This document shows positions 1-39,853 of a stretch of DNA of 39,853 nucleotides, one piece after another. Source of the stretch: Anaerolineaceae bacterium UBA4799 (GTDB lineage: Bacteria; Chloroflexota; Anaerolineae; Anaerolineales; Anaerolineaceae); contig DHGL01000045.1 in NCBI GenBank assembly GCA_002402725.1, positions 189 through 40,041 of the forward strand, read 5' to 3'. The notes beneath the pieces were generated by a model. The model was not told where the DNA came from. It saw nothing but the letters and a program-made list of their open reading frames with translations, and did no database searches. Each line of letters opens with the position of its first letter. Positions within the stretch are counted from its first letter, which is position 1. A program made the position numbers and the translations under genes.

Positions 1-2802
1 TCCGTTTTAGATCAGGAAGTACCATCCGATCAGCCTGGCTTGATCTCATATGATCAATATTGGAAACTGATTCAAGATGATCCCAGCCTGCGTAGTATTG
101 ATGATATTGCCAAAGTAATTGAGAAAAGTAATATTCTTGAGGGGCTGATTCAGAATGCTTATACACGTCCCAATCTCAAGGATTTAGCCATCCGCATCAT
201 TCGTGCACTCAGTGTTCAGCGTCTGACAACTGGTGATGTCTTTATTCCCCTGGGTGTGACCGCAGAAGGTATGCGCGATGGGTTGTGTCTCTACCAACGA
301 CTCCCGCCTGAGATGAATAATGCTGAATTTCTACTCGATCAGGTTCAGGTGGCGCTCAAAGAGATGATGAAGACGGTTCAGGGTCAGTTCCTTTCTTACA
401 ACCCAGAAAACGGTCAGTATTACCTGGACTTGAAAAAAGCAGTAGATTTTGATCAGAAAATTCTTGAACGCGGCGATTTCATGGATAAGTCTGACCTAAA
501 CACCTATTTTTACGATGCATTACGTCAGGCACTCAATTTGAGCGATACAACCTATTTGACTGGTTATAGTATCTGGTTCTATGAACTACCATGGGCAGAC
601 CACAAAGTCACCCGCCCTGGTTATTTATTCTTTGGTCCGCCCGATGAGCGCACCACCGCCCAACCTCCACGCGATTTTTATATTTATTTCCTTCCGCCAT
701 TCAAGGATCCTTCCTGGAATGATCAAAAATTACCAGACGAAACGATCTATTACCTGACCGGACTGGATAATGACTTTGAAACTAAAATCCGTCTTTATGC
801 TGGTGCGCGGGCAATGGCAAACGAATCCACAGAATATCGCTTGGAATATGCCAACAAAGCTGAAACCTATTTCCGCGGTTTAATGCGTTGGCTGCAAGAA
901 CACATGATTGAAAAATTGCATATTGTTTACCAGGGTGTGGATGAACCCATTCAAACCGTTCTCACCCGTATGCGCAGTACCGCCAGCCAGAATTTAGAGG
1001 AATTGATCCGCCTGGTTGCCTCTCATTTGTTCGCGCCTGAGTTTGAGGATCGCTATCCAGATTACCCAAAATTCCAAAGGTTGAGCCAGCCCGTTACAGA
1101 GGTTGCCCGAGCGAACAGCGCGATGGAAGCTATTCGCAGATTATGCGGTCGTAGCTCCAATTTGGGCTCCGGTGTTTTGGAGGGGTTGGGAATTCTCGAC
1201 GGTCAAGGCAATATTCACCCTTACGACTCTCCCTACACCAGCTATTTTTTGAAGCTCCTCAACGATAAACCTGAAGGACAGGTCATTAATCGCGGTGAAG
1301 TCATCGAAATTGTCGCCGGTGGGCTTCAGCCAGTGGAAAAAGACCTCAAATACCAATTGGAACCGGAATGGGTGTCTGTCATCCTGCTGGCATTAGTATA
1401 TAACGGCGATGTCGTCCTCAGCCTCGATGGGCGTGAGGAACTGGATGCCAGTACACTGGAACGCGCAATGACTCGCTCTATGACCGATATTGTCAATTTC
1501 CGCTTTTATAAACGCCCGCGCAGCCTCCCGATCAACCTTTGGACCATGATCTTTGAAGGTCTGGGATTGCAGCCTGGGTTGATACGCGACGAAAACACGC
1601 GCGAGACAGCCATCCCAGAATTGCAACGCCTGGTACATTCTGAATTGGAGCAAGTGGTGGTGCTGCAAAATCGTTTGGAGCAAGGCGCACAGCTATGGAA
1701 TACTCCCGTATTTACTGACCGATTGACCTTCGTGGTGGAAGAGGGAACCGTTGTAGGCAGTGATGCACCCGATTTTTCACTTTCGGTGATGGATCTTCTG
1801 CCTGGTCTGCGCGGTTACAAACAATTTTTGGAAGAACTGAATAAGTACACCACGGTGGGAAAGCTGCGCAACCTGCGCTATACCCCGGTGCAAATTCAGG
1901 AGTATTTAGAATTCCGCGAGGTAGTACAACGCGCTCGCCAGCTTCTGGATGCCATCAACCAACTGCAACCTTTCACGACTTACCTAGTCGAAGCACAGGC
2001 AAACTTACCGGAAGACCATGCCTGGACGCAGCGCGCCCGCCTTGTTCAAAAACAAACTCTGGATTCCATTCGGCGTTTTGGAAAAGGCAGAGAGACCTTT
2101 GATCAACAAGCTGCCATACGAGAATTGACGAACCTGAAACAGGAATATGTTGCCGTTTACAGTGACCTGCACCGTAAAAACGTGTTGACTGCCAGCGGTG
2201 ATGATTTGCGCCAGCGCTTGTATCATGATGATCGTTTTGAATCGATGCACGCTCTTTCTGGCATTGAGCTTCTCACACGCAGTGGTGATTTTGAATTCTG
2301 GAAACAACAGCTTACCGGGTTACTTAGCTGCCGCGAGTTTCACGAAGGCGCGATTGCAGATTCCCCCACCTGCCCTTATTGCCACCTGCGACCGGCACAG
2401 CACCGGGGAGCAGCCAATTCGGATGCATTAGTTCGTTTGCTGGATGAAAAACTGAGCGACTTGCTCAAAAACTGGCGCAAAGCGCTGCAAACGAACCTAT
2501 CCAGTGAAACCGCTCAGCACAGTCTGGAGGCTATGTCGCCAGCGGAGCGCAAGCCGATTGAGGAGTTTTTGAAACAGAACGACGAAGCAGAAAGTGTGCC
2601 AACAAACTTTGTGCCCGCAGCCATTCAAGCCTTGCGCGGGATCCAGGCGGTGACCATTCCTGTGGATGCGCTGCTGCAAGCGCTCAAAACAGGTGGCTTG
2701 CCTTGCACCCATGAAGAGTTGCAAAACCGTTTCAAGCATTTTCTGGATCAACGGATGCGCGGGCACGACACCAGTAGTACACGTCTGACACTTGACCAAT
2801 AA
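1..2802 (+). CDS. BrxC/DUF6079-like BREX ATPase, C-terminal part (5' end outside window)
   Basis: The frame is open from base 1, so the gene begins upstream of the window and about 933 codons are visible. Its N-terminal P-loop region is not in view. The visible part is soluble and helix-rich. Near the 3' end (2371-2382) there is a CPYC pair resembling a zinc knuckle, after a motif LLSCREF. I read it as the C-terminal portion of a DUF6079/BrxC-like large ATPase. This rests on remembered family features (the phrase TTGDVFIPLGVTAEGMRDGL, the C-terminal CPxC pair) and on the methylase and PglZ downstream. In BREX systems such ATPases are needed for methylation and for phage restriction. Codon use is moderately GC-rich, like pglZ and unlike the PLD gene that follows. 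It could instead be another large NTPase of a PglZ system. Fairly sure of the system, less of the exact family. Confidence 0.65.
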   Translation, partial: SVLDQEVPSDQPGLISYDQYWKLIQDDPSLRSIDDIAKVIEKSNILEGLIQNAYTRPNLKDLAIRIIRALSVQRLTTGDVFIPLGVTAEGMRDGLCLYQRLPPEMNNAEFLLDQVQVALKEMMKTVQGQFLSYNPENGQYYLDLKKAVDFDQKILERGDFMDKSDLNTYFYDALRQALNLSDTTYLTGYSIWFYELPWADHKVTRPGYLFFGPPDERTTAQPPRDFYIYFLPPFKDPSWNDQKLPDETIYYLTGLDNDFETKIRLYAGARAMANESTEYRLEYANKAETYFRGLMRWLQEHMIEKLHIVYQGVDEPIQTVLTRMRSTASQNLEELIRLVASHLFAPEFEDRYPDYPKFQRLSQPVTEVARANSAMEAIRRLCGRSSNLGSGVLEGLGILDGQGNIHPYDSPYTSYFLKLLNDKPEGQVINRGEVIEIVAGGLQPVEKDLKYQLEPEWVSVILLALVYNGDVVLSLDGREELDASTLERAMTRSMTDIVNFRFYKRPRSLPINLWTMIFEGLGLQPGLIRDENTRETAIPELQRLVHSELEQVVVLQNRLEQGAQLWNTPVFTDRLTFVVEEGTVVGSDAPDFSLSVMDLLPGLRGYKQFLEELNKYTTVGKLRNLRYTPVQIQEYLEFREVVQRARQLLDAINQLQPFTTYLVEAQANLPEDHAWTQRARLVQKQTLDSIRRFGKGRETFDQQAAIRELTNLKQEYVAVYSDLHRKNVLTASGDDLRQRLYHDDRFESMHALSGIELLTRSGDFEFWKQQLTGLLSCREFHEGAIADSPTCPYCHLRPAQHRGAANSDALVRLLDEKLSDLLKNWRKALQTNLSSETAQHSLEAMSPAERKPIEEFLKQNDEAESVPTNFVPAAIQALRGIQAVTIPVDALLQALKTGGLPCTHEELQNRFKHFLDQRMRGHDTSSTRLTLDQ

Positions 2803-2820
2803 TTAACTACTCACGTAGGT

Positions 2821-2918
2821 ATCATGGCACAGTCGCTGAGTGCTATCCCGAAAACGTGTTACGAGAGGATCCGGATATGCTGATGTACTATGACAGTGCG
2901 CTTCTGAGAAAGAAATAA
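2821..2918 (+). pseudogene. Relic of the 3' end of a second defence methylase
   Basis: Bases 2832-2918 encode 28 residues plus a TAA stop. These match the last 28 residues of the methylase ending at 6635, with 24 of 28 identical; the changes are R/C, L/Y, D/N and L/M. The two copies share an identical 23-base run (2880-2902 and 6597-6619) but differ at many synonymous sites, so this is not a recent duplication. Similarity continues a few codons upstream to about 2821 with one base missing, then stops. There is no start codon or upstream coding sequence. I read it as the leftover tail of a related methylase that once followed the ATPase gene. Confidence 0.85.
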
Positions 2919-2953
2919 AATCTATTTTATTTTGTTTAATTTTAAGGAGAATT

Positions 2954-3991
2954 ATGTCTCAAATCACCCTGCCCTCTTGGGAAAATCTCAGTGAAATAGT
3001 GACTACAGCCGAAGAAAGAGTCTTAATTTGTACGCCATATTATTCCTCATCTGGTATTGGAAAAGTTTTTGATTCAATTGGGAATGCAAGCCGGTTTCAG
3101 TTTTGGACCCGATTAAGTCCGAGTGCTTGGGCAGCAGGTGTTACTAGCCCAGAGGATTTATTAGCTCTTGCCGATTTAGTACGTCAAAACGGTCAAAACT
3201 TCCAGCTTGCCGACATTGAACGATTGCATGCTAAAGTATATGCCGCGGATTACTCACTAGCCCTAATTGGATCTGCAAATCTCTCTGATGGCGGATTTAG
3301 AGCTAACCTTGAATTGGTTGTGAAATTTGTCGGCGAAGAAGCACAGTCCGCGGTTAGGTTTGTAGAAGAAAATTTCACTCCTAGATTAAGAGCTATTGAT
3401 ATTGAAACTTTCCGAGAATGGATTCAAAGAAATAAACCGACAATTCTAGAGGTTCGTTCTAGACCTGACACTAGTGCTGATGACCTTCAAGAAGTACAAA
3501 GGTCTCTTGATGAAATCTTAGGCTATGGTCAAGCACCAGAAGAAGGCAGACAAATAGACGAATATTCTCATATTGACTTTGGCCAATGGCTCGACCATCA
3601 TCTTGAATTATCTGGTGCTGAAGTATTAGCAGATAGATACCATAATTCAAGCGGTCAAAATCTTACCGGGCATTTTAAACAAAGTTTTTATGGGATAGTT
3701 GGTTTTTTAAGTGAACATAATGAATATATTACTACATTGGCTACAGAATTGGGACAAATCGAACCTGAAAGAGTCTATGAGATTAATCCGACTATTCTTG
3801 ACTCTTGGCTGGAGTATTTTAACAATCATGCAACACAATCTGGGGCTAACTACAATTTTGCCATTCTACGTGGTATCGTACCGCCTTCGATAGGAGGAAC
3901 TCGCTTTGGAGGAGGTGGAGGAATAAGTACCTTTAAGAGGATGTTACCATTAGTCGCAAAATACTTAAGTGAGGTAGGTGATGGTGATTAA
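2954..3991 (+). CDS. PLD-fold protein (single HKD motif), defence-associated
   Basis: A 345-residue protein with one HKD-type motif: H92-x-K94-x4-D99, followed by an IGSANLSDGG stretch. This is typical of phospholipase-D-fold nucleases that dimerise to build the active site. The N-terminal part also fits the PLD fold (LICTPYY). The C-terminal half (about 170-345) is unrecognised and ends in a Gly-rich segment. The start has a good AAGGAG site at 2944-2949. The reading frame overlaps the methylase start by about 11-14 bases, which suggests translational coupling. PLD-fold proteins occur in DISARM (DrmC) and in several methylase/PglZ defence loci, so a restriction role is likely but not shown. 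The gene is clearly more AT-rich than the ATPase gene before it and appears to have arrived with the 5' part of the methylase. Confidence 0.8.
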   Translation: MSQITLPSWENLSEIVTTAEERVLICTPYYSSSGIGKVFDSIGNASRFQFWTRLSPSAWAAGVTSPEDLLALADLVRQNGQNFQLADIERLHAKVYAADYSLALIGSANLSDGGFRANLELVVKFVGEEAQSAVRFVEENFTPRLRAIDIETFREWIQRNKPTILEVRSRPDTSADDLQEVQRSLDEILGYGQAPEEGRQIDEYSHIDFGQWLDHHLELSGAEVLADRYHNSSGQNLTGHFKQSFYGIVGFLSEHNEYITTLATELGQIEPERVYEINPTILDSWLEYFNNHATQSGANYNFAILRGIVPPSIGGTRFGGGGGISTFKRMLPLVAKYLSEVGDGD

Positions 3992-6635
3992 AAAGGAAAC
4001 TGAAAATGAGGTTCAAGATAATCTCTTCCCAGGCGAGGATTCTTTCTCGAATATTGGAGTTCCTTCTAAGAATGATATATCCGAAGACTTACTGGAAGAT
4101 TTAAGGCGGATGATTTCACAACAACGGGAAATTGATGGGGCGCCTATTGCTTCAAATGATGACATATTAAGGTTGTCCCTTCCCAAAAATTATACAGCTT
4201 GCCCTAATCCGTATATTGCCGCATTCATTCAAGAAAATTCAATTTCATCTGGAAGTTATATTTCAAGAGGACCTTTTGTAAAAGATATATCAGTAGGAAA
4301 AAACGACCCCTTGTATTTTGCACACTCTTATTCTACAAAAGTACCACCTGATGCTATTGTTCCATTCATACTTCACTACACATCTCCAGGCGACATTATT
4401 TTTGATGGGTTTTGCGGAACTGGAATGACCGGTGTTGCGAGTCAGTTATGTGCAAGAAAAGAATTTGAAAATAATGGCGTTCGAAAATCAGTGTTAGTGG
4501 ACTTAAGCCCAGCAGCCACTTTTATTGCAGCCAACACGAACTCCATACGTTCGTGGAGAAGGTATTTGGCAACGATAGAAAAATTAATCAGAAGTGTTGA
4601 AAGAACACACTCTGATCTGTTAACTACCAATCATGTTGGTTGGATGAGAGGCGAAAAAGATATTTCTAGGAGAGTCAACGCCACAAAACCGCATTTATCT
4701 ATAATGGGTGAAATCAATTATGTGGTTTGGTCTGATGTTTTCCATTGTACAGAATGCAACCAAGAACTAATATATTGGGATTTGGTCTTTAAAGGTCCTG
4801 GCATGCCTCCCCCTCAGGAATTATTTTGTCCAAATTGTAAAGTTGCTTTAACAAACAAAACTTTAGAAAGAACTTGGATTTTAAAATTTGATCCTGAATT
4901 AAGCACAACCTTAAACCAAGCGAAACAGGTTCCCGTCTTGGTAAATTATTCAGTTGGAAAAAAAAGATTTGAGAAATTTCCCGATGATCGTGATATTGCT
5001 TTGTTAACGAAATTGGATAATGAATCCATGATCAATAGAATTCCAATTGTGGAATTGCCTGATGGTTTTAATACCGAACAACCTAAGAAGTCACATGGAT
5101 TTACACATGTCCATCATTTTTTTACTAGAAGAAATTTGATAATGATGGCAGATCTTTGGAATTCCATAAATCATCTAGAAGATCCAATTCTTCGCGATGC
5201 TGCTTTATATGTTTTTACTGGTTGTATTCAAAGAGTCTGCAAGTTAAACCGATATATGCCAGTTCATGATCGCCATGTTGGCCCCCTATCTGGAACATTG
5301 TACGTGTCACAAATTACTGCAGAAATCCCGATAACAAACTATTTTAAAGAGCGAATAAAGGACTTAAGGCGTATTAAACCCGAAACGGACAGAAGTAATG
5401 TCTGTATTTCGACACAAAGTTCTACTGACCTGCGGAACATCCCAAATGAAAGCATAGATTATATTTTCACAGATCCACCTTTCGGAGGGAACTTAAATTA
5501 TTCCGAGCTGAACATCCTTATCGAGGCTTGGCTCGGAGTAAAATCCGACCAAAAACCTGAAGCCGTTGTAAATCTGGTTCAGAGGAAAGCGATTTCTGAT
5601 TACAGTGAGCTAATGCGAAGTTGTTTATCTGAATTTAATAGAATTCTAAAATCGGGGAGATGGATAACTGTTGAATTCCATAATTCACAAAATTCAATAT
5701 GGAATTCCATCCAAGAAGCCATTGGTCAAGCAGGATTTATTGTTGCTGATGTTAGGACTCTAGACAAACAAAAAGGCACCACGAAACAACTAACATTCGA
5801 TTCAGCCGTAAAACAAGATTTGGTTATTTCTGCTTATAAACCTAATGGAAATCTAGAAGAGAAATTCCGTCTAAAAGCAGGTACCGATGATGGCGTTTGG
5901 GAATTCGTTCGGTATCACCTTGGTAAATTGCCAGTTGTTGTGCAGAAGGATGGAAACACTATTGTCAATGCTGAACGTCAGGCATTTTTGCTCTTTGATC
6001 GAATGATAGCCTTTCACATCCAACGTGGGGTATTGGTGCCAATCTCCTCGCCTGAATTCTATGCTGGTTTGGACGAGCGCTTCACTCGCCGAGATGGTAT
6101 GTATTTCCTCCCTGATCAGGTGGCAGAATATGACCGTGCTGTTCTCGATTCCGGCAAACCCACCCAGCTCTCGCTCTTCGTTTCTGATGAAAAAACCGCT
6201 ATTACCTGGCTCAGGCAGCAGCTCGACCCATCCTCTGCTGGCGAACCCAAAACTCAGGGCGACCTGACCAACGACTTTAACCGCGTCATGAACCGCGCTA
6301 AGCATGAGCAGCCCTTGGAATTGATCGAGATACTCAAACAGAACTTCCTGCAGGATGAAAATGGCAAATGGTATGTACCCGATCACAATAAAGCCACTGA
6401 TCTGGAAAAAGTGCGCCAACGCACCCTTCTAAAAGAGTTTAAGGATTATTCGGAAAGTAGTGGTCGTCTGCGTCAGTTCCGTACAGAGGCGGTGCGCGCC
6501 GGCTTTGCTGACTGCTTCAAGCGACAGGAGTTTGAAACCATTGTCACCGTTGCTGAACGGTTACCTGAAGATGTACTACGTGAGGACCCTGATCTGCTGA
6601 TGTACTATGACAGTGCGCTATTGAGGAAGAAGTAG
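3978..6635 (+). CDS. BREX-type DNA adenine methylase with zinc ribbon (mosaic gene)
   Basis: An 885-residue SAM-dependent DNA methylase. Motif I is FDGFCGTGMTG (F142 onward) and motif IV is DPPF at 499-502. The order I, long insert, IV is that of alpha-class amino-methyltransferases. The insert, the likely target-recognition region, carries a zinc ribbon (C257, C260, C284, C287). A C-terminal domain of about 250 residues ends in a conserved tail (VLREDPDLLMYYDSALLRKK) that I recall from methylases of PglZ loci. It probably marks host DNA as self, the PglX role. GTG 3978 is possible, but ATG 3981 is better spaced from GAGGT (3971-3975). Up to about 5900 the gene is AT-rich; the remainder has the GC-richer codons of the flanking genes, so it looks like a recombinant. 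No frameshift is seen. Confidence 0.85.
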   Translation: MMVIKKETENEVQDNLFPGEDSFSNIGVPSKNDISEDLLEDLRRMISQQREIDGAPIASNDDILRLSLPKNYTACPNPYIAAFIQENSISSGSYISRGPFVKDISVGKNDPLYFAHSYSTKVPPDAIVPFILHYTSPGDIIFDGFCGTGMTGVASQLCARKEFENNGVRKSVLVDLSPAATFIAANTNSIRSWRRYLATIEKLIRSVERTHSDLLTTNHVGWMRGEKDISRRVNATKPHLSIMGEINYVVWSDVFHCTECNQELIYWDLVFKGPGMPPPQELFCPNCKVALTNKTLERTWILKFDPELSTTLNQAKQVPVLVNYSVGKKRFEKFPDDRDIALLTKLDNESMINRIPIVELPDGFNTEQPKKSHGFTHVHHFFTRRNLIMMADLWNSINHLEDPILRDAALYVFTGCIQRVCKLNRYMPVHDRHVGPLSGTLYVSQITAEIPITNYFKERIKDLRRIKPETDRSNVCISTQSSTDLRNIPNESIDYIFTDPPFGGNLNYSELNILIEAWLGVKSDQKPEAVVNLVQRKAISDYSELMRSCLSEFNRILKSGRWITVEFHNSQNSIWNSIQEAIGQAGFIVADVRTLDKQKGTTKQLTFDSAVKQDLVISAYKPNGNLEEKFRLKAGTDDGVWEFVRYHLGKLPVVVQKDGNTIVNAERQAFLLFDRMIAFHIQRGVLVPISSPEFYAGLDERFTRRDGMYFLPDQVAEYDRAVLDSGKPTQLSLFVSDEKTAITWLRQQLDPSSAGEPKTQGDLTNDFNRVMNRAKHEQPLELIEILKQNFLQDENGKWYVPDHNKATDLEKVRQRTLLKEFKDYSESSGRLRQFRTEAVRAGFADCFKRQEFETIVTVAERLPEDVLREDPDLLMYYDSALLRKK

Positions 6636-6678
6636 GGGTTTAAGGAGATGAAGATGATGGAGCATGGTCGTCAAACAT

Positions 6679-6707
6679 TTGACATTTCAACTGATTCATG
6701 CTATAAA
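6679..6707 (+). promoter_or_regulatory. Near-consensus sigma-70-type promoter for the NYN-pglZ unit
   Basis: TTGACA at 6679-6684 and TATAAA at 6702-6707 are separated by exactly 17 bases. Transcription would begin near 6713-6716. The resulting leader of about 80 nt carries two hairpins before the NYN start codon at 6794. This gives the NYN, pglZ and BrxA-like genes their own transcription unit, apart from the ATPase/PLD/methylase unit. No operator is obvious. Confidence 0.7.
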
Positions 6708-6775
6708 ATAAGCACATCCCCCCTGCTCCTTCGGGTGCAGGGTGCGAGGCGGCGAATAACCGCCTCTGCTTATTT
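6706..6775 (+). ncRNA. Structured leader: two hairpins and a possible enclosing stem
   Basis: Hairpin A pairs 6721-6729 with 6734-6742 around a UUCG tetraloop closed by C-G, with one U-U mismatch. Hairpin B pairs 6746-6752 (GAGGCGG) with 6760-6766 (CCGCCTC), perfect over 7 bp. A third perfect 9-bp pairing, 6706-6714 (AAATAAGCA) with 6767-6775 (TGCTTATTT), would enclose both as a three-way junction. The 5' strand of that outer stem overlaps the -10 box, so the full junction could form only in transcripts reading through from upstream. It could be a regulatory leader, a weak attenuator, an RNA processing site or a small RNA. It is not a tRNA: it lacks a T-arm and acceptor features. Confidence 0.55.
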
Positions 6776-6793
6776 AAACAGGAAGATAAGCCT

Positions 6794-7441
6794 ATGACAA
6801 CAGGGGGAATCCAAATTCCATCGGTAGTTTATGTGGATGGTTTTAACTTATATTATGGAGCGGTAAAAGGAACACCCTATAAGTGGTTGGATATTTCTAA
6901 GATGGTCCAATTACTCCTCCCAAAAAATCAGATTCTCAAAATTAAATATTTTACGGCCCTGGTAAATTCTCGCCCACAAGACCCCGACCAACCTCTTCGT
7001 CAACAAATGTACTTAAGAGCGTTGAAAACTATCCCTAATTTAGAAATCATTCCAGGCCATTTCTTGTCACACGAAGTAAGTATGCCGTTGGCAAACTGTC
7101 CACCAGGGAAGCAACAATATGTTAAAGTGATTAAGACTGAAGAAAAAGGTTCTGATGTCAATATTGCCACCCACTTATTGCATGATGGTTATCAGGGTTT
7201 ATATGGTATCGCAATCGTTATTAGCAATGATTCGGATTTGGTCGAAGCCATTAGAATCGTCCGAAATGAACTTAAGAAAGGTGTGATTGTTCTCAATCCT
7301 TTCAAAAATACACCCAGTCAGGAATTAAATAAGGTCGCCACTTTCGTAAAACCTATCCGCCAAGGTGTTTTAGCTGCAAGTCAATTTCCGAGTCCAATAA
7401 AGGATTCTAACGGCACCTTCAATAAACCTCCTAAATGGTAA
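6794..7441 (+). CDS. NYN domain (PIN-like) nuclease in defence operon
   Basis: A 215-residue protein of the NYN/LabA-like PIN superfamily (PF01936 type). The diagnostic first strand VYVDGFNLYYG holds D15 and N18. A second acidic site lies at D121 (GSDVNIATH), and SNDSDLVEAI carries D146 and D148. The four acidic positions are the usual metal-binding set, so the protein is probably active as a metal-dependent RNase or DNase. The conserved core ends near residue 175 and the Pro/Lys-rich tail looks disordered. The start has an AGGAAGAT site. The stop directly abuts the ATG of pglZ (7442), indicating one operon. NYN proteins are not standard BREX core components, so this is a likely effector or accessory. 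Known NYN enzymes cut RNA, which would suit abortive or transcript-targeting defence, but that is inference. Confidence 0.85.
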   Translation: MTTGGIQIPSVVYVDGFNLYYGAVKGTPYKWLDISKMVQLLLPKNQILKIKYFTALVNSRPQDPDQPLRQQMYLRALKTIPNLEIIPGHFLSHEVSMPLANCPPGKQQYVKVIKTEEKGSDVNIATHLLHDGYQGLYGIAIVISNDSDLVEAIRIVRNELKKGVIVLNPFKNTPSQELNKVATFVKPIRQGVLAASQFPSPIKDSNGTFNKPPKW

Positions 7442-9418
7442 ATGATGATGATCGATGACGTATTGAACTTGTTTCCATCCCATACCCACCCACTGACTTT
7501 GGTAAGTGATCCAGACCGATTTCTGTCTGGTGAAACGGTGGTGTCGGAATTGGCGAAGCGCGGCTTTCAAGTTATCCAAGAAGATGATCCTGTTTTCTTG
7601 CACCACCGCGTGGAAGAAGCTCGTCCCTTTACACAAGAGCATCCGGTTATCATCACCACTACTGGTGCTCTGGAAAACATGCCTTATGATATCTATCAAC
7701 CTGCTTATCGGTTGAGTTTTTCCTTACACCAGTTTTTCCCCAACCTAGCCTACCCGGTGCTGCAAACGCTCAATCCGGATCAAATTGAAAAACTGGCATC
7801 CTGTCAACCACCAGTTGAAACCTTGAGCCGGCAAAAAACCATAGATTACTTACTGCAAGTGGTCTTTGACGTCGATCCAGTTACATTAAGCCAACCACAA
7901 GCACTGATTGGCTGGTTGAATGACTATCACCACCACCAATCACCTCTTCCAGAGCTGTTGCGTTCTGGCCTGGTTGAACGCTTGAAACACAACCCAATAT
8001 ATCGAGAATGGGAGATCAATCTTCTGGTTCGTGACGTTCAGTCTTTCACAGATTTCATCCAGCAGCAATGGCAGGAGTCTGTTGAGCAATCCTTATCAGG
8101 CAGACAGGTCAAAGAAACCGCATCCGGATACCATGTTTCTTTTGATAGCAATCTCCAATTGCAAGATCTGGTACCGAGCCTGGTTCGCCGGGGAGCTATT
8201 CAACCACTGGAAATCGCTGATAAAAAAAGTTTACCCAACTGGGCGCAACCCGGTTTTACACAGATTGATGTGCGCATTCAACGCTTCACAACGCTTTTGG
8301 AAGAGCTAGATAACCGTTTTACAACAATGAAATCTGACCCGCATGTACAAACGGGCTGGAATGTCTGGGGTGAATTTGCTCGAGATTGGGCAGAGCTGTG
8401 CAGCTATCATTCACAAACAGATCTCGCCATCCAGTTGTCGCAAAAAGAGACTTTCCAAAGACTAGTTCGTGATGTAGATCCGTTTTTTGCAGCTTGGTTG
8501 AGAAACAACTATGGCCCTCTTGGTGCTCAACGTTTGCCCAAACCACACCATGTTCATCATATACCGCATTACCTGGCCTACCTCCGCAATCTTGGCCAAA
8601 TTGAGCGGGTTGTCCTACTGGTTCTGGACGGATTATCTCTGACTGATTGGCAGGTGATTAAGTCCGTGTGGGCAAAACGGCATACGAATTGGGAAATGAA
8701 AACCGAGACACTTCTCGCCCAGGTTCCCACAATCACTTCCATTTCCAGATATGCATTGATTTCTGGGCTTCGGCCGGCAGATTTCGCAACTGATCTAGAG
8801 CATTGTGTGTCGGAAGCTCGCGCCTGGGAATTGTACTGGTCTAGAGAAGGAATCCCAGAAATTGCTTGTAAGTTGTTACCGCTTTCTTATGATCGGCAAA
8901 TTGACCAACAGCCTGAAATGCAGGATCCGAGGGTAAATTTCTGGTGTTTAATCGATGATACACCCGATAAACTGGCGCATAATGCCACCCTTGGTGCAGG
9001 CGATCAACAATCCTCTCTCCGGCTATGGCTGGACCCAGCTCACGATCAAAATTCACTACCGCTCGAAAAACTGATCGACTCGTTTCTGGATCGAGATTAT
9101 TCAGTGTTTATTGCCAGCGATCACGGACACGTGGAAGCCACGGGGTTTGGTCAACCATCTGAAGGTTTGCTGGCACAGACACGCGGAAAACGAGCCAGAA
9201 TTTACATGGATAGACTGGCAGCGTTGCGGGTTAAAAGCGCTTTCGCAAATACCATTCTGTGGGACAACGATGGTATTTTGCCAGATCAGATGACAGCACT
9301 AATGCCGGCGGGACGAGATGCCTTTGCTCCCAGCGGAGAAGTCGTTGTTACTCATGGCGGTATTTCAATCGATGAAGCGATTGTCCCTCTTATTCAAATA
9401 TCGAAAGCGAGTTCTTAA
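7442..9418 (+). CDS. pglZ: PglZ-family phosphatase, BREX core protein
   Basis: A 658-residue PglZ protein of the alkaline phosphatase superfamily. The N-terminal about 380 residues are the family's variable region. The metalloenzyme domain starts with LVLDGLS (D396), continues with a serine/threonine-rich strand (VPTITSISRYALISG), then SDHGHVEATG (D560, H561, H563), and ends with VVTHGGIS (H638). These are the expected metal ligands and appear intact. PglZ is shared by all BREX types and is required for defence. The purified E. coli protein is a Zn-dependent nuclease/phosphodiesterase in published work. The first of three tandem ATG codons directly follows the NYN stop. The gene is followed by a TAATG overlap with the next gene. 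Size is shorter than type 1 PglZ and fits type 3-like forms. Confidence 0.92.
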   Translation: MMMIDDVLNLFPSHTHPLTLVSDPDRFLSGETVVSELAKRGFQVIQEDDPVFLHHRVEEARPFTQEHPVIITTTGALENMPYDIYQPAYRLSFSLHQFFPNLAYPVLQTLNPDQIEKLASCQPPVETLSRQKTIDYLLQVVFDVDPVTLSQPQALIGWLNDYHHHQSPLPELLRSGLVERLKHNPIYREWEINLLVRDVQSFTDFIQQQWQESVEQSLSGRQVKETASGYHVSFDSNLQLQDLVPSLVRRGAIQPLEIADKKSLPNWAQPGFTQIDVRIQRFTTLLEELDNRFTTMKSDPHVQTGWNVWGEFARDWAELCSYHSQTDLAIQLSQKETFQRLVRDVDPFFAAWLRNNYGPLGAQRLPKPHHVHHIPHYLAYLRNLGQIERVVLLVLDGLSLTDWQVIKSVWAKRHTNWEMKTETLLAQVPTITSISRYALISGLRPADFATDLEHCVSEARAWELYWSREGIPEIACKLLPLSYDRQIDQQPEMQDPRVNFWCLIDDTPDKLAHNATLGAGDQQSSLRLWLDPAHDQNSLPLEKLIDSFLDRDYSVFIASDHGHVEATGFGQPSEGLLAQTRGKRARIYMDRLAALRVKSAFANTILWDNDGILPDQMTALMPAGRDAFAPSGEVVVTHGGISIDEAIVPLIQISKASS

Positions 9419-10137
9419 TGGATAAAGGTATTGGATTCAGCCGAACGATAATGTTGGATTGGTTGGATGTAACTGCATCCTTGTGTGTTCAGAATTTTGA
9501 ACCGCTCAAAATCAGGCAGCATTTGGCTGAAACGATTTCAGGAACTGTTCACGGGATAGATGCCCAGCGGAAAACAATCGATGTATTATCGGCAATTTGG
9601 GTGAAGACAGAAAAGAGTGCCCCGCAAATTCGACAGCAAGCTTTAGCCATATTTCCAACACTGTCATCATCCGAAGAGCGGTTGTGGCTCCATTATGGCA
9701 TGACGTTGGTTTGTTACCCGTTTTTTCGAAAATGCACAGCAGCCATTGGCCAGGTCAGCCGGACTGACGAATTAATCACTAGAAAAGTGATCAAAGACCG
9801 AATCGCTGGCGATTATGGACATCTAGGTGCATTGGACCGATCAGTAGAACGCATTATCGCTTCGTTAACCAATTGGGGAGCACTTGGCAATACTGATCAG
9901 AATGACAAATATCAGATTTCATCAAGGAAGTTTCAATCAACTGATGTCATGCAAAGTTGGTTATTATCATGTGCCCTCTTTTCTCATCCTTCAGAAGCAA
10001 TTCCATTTGACGATTTGATACATTTACCAGAACTATATCCTTTCAAATTCACGATTGGCGTGGATAATCTGCGAAGGGATTCACGGTTTGAGGTTCAACG
10101 CCAAGGCGGTGGACTTGAGATGGTGAAAGTGAACTAG
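9418..10137 (+). CDS. BrxA-like (DUF1819-type) small BREX protein, tentative
   Basis: A 239-residue soluble protein whose ATG overlaps the pglZ stop by one base, a strong sign of co-translation. It is mostly helical, with a winged-helix-like stretch around 130-165 (GALDRSVERIIASLTNWGAL, then a KYQ strand). Size, likely fold and position directly after pglZ fit BrxA of BREX type 3, which is a DNA-binding DUF1819 protein. I cannot confirm a family motif by eye, so the name is tentative. It ends the operon; no clear terminator follows. If not BrxA, it is an unassigned component of the same system. Confidence 0.5.
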   Translation: MDKGIGFSRTIMLDWLDVTASLCVQNFEPLKIRQHLAETISGTVHGIDAQRKTIDVLSAIWVKTEKSAPQIRQQALAIFPTLSSSEERLWLHYGMTLVCYPFFRKCTAAIGQVSRTDELITRKVIKDRIAGDYGHLGALDRSVERIIASLTNWGALGNTDQNDKYQISSRKFQSTDVMQSWLLSCALFSHPSEAIPFDDLIHLPELYPFKFTIGVDNLRRDSRFEVQRQGGGLEMVKVN

Positions 10138-10377
10138 TTTTGATCCTTGAATTCCATTATTGTTCACCCACATGATTTGAACTAAGCAAGACATTATTTC
10201 ACACTGTACGCATTCCTTATTTAACACTATACAGGAACAGCCTAAGGAGAGTTACATGGTAAGTTATTCTCTTTTGTGTAAATTAGAACATATTATCTAA
10301 TAGGGTTATAATTGTTTCAGGATTGGTAATTATCAGAGCATAAAAATATTCTCTTTCAAAAGTTAACTTTATTACAT
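10138..10377. promoter_or_regulatory. Boundary between the defence operon and the mobile element genes
   Basis: A 240-base AT-rich gap. A 14-codon ORF (10256-10300) has an excellent AAGGAG site 7 bases upstream and could be a leader peptide or just chance. A TATAAT at 10307-10312 is a plausible -10 box for the gene at 10378, but the hexamer 17 bases upstream (TAGAAC) is poor. No repeat marking an element end was found here. Confidence 0.35.
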
Positions 10378-11487
10378 ATGACTTTTCTGCCTGGTTATCG
10401 ATGTTTCATAAGTTCAAGCCAACAAAGAGTGGTCGCCTTGATCATTGCCTGTTTTCAACCTGTTTATGATCCAGTAAATTTTCAATACTCGCAATCCGGT
10501 GAACCATTTACCCTTCAAATCAAATGCAAAAAATGGGGAGATATTGGTCGGGTAGTTTGTTCCGAAGTCCAAGCAGGAAAAACTGAACTCCAGTTCGAAC
10601 CCCCTCAGGGCATTACTCCTGATGTCGCTGTCGCAAACCAAAAACTTATCCGCGAAGAATGCTTAGGTCTCCGGGGAAGACTTGCTGAGCTGTTTGGTCA
10701 GGACGATATATTCTTGGCCACCCTCGCGGAGGCACTTTATGAGAAACGTCTGGATCGCCAAAAAGAATTCATTACCTGGCTTTTGGATCGGCTTCAGATT
10801 TTTGGATTTAGAGATCTGTGTTCGCCGTTTCCAAACATGAAATCCGCTCCTACAGACAAAATTGACCTACATTTCGATTTCCCGATTCAAGGCACGCCGG
10901 CCCAATTTGGCGTCATGATCCGGCAATTCGAAACCTTGCTGAGAAGCCAAAACGAATATCAGAAATTACTTTGCCAGGTGTCTTTAACTGGCAACAAAAA
11001 CATACTTCAAATTCCATCTGATGCCAATCCGGTGGAAGTAAAAATGTTGATTGCCAAGAATCAGATAACCATTAATGCACATCTACTCCCCTCCGCTGGA
11101 TCGCTGTTACGAGTCCAATTAAGAGGTGAAAAGACCGTCTGGTTGATTTGGGACAAAATTCGGGATGAGTTGGAAAAATTAGGGTGGTTCCCGTTACCGA
11201 AAATCCCAGAACCGGCCATAGCTATTGAGACCAAATTAGAACCTCAACAAATTTTAGCATCCTCACCCGTTGAAGTTTGGCTGATGATTCCTAACGTTGG
11301 CGCCAATCAGGATATCGTCCGCCTCTGGCATCAAGGCCTGACTTGTGCCCAAATTGCAGCGCGAGTGGGACTGAACGAAAAGACGATCCTCAATCGCATC
11401 AATCAGTTGCGCAAAGAATATGATATCCAGATCGTTCCCTATCGAAAATCAAATTTCATCAAAAAACCGAAGGATCAATCTTCATGA
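10378..11487 (+). CDS. Unassigned protein with C-terminal helix-turn-helix
   Basis: A 369-residue protein I do not recognise over most of its length. The only clear feature is a C-terminal HTH at about 318-356 (GLTCAQIAARVGLNEKTILN, then RINQLRKEY), of the kind found in response-regulator or sigma-like DNA-binding domains. The middle region (about 85-300) is helical and strand-mixed with no transmembrane segment. ATG 10378 lacks a good ribosome site, and a later start is possible. It lies between the defence operon and an iteron cluster at 11508-11559, so it may be a replication initiator or copy-control protein of the element, or a regulator of the defence genes. Both are inferences from position. 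Codon use resembles that of the primase gene. Confidence 0.6.
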   Translation: MTFLPGYRCFISSSQQRVVALIIACFQPVYDPVNFQYSQSGEPFTLQIKCKKWGDIGRVVCSEVQAGKTELQFEPPQGITPDVAVANQKLIREECLGLRGRLAELFGQDDIFLATLAEALYEKRLDRQKEFITWLLDRLQIFGFRDLCSPFPNMKSAPTDKIDLHFDFPIQGTPAQFGVMIRQFETLLRSQNEYQKLLCQVSLTGNKNILQIPSDANPVEVKMLIAKNQITINAHLLPSAGSLLRVQLRGEKTVWLIWDKIRDELEKLGWFPLPKIPEPAIAIETKLEPQQILASSPVEVWLMIPNVGANQDIVRLWHQGLTCAQIAARVGLNEKTILNRINQLRKEYDIQIVPYRKSNFIKKPKDQSS

Positions 11488-11507
11488 TCTTGTATTGGGG
11501 TTAAAAA

Positions 11508-11559
11508 GGGATATTCAAGGGATATAGAGGGATATCCAGGGTACTTGAACAAGGGATAT
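11508..11559 (+). repeat. Four direct GGGATAT iterons
   Basis: GGGATAT occurs at 11508-11514, 11519-11525, 11529-11535 and 11553-11559, with start-to-start spacings of 11, 10 and 24 bases, roughly on one face of the helix for the first three. The third copy is within a GGATATCC palindrome. The cluster sits between an HTH gene and a small-gene/primase operon. That layout fits a replication origin with iterons, or an operator for the HTH protein. Confidence 0.6.
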
Positions 11560-11623
11560 TCCAAATGGCAGAATGGTGACGTTGAATCAAACGTCGTCAT
11601 TTTTGTTTGCCAAAAGGAGTTCT

Positions 11624-11827
11624 ATGCTCAATTGTCTCAAAGTTTTGTTTGAACAGCCGGAGTATTCAGCCCTGATCCGTCTCTCGGAACGGGAGATGCG
11701 CACGCCGGCTGACCAGGTGCGCCTCATCGTCCGACTGGAACTTGTCCGGCGCGGTTTGCTGCAGGACACCCTACCCAATCTCAGTCATCCACAGGAGGAC
11801 AGCCTCACACATGAATCCACCTGCTGA
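11624..11827 (+). CDS. Small ribbon-helix-helix-like protein
   Basis: I place the start at ATG 11624, preceded by AAAAGGAG at 11613-11620, rather than the in-frame ATG at 11573, which has no ribosome site. The product is 67 residues. The stretch EYSALIRLSEREMRTPADQV followed by two helices (RLIVRLELVRRGLL) resembles a ribbon-helix-helix DNA-binding fold. It starts a tight run of overlapping genes leading into the primase. A regulatory or plasmid-partition role is plausible for such small proteins in mobile elements, but unproven. Confidence 0.6.
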   Translation: MLNCLKVLFEQPEYSALIRLSEREMRTPADQVRLIVRLELVRRGLLQDTLPNLSHPQEDSLTHESTC

Positions 11828-12035
11828 AATCCTCCAGTTGTCACAGGAGGAGCAGGGAAGGTTGTTAGCGCGCGTCTACGCTTTCATCCTCAGCGATCAA
11901 TTTACTGGAACACAAAAAGAAATTAATTCGGTCGAAACAGACCAGAAAATCTCAAAGAATATCAAGAACAATAAACACGTAACCTCACAAGAAATAGACG
12001 CTCAATTTGTCCATCACCAGGAGCCAATGCCATGA
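11811..12035 (+). CDS. Small hypothetical protein of the element
   Basis: A 74-residue protein starting at ATG 11811 with an AGGAGG site at 11793-11798, overlapping the preceding gene by 17 bases. It begins MNPPAEILQLSQEEQGRLLA, a short amphipathic helix region, and continues into a polar Lys/Gln/Asn-rich tail. No family is recognised. Its stop overlaps the primase start in an ATGA arrangement (12032-12035), so the two are probably co-translated. Confidence 0.55.
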   Translation: MNPPAEILQLSQEEQGRLLARVYAFILSDQFTGTQKEINSVETDQKISKNIKNNKHVTSQEIDAQFVHHQEPMP

Positions 12036-14680
12036 GTAACCAAAATATTTCCCTTTCCGAAAATCACCTAAAGATACTTACTGACGAATCAGGCATCTCT
12101 GAGCAGATGATCCGGGAACGTGGCTATCGCACGATCACGAGCGAAGGCGAACTGGTGCAGTTCGGTTTTTCGCCGGCATAGCGCCGAGTCCCCGGACTGT
12201 TAATTCCGCTTCACACCACCGATGGCAAGATCGGCCTGCACGTCTACCGTCCGGATAATCCTCGTACCTATGAAGACCGCAGTAAGCGGGAAGCTGATGG
12301 CTTGCGGCCAGTAAAAGTGTTGAAATACGAAATACCAAAAGGTGCCGGCGTTAGGGTGGACTGCCCACCGTCCTGCCTGAAAACGCTGCAAAATCCGACC
12401 ATTCCACTCTTCATCACCGAAGGGCAGAAGAAAGCCGATTCATTGGCTTCCCAGGGAGCTTGCGTCATTGACTTATTGGGTGTGTGGAACTTCAAAGGCC
12501 GCAACGAATTCGGCGGAACCACTATCCTGGCTGACTTTGATTTCATTGCCTGGGAGAACCGTCTGGTGCGAATCGTCTTCGACTCCGATGTGATGTATAA
12601 GCCATCTGTTCGTCTGGCTTTGGAGCGTCTGACCGAGATCTTGCAGCGTAAGGGAGCTACCGTCTCAGCTATCTACCTTCCTAACCATCCTAGCGGGATC
12701 AAATGGGGTGTGGATGACTGGTTGGCTGATGGGCACAACCTGCAAGACATGGAAGCCTTGATTGAGCAGCCGCGGCCTGTTCCCCAGCCGGCACAGCCAA
12801 CTATCGAATTGTTGGACGAACCCTCACCCAATATCACCCGTCCGCTGAGTCTGGTAGGCAAACAGGCTTATGCTGCCACCTGGCTGCCAGTCCGTACCAC
12901 CCGACGAGAAGTTCTGGATAAAGAGGGCAACCTGCAGGTTCATAATCCGCCGCTGGTTGAAGAGAAACTGTGCCTGTTCATCGTCCGTAATGACGGAAAG
13001 GTTTTTGCAGAAATCAGCGATGGACAATCCACCCATCCGCTTAGTGATTTAGGTGTGAATACAGTTTTTCGTGAAGTGGTACCGGTTGAAAAACGCTGGT
13101 CTACCCGTGGGGTGCGGGCTTATGTACAAGGTCAACGTCCCAATCCAGTCGATACCTTCGCTAAGATCGTTGCAGTCATCAACCGTTTTCTCGACTTCGA
13201 CCGTTCACTGGGTGATCAGCAATCCATGGCTGAACTCATTGGTTGCTATATTATGGGTACCTACCTGTTGGATGCCTTTAATGTGATCGGTTTCCTCTGG
13301 CCAAATGGAGAAGCGGGTTCAGGAAAGACAAACCTACTGATCGTCGTGACCGAAATGGCTTATCTGGGTCAGCTTATCCTGGCCGGCGGCAGCTTTGCCA
13401 GCCTGCGTGACCTTGCTGATTACGGCGCGACCCTGGCCTTCGACGATGCTGAAAACATTTCCGACCCCAAACAGACCGACCCAGACAAACGCGCCTTGTT
13501 GCTAGCTGGCAACCGGCGTGGATCGAGTGTGCCACTCAAAGAAGCAGATGGACCAGGAAAGTGGAAACTGCGTTACGTGAATGCCTACTGTCCCCGATTA
13601 TTTTCAGCCATTCGCATGCCTGATGCCGTATTGGCCTCCCGCACGATTGTTATTCCTCTCATCCGTACAGCTGACCGGAATAAAGCCAATTTCGACCCAC
13701 TGGACTATTCACTTTGGCCGCATGATCGTAAGGCACTGCAAGATGAATTGTGGGCAATTGGATTGGCTAACCTGCCAGCGCTGCATGGTTATGAAAATCA
13801 AGTAGCTCAAAGTTCCCGTTTACGCGGACGCAGCCTTCAGCCATGGAAAGCCATCCTTTCTGTAGCTGCCTGGTTGGATGATGTTGATCAAAATCATAGC
13901 TTATTGCGCAGCTTCATCCAGGGGAAAGATCAGGTGGTGATCAGCGGATTATGGCGGCGATTAGAAGAAATGTCATGGCGTTACCAACAGGAAGAGACCA
14001 GTGATCTGCAAAGCAGTGATCTGACCCTGCTAGCACTTCAAGCGATGTGCAAATTAGCTGCTGACAAGAGTGACATTAAAGACATTAGTGACGATGCTAT
14101 TTCCACTTGGACTTTCTCGACTTCACAAATCAGCGAAGCGGCGCAGACTGTTGCTGAAAATACAGACGCTGATGTCGATAAGGAATCCATTACCTCTCGA
14201 AAGGTTGGCCGACTGCTTGGCAAGCTGCGTCTGCGTAAAACACGCGAAGCCGGCAAAGGCACTCGCCAATGGCAAATCACACTGTCCGAGCTGGAACGTT
14301 GGGCAAGAGTGTACGGGATTCACTTACCCGTTGAGTTTATCCGGGAAACCAATGTCACTGATGTCACCAATGGCTTAACGTCACAAGAGGATACTGCACC
14401 ATGGCAGAATTGCGAAATTGCCTTGCGCTTGCCGTCCGACTGCAAGCTGCCTACCATTGGTGGCTTTTGGCGCCGGTTACCGGACGGTCGCGTAGAAGCT
14501 GGTTATAGCTCGAAAGAATTAGCTCTGGCCTTGACGCTCTTTCTCGATAAGGACGTGGACGCCGAGAAATTTGTAAAAACATCTGCTCAGCAATTAAGGA
14601 AACGTCTCATTGAGGTCACGGGTGGCGAGGTACTACATATTCAATTGAAGGAAATCGTAAAAGAGAAAAGGGATGAATGA
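12032..14680 (+). pseudogene. DUF3854/TOPRIM primase-helicase with in-frame TAG
   Basis: The complete frame starts at ATG 12032 (ATGA overlap with the previous gene) and runs to 14680, broken only by a TAG at 12179-12181 (codon 50). Downstream of it the protein continues in the same frame: a TOPRIM-like domain with FITEGQKKAD (E130) and the DxD pair FDSDV (D184, D186), then a superfamily-3/DUF927-like ATPase with Walker A GEAGSGKT (about 426-433) and Walker B LAFDDAEN, then a C-terminal helical and HTH-like region. This architecture belongs to replication proteins of plasmids, phages and integrative elements. The interruption falls in FGFSPA-stop-RRVPGLLIP, where one C-to-T change from CAG (Gln) would explain it. 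It may be dead, restarted downstream, read through, or a sequence error. Confidence 0.8.
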
Positions 14681-14909
14681 AGAATCTATTTGTGATCCCT
14701 ATGCGGTTCTTGCCCTGGCGGTTGTGTTCAAAGCTGCCTTGGATCTCAAGAGTAAGAATCCGACTTGTGCTTTGGAAGCTCGGACCTGGCTGCAATTCGT
14801 GGGGTTGAGCTGGTGCCAAATGTTAGGTGTTTCGGAAAAGGAATTGACTTTTTGGGCTGCGAATGGCTTTGCTCTGCCAGCCAACGCTCATCGTAACTGG
14901 CGTTATTGA
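14673..14909 (+). CDS. Small hypothetical protein after the primase
   Basis: A 78-residue protein overlapping the primase stop by 8 bases, with GAGAAAAGGG just upstream of ATG 14673. It begins MNEESICDPYAVLALAVVFK and contains a hydrophobic helix followed by a Trp/Cys-containing stretch (WLQFVGLSWCQMLGVSEKEL). No family is recognised. Overlap with the primase makes it a likely real gene of the element's replication operon. Confidence 0.5.
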   Translation: MNEESICDPYAVLALAVVFKAALDLKSKNPTCALEARTWLQFVGLSWCQMLGVSEKELTFWAANGFALPANAHRNWRY

Positions 14910-14973
14910 AGACTTTCCAGGTTGACTCGCTACAACCGGAGCAATACTTTGTATTTTCAAATACTCGTTTATT

Positions 14974-15001
14974 TGTTCTATGGTATATAATAGATAGAAC
15001 A
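14974..15001 (+). promoter_or_regulatory. Extended -10 promoter inside an inverted-repeat operator
   Basis: TGTTCTAT at 14974-14981 and ATAGAACA at 14994-15001 form a perfect 8-bp inverted repeat with a 12-base spacer. The spacer holds TATAAT (14986-14991) with an upstream TG, as in extended -10 promoters; no good -35 box is seen. A dimeric repressor bound here would block the promoter for the leader and the gene at 15175. The arm sequence is loosely reminiscent of SOS-type boxes, but the spacing is wrong for a known LexA site. Confidence 0.6.
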
Positions 15002-15013
15002 AAATAATAAGAC

Positions 15014-15168
15014 GGTTCGTGCAGATGTAGCGAGCACCTACACGAACCTTACCCCAACCACCGATTATCCCGGCAGTAGGGGCTGATCATATTATAGCCG
15101 ATCAGCCAGGATTCGCCCTCGGTGGGAGTTTATCACCGGGGGCATTCTATTGCCCCCAAATAAGGAGG
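15014..15168 (+). ncRNA. Structured 5' leader with alternative hairpins before a TTG start
   Basis: Four pairings can be drawn. H1 pairs 15014-15021 with 15041-15048. H2 pairs 15081-15088 with 15100-15107 (GGCTGATC/GATCAGCC). H3 pairs 15118-15124 with 15134-15140. H4 pairs 15138-15144 with 15151-15157 (GGGGGCA/TGCCCCC). H3 and H4 share bases 15138-15140, so they exclude each other. H4 ends only a few bases before the ribosome site AAGGAGG (15162-15168). No poly-U tract follows H4, so control of translation is more likely than termination. I do not recognise a known riboswitch class. An oriT or other DNA-level function is also possible. Confidence 0.5.
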
Positions 15169-15174
15169 TAATTT

Positions 15175-15960
15175 TTGGCTCTACTCTCTTTCGTCAAAAT
15201 AATTCGAGATTCATTCTCGGAGATCGAGACCAATCTAGTTGATGGAATCGCAGCGATTGGTCCATGGATCACGCCGCTCCCTAGCGCGGTGCTGGTAGCT
15301 AATGCAGTTGTGAAAGACTTGCATTGGATCCCGGCTTTAGGCTGGGTAACAGCCGCCATCATCGAAAGCTTGGGTCTGACCACTGTCAGTACCAGCTTAT
15401 TGTTATGGGACTACAACGCCGGCAAACGCAAGACCGATCCGGGTGCTCCATTTTTATTGGCAGCATCTCTGGTGGGTGTCTACCTAGTCTCGACAATTGG
15501 TTTGACTATTTTTCTGGATATCTTTCCTGAACTCGGAAGATATGCGCCGGCCCTTTTCCCATTATTAGCACTGGTTGGAGCTGTCAACTTGGCATTACGT
15601 TCTGGACACCGCAGGCGTCTATCTGGAATTGCTCAGGATCGGGCTGAACGTAAAGCTGAACGTCAATCTTTCCGTCATACTTTTACACAACCTGGTAATC
15701 CATTAATGTCTAATTTGGCGTCTAGCATTGTAAAAACTGACACTTCTCTGGACAAAGCTCAGGCTGCTCGTAAGGCCAATCTTACAGCCCGAATGGACAG
15801 TCTATTGACACTTTATCTTGACAATCCTCTCATGGGTGCCACTGAAGCAGCTCGAGCGTTAAGTATTTCCAGACAGACAGTTTATACCTATCTAGATCAA
15901 TTGGAAGCGTCTGGAAGAATCCATCGAAATGGACATGGCGTTGAAGTGATAGCAGAATAG
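15175..15960 (+). CDS. Membrane protein fused to C-terminal winged HTH
   Basis: A 261-residue protein starting at TTG 15175, set by the strong AAGGAGG at 15162-15168. The N-terminal half has three or four hydrophobic segments (about 28-50, 53-75, 95-118 and 122-142; for example LLAASLVGVYLVSTIGLTIF). An Arg-rich cytoplasmic linker follows. The C-terminal about 60 residues form a helix-turn-helix (GATEAARALSISRQTVYTYL) with a wing (GRIHRNGHGVEV). A membrane-anchored DNA-binding protein beside a recombinase could sense a signal or tether element DNA. I do not know a family with this architecture. It ends with TAG 15958-15960, which also forms part of the recombinase ribosome site. Confidence 0.65.
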   Translation: MALLSFVKIIRDSFSEIETNLVDGIAAIGPWITPLPSAVLVANAVVKDLHWIPALGWVTAAIIESLGLTTVSTSLLLWDYNAGKRKTDPGAPFLLAASLVGVYLVSTIGLTIFLDIFPELGRYAPALFPLLALVGAVNLALRSGHRRRLSGIAQDRAERKAERQSFRHTFTQPGNPLMSNLASSIVKTDTSLDKAQAARKANLTARMDSLLTLYLDNPLMGATEAARALSISRQTVYTYLDQLEASGRIHRNGHGVEVIAE

Positions 15961-15970
15961 GAGGTTTTCA

Positions 15971-17776
15971 ATGGCAGGAACAAATCGCGCAATTATTTAT
16001 TCCCGTGTTTCAACAGACGATCAGCGGTCAAACTTTAGCATTCCTACTCAAATTGCAGAATGTGTGAAGTATTGTCAGAAGAATGGTTACACCTTGGTTG
16101 GGAATGCTTTTGTTGATAAAAAATCAGGATTAGACGTTGAGAAAAACGACAATTCTATTCCTGCGTATGTGGATGACTATACATCTCGGGAAATGAATCG
16201 CCCCAGTTTGGATGCGGCGCTTACTTATTTGGAAGATTATGGATTCGATATTGTTGTTGTGCTTTCCATAGATCGGTTAGCGCGAGACCCATATATTCGT
16301 CAGACATTGGAACGGGAATTTTCCCGGCGAGGGGCAAAGATTGAATTTGCTTTAGGAAATTACGAAGACTCCCCGGAAGGGGAAGTTCGTAAAGATATGG
16401 ATGCAACATTTGCCAAATGGGAAAATGCTAAACGTGTAGAGCGATGCAATCGTGGAAAACGCGGAAAGGCCGAGAAGGGTTTATATGTGGGAGGAAGAAC
16501 CCCTTATGGATACGTTTTGGATTCCAAAGGAATAGGGGGGCTTTCGATTCATTCAGAACAATCTAAAGTCGTTCGTTTGATTTATACCCTTTACGGTGAG
16601 CAGAATTATTCAATGCATGGGATTCGAGTGGAATTAGAAAAACGTGAGATTCCTTCTTATACAGGAAAACCCAACTGGCATTTATCGGCTATTCGAAATA
16701 TTCTTATTAATACAGCGTATAAAGGTTATGTCCATTACAACAAATCAGTTTGTAAGAGTAATTCGAACCGCAAACTTCGTGAAACGCATGAATGGATAAA
16801 GATCATTATTGCCCCTTTGGTCGATGAAAAATTATTTGATCTTGTTCAAATCAGGATTAAGGATCATCGAGAAGCATTACGCCGGCAAGCTCATCATTTT
16901 TACCTTTTATCTGGCATGATTCGTTGTTCAGAGTGTGGAAAACCTTACAGAGCCAATTTTCAAAATGACCGTCCTAAGCAAAATCGCAAAGCATATCGAT
17001 CCTATCGTCACCGTAGGCAAGAAGGACAATGTATGGATAGGGAAATTACAGCGGTTCGTTTGGAGGATCAGGTATGGAGTGAGGTTACAGATATGTTGAT
17101 GAACACCGAAAAATTACGACAGGCTTATCACCAGGCGCAAATAGTAGATCAGGAAAATCGCTCTCGCTCACGGATTCACTTAGATGGGTATTATCATTCA
17201 GTGGAAAAATTTGAGCAGCAAATAAACAACTTGACCCGAGCATATACTGATCCAGATATCCAAATGACAAAAACCGAATACCTCTCTCAGAGGGTGCAGT
17301 TGGAGCACGAGTTGGTAGAAATTCACGACAAGATTAAAGAGATTGAATAGGCTTCTACTGAGTTGCCATCCCAAGGTCAATTTGAAGATTTAGAGAATTT
17401 TGCTAAAAGCGTACGCGAACGGATTGCAAATGATGATTGGGATCCCTCTCCGGAGAGTAAGCGGCAGGTATTGGGGTTGTTGCACGCAAAGGTTATGCTC
17501 TCAAAAGATGGAACAGGCAAAGTGACTGGATGGTTTGGAGAAACGTCAGGGTTTTCGTACATACGCCGTTCACATTCTGCCCTCCAGGACCGGTCGATTG
17601 AACAAAGCAAATGGAATATTCGTTTTCCGCTATTTGGTTTATATTTATATTCACATAAAACATACGCTATTCTGGCAGTTTGGTTGCAGCAGGCAGCTAT
17701 TGAGAACGCAAGTAGTACAAGGTTGGTTTACTGTGCCCTTTTCAAAGCAGATGAATATCAGATAAAATTCTATTAA
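15971..17776 (+). pseudogene. Large serine recombinase/integrase with in-frame TAG
   Basis: The protein has the resolvase catalytic domain (IIYSRVSTDDQ with the expected nucleophile S14 and R12, then SIDRLARD), the recombinase domain (GGRTPYGYVLD, and NWHLSAIRNILINTAYKGYV) and a zinc ribbon (CSECGKPY, later QCMDRE), then a coiled coil. The continuous frame ends at TAG 17348-17350 (459 residues). The same frame continues at once with TELPSQGQFEDLENFAKSVR and KVMLSKDGTGKVTGWFG, which look like the usual C-terminal end of large serine recombinases. So the stop interrupts the gene. The in-frame part after about 17540 (to TAA 17776) may be past the true end. The start has AGGAGG 5' of ATG 15971. 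It is the likely integrase of the element and sits next to the chromosomal folE. Confidence 0.85.
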
Positions 17777-17819
17777 TTGAAATATAACACACACAAGTTA
17801 TTGAGAAACGAGAGAGGCT

Positions 17820-18467
17820 ATGACTGAAACTTCTGTTGATGATTTTTCCGTGGATGAATTGCTGCAATTGAACCAGCGTAATATCAGCCGTGAAGATCTT
17901 AAAAAGTATGAAGGTTACATGACCGAGATTTTCAGCGCGTTGGGGATGGACGTGAACACGCCCTCCACCCATGAAACCCCACGCCGTTTTTTGGAAGCGC
18001 TGATCGAGTCAACAAGCGGTTATGACGGTGACCCCAAACTCATAAAATCTTTCCCGCGCGAATGCCGCGGTGAACCCGATTGCCGCCTCAGCCAGGTCAT
18101 CGAGGGTCCAATTCACTTTCACTCGCTTTGCGAGCATCACGTTTTTCCGTTCTACGGAGAGGCCTATGTAGGCTATGTTGCAGACGAGCGCATTTTGGGT
18201 ATCTCGAAACTGACACGCCTGGTGCGGCTTTACACCAAGCGTTTCGCGGTGCAGGAGCGCATCGGCTACCAGATCGCTGACACGCTTGAAGCGCTGATGC
18301 GCCCGCACGGTGTGGCGGTTTTCATGCGCGCCAAGCACATGTGCGTTGAGATGCGCGGCGTACGCGAGATCTCACCCGCCACCCGCACCACGGTCTTCCG
18401 CGGCGTGTACGCCGATGACCCGACGCTGCGCGCGGAATTCCTGAACGTGTGCGGGATTATTAAATAA
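17820..18467 (+). CDS. folE: GTP cyclohydrolase I
   Basis: A 215-residue type I GTP cyclohydrolase, which turns GTP into 7,8-dihydroneopterin triphosphate, the first step to folate and related pterins. Conserved elements are present: the Zn/active-site segment CEHHVFPFYGEAYVGY, ILGISKLTRLVRLYTKRFAV, QERIGYQIAD, and MCVEMRGVR with the second zinc Cys. The length is usual for the family. Start ATG 17820 has a GAGAGG ribosome site. It stands alone, followed by a clear terminator, and marks the return to GC-rich chromosome after the mobile element. Confidence 0.96.
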   Translation: MTETSVDDFSVDELLQLNQRNISREDLKKYEGYMTEIFSALGMDVNTPSTHETPRRFLEALIESTSGYDGDPKLIKSFPRECRGEPDCRLSQVIEGPIHFHSLCEHHVFPFYGEAYVGYVADERILGISKLTRLVRLYTKRFAVQERIGYQIADTLEALMRPHGVAVFMRAKHMCVEMRGVREISPATRTTVFRGVYADDPTLRAEFLNVCGIIK

Positions 18468-18490
18468 GACACCTGCTGCGACTATTGACT

Positions 18491-18533
18491 CACCCTGCCG
18501 GAACGATTGAGATGCCAGGCAGGGTGTCTTTTT
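18491..18533 (+). terminator. Rho-independent terminator of folE
   Basis: CACCCTGCC (18491-18499) pairs perfectly with GGCAGGGTG (18518-18526), 9 bp with an 18-base loop, followed by TCTTTTT. It lies just after the folE stop. Confidence 0.85.
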
Positions 18534-18564
18534 CTGGGTATATCGGAAAATTGTGATTCACTGA

Positions 18565-19587
18565 CTATTGCGGCGCTGGCAGTTCTTCCATTAAAAAATT
18601 CAACAGCTGCAGCGCGGTGATGTTCTTCACTTCCTTGCCGTAATCCAGGGCGATGGGCAATGAAAAATCGGTCGAGGGCGGGCCGGACCAGAAATTCAAA
18701 TGTTCACCATCGGGTTTCAACCCGTGGTTCGCCAGGGGTTGGGCGGCTTTCCAGAAGTTCCACAGCGGCAATTCATATTCCATCGCCAGGCGCGCGATGG
18801 TTTCATTGATCGATTCGTCCCCTTCAATGTTATCTGCCTTGGTGGTCAGCACTGGCAGGATACCGAGCGAGATGGTCTTTTCGATGATGGCGCGCAGGTT
18901 CTGTTCGTAAACCTCAGGCTGCTGTTGGTGCGTCTTGGCGTCGATAGTACCCAGCATGATGATGGCGATGCTGGGGTTATCCACGCGGTACTGGCACTCA
19001 AGCATGGGCTCGTTGGGCAGGCACTCATCGTTATTCCACAGCGAAACCAGCACCCGTGAAGTGGTGGTACCGGGGTTGGTAGCCTGGTTGGGCAGGCGGA
19101 ATGATTTTTTATAATAGTCGATCGCCGGTTGAAGGTAGGCGAAATCCTTGCCCAGGTCGTATTGACCGCCAAAGCCGGCAAGAAAATCCGGTGACATGCT
19201 GTTGCAGTCCCCGACCTTTGTGTACACGTGGGGGTCGTTACCCATCGCCAGCCCTTGCTGGTAGATTTCGCGCGCCCTGTCTGAGAGGGCTTCCGGCAGT
19301 ACCGGCAGTTCTTTCCACAATCCCGGGGTATATACAACGGCTGTCCGCGTGGGTACGGGGGTATCAGTATCCGTCGGCGAGGTAGTGGCTGTTTCCTGCA
19401 GAGTAGCGGCGGGGGTTGTGGCGGACTCCATGGGTGCGGCTTCCTCCGCCGTGGGGTTGGCCGGTGCGGACGCTGTGGGGTTGGCCGGCTGACAGGCGCT
19501 CAATACCAAGGTGAGAATGGCAACGAAGATGAGCAGCGGGAGGAATACCCGGTGTGCGTGATTGTTGCTGGTTTTGGCAGGCTTCAT
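18565..19587 (-). CDS. Lipoprotein SGNH/GDSL-like hydrolase
   Basis: A lipoprotein: a basic N-terminus, a hydrophobic helix and the lipobox LVLSAC near residues 27-32, then a Thr/Pro/Ala-rich linker of about 65 residues (repeated ANPTA and TDTPVP). The extracellular domain resembles SGNH/GDSL hydrolases, with VGDCNSMS near the nucleophile position and DGEHL (Asp-x-x-His) near the C-terminus. The usual GDS serine is replaced by Cys (GDC), so it may act by another route or be a binding protein. I place the start at ATG 19587 (MKPAKTSNN), because the signal peptide then has normal length; an upstream start at 19647 would add 20 residues. The substrate is unknown; cell-envelope carbohydrate or ester hydrolysis is possible. 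Confidence 0.7.
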   Translation of the reverse strand: MKPAKTSNNHAHRVFLPLLIFVAILTLVLSACQPANPTASAPANPTAEEAAPMESATTPAATLQETATTSPTDTDTPVPTRTAVVYTPGLWKELPVLPEALSDRAREIYQQGLAMGNDPHVYTKVGDCNSMSPDFLAGFGGQYDLGKDFAYLQPAIDYYKKSFRLPNQATNPGTTTSRVLVSLWNNDECLPNEPMLECQYRVDNPSIAIIMLGTIDAKTHQQQPEVYEQNLRAIIEKTISLGILPVLTTKADNIEGDESINETIARLAMEYELPLWNFWKAAQPLANHGLKPDGEHLNFWSGPPSTDFSLPIALDYGKEVKNITALQLLNFLMEELPAPQ

Positions 19588-19690
19588 ATTGTGGCAAGTA
19601 CTTTCTAAGGCTAATATTTTCCGGTAAACGGAGGTGAAACGCAGCAATTATACCTGCATCCGTTACGCGCGAGGGCGGTGCTGGAAAAGA

Positions 19691-21199
19691 TTAATCGATT
19701 TCTTCACCCGAGGCGGTTTGATTTTCATCGCAATGCTCACCACAAATTTGCTGCCACTGCCGGCCTTCAGAGCGCAACATGCGTTCGCTGCATTGTGGTC
19801 CCCAGCTGCCGGGTTCATACTCTTCAGGAGGGGGCGCTGCGAAATCTTCCCAACCGGCGATGATGGGATCGAATAACGCCCACGAAAGCTCGGATTGGTC
19901 GGCGCGGGTGAATAGAGAAGCATCGCCGGTGATGACGTCCAGCAGCAGGCGCTCGTACGCCTCCGGGATAGCGCTCTGGTCATACACATCGCTGTAGTGG
20001 TAATTCATGTTCACCGAACGGGTCTCAGCCACTGTATCCGGCACCTTGGTCTCAAAACGCAGGTGAATGCCTTCATCAGGCTGCAGGCACATTGAAAGCA
20101 GGTTGGAGCGCCCTTCCAGGTCACCCCCTGACATGGGGAAAAGCATATGCGGGGGTTGTTTGAACTGAATGAGGATTTCGCTTACCTTTTCTGCCAGTTT
20201 CTTGCCGGAACGCAGGTAGAAAGGTACACCCTGCCAGCGCCAGTTGTCGATGTGAAAGCGCATGGCGGCGTAGGTGGGGGTGCGCGAACCCGGCGTCACA
20301 TTTGGCTCCTGCGGGTACCCGCGATATTGACCGATGACGCAGTGTTTCATGATATCGTTACTGGTGATGGGGCGGATGGCGCGGATGACCTTCATTTTCT
20401 CGTCACGCAGCGCGTCGGCATTGTAGGTGCTGGTCGGTTCCATCGCCACCAGCGTTAGCAATTGGATAAGGTGGTTTTGGAACATGTCGCGAATCACCCC
20501 AGCCCGGTCATAATAACGCGCGCGTGTGCCCACACCCACTGTCTCGGCAACGGTGATTTGTACATTATCGATAAAGTTACGGTTCCATACTGGCTCGAAG
20601 ATAGCGTTGGCGAAGCGCGCTACCAAAATATTCTGCACGGTTTCTTTGCCGAGATAGTGGTCGATGCGGTATACCTGTTGCTCTTTCATCACAGCGTGGA
20701 TGCTTTGATTGAGCGAACGGGCGCTTTCGAGGTCCGAGCCGAAGGGCTTTTCGATGACCACACGCCGCCAACCGCCGTTTTCTTGCAGCAGTCCGGATGC
20801 GGCCAGGTTGTTGATTATTTCGAGAAAATATTCAGGCGGTGTGGCCAGGTAGTACATGCGGTTGGCCTCTCCGCCTTCCAGAGTGTTCAGTTGTTCATTG
20901 ATCTGGTGAAATGTTTCCGGTTTGGCGGCGTCGCCGGAAAGATAGGTCAATTTTTGCGAGAAGGTTTGCCAGGCATTTTCATCCACCAGCGTGCGGGAGA
21001 ATCTGGTCAATCCCTCGCGTGAAACACGGCGCAGGTCTTCATCCGTCCAGGGGCGCCCGGCAGTGCCGAATATCCTGAAGGATCCAGGCAGGCGGCCTTT
21101 GAGGTACAGGTTGTAAAGCGCCGGGATCAGTTTGCGGTGGGAGAGGTCACCAGAGACGCCGAAGATTACGATCGATGTGGAATCTGTCATTTTAATCAT
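19691..21199 (-). CDS. zwf: Glucose-6-phosphate 1-dehydrogenase
   Basis: A 502-residue G6PD, the first step of the oxidative pentose phosphate pathway. The NADP site [20 protein letters not shown] is at the N-terminus (about 10-29), and the signature [14 protein letters not shown] includes the substrate-binding His/Lys. The C-terminal PGSWGP motif is in place. The start is ATG 21199 or ATG 21190, and AAGGA lies upstream. The 6-phosphogluconate dehydrogenase gene at 22036 supplies the later step on the opposite strand. Length and motifs look normal, so the enzyme is probably active. Confidence 0.96.
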
Positions 21200-21322
21200 T
21201 TTCCTTGTGTGAAAACATTATATCTATATTCATGTATATTCACTTGGTGCAGGCAATCATGAACGCGTGAAATCATACACAGAATTAGCGGTCAGGAGTG
21301 CGTATCCAATACCCCGGATGAA

Positions 21323-21940
21323 GTGTTATTTTATATCATGAATGTGATGCAGATTTTGGGGTTGTTCGCCCTGGGCTACGCGCTGGGCAATTTCTCACCG
21401 GCTTACCTTATCGGCCGGCAGGTTGGCAGATTCGATATCCGCGAAGAGGGCAGCGGCAACGCCGGGGCTACCAACGTGATGCGCACGTTAGGCTGGCGTT
21501 ACGGCCTGTTGGTATTCGTGCTGGATGCTCTCAAGGGGGCGACCGCAGCAAGCGTGGGTTATTGGCTGGGTGGTGAACCCGGGCTGGCAGCCGCAGCTAT
21601 TGGTGTGTTACTCGGACACGATTTCCCTGTTTCTTTGAACTTCCGCGGCGGTAAGGGCATCGCTGCCACCATCGGCATCCTGCTCAGCCTGCTGCCTCTA
21701 CCCACACTGGCGGGTATCCTGGTTTTTGTGCTGGTGGTGCTGGGCACGCGCATGGTATCGCTGGGTTCATTGGTGTTCGTCTCGGGTATGGCCGCTTACT
21801 CGCTGCTCTCTAAGCAATCTCTGGTGCTGATCATTGTGGCGGTGGGAGCCGCGCTCTTTGCCATCCTGCGCCACCGCGAGAACATCCGCCGCATCCTGGC
21901 AGGCGTTGAGAACCGAATTTCCTTCCAGAAAAACCAGTAA
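21323..21940 (+). CDS. plsY: Glycerol-3-phosphate acyltransferase PlsY
   Basis: An integral membrane enzyme, about 200 residues with five or so membrane segments. It transfers acyl from acyl-phosphate to glycerol-3-phosphate in phospholipid synthesis. The three PlsY motifs are visible: YALGNFSPAYLIGR near the N-terminus, GSGNAGATNVMRTLG (about 46-60), and GHDFPVSLNFRGGKGIAAT (about 98-116). GTG 21323, ATG 21338 and ATG 21347 are alternative starts; none has a strong ribosome site. It is divergent from zwf, with 123 bases between them that must hold both promoters. Confidence 0.94.
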   Translation: MLFYIMNVMQILGLFALGYALGNFSPAYLIGRQVGRFDIREEGSGNAGATNVMRTLGWRYGLLVFVLDALKGATAASVGYWLGGEPGLAAAAIGVLLGHDFPVSLNFRGGKGIAATIGILLSLLPLPTLAGILVFVLVVLGTRMVSLGSLVFVSGMAAYSLLSKQSLVLIIVAVGAALFAILRHRENIRRILAGVENRISFQKNQ

Positions 21941-22035
21941 GGATCCGTTTATAGCGTATGTTAGCCAGCCCATGCCGGGTTTTTCGCATTGGCAGCGGAT
22001 ATAATAAGCCATAATTGGTTAATATGGAGGATAGC

Positions 22036-22944
22036 ATGCAAATCGGGATGGTCGGGTTGGGAAAGATGGGCATGAACATGGCGCAGCGATTGGTAAAAGG
22101 CGGGCACAGCGTGGTAGGCAATGCCACAAAAGATGCCACGATTCGCGAAGCCGAGGAGGGCGGGGTGAAAGGCGCGCGTTCACTGGAGGAGCTGGTCGCA
22201 AACCTGGCACAACCGCGCGTAGTATGGCTGATGGTTCCCGCCGGCGCAGTAACTGAAGAAGTGCTGCGGTCGCTCATTCCACTGCTTGCCAAAGACGACA
22301 TCATCATCGATGGCGGTAACTCCAATTATAAAGACACGATACGCCGCAGCCATTTGCTGGCGGAACACGGTTTACGCTTTTTGGATGTGGGAACCAGCGG
22401 CGGCATCTGGGGGTTGAGCGAAGGCTACAGCCTGATGATAGGTGGTGATACTGCCACCGCTGAATACCTGCGCCCTATTTTTGAAACGCTGGCGCCGGCT
22501 GCTGACCAGGGTTGGGGGTGGGTTGGCCCGAGTGGTGCCGGGCACTTCACCAAGATGGTTCACAACGGTATCGAGTACGGCATGATGCAGGCGTTTGCCG
22601 AGGGGTTTGAGATCATGAAGGCGAAGCAGGAGTTCGGGCTGGATTTGCACCAGGTCGCTAAAATCTGGCAGCGCGGCAGCGTGGTACGCTCCTGGTTGCT
22701 CGACTTGATTGAAAACCTGATGAAAGAAGACTCATCGCTCGAAGATATAGAAGCCTACGTGGCGGATTCGGGCGAGGGGCGCTGGACAGTGTTCGAGGCC
22801 ATCGACCTGAACGTTGCCGCGCCAGTCATCACGGCGGCGCTGCAGCGGCGCATCCGCTCGCGGCAGACAGGCCCATATTCAGACAAGCTGGTCGCGGCCA
22901 TGCGCAACCAGTTCGGTGGTCATGAAGTAAAAAAGAAGGGCTAG
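22036..22944 (+). CDS. gnd: 6-phosphogluconate dehydrogenase, decarboxylating (short form)
   Basis: About 302 residues, the short YqeC/GndA-like form. It oxidises 6-phosphogluconate to ribulose 5-phosphate and CO2 with NAD(P)+, completing with zwf the oxidative pentose phosphate branch. The Rossmann motif GMVGLGKMGMNMAQRLVKGG starts at residue 4; DGGNSNYKDTIRR and GTSGGIWGL (substrate loop) are conserved, as is the catalytic Lys/Asn helix in GHFTKMVHNGIEYGMMQ. ATG 22036 is chosen over the upstream TTG because GGAGG is at 22026-22030. A TATAAT at 22000-22005 may be the -10 box. The last four bases overlap the 3' end of the convergent DUF493 gene. Confidence 0.93.
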   Translation: MQIGMVGLGKMGMNMAQRLVKGGHSVVGNATKDATIREAEEGGVKGARSLEELVANLAQPRVVWLMVPAGAVTEEVLRSLIPLLAKDDIIIDGGNSNYKDTIRRSHLLAEHGLRFLDVGTSGGIWGLSEGYSLMIGGDTATAEYLRPIFETLAPAADQGWGWVGPSGAGHFTKMVHNGIEYGMMQAFAEGFEIMKAKQEFGLDLHQVAKIWQRGSVVRSWLLDLIENLMKEDSSLEDIEAYVADSGEGRWTVFEAIDLNVAAPVITAALQRRIRSRQTGPYSDKLVAAMRNQFGGHEVKKKG

Positions 22945-23210
22945 AGGATCATCAACACGCGTTCGTGGTCGCTCAACTCATCGTAGAGCGCGTCCACCTG
23001 GGCGCGGCTTTCAGCGATGAACTGGAAGGATACCGAGCGGTAGCGGTTGCCACTGGAAAGCCGGCTGATAATATTTTCTTCCAATAAATCCGGCACATGG
23101 CGGCGCACGATCTCCACCACGAAGGATTCAAAATCCAGTTTGTCCAGTCCGATTACTTTAAGGGGGAAAATTATCGGGTATTCGATCTCGGGGTAATTAT
23201 CTTCTACCAT
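22941..23210 (-). CDS. DUF493/YbeD-family protein
   Basis: An 89-residue protein matching the DUF493 (YbeD) pattern: YPIIFPLKVIGLDKLDFESF, then IVRRHVPDLLEENIISRLSS and YRSVSFQFIAESRAQVDALY. YbeD has an ACT-like regulatory fold, and its molecular role is not settled. Convergent with gnd and overlapping it by four bases. The start ATG 23210 has only a weak GGTG ribosome site. Confidence 0.85.
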   Translation of the reverse strand: MVEDNYPEIEYPIIFPLKVIGLDKLDFESFVVEIVRRHVPDLLEENIISRLSSGNRYRSVSFQFIAESRAQVDALYDELSDHERVLMIL

Positions 23211-23251
23211 TATTCACCAGGGAGCTATTATACCGTCATTCAGGATTGCAC

Positions 23252-23289
23252 GCACGTGTTGTGACCAGCCACGTGTGACCAGCAAAGTG
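23252..23289 (+). repeat. Left copy of direct repeat bounding the low-GC island
   Basis: GCACGTGTTGTGACCAGC at 23252-23269 is followed directly by a second, shortened unit CACGTGTGACCAGCAAAGTG at 23270-23289. The right copy at 32053-32076 reads as the first unit continued by AAAGTG. The second left unit equals the right copy with three bases (TTG) missing. The repeat sits where base composition changes. Confidence 0.75.
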
Positions 23290-23594
23290 ACCATGATTAC
23301 TTTCATTGGTTCACCGAGTGCTGCCGTTTCAGCAGAAGGAACAAGATTCCGCATGGTGGTTACAGGTGCCAAACTCTCTTATATTAGCAAAAAAATTGCT
23401 GCCAATTATCTGGTTGTTGGAAATGAAAAGGTTTTCTACCCCGATCTGGGTAAGTTTGATACTACTGTTTATGAAATTCCACTGGAGCTGGGGGAGAGCG
23501 TTTCATATTGCATTGCGGGGTATTGCCTGATGTGTTGGAAACCACGCTACGGGTTACCGGATATAAAGGGATCATCGGCACAGAACTTTACTAA
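23275..23594 (+). pseudogene. Unrecognised, probably frameshifted remnant
   Basis: The gap 23211-23846 holds no intact recognised gene. A frame from 23275 encodes AANYLVVGNEKVFYPDLGKF and EIPLELGESVSYCIAG, then apparently loses one base near 23517-23521. The adjacent frame continues sensibly as VLPDVLETTLRVTGYKGIIG and stops at TAA 23592-23594. The joined product looks like the end of a real protein of unknown family. There is no good start or ribosome site, so it is most likely a decayed fragment. Confidence 0.4.
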
Positions 23595-23665
23595 AAGTTC
23601 ATCATCTGTCTGGAGTTTCCGGAAAACTACCTATACAACGATAGAATCTAATAGTCGCGGGGGAG

Positions 23666-23709
23666 CTCCGGGGCATCTCGCTTGAGGGAAAGCGAGAGAT
23701 GCCCCGGAG
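23666..23709. terminator. Very strong hairpin, possible terminator or mobile hairpin
   Basis: CTCCGGGGCATCTCGCTT (23666-23683) pairs with 23690-23709 over 18 bp, with a 2-base bulge on the right arm and a 6-base loop. The right flank is TTAAAATAG, not a clean U-tract. It lies in the gap between the remnant at 23275-23594 and the 3' end of the IclR gene. It may end transcription for one or both directions. Confidence 0.5.
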
Positions 23710-23846
23710 TTAAAATAGATATCTGCTAAGTAAAAGAGGTGCGAAATTTTACAAGTTTTGTGAAAATTCACGCCCGTCGATTAGATTCTTCATAAAGCAC
23801 TAGATGAAAAGAATTATCCAGATAAAAAACGATTTTTAATTCCTAA

Positions 23847-24632
23847 CTACCTTTCCCAACACGTGTAAAGACTATGAGAAATCTTTTCCGACGCTTCATG
23901 CAATGATGGAAGATACTTGAACAATTCCTGCGGGTCCTCGATACCTATAAAACCACTAAAAGAAAGCGCAGCAATAATCGTTCCTTCGTGATCACGCACT
24001 GGCACTCCAATGCAACATCCATTTTCCGCAGATTCTTTGTAATCGATCGCATATCCATGCTTCGCAGTCTCCAATAACTCCTGCCAGAACTTCTTTGGAT
24101 CCGTTATCGTATGGTTGGTCAACGGCTTCATGTCACACGAGTTAATGATTTGGTCAACCAGGTTGATTGGTAATTCAGAAAGCAAGATTTTTCCACCCGC
24201 AGAAGCATAAATAGGCAATTTCGAGAACATAGGTGGAACGTAATCAATAAACTTATTGGTTCGGGATTGCTGCAGGATTATACAATCCAATCCCTCACGC
24301 ACAGTCAGGTTCATCGCCTGACCATGCTTTGCGGTGTATTCTGCCATCACAAACTGTGCAACTTCACGTAAAGCAAGAAACAAATTATTTTTTTCAGTAA
24401 CAAAGCTAATTTTCTGTCCGGTGATGTAGCGTCGATCATTAAATTGGAAAACCCACCCCGATTGTTCCAAAGTCTTGAGAATGCGATATGTGGTTGATGG
24501 ATTTAAGCCACAAGTCTTGGCAATCTCATTAACGCCAACCGGTTCTCGTTTACTACGTAGAAGGTCGAGTACCTGAAGTGCACGCTCGACCATGATAATT
24601 GTTTCACCATTCTGACCATTTTGTTTTTCCAT
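23847..24632 (-). CDS. IclR-family transcriptional regulator
   Basis: A 261-residue IclR-type regulator. The N-terminal winged HTH is ERALQVLDLLRSKREPVGVN followed by EIAKTCGLNPSTTYRILKTL. The C-terminal effector domain contains MNLTVREGLDCIILQQS, PIYASAGGKILLSELP, HGYAIDYKESAENGCCIGVP and VRDHEGTIIAALSFSG, all usual IclR positions. I choose ATG 24632 (MEKQNGQ) with AGGGG upstream rather than ATG 24662. It is divergent from the dapA-like operon and probably represses it and itself through the paired palindromes at 24710-24725 and 24999-25016. The effector is likely a sugar acid or intermediate of the encoded pathway, by analogy with other IclR members. Confidence 0.92.
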   Translation of the reverse strand: MEKQNGQNGETIIMVERALQVLDLLRSKREPVGVNEIAKTCGLNPSTTYRILKTLEQSGWVFQFNDRRYITGQKISFVTEKNNLFLALREVAQFVMAEYTAKHGQAMNLTVREGLDCIILQQSRTNKFIDYVPPMFSKLPIYASAGGKILLSELPINLVDQIINSCDMKPLTNHTITDPKKFWQELLETAKHGYAIDYKESAENGCCIGVPVRDHEGTIIAALSFSGFIGIEDPQELFKYLPSLHEASEKISHSLYTCWER

Positions 24633-24709
24633 ATTACCCCTACCTCTATAAAAAACAGTCACTAGATGCCACCTACCTCTTCAGCAAGTAGCTTATTTAC
24701 AAAACATTA

Positions 24710-24727
24710 CGGAATACCTATTCCGAA
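24710..24727. promoter_or_regulatory. Candidate IclR operator 1 (iclR side)
   Basis: CGGAATACCTATTCCG at 24710-24725 is a palindrome with 7-bp arms and a 2-base centre, followed by AA. It shares GGAATA-n2-YATTCCGAA with operator 2. It lies about 80 bases upstream of the regulator's start codon, suited to autoregulation. Confidence 0.65.
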
Positions 24728-24964
24728 TATTGAAATTTCGAATAAAAAACAACTTCCCTATTTATTATATACCGTTTTGATCCACCTATGTAAAGCGAAA
24801 GACCAATGATTTTTCACAAATAACCGTAATCCCGATCATTAAGTAACCTTATTTCCAATTGTTCAGTCCTGATTATTCTCCACAAACAACTTTGTTTTCC
24901 TGCCTGATCGCTCTCACAATAAGAAAAACAAAAACAACTAACCTAACGTAACGAAAATTCCCTA

Positions 24965-25016
24965 TTGCATTTAGTAAAATAAAGTGCTATTATATTTTAG
25001 GAATAGTCATTCCGAA
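24965..25016 (+). promoter_or_regulatory. Promoter of the catabolic operon with overlapping operator 2
   Basis: TTGCAT (24965-24970) and TATTAT (24988-24993), 17 bases apart, form a plausible promoter. Directly downstream, 24999-25016 carries the second GGAAT-N4-ATTCC palindrome followed by GAA, covering the expected transcription start. A bound repressor would block initiation. The remainder of the gap 24663-25038 is AT-rich without genes. Confidence 0.65.
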
Positions 25017-25038
25017 TTTTTCCACATTAGGAGATATT

Positions 25039-25953
25039 ATGGCAAAAGAGAAATTGAAAGGTATCTATATTCCAATCGTCACGCCCTTCAATGCGGATGA
25101 ATCGATCAGCTTCAGCGGAATCAAGGAGTGCACCGACTTTCTTGTGGAGAATGGTGTTACCGGTATTATCCCTTCTGGAAGCACCGGCGAAATGATTGCA
25201 TTGAATAAAGACGAGCAGATCGCCGTGAACCGCGAGACGATTAAGGCCGCGGCGGGCAGAGTTAAGGTTGTTGCTTCCACGGGTGCATATCGCACCAAGG
25301 ATGTAGTGGATATGTCCATTGCAGCCGAAGCCGATGGCGCTGACGGGATTATGGCGGTTACACCCTGGTATATGGCTCCTAATGAGAACGAACTTCTGCT
25401 GCACTATGAAACTATCCGTAAAGCCATAGACATCCCCATTATGCTTTATCATAACCCATACTATTCCACTTGCTTATTGAGCGACGAGTTCATGGCAAAA
25501 CTTTACAATGAAGGATTCATTGATGCCGTCAAAGAACGCCAGGCTGATGTCTTCAGACAGCAAAACCTCCGCTACCTGACTGACGATGGTTTTGGAATTT
25601 TCTATGGCTACGATATTACCCCTGTTGAAAGCCTAAGCTGCTGGTGTGACGGTTGGGTCTGCGGTACTGGTAACCTGTTCCCCAAGGAGAACACCGAGGT
25701 CTTCCATCTGGCTAAGGAGAGAAAGATGGAAGCGGCGATGAAGGCGCATTTTGAAAAGATCCGTCCTTATCTACCCCTTTTCACCAAGCCCACCGCTGGT
25801 GGAATGCCTGCCCCTTGGTTACAGGTCATCAAAGAAGGTATGAAACTGCGCGGTGTTGACGCAGGTTTTTGCCGTAAACCGGTTATCTCTGAGCTGCCTG
25901 CTGATGTTCTCGCAACGTTGAAGGCCGTACTAAAAGAGTACGGTTACCTTTAA
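25039..25953 (+). CDS. DapA/NAL-family lyase or aldolase
   Basis: A 304-residue class I aldolase-type protein of the dihydrodipicolinate synthase/N-acetylneuraminate lyase family. It shows PIVTPFNADESIS, the GSTGEM loop (about 49-54), the tyrosine segment MLYHNPYYST (Y137), and the Schiff-base lysine K165 in DAVKERQADV. The family acts on pyruvate and related 2-oxo acids. The exact reaction cannot be told from motifs. The lysine is not followed by the usual KESSGD pattern, so it is not a standard DapA. A role in breaking down a sugar acid, hydroxyproline-derived or similar compound fits the neighbours. The start has GGAG at 25031-25034. First gene of the operon under operator 2. Confidence 0.85.
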   Translation: MAKEKLKGIYIPIVTPFNADESISFSGIKECTDFLVENGVTGIIPSGSTGEMIALNKDEQIAVNRETIKAAAGRVKVVASTGAYRTKDVVDMSIAAEADGADGIMAVTPWYMAPNENELLLHYETIRKAIDIPIMLYHNPYYSTCLLSDEFMAKLYNEGFIDAVKERQADVFRQQNLRYLTDDGFGIFYGYDITPVESLSCWCDGWVCGTGNLFPKENTEVFHLAKERKMEAAMKAHFEKIRPYLPLFTKPTAGGMPAPWLQVIKEGMKLRGVDAGFCRKPVISELPADVLATLKAVLKEYGYL

Positions 25954-26010
25954 CAGCTATTAGTGAATCATCCAAAAGGAATACGAAGCGAGTTTTTTAG
26001 GAAAAACACA

Positions 26011-27354
26011 ATGAAATCAAAAAAGGTCGATGTTTTGATCGCAGGTGGAGGAACAGCGGGCGTAATAGCAGGAATAGCCGCTGCTCGCAACGGAGCGAAA
26101 ACTTTGATCGTTGATAAACAAAGGTGCCTGGGCGGACAGTTCACCGCTGGCATGTTGGGTGCCTGGGTCGGTTTCAGTGATAAAGAAAAAGTAATCGTAA
26201 AAGGCATTGCCTGGGAATTAAGGAATATTCTCAGGGAACGAAATGCGATCGTTGAAAAAGACCCGAATACGGATGTTTGTTACCTGTACGACACCGAAGT
26301 TGCCAAAGTGGTGTTAGACGAGATGGTCAAAAGAGAACCTCAACTCTCAGTGTACCTGAACACCATCATCACAGATGTTATCACGGAGGGTAATAAGGTT
26401 TCAGGCGTCGTTGTTCTTTCTGAGATGGAGCCAATGGAAATTCGCGCAAATGTTGTCATCGATTGTAGTGGTGATGCAGTTGTGGCAGCGAAGGCAGGAG
26501 TTCCTTACGAGATTCGACCCAAAAAAGATATCCAGCCGATGACACTGATGGGAAAAATGGCCGGGATCGACATGCAGAAACTCCAGAAATACTATCAGGA
26601 TAATCCCCCCGTACATGATACAGAAGTACCTCCCGCCTGGCATGACTTCAAAACATTTCCCGGTTTTATGCACTTCGGTCTCAAGGACGAACTTGAGAAT
26701 GTTAAGCTTCCCACCCATCTTGAGTACTTGAGAAATTGGCTGGCCATATTTACGTCAACCCCTAATCAAGGGGAACTTATGATCAACTGCTCTGGAGCAA
26801 TTGAGGCACATAGTATTGCTGGTTTCGAAGATCGAGCAGAACAGGAGATTTCATCTCAAAAATGTCTGTATGATGTGGCAGAAGTCTTAAGATTGTACGT
26901 CCCTGGTTTTGAAAATGCATACCTGTCTTCAATCGCCAGTTTACTTGGAATAAGGGAGAGCCGACGGATTATCGGCGATTATAAAGTTACTTTAGAAGAT
27001 TTTCTCGCGGCCAGAGAATTTGAAGACAGTATTGGTAGAGGTGCCATGCCCGCAGGCACACACACTCCTGATGGTGTCACCATGATTGTTTACGATCTTG
27101 ATCCAGGGAAATCAATGACCATCCCCTACCGATGCATGTTACCGAAAAATGTGGAGGGTCTTTTAGTGGCTGGACGGTGCGTTTCTTATGAAGCCGAAGT
27201 CGCAAATTGCATCAGATGCATGGCGCAGTGTATGGCAATGGGCGAAGCCGCAGGCACTGCAGCGGCGATCGCTGTTGAGATGGGCACCTCACCTCGAAAT
27301 GTCGATATAAAAATGCTACAAGAAGCTTTGCGTAATCAGCAGGCCATAATTTAA
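26011..27354 (+). CDS. FAD-dependent oxidoreductase (PF12831-like)
   Basis: About 447 residues from ATG 26011, which has AGGA spaced well upstream; an in-frame GTG at 25963 would add 16 residues without a ribosome site. The N-terminal dinucleotide site DVLIAGGGTAGVIAGIAAAR and CLGGQFTAGMLGAWVG are typical of FAD_oxidored proteins. The second FAD motif is VIDCSGDAVVAAKAGVP. The C-terminal segment NVEGLLVAGRCVSYEAEVAN is also conserved in the family. It probably oxidises a sugar-derived or carboxylated intermediate, together with the lyase upstream. The electron acceptor is not evident from the neighbours. Substrate unknown. Confidence 0.85.
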   Translation: MKSKKVDVLIAGGGTAGVIAGIAAARNGAKTLIVDKQRCLGGQFTAGMLGAWVGFSDKEKVIVKGIAWELRNILRERNAIVEKDPNTDVCYLYDTEVAKVVLDEMVKREPQLSVYLNTIITDVITEGNKVSGVVVLSEMEPMEIRANVVIDCSGDAVVAAKAGVPYEIRPKKDIQPMTLMGKMAGIDMQKLQKYYQDNPPVHDTEVPPAWHDFKTFPGFMHFGLKDELENVKLPTHLEYLRNWLAIFTSTPNQGELMINCSGAIEAHSIAGFEDRAEQEISSQKCLYDVAEVLRLYVPGFENAYLSSIASLLGIRESRRIIGDYKVTLEDFLAAREFEDSIGRGAMPAGTHTPDGVTMIVYDLDPGKSMTIPYRCMLPKNVEGLLVAGRCVSYEAEVANCIRCMAQCMAMGEAAGTAAAIAVEMGTSPRNVDIKMLQEALRNQQAII

Positions 27355-27375
27355 AAAACAAAAAAGGAGAAAGAA

Positions 27376-28809
27376 ATGAAAAAAGTTAAGATCTTTGTTC
27401 TTTTGCTGACAGTATCACTGATGGTTTTTGTGATACCAGGATGCGCGCCAACTGCAACGCCAACCGAGGAAGTGGCTGCGCCAGTTGAAGCACCCGAAGC
27501 TGAATCACCAACCGAAGCTCCAGCCGAGGTTGTGACCGAAGCTCCAGCTGAAGTACAAGAGCCTCAAAAACTGGTGATTTGGTCAAACCTGACGGCCGAA
27601 GCTCAGCAAATCGTATTGACGAAGCAGTTCACTGAGATTGCTGAAGAATTGGGTATCGAGATCGTCATGGAAGCGGTCCCCTTCAAAGACATGTATACCA
27701 AGCTGGCCACCGCTGTTGAATCAGGGGAAGTGCCCGACATTATGCACACCAACTTTGCTGGGGTGGCTTACCTTTATTCACAGGATATGATCGTACCTAT
27801 GGATGATGTCATTGATTCGGTTGGTCGTGTCGATTTCATTCCGACTTACCTGCGTGTTCTCTCCGCTGACGATCAAACCTGGGGTATCCCCGACTGGGCG
27901 ATGCATACATCTGTTTGGTATCGGAAAGACCTGTTTGCAGAGAAAAACTTGGCAATCCCCACGGATTGGGCGGAGTTCGAAGCAGTAGCAGAAGCACTAA
28001 ACATCGATGAGAACAACGATGGCAATATCGATATCTACGGATTCCCAGTCCCAATGAATCCTGTACAGGTCGCGCCGCAAACCTACTACGAGTTCCTCTA
28101 TTCTGCTGGCGTTTACACTTTTGATCCAGTCACAGGAGAATATGTTTTTGGGAAGCAGAAGGAAAAGGCTGCTGAGGTACTTGATTACGTGATCAACCTC
28201 TACAAGAAAGTATCCCCACCCTCCGCAACTGAATGGTCCTGGAATGAATACCGAAACGCGCTAGTCGAAGGTACCGTTGCTATGACATTGGACATGGGCG
28301 CGGTGATTGGGCTTGCACAATCGAACAATCCAGACATGGTTGCTAAACTTGGGCGTTTCGATCTCCCTGGTCAGTATGGAGTGAAATACGGTTCCTTCGG
28401 CAGTGGCTATGCATTTGTGGCTAGTAATCAAGGTTCCGAAGAGAAGATCGCGCTAACCAAAGAAATAATGAAGTTGCTCTACACCCCTGAGCGAGCAGCA
28501 GAGCGAGCGCTCTCTCGTCCTATGTTTGCCTTCCCCTCAATGTACACAGCGCTCGGAATCTACAAACAGGATCCGTCCGTAGCAATGTTCCAGGATGAAA
28601 TCACCACCATTACTGATGCATTTGAAAATAGCAATTGGTACTGGTACGGTATGGAACACGGTCTGAGCCAGATGTCCTCTCAAATTGAAGCCACCACGTT
28701 CTTTGGTGAAGCGATGCAAAGTGTCGCGTTGGGACAGATGACTTCCGCAGAGGCAGTAGATTACATAGATGAAAATTTGCAGGAACAACTCAGTATTATT
28801 GGTGAATAG
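27376..28809 (+). CDS. ABC transporter substrate-binding lipoprotein (carbohydrate type)
   Basis: A 477-residue extracellular solute-binding protein of family 1. It has a signal peptide with lipobox VIPGC (cysteine at about residue 23), a Glu/Ala/Pro/Thr-rich linker (about 25-65), and a binding domain beginning QKLVIWSNLTAEAQQIVLTK. The segments GEVPDIMHTNFAGVAYLYSQ and WGIPDWAMHTSVWYRKDLFA match family 1 sugar or oligosaccharide-binding proteins. The start has AAGGAG upstream. Two permeases follow. The ligand is unknown. A strong hairpin downstream probably keeps this message more abundant than the permeases. Confidence 0.9.
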   Translation: MKKVKIFVLLLTVSLMVFVIPGCAPTATPTEEVAAPVEAPEAESPTEAPAEVVTEAPAEVQEPQKLVIWSNLTAEAQQIVLTKQFTEIAEELGIEIVMEAVPFKDMYTKLATAVESGEVPDIMHTNFAGVAYLYSQDMIVPMDDVIDSVGRVDFIPTYLRVLSADDQTWGIPDWAMHTSVWYRKDLFAEKNLAIPTDWAEFEAVAEALNIDENNDGNIDIYGFPVPMNPVQVAPQTYYEFLYSAGVYTFDPVTGEYVFGKQKEKAAEVLDYVINLYKKVSPPSATEWSWNEYRNALVEGTVAMTLDMGAVIGLAQSNNPDMVAKLGRFDLPGQYGVKYGSFGSGYAFVASNQGSEEKIALTKEIMKLLYTPERAAERALSRPMFAFPSMYTALGIYKQDPSVAMFQDEITTITDAFENSNWYWYGMEHGLSQMSSQIEATTFFGEAMQSVALGQMTSAEAVDYIDENLQEQLSIIGE

Positions 28810-28868
28810 TCCTTGCAACCTTTTCGGAAATAGATAACAAACAAAATGATACATTAACTGCACGTCAG

Positions 28869-28912
28869 CCCCATCGGATGCATATAGAATATCTTCATTG
28901 CATCCGATGGGG
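28869..28912 (+). terminator. Strong hairpin between binding protein and permease genes
   Basis: CCCCATCGGATGCA (28869-28882) pairs perfectly with TGCATCCGATGGGG (28899-28912), 14 bp with a 16-base loop. It is followed by TAAAAAAT, not a U-tract, so it more likely protects or attenuates the message than ends it. This position is common in ABC operons. Confidence 0.7.
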
Positions 28913-28948
28913 TAAAAAATAGCGAATGGACAGATTAAGGCATTCAAT

Positions 28949-29884
28949 ATGGTGAATGGTGAAAGGTCCTATCTTCAATCAATAAAGCAGGGACGGAATT
29001 TTTTCTCAAATTTCCATACGAGAAGAAAACTACTAGGGTTTCTATTTATACTACCCACGATATTATTCCTGGCGATTTTTGTTCTGTATCCAGTGATCAG
29101 TAATTTGATACTGAGTTTTACAGATGCCAAGTTGATGAAAAGTGAATACAACTTTATTGGATTAGAGAATTACTTAAAACTATTTTCCAGCAAGATGTTC
29201 TTAAAATACACATGGAATACGGTGATCTGGACGGTTTTTTCGGTAATAGGGCAACTAATATTGGGTCTGAGTCTGGCATTGTTGATCAACCGTGAAATCC
29301 GGGGAGGATCGTTCTTACGAAGTTTCCTATTGATACCATATGTAGTTCCGGCTGTAGCGATTGCATTAATAACAAAATGGATTTTCAACGGCGATTATGG
29401 TATTGCGAGTAAGTGGCTACAAGATATGGGGTTGATTGATTATCGACAATCTCCGCTGGCATTGTATGGCGGAGCGATGGCACTCTTAATAATTGTGAAT
29501 ATTTGGCGGTCCTATCCATTCCCTATGTTAATTTATTGGGCAGCTTTAAGGGGAATTAATAAGGAATTGTACGAAGCTGCAAACGTTGATGGTGCTAATA
29601 AACTTCAATCTTTTCGTTTTATCACCTTACCTCAATTGCGCAATACAACAATTGTTTTAGTGATACTCCGCATCGTATGGACAGCCACTTATTTTGATCT
29701 CATCTGGATGGTAACCGGAGGTGGACCAGCTGGCTCTACGACACATCTGCCAATCATGATCTACCAGGCATCCTTTGGATCATTCCGTATTGGATACGCA
29801 TCTGCAATTTCCATTTTGCTCGGGATTGTGTTGTTTGCTTGTATTATTTTCTATGTTCGACAATCAGGGGATTTCGCTGATTAG
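28949..29884 (+). CDS. Carbohydrate ABC permease, MalF/UgpA-like
   Basis: A 311-residue integral membrane protein with about six segments, beginning with an N-terminal cytosolic tail and LLGFLFILPTILFLAIFVLY. The cytosolic EAA loop is ELYEAANVDGANKLQSFRFI, which contacts the ATPase. It forms a heterodimer with the next permease. The start ATG 28949 follows AAGG. No ATPase gene is in the island, so a shared MsmK/MalK-like ATPase elsewhere is needed. Confidence 0.92.
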   Translation: MVNGERSYLQSIKQGRNFFSNFHTRRKLLGFLFILPTILFLAIFVLYPVISNLILSFTDAKLMKSEYNFIGLENYLKLFSSKMFLKYTWNTVIWTVFSVIGQLILGLSLALLINREIRGGSFLRSFLLIPYVVPAVAIALITKWIFNGDYGIASKWLQDMGLIDYRQSPLALYGGAMALLIIVNIWRSYPFPMLIYWAALRGINKELYEAANVDGANKLQSFRFITLPQLRNTTIVLVILRIVWTATYFDLIWMVTGGGPAGSTTHLPIMIYQASFGSFRIGYASAISILLGIVLFACIIFYVRQSGDFAD

Positions 29885-29910
29885 TAGCCAAAAGGAATGA
29901 AGGTTTTACA

Positions 29911-30762
29911 ATGAAATTTTTCGCACATAACAAAAGCAGGAAATTACTAGAAAGAATAATCCTAGTAATTCTCACTGTGTTGGCTGTAGGTTTCGTCGGA
30001 TTTCCACTTCTATGGATGGTAATGAGTTCGTTTAAACCTCCAACAGAACTCTTTAAAATGCCTCCTTCAATACTTCCACAAAATTATTCACTTGAGTGGT
30101 ATCGAGAGGCGTTCAGCAATTCGATTGTTGTCCGTTATTTCTTGAACAGCCTTATTGTTGCATCAGTAACCTCAATACTGGTTATTATCATAGCAACATT
30201 TGGAGCTTATAGCTTGACCCGTTTTCGCTTTTTTGGAAGGAAAGTGATCACTATGGCGGTCCTTTCCGCGTATTGTATTCCGCCCATCATGCTGATGATC
30301 CCCTTGTATCGTATTATTGCCGGAATGAATCTGAAAGCTTCGTTGTTCGGTGTGATTATTGGCCATATGACCGTAACATTTCCATTTGCGATTTGGTTAT
30401 TAATTGCCTTTTTTCGCAGTATTCCCCGCGAAATTGAAGAGGCTGCATTAGTAGATGGTGGCTCTGATTTAACAGTCTTCTATAAAATCATCCTCCCTTT
30501 GTGCATGCCTGGAATTCTCAGCACGGGAATTCTCGTATTCATTCTGTCCTGGAATGAATACTTGCTGGCTAGTGTTTTAATCTCACAAGATTCGATGAAA
30601 ACACTGACAGTTGGCTTGGCCAATTATATTAGTTCTGTTGAGATCAATTGGGGGGTAATCATGGCACTCGGAACGGCGACAACTATTCCGGTCATACTCA
30701 TGTTTACGGCCATTCAAAAATATTTTGTGGAAGGACTAACAGCTGGCGCGGTCAAAGGCTAA
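29911..30762 (+). CDS. Carbohydrate ABC permease, MalG/UgpE-like
   Basis: A 283-residue partner permease with six membrane segments. Its EAA loop is EIEEAALVDGGSDLTVFYKI, followed by ILPLCMPG. The N-terminal segment ERIILVILTVLAVGFVGFPL leads to the typical MSSFKPPTELF. It starts 26 bases after the first permease. It is the last gene of the operon. Confidence 0.92.
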   Translation: MKFFAHNKSRKLLERIILVILTVLAVGFVGFPLLWMVMSSFKPPTELFKMPPSILPQNYSLEWYREAFSNSIVVRYFLNSLIVASVTSILVIIIATFGAYSLTRFRFFGRKVITMAVLSAYCIPPIMLMIPLYRIIAGMNLKASLFGVIIGHMTVTFPFAIWLLIAFFRSIPREIEEAALVDGGSDLTVFYKIILPLCMPGILSTGILVFILSWNEYLLASVLISQDSMKTLTVGLANYISSVEINWGVIMALGTATTIPVILMFTAIQKYFVEGLTAGAVKG

Positions 30763-31100
30763 AGTGGCAGATTTGGGACGTTAGAAGAACTCTGAGTGAC
30801 CAGATGTGAAAACTTCACTCCGATTTCTTCGAATGAGACCCTTCAATGGAAATGTGAATTAATCCTACTAACAGACGTAAATAGCATAACCAAAAAACCC
30901 CGGATTAATAAATACTCACACACTGGTCGAGCAGTAAATATCTTAGAAATATAAGCTATACACCCCATTGGAAATCCGAGTAGACCATAGGCAATCATTA
31001 AGAAACGTAGGGAATTTTTAAGGGCGGGCAGAGCAAGGTACGATGCGCTTGAAAACTCAAACATTCATACGACATTAAATCGTAATCGAAGGACATTGGA
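30763..31100. other. Gap without a convincing gene
   Basis: This AT-rich stretch separates the ABC operon from the EamA gene. A minus-strand frame (30843-31064) could encode 73 hydrophobic residues (GLLGFPMGCIAYISKIF), loosely like a transporter fragment, but it lacks a ribosome site and homology I can name. It presumably contains the EamA promoter. Confidence 0.4.
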
Positions 31101-31982
31101 TTGTCGATAAAAAACTGGATAAGATTCATTTTCCTCGGGCTGGTCTGCGGTTCGGCCTTTATGTGGATCAAACTCGCGCTGCGTGAAGTCGATCCATTCA
31201 TGCTGGTTTTTTTCAGGGTTTTCTTTGCTGGAATCGGGTTGGGAGTGTATTTTTTACTGACCCACCGAAAGTTGAACCTGCACTGGTGGTGGGTCTACGC
31301 CTTTGTAGGTTTTTTTAATATTGCATTTCCATTTGTGCTTATCTCTTGGGCTGAGACTCACATCACTTCGGGGCTGGCATCCATTCTCAATTCCACGGTC
31401 CCGATTTTTACTATGTTAATCGCGTCCATATATTATAAGCAGGATAAACTCACTCTATCGCGTGGTTTTGCACTGGTTGTTGGTTTCTTCGGTGTATTGA
31501 TCTTGAGTTACACCAAACTGGGAGGTAATTCAGAACATCATACTCAGGGGATACTTGCCATGTTGGTAGCGGCATGTTGTTACGCCGTCAGCACAGTATT
31601 TGCCCGTCGTGTCGACAAATATGTAACACCCGAAGAACAAGCATTGGGTCAGATCCTGGCAGCCTTGATCTTTACAACTCCTGCCATGTTAATTACCAAT
31701 TCGCCGGTCACTCTCCCAGAACTTCCAATTACCTGGATCGCCCTCATTTGGATGGGATTGATTGTGTCGTTTGTTGCTGCTTTGGTTTGGTTTAGAATGA
31801 TCTACGAAATTGGCCCTAGCCGCGCTAGCATGATGATCTATATGTTTCCACTGGTCGGGGTGTTATTAGGGATTGCCTTTTTAGGTGAGCGATTAAACTG
31901 GCAGGTTGTAGTTGGCGGGCTATTCATCCTTACAGGAATCTACGTGGTAAATTCAGAGCAGAGGGTGTTTAAAAACAAGTAA
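31101..31982 (+). CDS. EamA/DMT-family transporter
   Basis: A 293-residue, ten-segment drug/metabolite transporter with two EamA repeats. The first is about 5-135 (GLVCGSAFMWIKLALREVDP and ETHITSGLASILNSTVPIFT). The second is about 150-285 (ACCYAVSTVFARRVDKYVTP and GPSRASMMIYMFPLVGVLLG). Start TTG 31101 is supported by GAAGGA upstream. It closes the low-GC island; it may export a metabolite of the pathway, but EamA substrates cannot be inferred from sequence. Confidence 0.9.
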   Translation: MSIKNWIRFIFLGLVCGSAFMWIKLALREVDPFMLVFFRVFFAGIGLGVYFLLTHRKLNLHWWWVYAFVGFFNIAFPFVLISWAETHITSGLASILNSTVPIFTMLIASIYYKQDKLTLSRGFALVVGFFGVLILSYTKLGGNSEHHTQGILAMLVAACCYAVSTVFARRVDKYVTPEEQALGQILAALIFTTPAMLITNSPVTLPELPITWIALIWMGLIVSFVAALVWFRMIYEIGPSRASMMIYMFPLVGVLLGIAFLGERLNWQVVVGGLFILTGIYVVNSEQRVFKNK

Positions 31983-32052
31983 TTAATTGAAGCAAATGAA
32001 AAAGATTAATACATTGGAGGCAATCTCAAACGAGGAGAGCCTTGACATGCAT

Positions 32053-32076
32053 GCACGTGTTGTGACCAGCAAAGTG
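32053..32076 (+). repeat. Right copy of direct repeat bounding the island
   Basis: The first 18 bases, GCACGTGTTGTGACCAGC, are identical to 23252-23269. The next six, AAAGTG, match 23284-23289 at the end of the second left unit. Base composition rises just beyond it. Confidence 0.75.
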
Positions 32077-32122
32077 GTAAGGAGGTGAATGAACTGATGC
32101 CTCTGCCTCACATTATCACTGC

Positions 32123-32431
32123 TCACTCTTCTTCCAGGTAGAGAACCTCCCCATCCGACACCATTTCCAGCCCATCGCCGCCCGCCGGGCTGAGCCACAC
32201 CATACACATGGAGAGGTCGCGGCCGGATACGCGGATAGCGTCCATCAGCAGGCAGCGGGGCAGGCTCCGCAGTCAATGCAACTGGAACCCTGCTCCTGAT
32301 CAACCAGCAAACGGCGATTGTCGATGAAAAGCGGTCCGCCCTTGCAGACTTCAAAGCAAACACCGCGGGAAGTCCAAAGGCTGTATCCATACTACTGCGT
32401 AAGCGTTGGCGCGGTTGGTGGGATTGCTCAT
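32123..32431 (-). pseudogene. 4Fe-4S ferredoxin, frameshifted
   Basis: A start ATG at 32431 with a perfect AGGAGG (32437-32442 on the reverse strand) opens as MSNPTNRANAYA. The frame then has to change near 32388-32396 to give GVCFEVCKGGPLFIDNRRLL and CIDCGACPAAC, an obvious cluster-binding ferredoxin. It has to change again near 32244-32254 to give MDAIRVSGRDLSMCMVWLSP, ending at 32123. Two indels therefore break a gene that otherwise looks complete. It is 12 bases downstream of a nitroreductase in the same direction and would be its electron donor. Either recent decay or sequence error. Confidence 0.75.
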
Positions 32432-32443
32432 CTCATCCTCCTG

Positions 32444-33229
32444 TTAATTCTCTGCGCCAGTCCAAATTTTCATCCATCGCTTCACCGAACGCGTCATTTC
32501 CACCGAGAAGGCAGACACGAATTTACGGGTGTAGATTCCCTGCACCATTTTCATGGCGGCCTCTGTGGGTTCCAAACTTGGGTACGACTGCGCGGCGTGC
32601 GCCAGCATGGCGGGAAAATCACCCGCTTCTACCGGTGTATAACGGTCGCGGTGGACGATGTACCTGCGCTCGAAGCGCCTGACCAAACCGGGGTGCTCAT
32701 GTGTTGCGTAAGGTCTGCCGAAGCATAACAGGGTGATGGGGAAGGTGTAGCGCGGCAGGCGGAATAGCTCGCGATGTTGCTCGCAATTCTCCAGGATGTC
32801 ACCGATGTAGCACGAACCGATCCCCAATGATTCTGCGGCGATGACGGCGGTCTGCGCGGCGATGAGCGCGTCGCAGCAAGCGAGCAGCAAGTCACCTTCT
32901 TGCGGTAATCGCGGCTGTATCCCCTGCTCCAGCGCCAGCCGCGGAGCACCGCTCCAGTTGAACGCATCCACCCAGCGCTGATAATCCGCCAAAAAGAGCA
33001 GCAAGTACGGTGCGCCGGCGATGAAAGGCTGGTTGTCGCAGGTTACCGCCAACCTGTCTTTAAGCGCCTGGTCTTCCACCTCGATGATGGAGTAAAGCAT
33101 CATGTTGCCAGCGGTAGGCGCGCGCAGCGCTGCCTGCAGGATAGTGTCTTTTTCTTCGGCGCTGATAAGCGTATCCGCGTATTTACGGGTTGAGCGGCGG
33201 TTATGGATGACTGAAAGGGTCTGGTTCAT
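32444..33229 (-). CDS. Nitroreductase-family flavoprotein
   Basis: About 261 residues of the FMN-dependent nitroreductase fold. The N-terminal motif HNRRSTRKYADTLI and ALRAPTAGNMMLYSIIEV bind FMN; SLGIGSCYIGDILEN and RLPRYTFPITLLCFGRP are the usual later motifs. The C-terminal about 60 residues are an extension. ATG 33229 is preferred since GGGAG is then at correct spacing, whereas ATG 33235 abuts it. It probably reduces an electrophilic or quinone-like substrate with the adjacent ferredoxin as donor. Substrate unknown. Confidence 0.88.
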   Translation of the reverse strand: MNQTLSVIHNRRSTRKYADTLISAEEKDTILQAALRAPTAGNMMLYSIIEVEDQALKDRLAVTCDNQPFIAGAPYLLLFLADYQRWVDAFNWSGAPRLALEQGIQPRLPQEGDLLLACCDALIAAQTAVIAAESLGIGSCYIGDILENCEQHRELFRLPRYTFPITLLCFGRPYATHEHPGLVRRFERRYIVHRDRYTPVEAGDFPAMLAHAAQSYPSLEPTEAAMKMVQGIYTRKFVSAFSVEMTRSVKRWMKIWTGAEN

Positions 33230-33256
33230 CGGCATCTCCCGGCCAGGCAGGAATAT

Positions 33257-34315
33257 ATGACCGTAGCAATCTATCTGACCGATTACAATTATGCCATGGA
33301 TCGATACCCCACGGATAACCTGCCAGGATTATTAACGCGCGCGTTGCAACGCCGGCAACCGCTACTCGCTGAGCCACATCATTCTGCGCTGCGCCTGTTC
33401 AATGGTTTTTACGAGGGGTTTCCTTCCCTGGTGGTGGACCTGTACGCGCGCACACTGGTGGTCTTTACCCATAAACTGGGTAGTGCTGATTCTCTCGCGC
33501 TGACGCAAACGGTGAGGGATGTTGTTCTTTCTCAGCTGGATTGGATCGGGTGTGTGCTGCTCAAACAGCGTTCTTCCATGGATCCCGCCGCGAAACAGGG
33601 CGGGGTGGTGCACGGAAGCCGGCCTGATACGAGCATCATGGAAAATGGTGTGCGCTACGCGCTGGACCTGCGCATGAACCAGGATGCCGGTTTTTACCTG
33701 GATACACGCGGTTTGCGCGCGTGGCTCAAAGAGAACTGCGGCGACAAAACCGTGCTAAACACCTTCGCATACACAGGCAGCCTGGGGGTGGCCGCGCTCG
33801 CAGGCGGAGCGGCCAGGGTGACGCAGATTGACCGCAGCGCGCGTTTTCTGGATATGGCGTGGGCGTCACTAAGGTTGAATGAACTGGAAGCGGCGAAGAT
33901 GAAAACCAGCGCAGTGGATTTCTTTGTGGCCGCCGGGCAGATGCGCCGCAGGCGCGAAACCTTTGATATTGTCATCATCGACCCGCCCTTCTTTTCCATC
34001 ACACCGCGCGGACAGGTGGATCAGGTGAAGGAAACCACGCGCCTCATCAACAAAGCGCGGCCGCTGGTAGCCCACGGCGGCTACCTGGTCGTGGTGAACA
34101 ACGCCCTGTTTTTGAGCGGGCAGGAGTATCTGCGTGAACTCGAGAACCTGGCTGAAAACGGTCTACTGGCAATCGAGCACATCCTCCAGGTGGGCGAGGA
34201 TGTGACCGGTTATCCGGATACGGTCATAAACCAGCCACCAGTTGACCCCACGCCGTTTAATCACCCGACAAAGATGGTCATCATAAAAGTGAAACATAAA
34301 ACGGGTCAGTCTTAA
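33257..34315 (+). CDS. RlmI-like class I SAM methyltransferase (23S rRNA type)
   Basis: A 352-residue methyltransferase of the RlmI/YccW type. The N-terminal region (about 20-90) resembles the PUA/EEHEE part of such enzymes: LRLFNGFYEGFPSLVVDLYA. The central signature MNQDAGFYLDTRGLRAWL leads to the SAM motif VLNTFAYTGSLGVAALAGGA and the motif IV segment IVIIDPPFF. RlmI makes 5-methylcytosine in 23S rRNA; the exact target here is unknown. It is divergent from the nitroreductase, with AGGAA before ATG 33257. Confidence 0.85.
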   Translation: MTVAIYLTDYNYAMDRYPTDNLPGLLTRALQRRQPLLAEPHHSALRLFNGFYEGFPSLVVDLYARTLVVFTHKLGSADSLALTQTVRDVVLSQLDWIGCVLLKQRSSMDPAAKQGGVVHGSRPDTSIMENGVRYALDLRMNQDAGFYLDTRGLRAWLKENCGDKTVLNTFAYTGSLGVAALAGGAARVTQIDRSARFLDMAWASLRLNELEAAKMKTSAVDFFVAAGQMRRRRETFDIVIIDPPFFSITPRGQVDQVKETTRLINKARPLVAHGGYLVVVNNALFLSGQEYLRELENLAENGLLAIEHILQVGEDVTGYPDTVINQPPVDPTPFNHPTKMVIIKVKHKTGQS

Positions 34316-34363
34316 CAGCTCAAGTCAGGGCATGAAATAAGAACAACCAATTGATTATCCAGG

Positions 34364-35107
34364 TTGTGCGTGGGTCAAGGCAGCCCGCTGAATGCCATTG
34401 AACAAAACGAATTCATTCTCTCCAGTGAAGCGTTAGGACGGACAACGCCCAGGCCTTGGGTGGTGCTTTGCGTCTCGGCACACTGGAAGACCAGGGGCAC
34501 CCGGCTGACGGCGATGGAGACCCCGCGGAATACTCACAATTTTTATAGATTCCCTCTGGTATTGAGCGAAAAGCAGTATCCCGTGCCCGGCTCACCGGAA
34601 TTGGTTGAGAAGTACAGAGCGCGTTGAACTCCGTCACCGTCGGGGCGGAGCGGGAGTGGGGGTTGGATCACGGAGACTGGTCGGTGCTCTGCCGCATGTA
34701 CCTGATGTTTCGATCCCGGTTGTTCAGTTGCGTCTCATCCGTTACTCTCCCTGGATGCTCATTACCATCTCGGCAGGGAATTACGATCCCTGTGCGATGA
34801 GGCATTCTCGTCCTCGGCCGCGGGAGCACGGGGCACCACCTGAGCCTGGCCATATGGGTGGACGCCGGTTATGGCTGGGCGACCGCTTATGAGGCTGACC
34901 TTAAGGGTTGGATACTTATCGGCGCGTACAAACAAGAGGTTCATTATCAGCAACATGGGAACCCGCCGGTTTTTCAGTGGACACAGTCGGGCATAACCTG
35001 CCCCTGCGTTATGTGCTCGGTGCTGGTTACTTGTATGAACCCGTGACTTTTACAACGAGAAGGTGATGATAAGAGCGATCTCCATGTGCTGCGTCAGGCC
35101 GGATTGA
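34364..35107 (+). pseudogene. 4,5-DOPA extradiol dioxygenase (YgiD-like), decayed
   Basis: The stretch between the methyltransferase and the SDR gene holds no intact gene, but its three frames carry successive pieces of a class III extradiol dioxygenase. They are GQGSPLNAIEQNEFILSSEA and VLCVSAHWKTRGTRLTAMET (34364-34627); EREWGLDHGDWSVLCRMY, then in another frame VPDVSIPVVQLRL (about 34650-34740); and at the end FYNEKVMIRAISMCCVRPD with stop 35105-35107. The N-terminal end is missing and several frameshifts and TGA/TAA codons intervene. The 3' end overlaps the convergent SDR gene by 14 bases. Confidence 0.85.
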
Positions 35108-35978
35108 AATAGTCGCTGATCGCGCATAAGCGGCAGGATTTCTCCCACAGTTGGCGTGCCAGCTCGGGGTTGCGCGATAATCGTGACGGGTCTTTCGGGC
35201 GGCTGTCTTTCCAATACAGGTCAGCGGAAATATCCTCCATCGATGCGGATGCCAGGTGCAGGATGGTGCGGGAAGGAATTTCAGCGCTGGTGCCGTGAGT
35301 TTTCCGTGTGCGCCACACCAGGTTGGATAGAAATCCCTTGTCTTTGAGTCCAATTTCAGTGTTCACCAATCCCGGGTCAACAGACCAGGCGTGCAGGTTT
35401 GAGTCCAGCGTCCTACGGTTGAATTCAGCGCTGAAGAGCACGCGGCAGAGGTTGGAGGTGGCGTACACCGGCAGGCTGAGGTAAATCTTAGGCTGGTCAG
35501 CCGCCATGGGGGAGAGAAAAGCGTGGTAATGCGAAGCTGAGCTGACTCCCAAAACGCGCCCCAGTGGCGCATGGGCCAGTTGCGGCAGCAGCAGATGGCA
35601 GAGCAGAAAGGGCGCCAGGTGGTTGACCGCGAATGTTAGTTCAATCCCGTCTTCTGTGAGGACGCGCTTACTTGAATAGAGGCCGGCATTATTTACCAGT
35701 ACATCCAGCCTGTTGCCGTGCGCTTCCAGTACCTGTTGCGCCTGGCGCGCCAGCTCCCTTGTCTGTCTTTGTGATGCAAGGTCGGCGACCAGGTATTCAA
35801 TTCTGGCTTCCGGGCAGGCTTTCAAAATACGCGTACGCGCTGCTTCACAGCGGGCAGTATCCCTCCCGCTGCCGATGACAAAAGCCCCTCTCCTGGCCAG
35901 GTCAAGCGCTGCCTGGAAACCAATCCCTGAACTGGCGCCGGTAACAATTACCGCCTTGTTGCTTAAATTTCCAGTCAT
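35094..35978 (-). CDS. Short-chain dehydrogenase/reductase with altered active site
   Basis: A 294-residue SDR of the retinol-dehydrogenase-like group. The cofactor motif TGASSGIGFQAALDLARRGA, the NNAG motif (VLVNNAGLYSS), AVNHLAPFLL and the catalytic serine GVSSASHYHAF are normal. The catalytic YxxxK reads Y172-A-T-S-N176: the lysine is replaced by Asn (codon AAC instead of AAG/AAA). This would strongly impair standard catalysis. The start has GGAGG five bases before ATG 35978. The substrate is unknown. No operon partner; the decayed dioxygenase overlaps its 3' end. Confidence 0.85.
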   Translation of the reverse strand: MTGNLSNKAVIVTGASSGIGFQAALDLARRGAFVIGSGRDTARCEAARTRILKACPEARIEYLVADLASQRQTRELARQAQQVLEAHGNRLDVLVNNAGLYSSKRVLTEDGIELTFAVNHLAPFLLCHLLLPQLAHAPLGRVLGVSSASHYHAFLSPMAADQPKIYLSLPVYATSNLCRVLFSAEFNRRTLDSNLHAWSVDPGLVNTEIGLKDKGFLSNLVWRTRKTHGTSAEIPSRTILHLASASMEDISADLYWKDSRPKDPSRLSRNPELARQLWEKSCRLCAISDYFNPA

Positions 35979-36058
35979 TTGACCTCCGCGTTGTTGATTT
36001 ATCCTTCCTGTATAATTATCTGTATAATTTTGCCATAAAACTTCAGACAGGAACCCAC

Positions 36059-37255
36059 ATGATCCCTCAAAGCAAGTCCACCCGCTTCACCATGTTCGCG
36101 CTGCTCTATTTTACCCAGGGGACGATATTGGGATATTTTGCTTCGCTCAATGCACTGTACATGCTCGAAAATGGATTGGATATGGCGGATGTGGGCATCT
36201 TTTCCACTATTGCCCTCATTCCCTTCATCATCAAAATCCTTTTTGGCATTCTGAGTGACCGCTACAACCTGTTCGGATTGGGGCACCGCAAACCGTATAT
36301 TTTCATTGGGCTGCTGGTGCAGTTCGCCTGCCTCATCGCCGTAGCCAACATCAACCCCGGAAAAAGTTACTGGCTCTTTGTAGGGTTGGCTTTTCTGCTG
36401 CAGCTGGGCATGGCTTTTTATGATACCTGCACCGATGGACTGGCGCTGGATATCACGCCGGAAAATGAAAAAGGGATTCTGCAGGGCTTTATGGTCGGCG
36501 GGCGCTCGGTGGGTGTAATCGTGGCCGCTTCTGTAGCCGGACTCATTGCGCAGCACCTCTCATGGCAGGGCGTGTTTTACTTCCTGGCTATTCTCACCCT
36601 GGTGCCAATTCCCTTTCTGTTCTTTATCAAGGAAATACAAAAGAGCCCGGAGATGCGCTTCCAGTGGTCGGCGTTTAGTGCGTTCAAAAACGTGAAGGTG
36701 CTGGCGGTGGCTGCGGTAGGATTGATCGTCTTCCTGGTCATCGTGGGGTCGAACCAATTGGTCAACCCTTCCTTTGACGCCAAACTGGGCATTGATCTCA
36801 GTACCGCTGGTCTGCTCACCACTGTGTGGGGCATCGGCTGCGTGGCTGGCGCGCTGGCTGGCGGTCGGGTGATGGATAGGCTGGGCAATCAGAAAGCGCT
36901 GTGGTTGTCCATTCTACTCGTCGTGCCGGCGATGATCCTGCTGGCGCTGGTGGCGAACAGGCCCATGATGTGGGTGGTGATGGTCTTCTTCGGCATCGCT
37001 TACGGGCTTTCTCAAGCCATCTACTTCGCACTGGCGATGAAGTACACCCAGCCGGCCATCGCCGCGTCCATGTACTCCATTCTCATGGCGGTTACCAATG
37101 TGGGCCAGGGCATCGGGTTGGGGCTGGGCGGTGGGCTGGCTAACGCGGCGGGCTACCCACTGTCCTTTTTGGTCTTCGCGGCGGTGATGCTACTGGTCAT
37201 ACCATTCTTCCCGGTGTTGTTCGGTAAGAAAGTAAAAAGGGTACAAACTCCTTGA
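36059..37255 (+). CDS. MFS transporter
   Basis: A 398-residue major facilitator superfamily protein with about 11-12 membrane segments. After MFALLYFTQGTILGYFASLN, the loop between segments 2 and 3 has FGILSDRYNLFGLGHRKPYI, a recognisable MFS motif A variant. The C-terminal half repeats the pattern with GGRVMDRLGNQKALWLSILL. The loop GLGHRKPY resembles that of folate/biopterin or sugar-phosphate-like MFS groups, but no substrate can be given. It overlaps the next gene by 4 bases. Confidence 0.88.
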   Translation: MIPQSKSTRFTMFALLYFTQGTILGYFASLNALYMLENGLDMADVGIFSTIALIPFIIKILFGILSDRYNLFGLGHRKPYIFIGLLVQFACLIAVANINPGKSYWLFVGLAFLLQLGMAFYDTCTDGLALDITPENEKGILQGFMVGGRSVGVIVAASVAGLIAQHLSWQGVFYFLAILTLVPIPFLFFIKEIQKSPEMRFQWSAFSAFKNVKVLAVAAVGLIVFLVIVGSNQLVNPSFDAKLGIDLSTAGLLTTVWGIGCVAGALAGGRVMDRLGNQKALWLSILLVVPAMILLALVANRPMMWVVMVFFGIAYGLSQAIYFALAMKYTQPAIAASMYSILMAVTNVGQGIGLGLGGGLANAAGYPLSFLVFAAVMLLVIPFFPVLFGKKVKRVQTP

Positions 37256-37661
37256 AAAGAATTTACATCACCCATTGTTCAAGAGAGAAAGACCCTGAAT
37301 TTGAGAAGAGCGGCGAGAAGGTCACCCCTGACAGGCTGTATACCTCTGAGGGAATTCAGAAGTTCATCAAGTATTGCGATGAGCACTCTCATTACTGGGC
37401 AATCCTTTCTGACCACTATGGGGTGGTTTTCAAAGATGAACACATTAAATGGTATGATCAGCCGCCTGACAGGGTAACTGAGGAAGGTTTCGCCACGTTA
37501 TTGCGTAGTTTCATCACGCGTCTGGATTATTTGACGAGATTTATTTTCACCACCGCCGGGGTGAAACCCACCCGCTGTTTATGCGCATTGTAGACGCGGC
37601 CAGGGCGCAGGGGATGAAGGTCATCGATTTTACAGACGAATCGATGGCGAGGGGTGAATAA
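37252..37661 (+). pseudogene. Conserved small protein, frameshifted
   Basis: TTG 37252 overlaps the MFS stop. The first part encodes KRIYITHCSREKDPEFEKSG, then LYTSEGIQKFIKYCDEHSHY and WAILSDHYGVVFKDEHIKWY. Near 37528-37533 one base seems lost; in the next frame the product continues as DEIYFHHRRGETHPLFMRIV and ends at TAA 37659-37661. The whole would be about 136 residues of a conserved family of unknown function, which I recognise only from its YITHCS...SDxYGVxF pattern. The single-frame version ends at 37593 with an unlikely tail. Confidence 0.65.
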
Positions 37662-37698
37662 CGCCTGGCGGCATGGAAGGATATAAAAAGGAGACGGC

Positions 37699-38712
37699 AT
37701 GGAACTGAAACACTTTATTGACACTCAGGATTTCACCAAGAAAGAGTTGCTTGACCTTATTGAATTAATCCGCCGCATCAAGCAAGCAGATAAACAAGGC
37801 GCCAGTCCCAAGCTGCTGCAGGACGCCTCGCTGGCGATGCTGTTCGAAGAACCTTCCACGCGCACACGCATTTCCTTCGAGGTGGGCATCACCGAGTTGG
37901 GCGGGCATGCGCTTTACCTCAAGCCCGGCGAGATCCACCTTGGCGTTCGCGAATCGCTGGCTGATACTGCCAAGGTCATCTCACGCTACGTAGATGTCAT
38001 CATGGCGCGCACGCTTAAGCACGAAACCATCCTCAGCCTGGCGGAGCACGCCACCGTGCCGGTCATCAACGGGCTCACGGATTACAACCATCCCACCCAG
38101 GTGGTGTGCGATGTGTTCACCATGCTGGAGCATATGGAGCCAGGGAAGAAGCTCGAGGATTTGAACGTTACCTTCGTGGGGGATGCCACCAATGTATTGA
38201 GTTCGCTGATGCTTATCTGCACGCGGCTGGGCATGCACTTCACCCACGCCGCCCCGGTTAAATACCAGGCGCCGAAACAGTGGCTGGACTGGGCGCAGGA
38301 AAACTGCCGCGTCTCCGGCGGGACGGTGCGCGTAACCGATGACCCCATTGACGCCGTGAAAAACGCCGATTTTATCTATACAGACCTGTGGTGGTGGGTC
38401 GGGCAGGAGGCGGAAATTCCTGAGCGGCGCGCGGCGTTTATGCCAAAGTATCAGGTCAACATGGAACTGCTCAAGAAAGCGCCAGCACACTGCAAGTTCA
38501 TGCACTGTCTGCCTGCTTCGCGCGGGGTTGAGGCTACCGACGAGGTGATGGATTCGCCGCAATCGGTGATCTATGACCAGGCGGAGAACCGCCTGCACAC
38601 CGAAAAGGGCTTGCTGGTATGGCTGGTGTACCCGCGGCTGCAAAAAGCTTCTAAAAAGCTTAAGAAAGAAATGAAAAAGGATATTGTCCGCTATTTTGAA
38701 GATACGTTTTAA
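37699..38712 (+). CDS. ptcA: Putrescine carbamoyltransferase
   Basis: A 337-residue carbamoyltransferase. Carbamoyl-phosphate motif S53-T-R-T-R57, DYNHPTQVVCDVFTMLEHM and H269-C-L-P are all present. I prefer putrescine over ornithine carbamoyltransferase for three reasons: YTDLWWW and the motif KYQVNMELLKKAPAHCKFMH resemble known PTCases, the protein ends in a Lys-rich extra helix typical of PTCase, and the next gene is agmatine deiminase. The reaction converts N-carbamoylputrescine and phosphate to putrescine and carbamoyl phosphate, which can make ATP if a carbamate kinase is present. AAAAGGAG lies before ATG 37699. A catabolic ornithine transcarbamylase is the alternative. Confidence 0.85.
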   Translation: MELKHFIDTQDFTKKELLDLIELIRRIKQADKQGASPKLLQDASLAMLFEEPSTRTRISFEVGITELGGHALYLKPGEIHLGVRESLADTAKVISRYVDVIMARTLKHETILSLAEHATVPVINGLTDYNHPTQVVCDVFTMLEHMEPGKKLEDLNVTFVGDATNVLSSLMLICTRLGMHFTHAAPVKYQAPKQWLDWAQENCRVSGGTVRVTDDPIDAVKNADFIYTDLWWWVGQEAEIPERRAAFMPKYQVNMELLKKAPAHCKFMHCLPASRGVEATDEVMDSPQSVIYDQAENRLHTEKGLLVWLVYPRLQKASKKLKKEMKKDIVRYFEDTF

Positions 38713-38747
38713 TTGACGGTTCGATTGTTTATTGAAAGGAAGTTTCT

Positions 38748-39839
38748 ATGAGCGCGTTAATTAACTCTACCCCGAGGGCGGATGGCTATCACATGCCGGG
38801 TGAATACGAGCTACATTCCGGCATGTGGATGTTGTGGCCGGAGCGGCCGGATAACTGGCGGCTGGGGGCGGTTCCAGCGCAGCGCGCCTTCGCGCAGGTG
38901 GCGGCTACCCTGGCGCGTTTTGAGCCGGTGACCATGGGGGTCTCACAGGGGCAGTACCTCAACGCGCGCGCCATGCTGCCCGCGGCTGTACGGGTGGTGG
39001 AAATGTCCAGTAACGATTCCTGGATGCGCGATTGCGGACCAACCTTCGTTTCTAATGGCAGAAAGGTTCGCGCGGTGGATTGGGGTTTTAACGCCTGGGG
39101 CGGGTTGTACACGGACTACGCCCAGGACGAACTGGTAGCGATGAAAGTGGCCGAGGTCGAACGCGCGGATCGCTACAAAGCGCCGTTCATCCTTGAGGGC
39201 GGTTCGATCCATACCGATGGGCAGGGTACGCTCCTGACCACGCGCGAGTGTCTGCTCAACCTCAACCGCAACCCGCAACTCACCCGGGGGGAGATCGAGG
39301 GCTACCTGCGCGATTACCTGGGCGTGGAAAAGATCATCTGGCTGGCGCGCGGCATTTACCTGGACGAAACCAACGGGCACGTAGATAACATTTGCTGTTT
39401 TCTCAGGCCAGGCGAGGTGGCACTGGCATGGACGGAGGACCGCTCCGACCCGCAGTACGAGATTTCGCGTGAGAACGAAGAGATCCTGCTCGCCGCGACT
39501 GACGCCAGGGGCAGGAAGTTGAAAGTGCACCGAATACCACTGCCAACGCCGGTTTCAATTTCCAGGGAAGAAAGTGAAGGCGTGCTGCCGGTGGATGGCA
39601 CTTTGCCGCGCAACGAGGGCGACCGCTTGGCGGCTTCTTACGTGAACTTCGCCTTCTGTAACGGCGGCGTCGTGGCGCCCATGTTCAATGATCCAATGGA
39701 CGCGGTGACGCTTGAATTGCTGCAGCGACTCCTGCCGGAGCGGGAGGTAGTGGGGGTACCATCGCGCGAGATACTGCTGGGCGGCGGAAATATTCACTGC
39801 ATCACGCAACAGGTACCGGGAATAGAGAATCGAGAATAG
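38748..39839 (+). CDS. aguA: Agmatine deiminase
   Basis: A 363-residue peptidylarginine-deiminase-fold enzyme that turns agmatine into N-carbamoylputrescine and ammonia. Conserved motifs: [70 protein letters not shown], and the catalytic cysteine C351 in [11 protein letters not shown]. Length and motifs are complete. It starts 35 bases after ptcA with AAAGGAAG upstream of ATG 38748, so the two form an operon for agmatine use. The stop TAG is at 39837-39839. Carbamate kinase and the antiporter are not in the window. Confidence 0.96.
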
Positions 39840-39853
39840 AGAGGTGAGAATAG

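Follow-up and report, generated by a model that had tools for sequence, protein, structure and literature searches.

Identity of the locus

The first 10,137 nucleotides of the window (the whole stretch of 39,853 nucleotides of Anaerolineaceae bacterium UBA4799 DNA that was analysed) carry six adjoining genes, and the question they raise is which defence system they form, since a sequence-only reading had taken them for a hybrid of BREX and DISARM outside the standard BREX types. Six ORFs were found, all on the forward strand: the 3′ part of brxC, encoding the DUF6079 ATPase (1–2802, 5′ end open; PADLOC 860 bits, Pfam 755 bits); a PLD-fold nuclease gene (2954–3991; PLDc_2 35.7 bits, cut-off 27); the adenine methyltransferase gene pglXI (3978–6635; PADLOC 1050 bits); an NYN-domain nuclease gene (6794–7441; NYN 35.7 bits, cut-off 24.2); pglZ of the BREX-3 type (7442–9418; BREX_PglZ_3 448 bits, cut-off 250); and brxA (9418–10137; 165 bits). 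The identities and positions that the reading gave to the six genes are borne out by these ORFs and profile matches, as are the tight junctions it described, namely a 14-nt overlap of the PLD and methylase genes, an NYN stop codon adjoining the pglZ start and a TAATG at the pglZ/brxA junction. Its broader view of a defence locus in which two nucleases join a BREX set of ATPase, methylase, PglZ and BrxA also holds; the functions of the genes are inferred from their sequences.

The locus nevertheless belongs to a named type. BREX type 3 has the order brxF-brxC-pglXI-brxHII-pglZ-brxA (loci L005 and L006 were the canonical examples compared), and BrxC/DUF6079 (3′ part), PglXI, a type-3 PglZ and BrxA were all found in the window in that order, whereas BrxHII is missing and the PLD and NYN genes are added. 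No Walker A match was found in the 933 BrxC residues in the window; the window starts inside brxC, so that the Walker A region and brxF fall outside it. In the Ornatilinea relative L008 the BrxC Walker A lies at residue 67, and brxF was seen in L008, L073, L075, L076 and L077.

The likeness to DISARM lies in the presence of a PLD-fold protein and a methylase. With the DrmC model, whose cut-off is 133 bits, the PLD protein scored 36.2 bits, and no DrmA or DrmB match was found among the eight window proteins scanned (for one of them, among the best 25 of 28 families). These results rule out a BREX/DISARM hybrid. The best profile match of the PLD protein among solved structures was instead the restriction enzyme R.NgoVII, a weak one (E 5.5e-6); chain 7clg is presumably SauUSI, a PLD-fold restriction enzyme. 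R.NgoVII and BfiI likewise combine an HKD active site with a gene adjoining a DNA methylase, but the window PLD lies in a BREX operon and has a conserved C-terminal tail of its own. The locus is a BREX type 3 system from a lineage without BrxHII, and its core genes probably serve as a scaffold with two cargo slots for exchangeable nuclease modules.

Absence of the BrxHII helicase

From brxC to brxA, the window contains no BrxHII gene. In the PglZ tree, the window's clade of 12 helicase-less rows was split from eight BrxHII rows with support of 100/100. None of 12 lineage genomes, a set that excludes the window's own, gave a BrxHII-grade match: five had no match at E ≤ 1e-20 and seven had partial matches only, the best per genome at 30–38% identity and shorter ones at up to 44%. 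Positive controls gave 58–100% identity in three of three genomes, one being the query's own. Therefore the label helicase-less variant is used here. The absence extends beyond this clade, as no helicase was seen in the Enterococcus locus L007 either. BrxHII counts as a core gene of type 3, although a 2026 survey reports it in 702 taxa, or 77% of those with this type (PMC12839542).

Variable gene content between the core genes

Across relatives, slot 1 (between brxC and pglXI) holds PLD, DUF3800 or no gene, and slot 2 (between pglXI and pglZ) holds NYN, PDDEXK_4, GmrSD-like or other genes; the cargo differs even between close relatives. Where slot 1 holds DUF3800, the gene comes with its DUF3800-III RNA. 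Neither PLD nor an intact NYN was present in L051, L073, L076 and L077, where both slots are visible. Slots and scars were read where the contigs allowed, several loci being truncated (no pglXI is visible in L050).

The six genes do not form a fixed set: they recur partly in relatives, with PLD and NYN as exchangeable cargo. The Ornatilinea locus keeps the gene order and carries a different nuclease where the window has NYN, and L075 has an NYN gene in the matching place that is interrupted by a stop, the other genes of that locus being open. Auxiliary BREX effectors including HKD-DNases and PIN RNases have been described, HKD 'primarily' in type-1 BrxL and type-2 BR helicases and PIN more rarely; the terms NYN and DUF3800 are absent from the main text of that survey (PMC12839542).

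PLD nuclease and the chimeric pglXI

The PLD protein has a single HKD motif (H92, K94, D99) followed by GSAN. Three PLD-BREX loci were readable, two intact (the window and L008) and one decayed (L011), and the 14-nt overlap with pglXI is present in both intact ones. The family is rare: full matches were found in 1 of 396, 1 of 296, 0 of 229 and 1 of 99 genomes and a fragment in 1 of 26, each match being the centre genome itself; one of these searches also turned up two other PLD proteins as partial matches. None was found in the plasmids searched and none was confirmed in viral contigs. A genome-contig search gave at least 28 loci, of which L012–L035 (24 loci) matched the HKD half only, with nothing at E ≤ 1e-5 in L034; no BREX core gene was found in these 24, L023 having a 34% partial helicase match. 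PLD relatives are also found beside a pair of type III R-M genes (L009) and beside an orphan methylase (L010), and PLD is therefore not BREX-specific. When the best 120 rows of each list were compared by the size of the longest contig, a heuristic measure, two sizes of at least 5 kb (10559 and 17787) were common to PLD and PglZ relatives, against 0.17 expected.

PglXI of the window, with DPPF at residue 499 and CxxC pairs at 257/260 and 284/287 inside the target-recognition domain (TRD), is chimeric: residues 1 to about 600 are common to the PLD-linked cassette and the C-terminus is local. The tree of residues 1–600 grouped the window, L008 and L011b at 100/100, and a single clade of the seven Anaerolineaceae rows was rejected (p-AU 1.3e-4); residues 640–885 gave the opposite outcome (p-AU 6e-44), both tests having been named only after the identities had been seen. 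The TRD (251–480) is 95% identical to that of L008 and 32–38% to those of L073–L077. DNA identity jumps inside the PLD 3′ end and drops late in pglXI. Across two phyla, PLD pairs with one PglXI methylase/TRD clade, and as judged by these comparisons it travels with the methylase/target-recognition half of PglXI. That the PLD and methylase genes form one pair of equal age is ruled out, since the window and L008 share 48% identity in PLD but 95% in the TRD, and the shared stretch starts inside the PLD 3′ end.

Upstream of PLD, a 93-nt forward-strand scar (2825–2917) is 77% identical to the present pglXI end and represents a copy of a displaced pglXI 3′ end; its alignment scored 81, whereas none of 300 shuffles exceeded 25. 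A scar also precedes PLD in Ornatilinea, where a 39-codon mini-ORF remains that may be meaningless, and L011 has three copies of the pglXI 3′ end. Extra pglXI 3′ ends were found in three of three PLD loci and in one of 19 other loci (Fisher p 0.0026, post hoc, several of the 19 being cut at contig ends). A PLD-methylase cassette may have entered behind an older pglXI and recombined at its 3′ end, the older gene being deleted. Such scars hint at a way in which a methylase specificity is exchanged together with its nuclease as a single unit.

NYN nuclease and its associated RNA

The NYN protein keeps its acidic residues and matches PADLOC HEC-09 (150 bits), a protein model without an RNA partner. 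By the same contig-size heuristic, 13 of 40 NYN relatives (contigs of at least 5 kb) had a longest contig identical in size to that of a PglZ relative, with about 0.1 expected (best 120 rows of each list, 119 of the 120 NYN rows entered). NYN relatives were found on 444 plasmid records and a PglZ match on just five, so NYN may be a passenger.

A promoter-like site (6679–6707, forward; TTGACA, 17 nt, TATAAA) precedes the gene, and comparable sites precede those of L075, L001 and L103. A general scan of 1–10600 was at chance level (15 promoters against 18.8 in shuffled sequence, nine terminators against 9.8), and the last-base rule of the consensus scan left this site unlisted. Between site and gene lies a small structured RNA (6716–6773, forward) of two hairpins, the second ending in TGCTTATTT, and the RNA ends like an intrinsic terminator. 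With the promoter-like site and RNA ahead of it, NYN may not simply be co-read with the operon.

No Rfam match to the RNA was found up to E 1. A covariance model, whose training set includes the window copy and whose scoring left out L131, gave 30 matches at E ≤ 0.01, lying beside NYN in 29 of 39 NYN loci (ten had none at this threshold), and gave no match up to E 1 in any of the 23 NYN-free sources. The matches beside NYN came from Chloroflexota, a Leptospira plasmid, a Paenarthrobacter plasmid and viral contigs. Changes on both sides were seen in eight of 11 pairs, and 96.8% of alignment cells were paired against at most 57.5% when slid. The RNA is upstream of NYN on the same strand in 23 of the 29 loci and on the opposite strand in six, downstream in L053, L003 and L113–L115 and divergent in L105. 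It is single in the window and present twice in L111; tandem hairpin units, alike by eye, precede an NYN gene on E. coli plasmid CP122887.1. With filters off, no match of the R1 model reached E ≤ 0.01 in L002, L004, L117, L119–L124, L129 and L130; of three weak matches (E 0.27–0.59), only that of L130 (11.2 bits) adjoins NYN. A second hairpin class is suspected by eye in L004 and L120–L122.

In type III toxin-antitoxin systems of the ToxIN kind, a structured RNA, tandem in some, and a terminator-like hairpin are followed by a nuclease gene. The window resembles these at the sequence level, with a structured RNA and terminator-like hairpin beside a nuclease gene, but its toxin candidate has an NYN domain rather than the ToxN/AbiQ fold, and in some loci the RNA lies on the opposite strand. 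NYN, the promoter-like site and the covarying RNA together suggest that a module resembling type III toxin-antitoxin systems is embedded in BREX, and the NYN-linked RNA provides a candidate RNA-nuclease module.

Proposed mechanism and alternatives

BREX restriction is still poorly explained, and PglZ, BrxL and helicases have each been proposed as its business end; a natural helicase-less lineage with a constant core and changing nucleases makes this division of labour testable. BrxF, BrxC, PglXI, PglZ and BrxA would form the core scaffold. By analogy with published BREX work, PglXI would mark the host's DNA at target sites that its inserted recognition domain reads, and BrxC, BrxA and PglZ would act on unmarked invading DNA. 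The slot-1 PLD and the methylase/TRD half of PglXI would form an R-M-like cassette, PLD being an added DNA-cleaving effector that may be guided to its targets by PglXI, given that PLDs just 48% alike occur with one TRD (95% alike). In slot 2, NYN, its promoter-like site and RNA would form a self-contained module, in which the RNA may restrain or load the nuclease and NYN could serve as a second-line RNase if BREX fails. Plausibly, if still tentatively, NYN with its single or tandem hairpin RNA could be a new mobile RNA-linked defence or toxin-antitoxin module, built into BREX-3 in this clade as a failsafe firing when BREX is blocked; given that slot 1 takes DUF3800 with its RNA, BREX-3 here would act as a chassis that carries both PLD-methylase cassettes and RNA-linked modules.

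Alternatively, PLD and NYN could be ordinary passengers in a recombination-prone operon, without a mechanistic tie to what would then be plain BREX-3 defence. The abundance of NYN relatives on plasmids where PglZ is rare, the promoter-like site and RNA of NYN, the variation of slot cargo between close relatives and the interrupted NYN among the open genes of L075 all agree with this. We consider it unlikely, however, because PLD overlaps pglXI in both intact loci and keeps to one methylase/TRD clade across two phyla, and NYN abuts pglZ and recurs, by the contig-size heuristic, with this PglZ clade. Far less probable is a joint replacement of BrxHII by PLD and NYN: the helicase is missing and NYN occupies its place in canonical loci, but neither protein has an ATPase domain match, and we rule the replacement out because the clade is without BrxHII whatever its slots hold, including members without PLD or intact NYN.

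It is also rather doubtful that the RNA does no more than serve the NYN mRNA as a cis leader or attenuator. Its usual position upstream on the same strand and its terminator-like end would suit such a role, whereas the six loci with the RNA on the opposite strand, the two copies in L111 and the tandem units on the E. coli plasmid speak against it.

Probable carrying element

A large serine recombinase gene lies at 15971–17350 on the forward strand, and chromosomal homology to genome G1017 resumes at about 17568. The locus is probably carried on a serine-recombinase element.

A BREX type 3 core without the helicase

ORF reading confirmed the positions of the six genes at 1..10137 of the window, which the sequence-only reading had described as a hybrid BREX/DISARM-like locus outside the standard BREX types. 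Profile searches identified them, in order, as BrxC/DUF6079, a PLD-fold protein, PglXI, NYN (PADLOC HEC-09), BREX-3 PglZ and BrxA; of these, BrxC, PglXI, PglZ and BrxA are members of the core of BREX type 3, a named type. The canonical type 3 order, found on plasmids of Roseomonas (L005) and Roseicitreum (L006), is brxF-brxC-'RNA-binding' (AlbA-like)-pglXI-helicase-pglZ-brxA. Compared with it, the window has no helicase between pglXI and pglZ, the NYN gene occupies that gap, and the PLD gene precedes pglXI; brxF is outside view because the window begins within brxC. Based on the profile identities and the order in the canonical plasmid loci, we conclude that the window carries a BREX-3 core without the helicase. 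An Enterococcus plasmid locus (L007) also has no helicase, and its pglZ is shorter. One BREX-3 locus with BrxHII, the helicase of canonical type 3, is ordered brxF-pglXI-brxC (L056, 257-7541).

A 20-row PglZ tree, which leaves out L007 and the partial pglZ of L053, has a 100/100 branch that parts 12 helicase-less rows (the window and 11 loci) from 8 BrxHII rows; in one locus, L050, a contig end places pglXI outside view. When 12 genomes of this lineage were queried with BrxHII, five had nothing at E<=1e-20 and seven had partial matches only (best per genome 30-38% identity, shorter pieces to 44%), against 58-100% identity in 3/3 BrxHII genomes, including the query's own. As judged from sequence, the window's clade is without the BrxHII helicase. 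Within Ornatilinea's phylum, 10 of 400 genomes had a BREX_PglZ_3 match (8 over the cut-off), as did 4 of 149 in the phylum to which the Spirochaetia genome belongs (2 over the cut-off); an alignment of window-like PglZ as query matched 10 of 147 genomes of Ornatilinea's family. A 2026 BREX survey gives, in its text, BrxHII as present in 77% of type-3 taxa and includes nucleases of the HKD and PIN kinds in its list of auxiliary effectors (PMC12839542); the words NYN and DUF3800 are absent from its main text. Searches of an open-access library brought up no paper on a helicase-less BREX-3 variant or an NYN-linked RNA.

Variable cargo at two positions

The cargo of the brxC-pglXI gap (slot 1) and of the pglXI-pglZ gap (slot 2) changes among loci. 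Slot 1 holds PLD in the window and the Ornatilinea locus (L008); in L073 and L076 it is taken by a DUF3800 gene. The slot showed no gene in L051, L075 and L077, and contig ends hide it in L049, L050, L052 and L072 and leave it partly visible in L074. Rfam family DUF3800-III was found before pglXI in five of the eight loci scanned: L008 (9681-9786, minus strand), L073 (11163-11269), L074 (11-117, minus strand), L076 (10360-10466) and L077 (8820-8921, minus strand). It lies antisense to the BREX operon, including in loci that show no DUF3800 gene; the Rfam scan of the window gave no match to it. In slot 2 the window has NYN and L008 has PDDEXK_4. L073 carries GmrSD there, and the ORFs of L074 and L077 look similar to it by eye. 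The slot is filled by DUF6883 in L049, DUF4760 in L072 (match slightly below cut-off), STAND/AAA ATPases on the opposite strand in L051, ORFs without assigned family in L050 and L076, and an interrupted NYN with 77% identity to that of the window in L075; nothing was seen in L052. In L053, an NYN gene lies downstream of brxA.

PLD-fold protein and chimeric PglXI

Members of the PLD family carry a single HKD motif, and their C-terminal tail is highly conserved. The best profile matches among solved structures were R.NgoVII (E 5.5e-6), 7clg (named putative helicase, which we take to be SauUSI), NucT, a phospholipase and restriction endonuclease 2c1l (presumably BfiI). Four intact loci carrying a full-length member of the family were read; in each, the end of the PLD gene overlaps the beginning of a DNA methylase ORF, by 14 nt in the window and L008 and 4 nt in L009 and L010. 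The PLD relative of L009, from a Bacteroidota genome, is immediately upstream of Mod-like and Res genes that make up a type III pair (9679-15800). In the Spirochaetia locus L011, two pglXI genes (L011a and L011b) flank a PLD gene that has no middle part, and brxF and brxC are further upstream.

PglXI residues 1-600 of the window, L008 and L011b grouped together at 100/100, whereas for residues 640-885 the window and L008 joined the five remaining Anaerolineaceae rows, and L011b joined its neighbour L011a (87%). The window's target-recognition domain (TRD) shares 95% identity with the L008 domain, 54% with that of L011b and 32-38% with those of L073-L077. Blockwise comparison of window and L008 DNA gave 40-59% identity in PLD, with two blocks at 70% and the last at 90%, then 90-97% over nt 1-1800 of pglXI (one block 78%) and 72-89% thereafter. 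Both loci carry a remnant of another pglXI between brxC and PLD: the window has 93 nt from its 3' end, and L008 has its first 23 nt and, in frame, a 66-nt piece from its 3' end. L011 has three pglXI 3'-end copies, 94-95% alike, and extra 3' ends (E<=1e-4) occurred in 3/3 PLD loci versus 1/19 others (L054). On the evidence of these trees and remnants, PglXI is chimeric and its locus scarred. The simplest history would be that a PLD-pglXI cassette was inserted behind a resident pglXI, an arrangement still visible in L011, that recombination followed at the conserved pglXI 3' end, and that the resident pglXI was then deleted.

At 9826-9945 of L008, the first and last codons of the deleted pglXI form a 39-codon in-frame ORF. 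The array at 7047-17174 of L011 runs pglXI-a, decayed PLD, pglXI-b, then genes judged by eye to be ATPase, Vsr-like and C5-methylase-like, each block closing with a pglXI 3'-end copy.

NYN nuclease and its linked RNA

Acidic residues D15, E117, D121, D146 and D148, which we take to be those expected of an active NYN nuclease, are invariant in 12 NYN rows, in line with an active enzyme. Upstream of the window NYN lie TTGACA-17-TATAAA and two hairpins (6716-6773), although consensus scans for promoters and terminators across 1-10600 gave no more sites than chance. In a 15-row alignment the second hairpin covaries, with double changes in 7 of 11 pairs. A covariance model run on 62 sources gave 30 matches at E<=0.01. 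They fall in 29 of the 39 sources that have NYN (the window, L001, L003, L053, L075 and 24 of L097-L128; two copies in L111), and the 23 sources lacking NYN gave none up to E 1; one more match (E 0.43), in L126, lies away from the NYN fragment there. Fourteen of the 29 RNA loci are outside the training set, and eight of these are not near-copies of it (L053, L003, L127, L128, L105 and the mutually similar trio L113-L115). In 23 distinct rows, in an alignment fitted to the model, 96.8% of cells pair (slid versions <=57.5%) and 51 show double changes (15.4 in shuffles). This small two-hairpin RNA precedes NYN and shares its strand in 23 of the 29 loci; it lies downstream on the opposite strand in L053, L003 and L113-L115, and is divergent in L105. 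It occurs on plasmids, viral contigs and chromosomes, and an Rfam search with the window's copy gave no match at E 1 or below. By this distribution the RNA is linked to NYN, and we regard the pair as a probable self-contained RNA-nuclease module.

On E. coli plasmid CP122887.1 (L131, 553-673), tandem hairpin units (by TRF, 33 nt x 2.6 and 29 nt x 2.2), akin to the covariance model by eye, and a terminator-like hairpin directly precede an NYN gene.

Possible mode of action

In the proposed mechanism, PglXI would set the target site and PLD would be an added DNA-cutting effector steered by the complex. The two PLDs, 48% alike, share one TRD, which argues that PLD is not itself the site reader. 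The role of PglZ would be unchanged, and NYN with its RNA would serve as a second-line RNase.

Genomic setting

The host is near G1017, a genome of Ornatilinea's family (G6PD 88%), in which folE adjoins a short ORF with a GGQ motif, presumably ArfB-like. A large serine recombinase is encoded at 15971-17350 of the window. Since homology to G1017 restarts at 17568, within the GGQ-motif ORF, a serine-recombinase element probably sits in this ORF beside folE; its second end lies beyond the window. Genes for an IclR regulator, a DHDPS-family protein, an FAD oxidoreductase and a sugar ABC transporter (23236-32404) have no DNA-level counterpart in the syntenic G1017 region (L090). The stretch after brxA (10378-17776) encodes an HTH-like protein, a DUF3854 protein, a second HTH-like protein and the recombinase; the HTH-like protein after brxA has a partial homologue behind brxA in L008.
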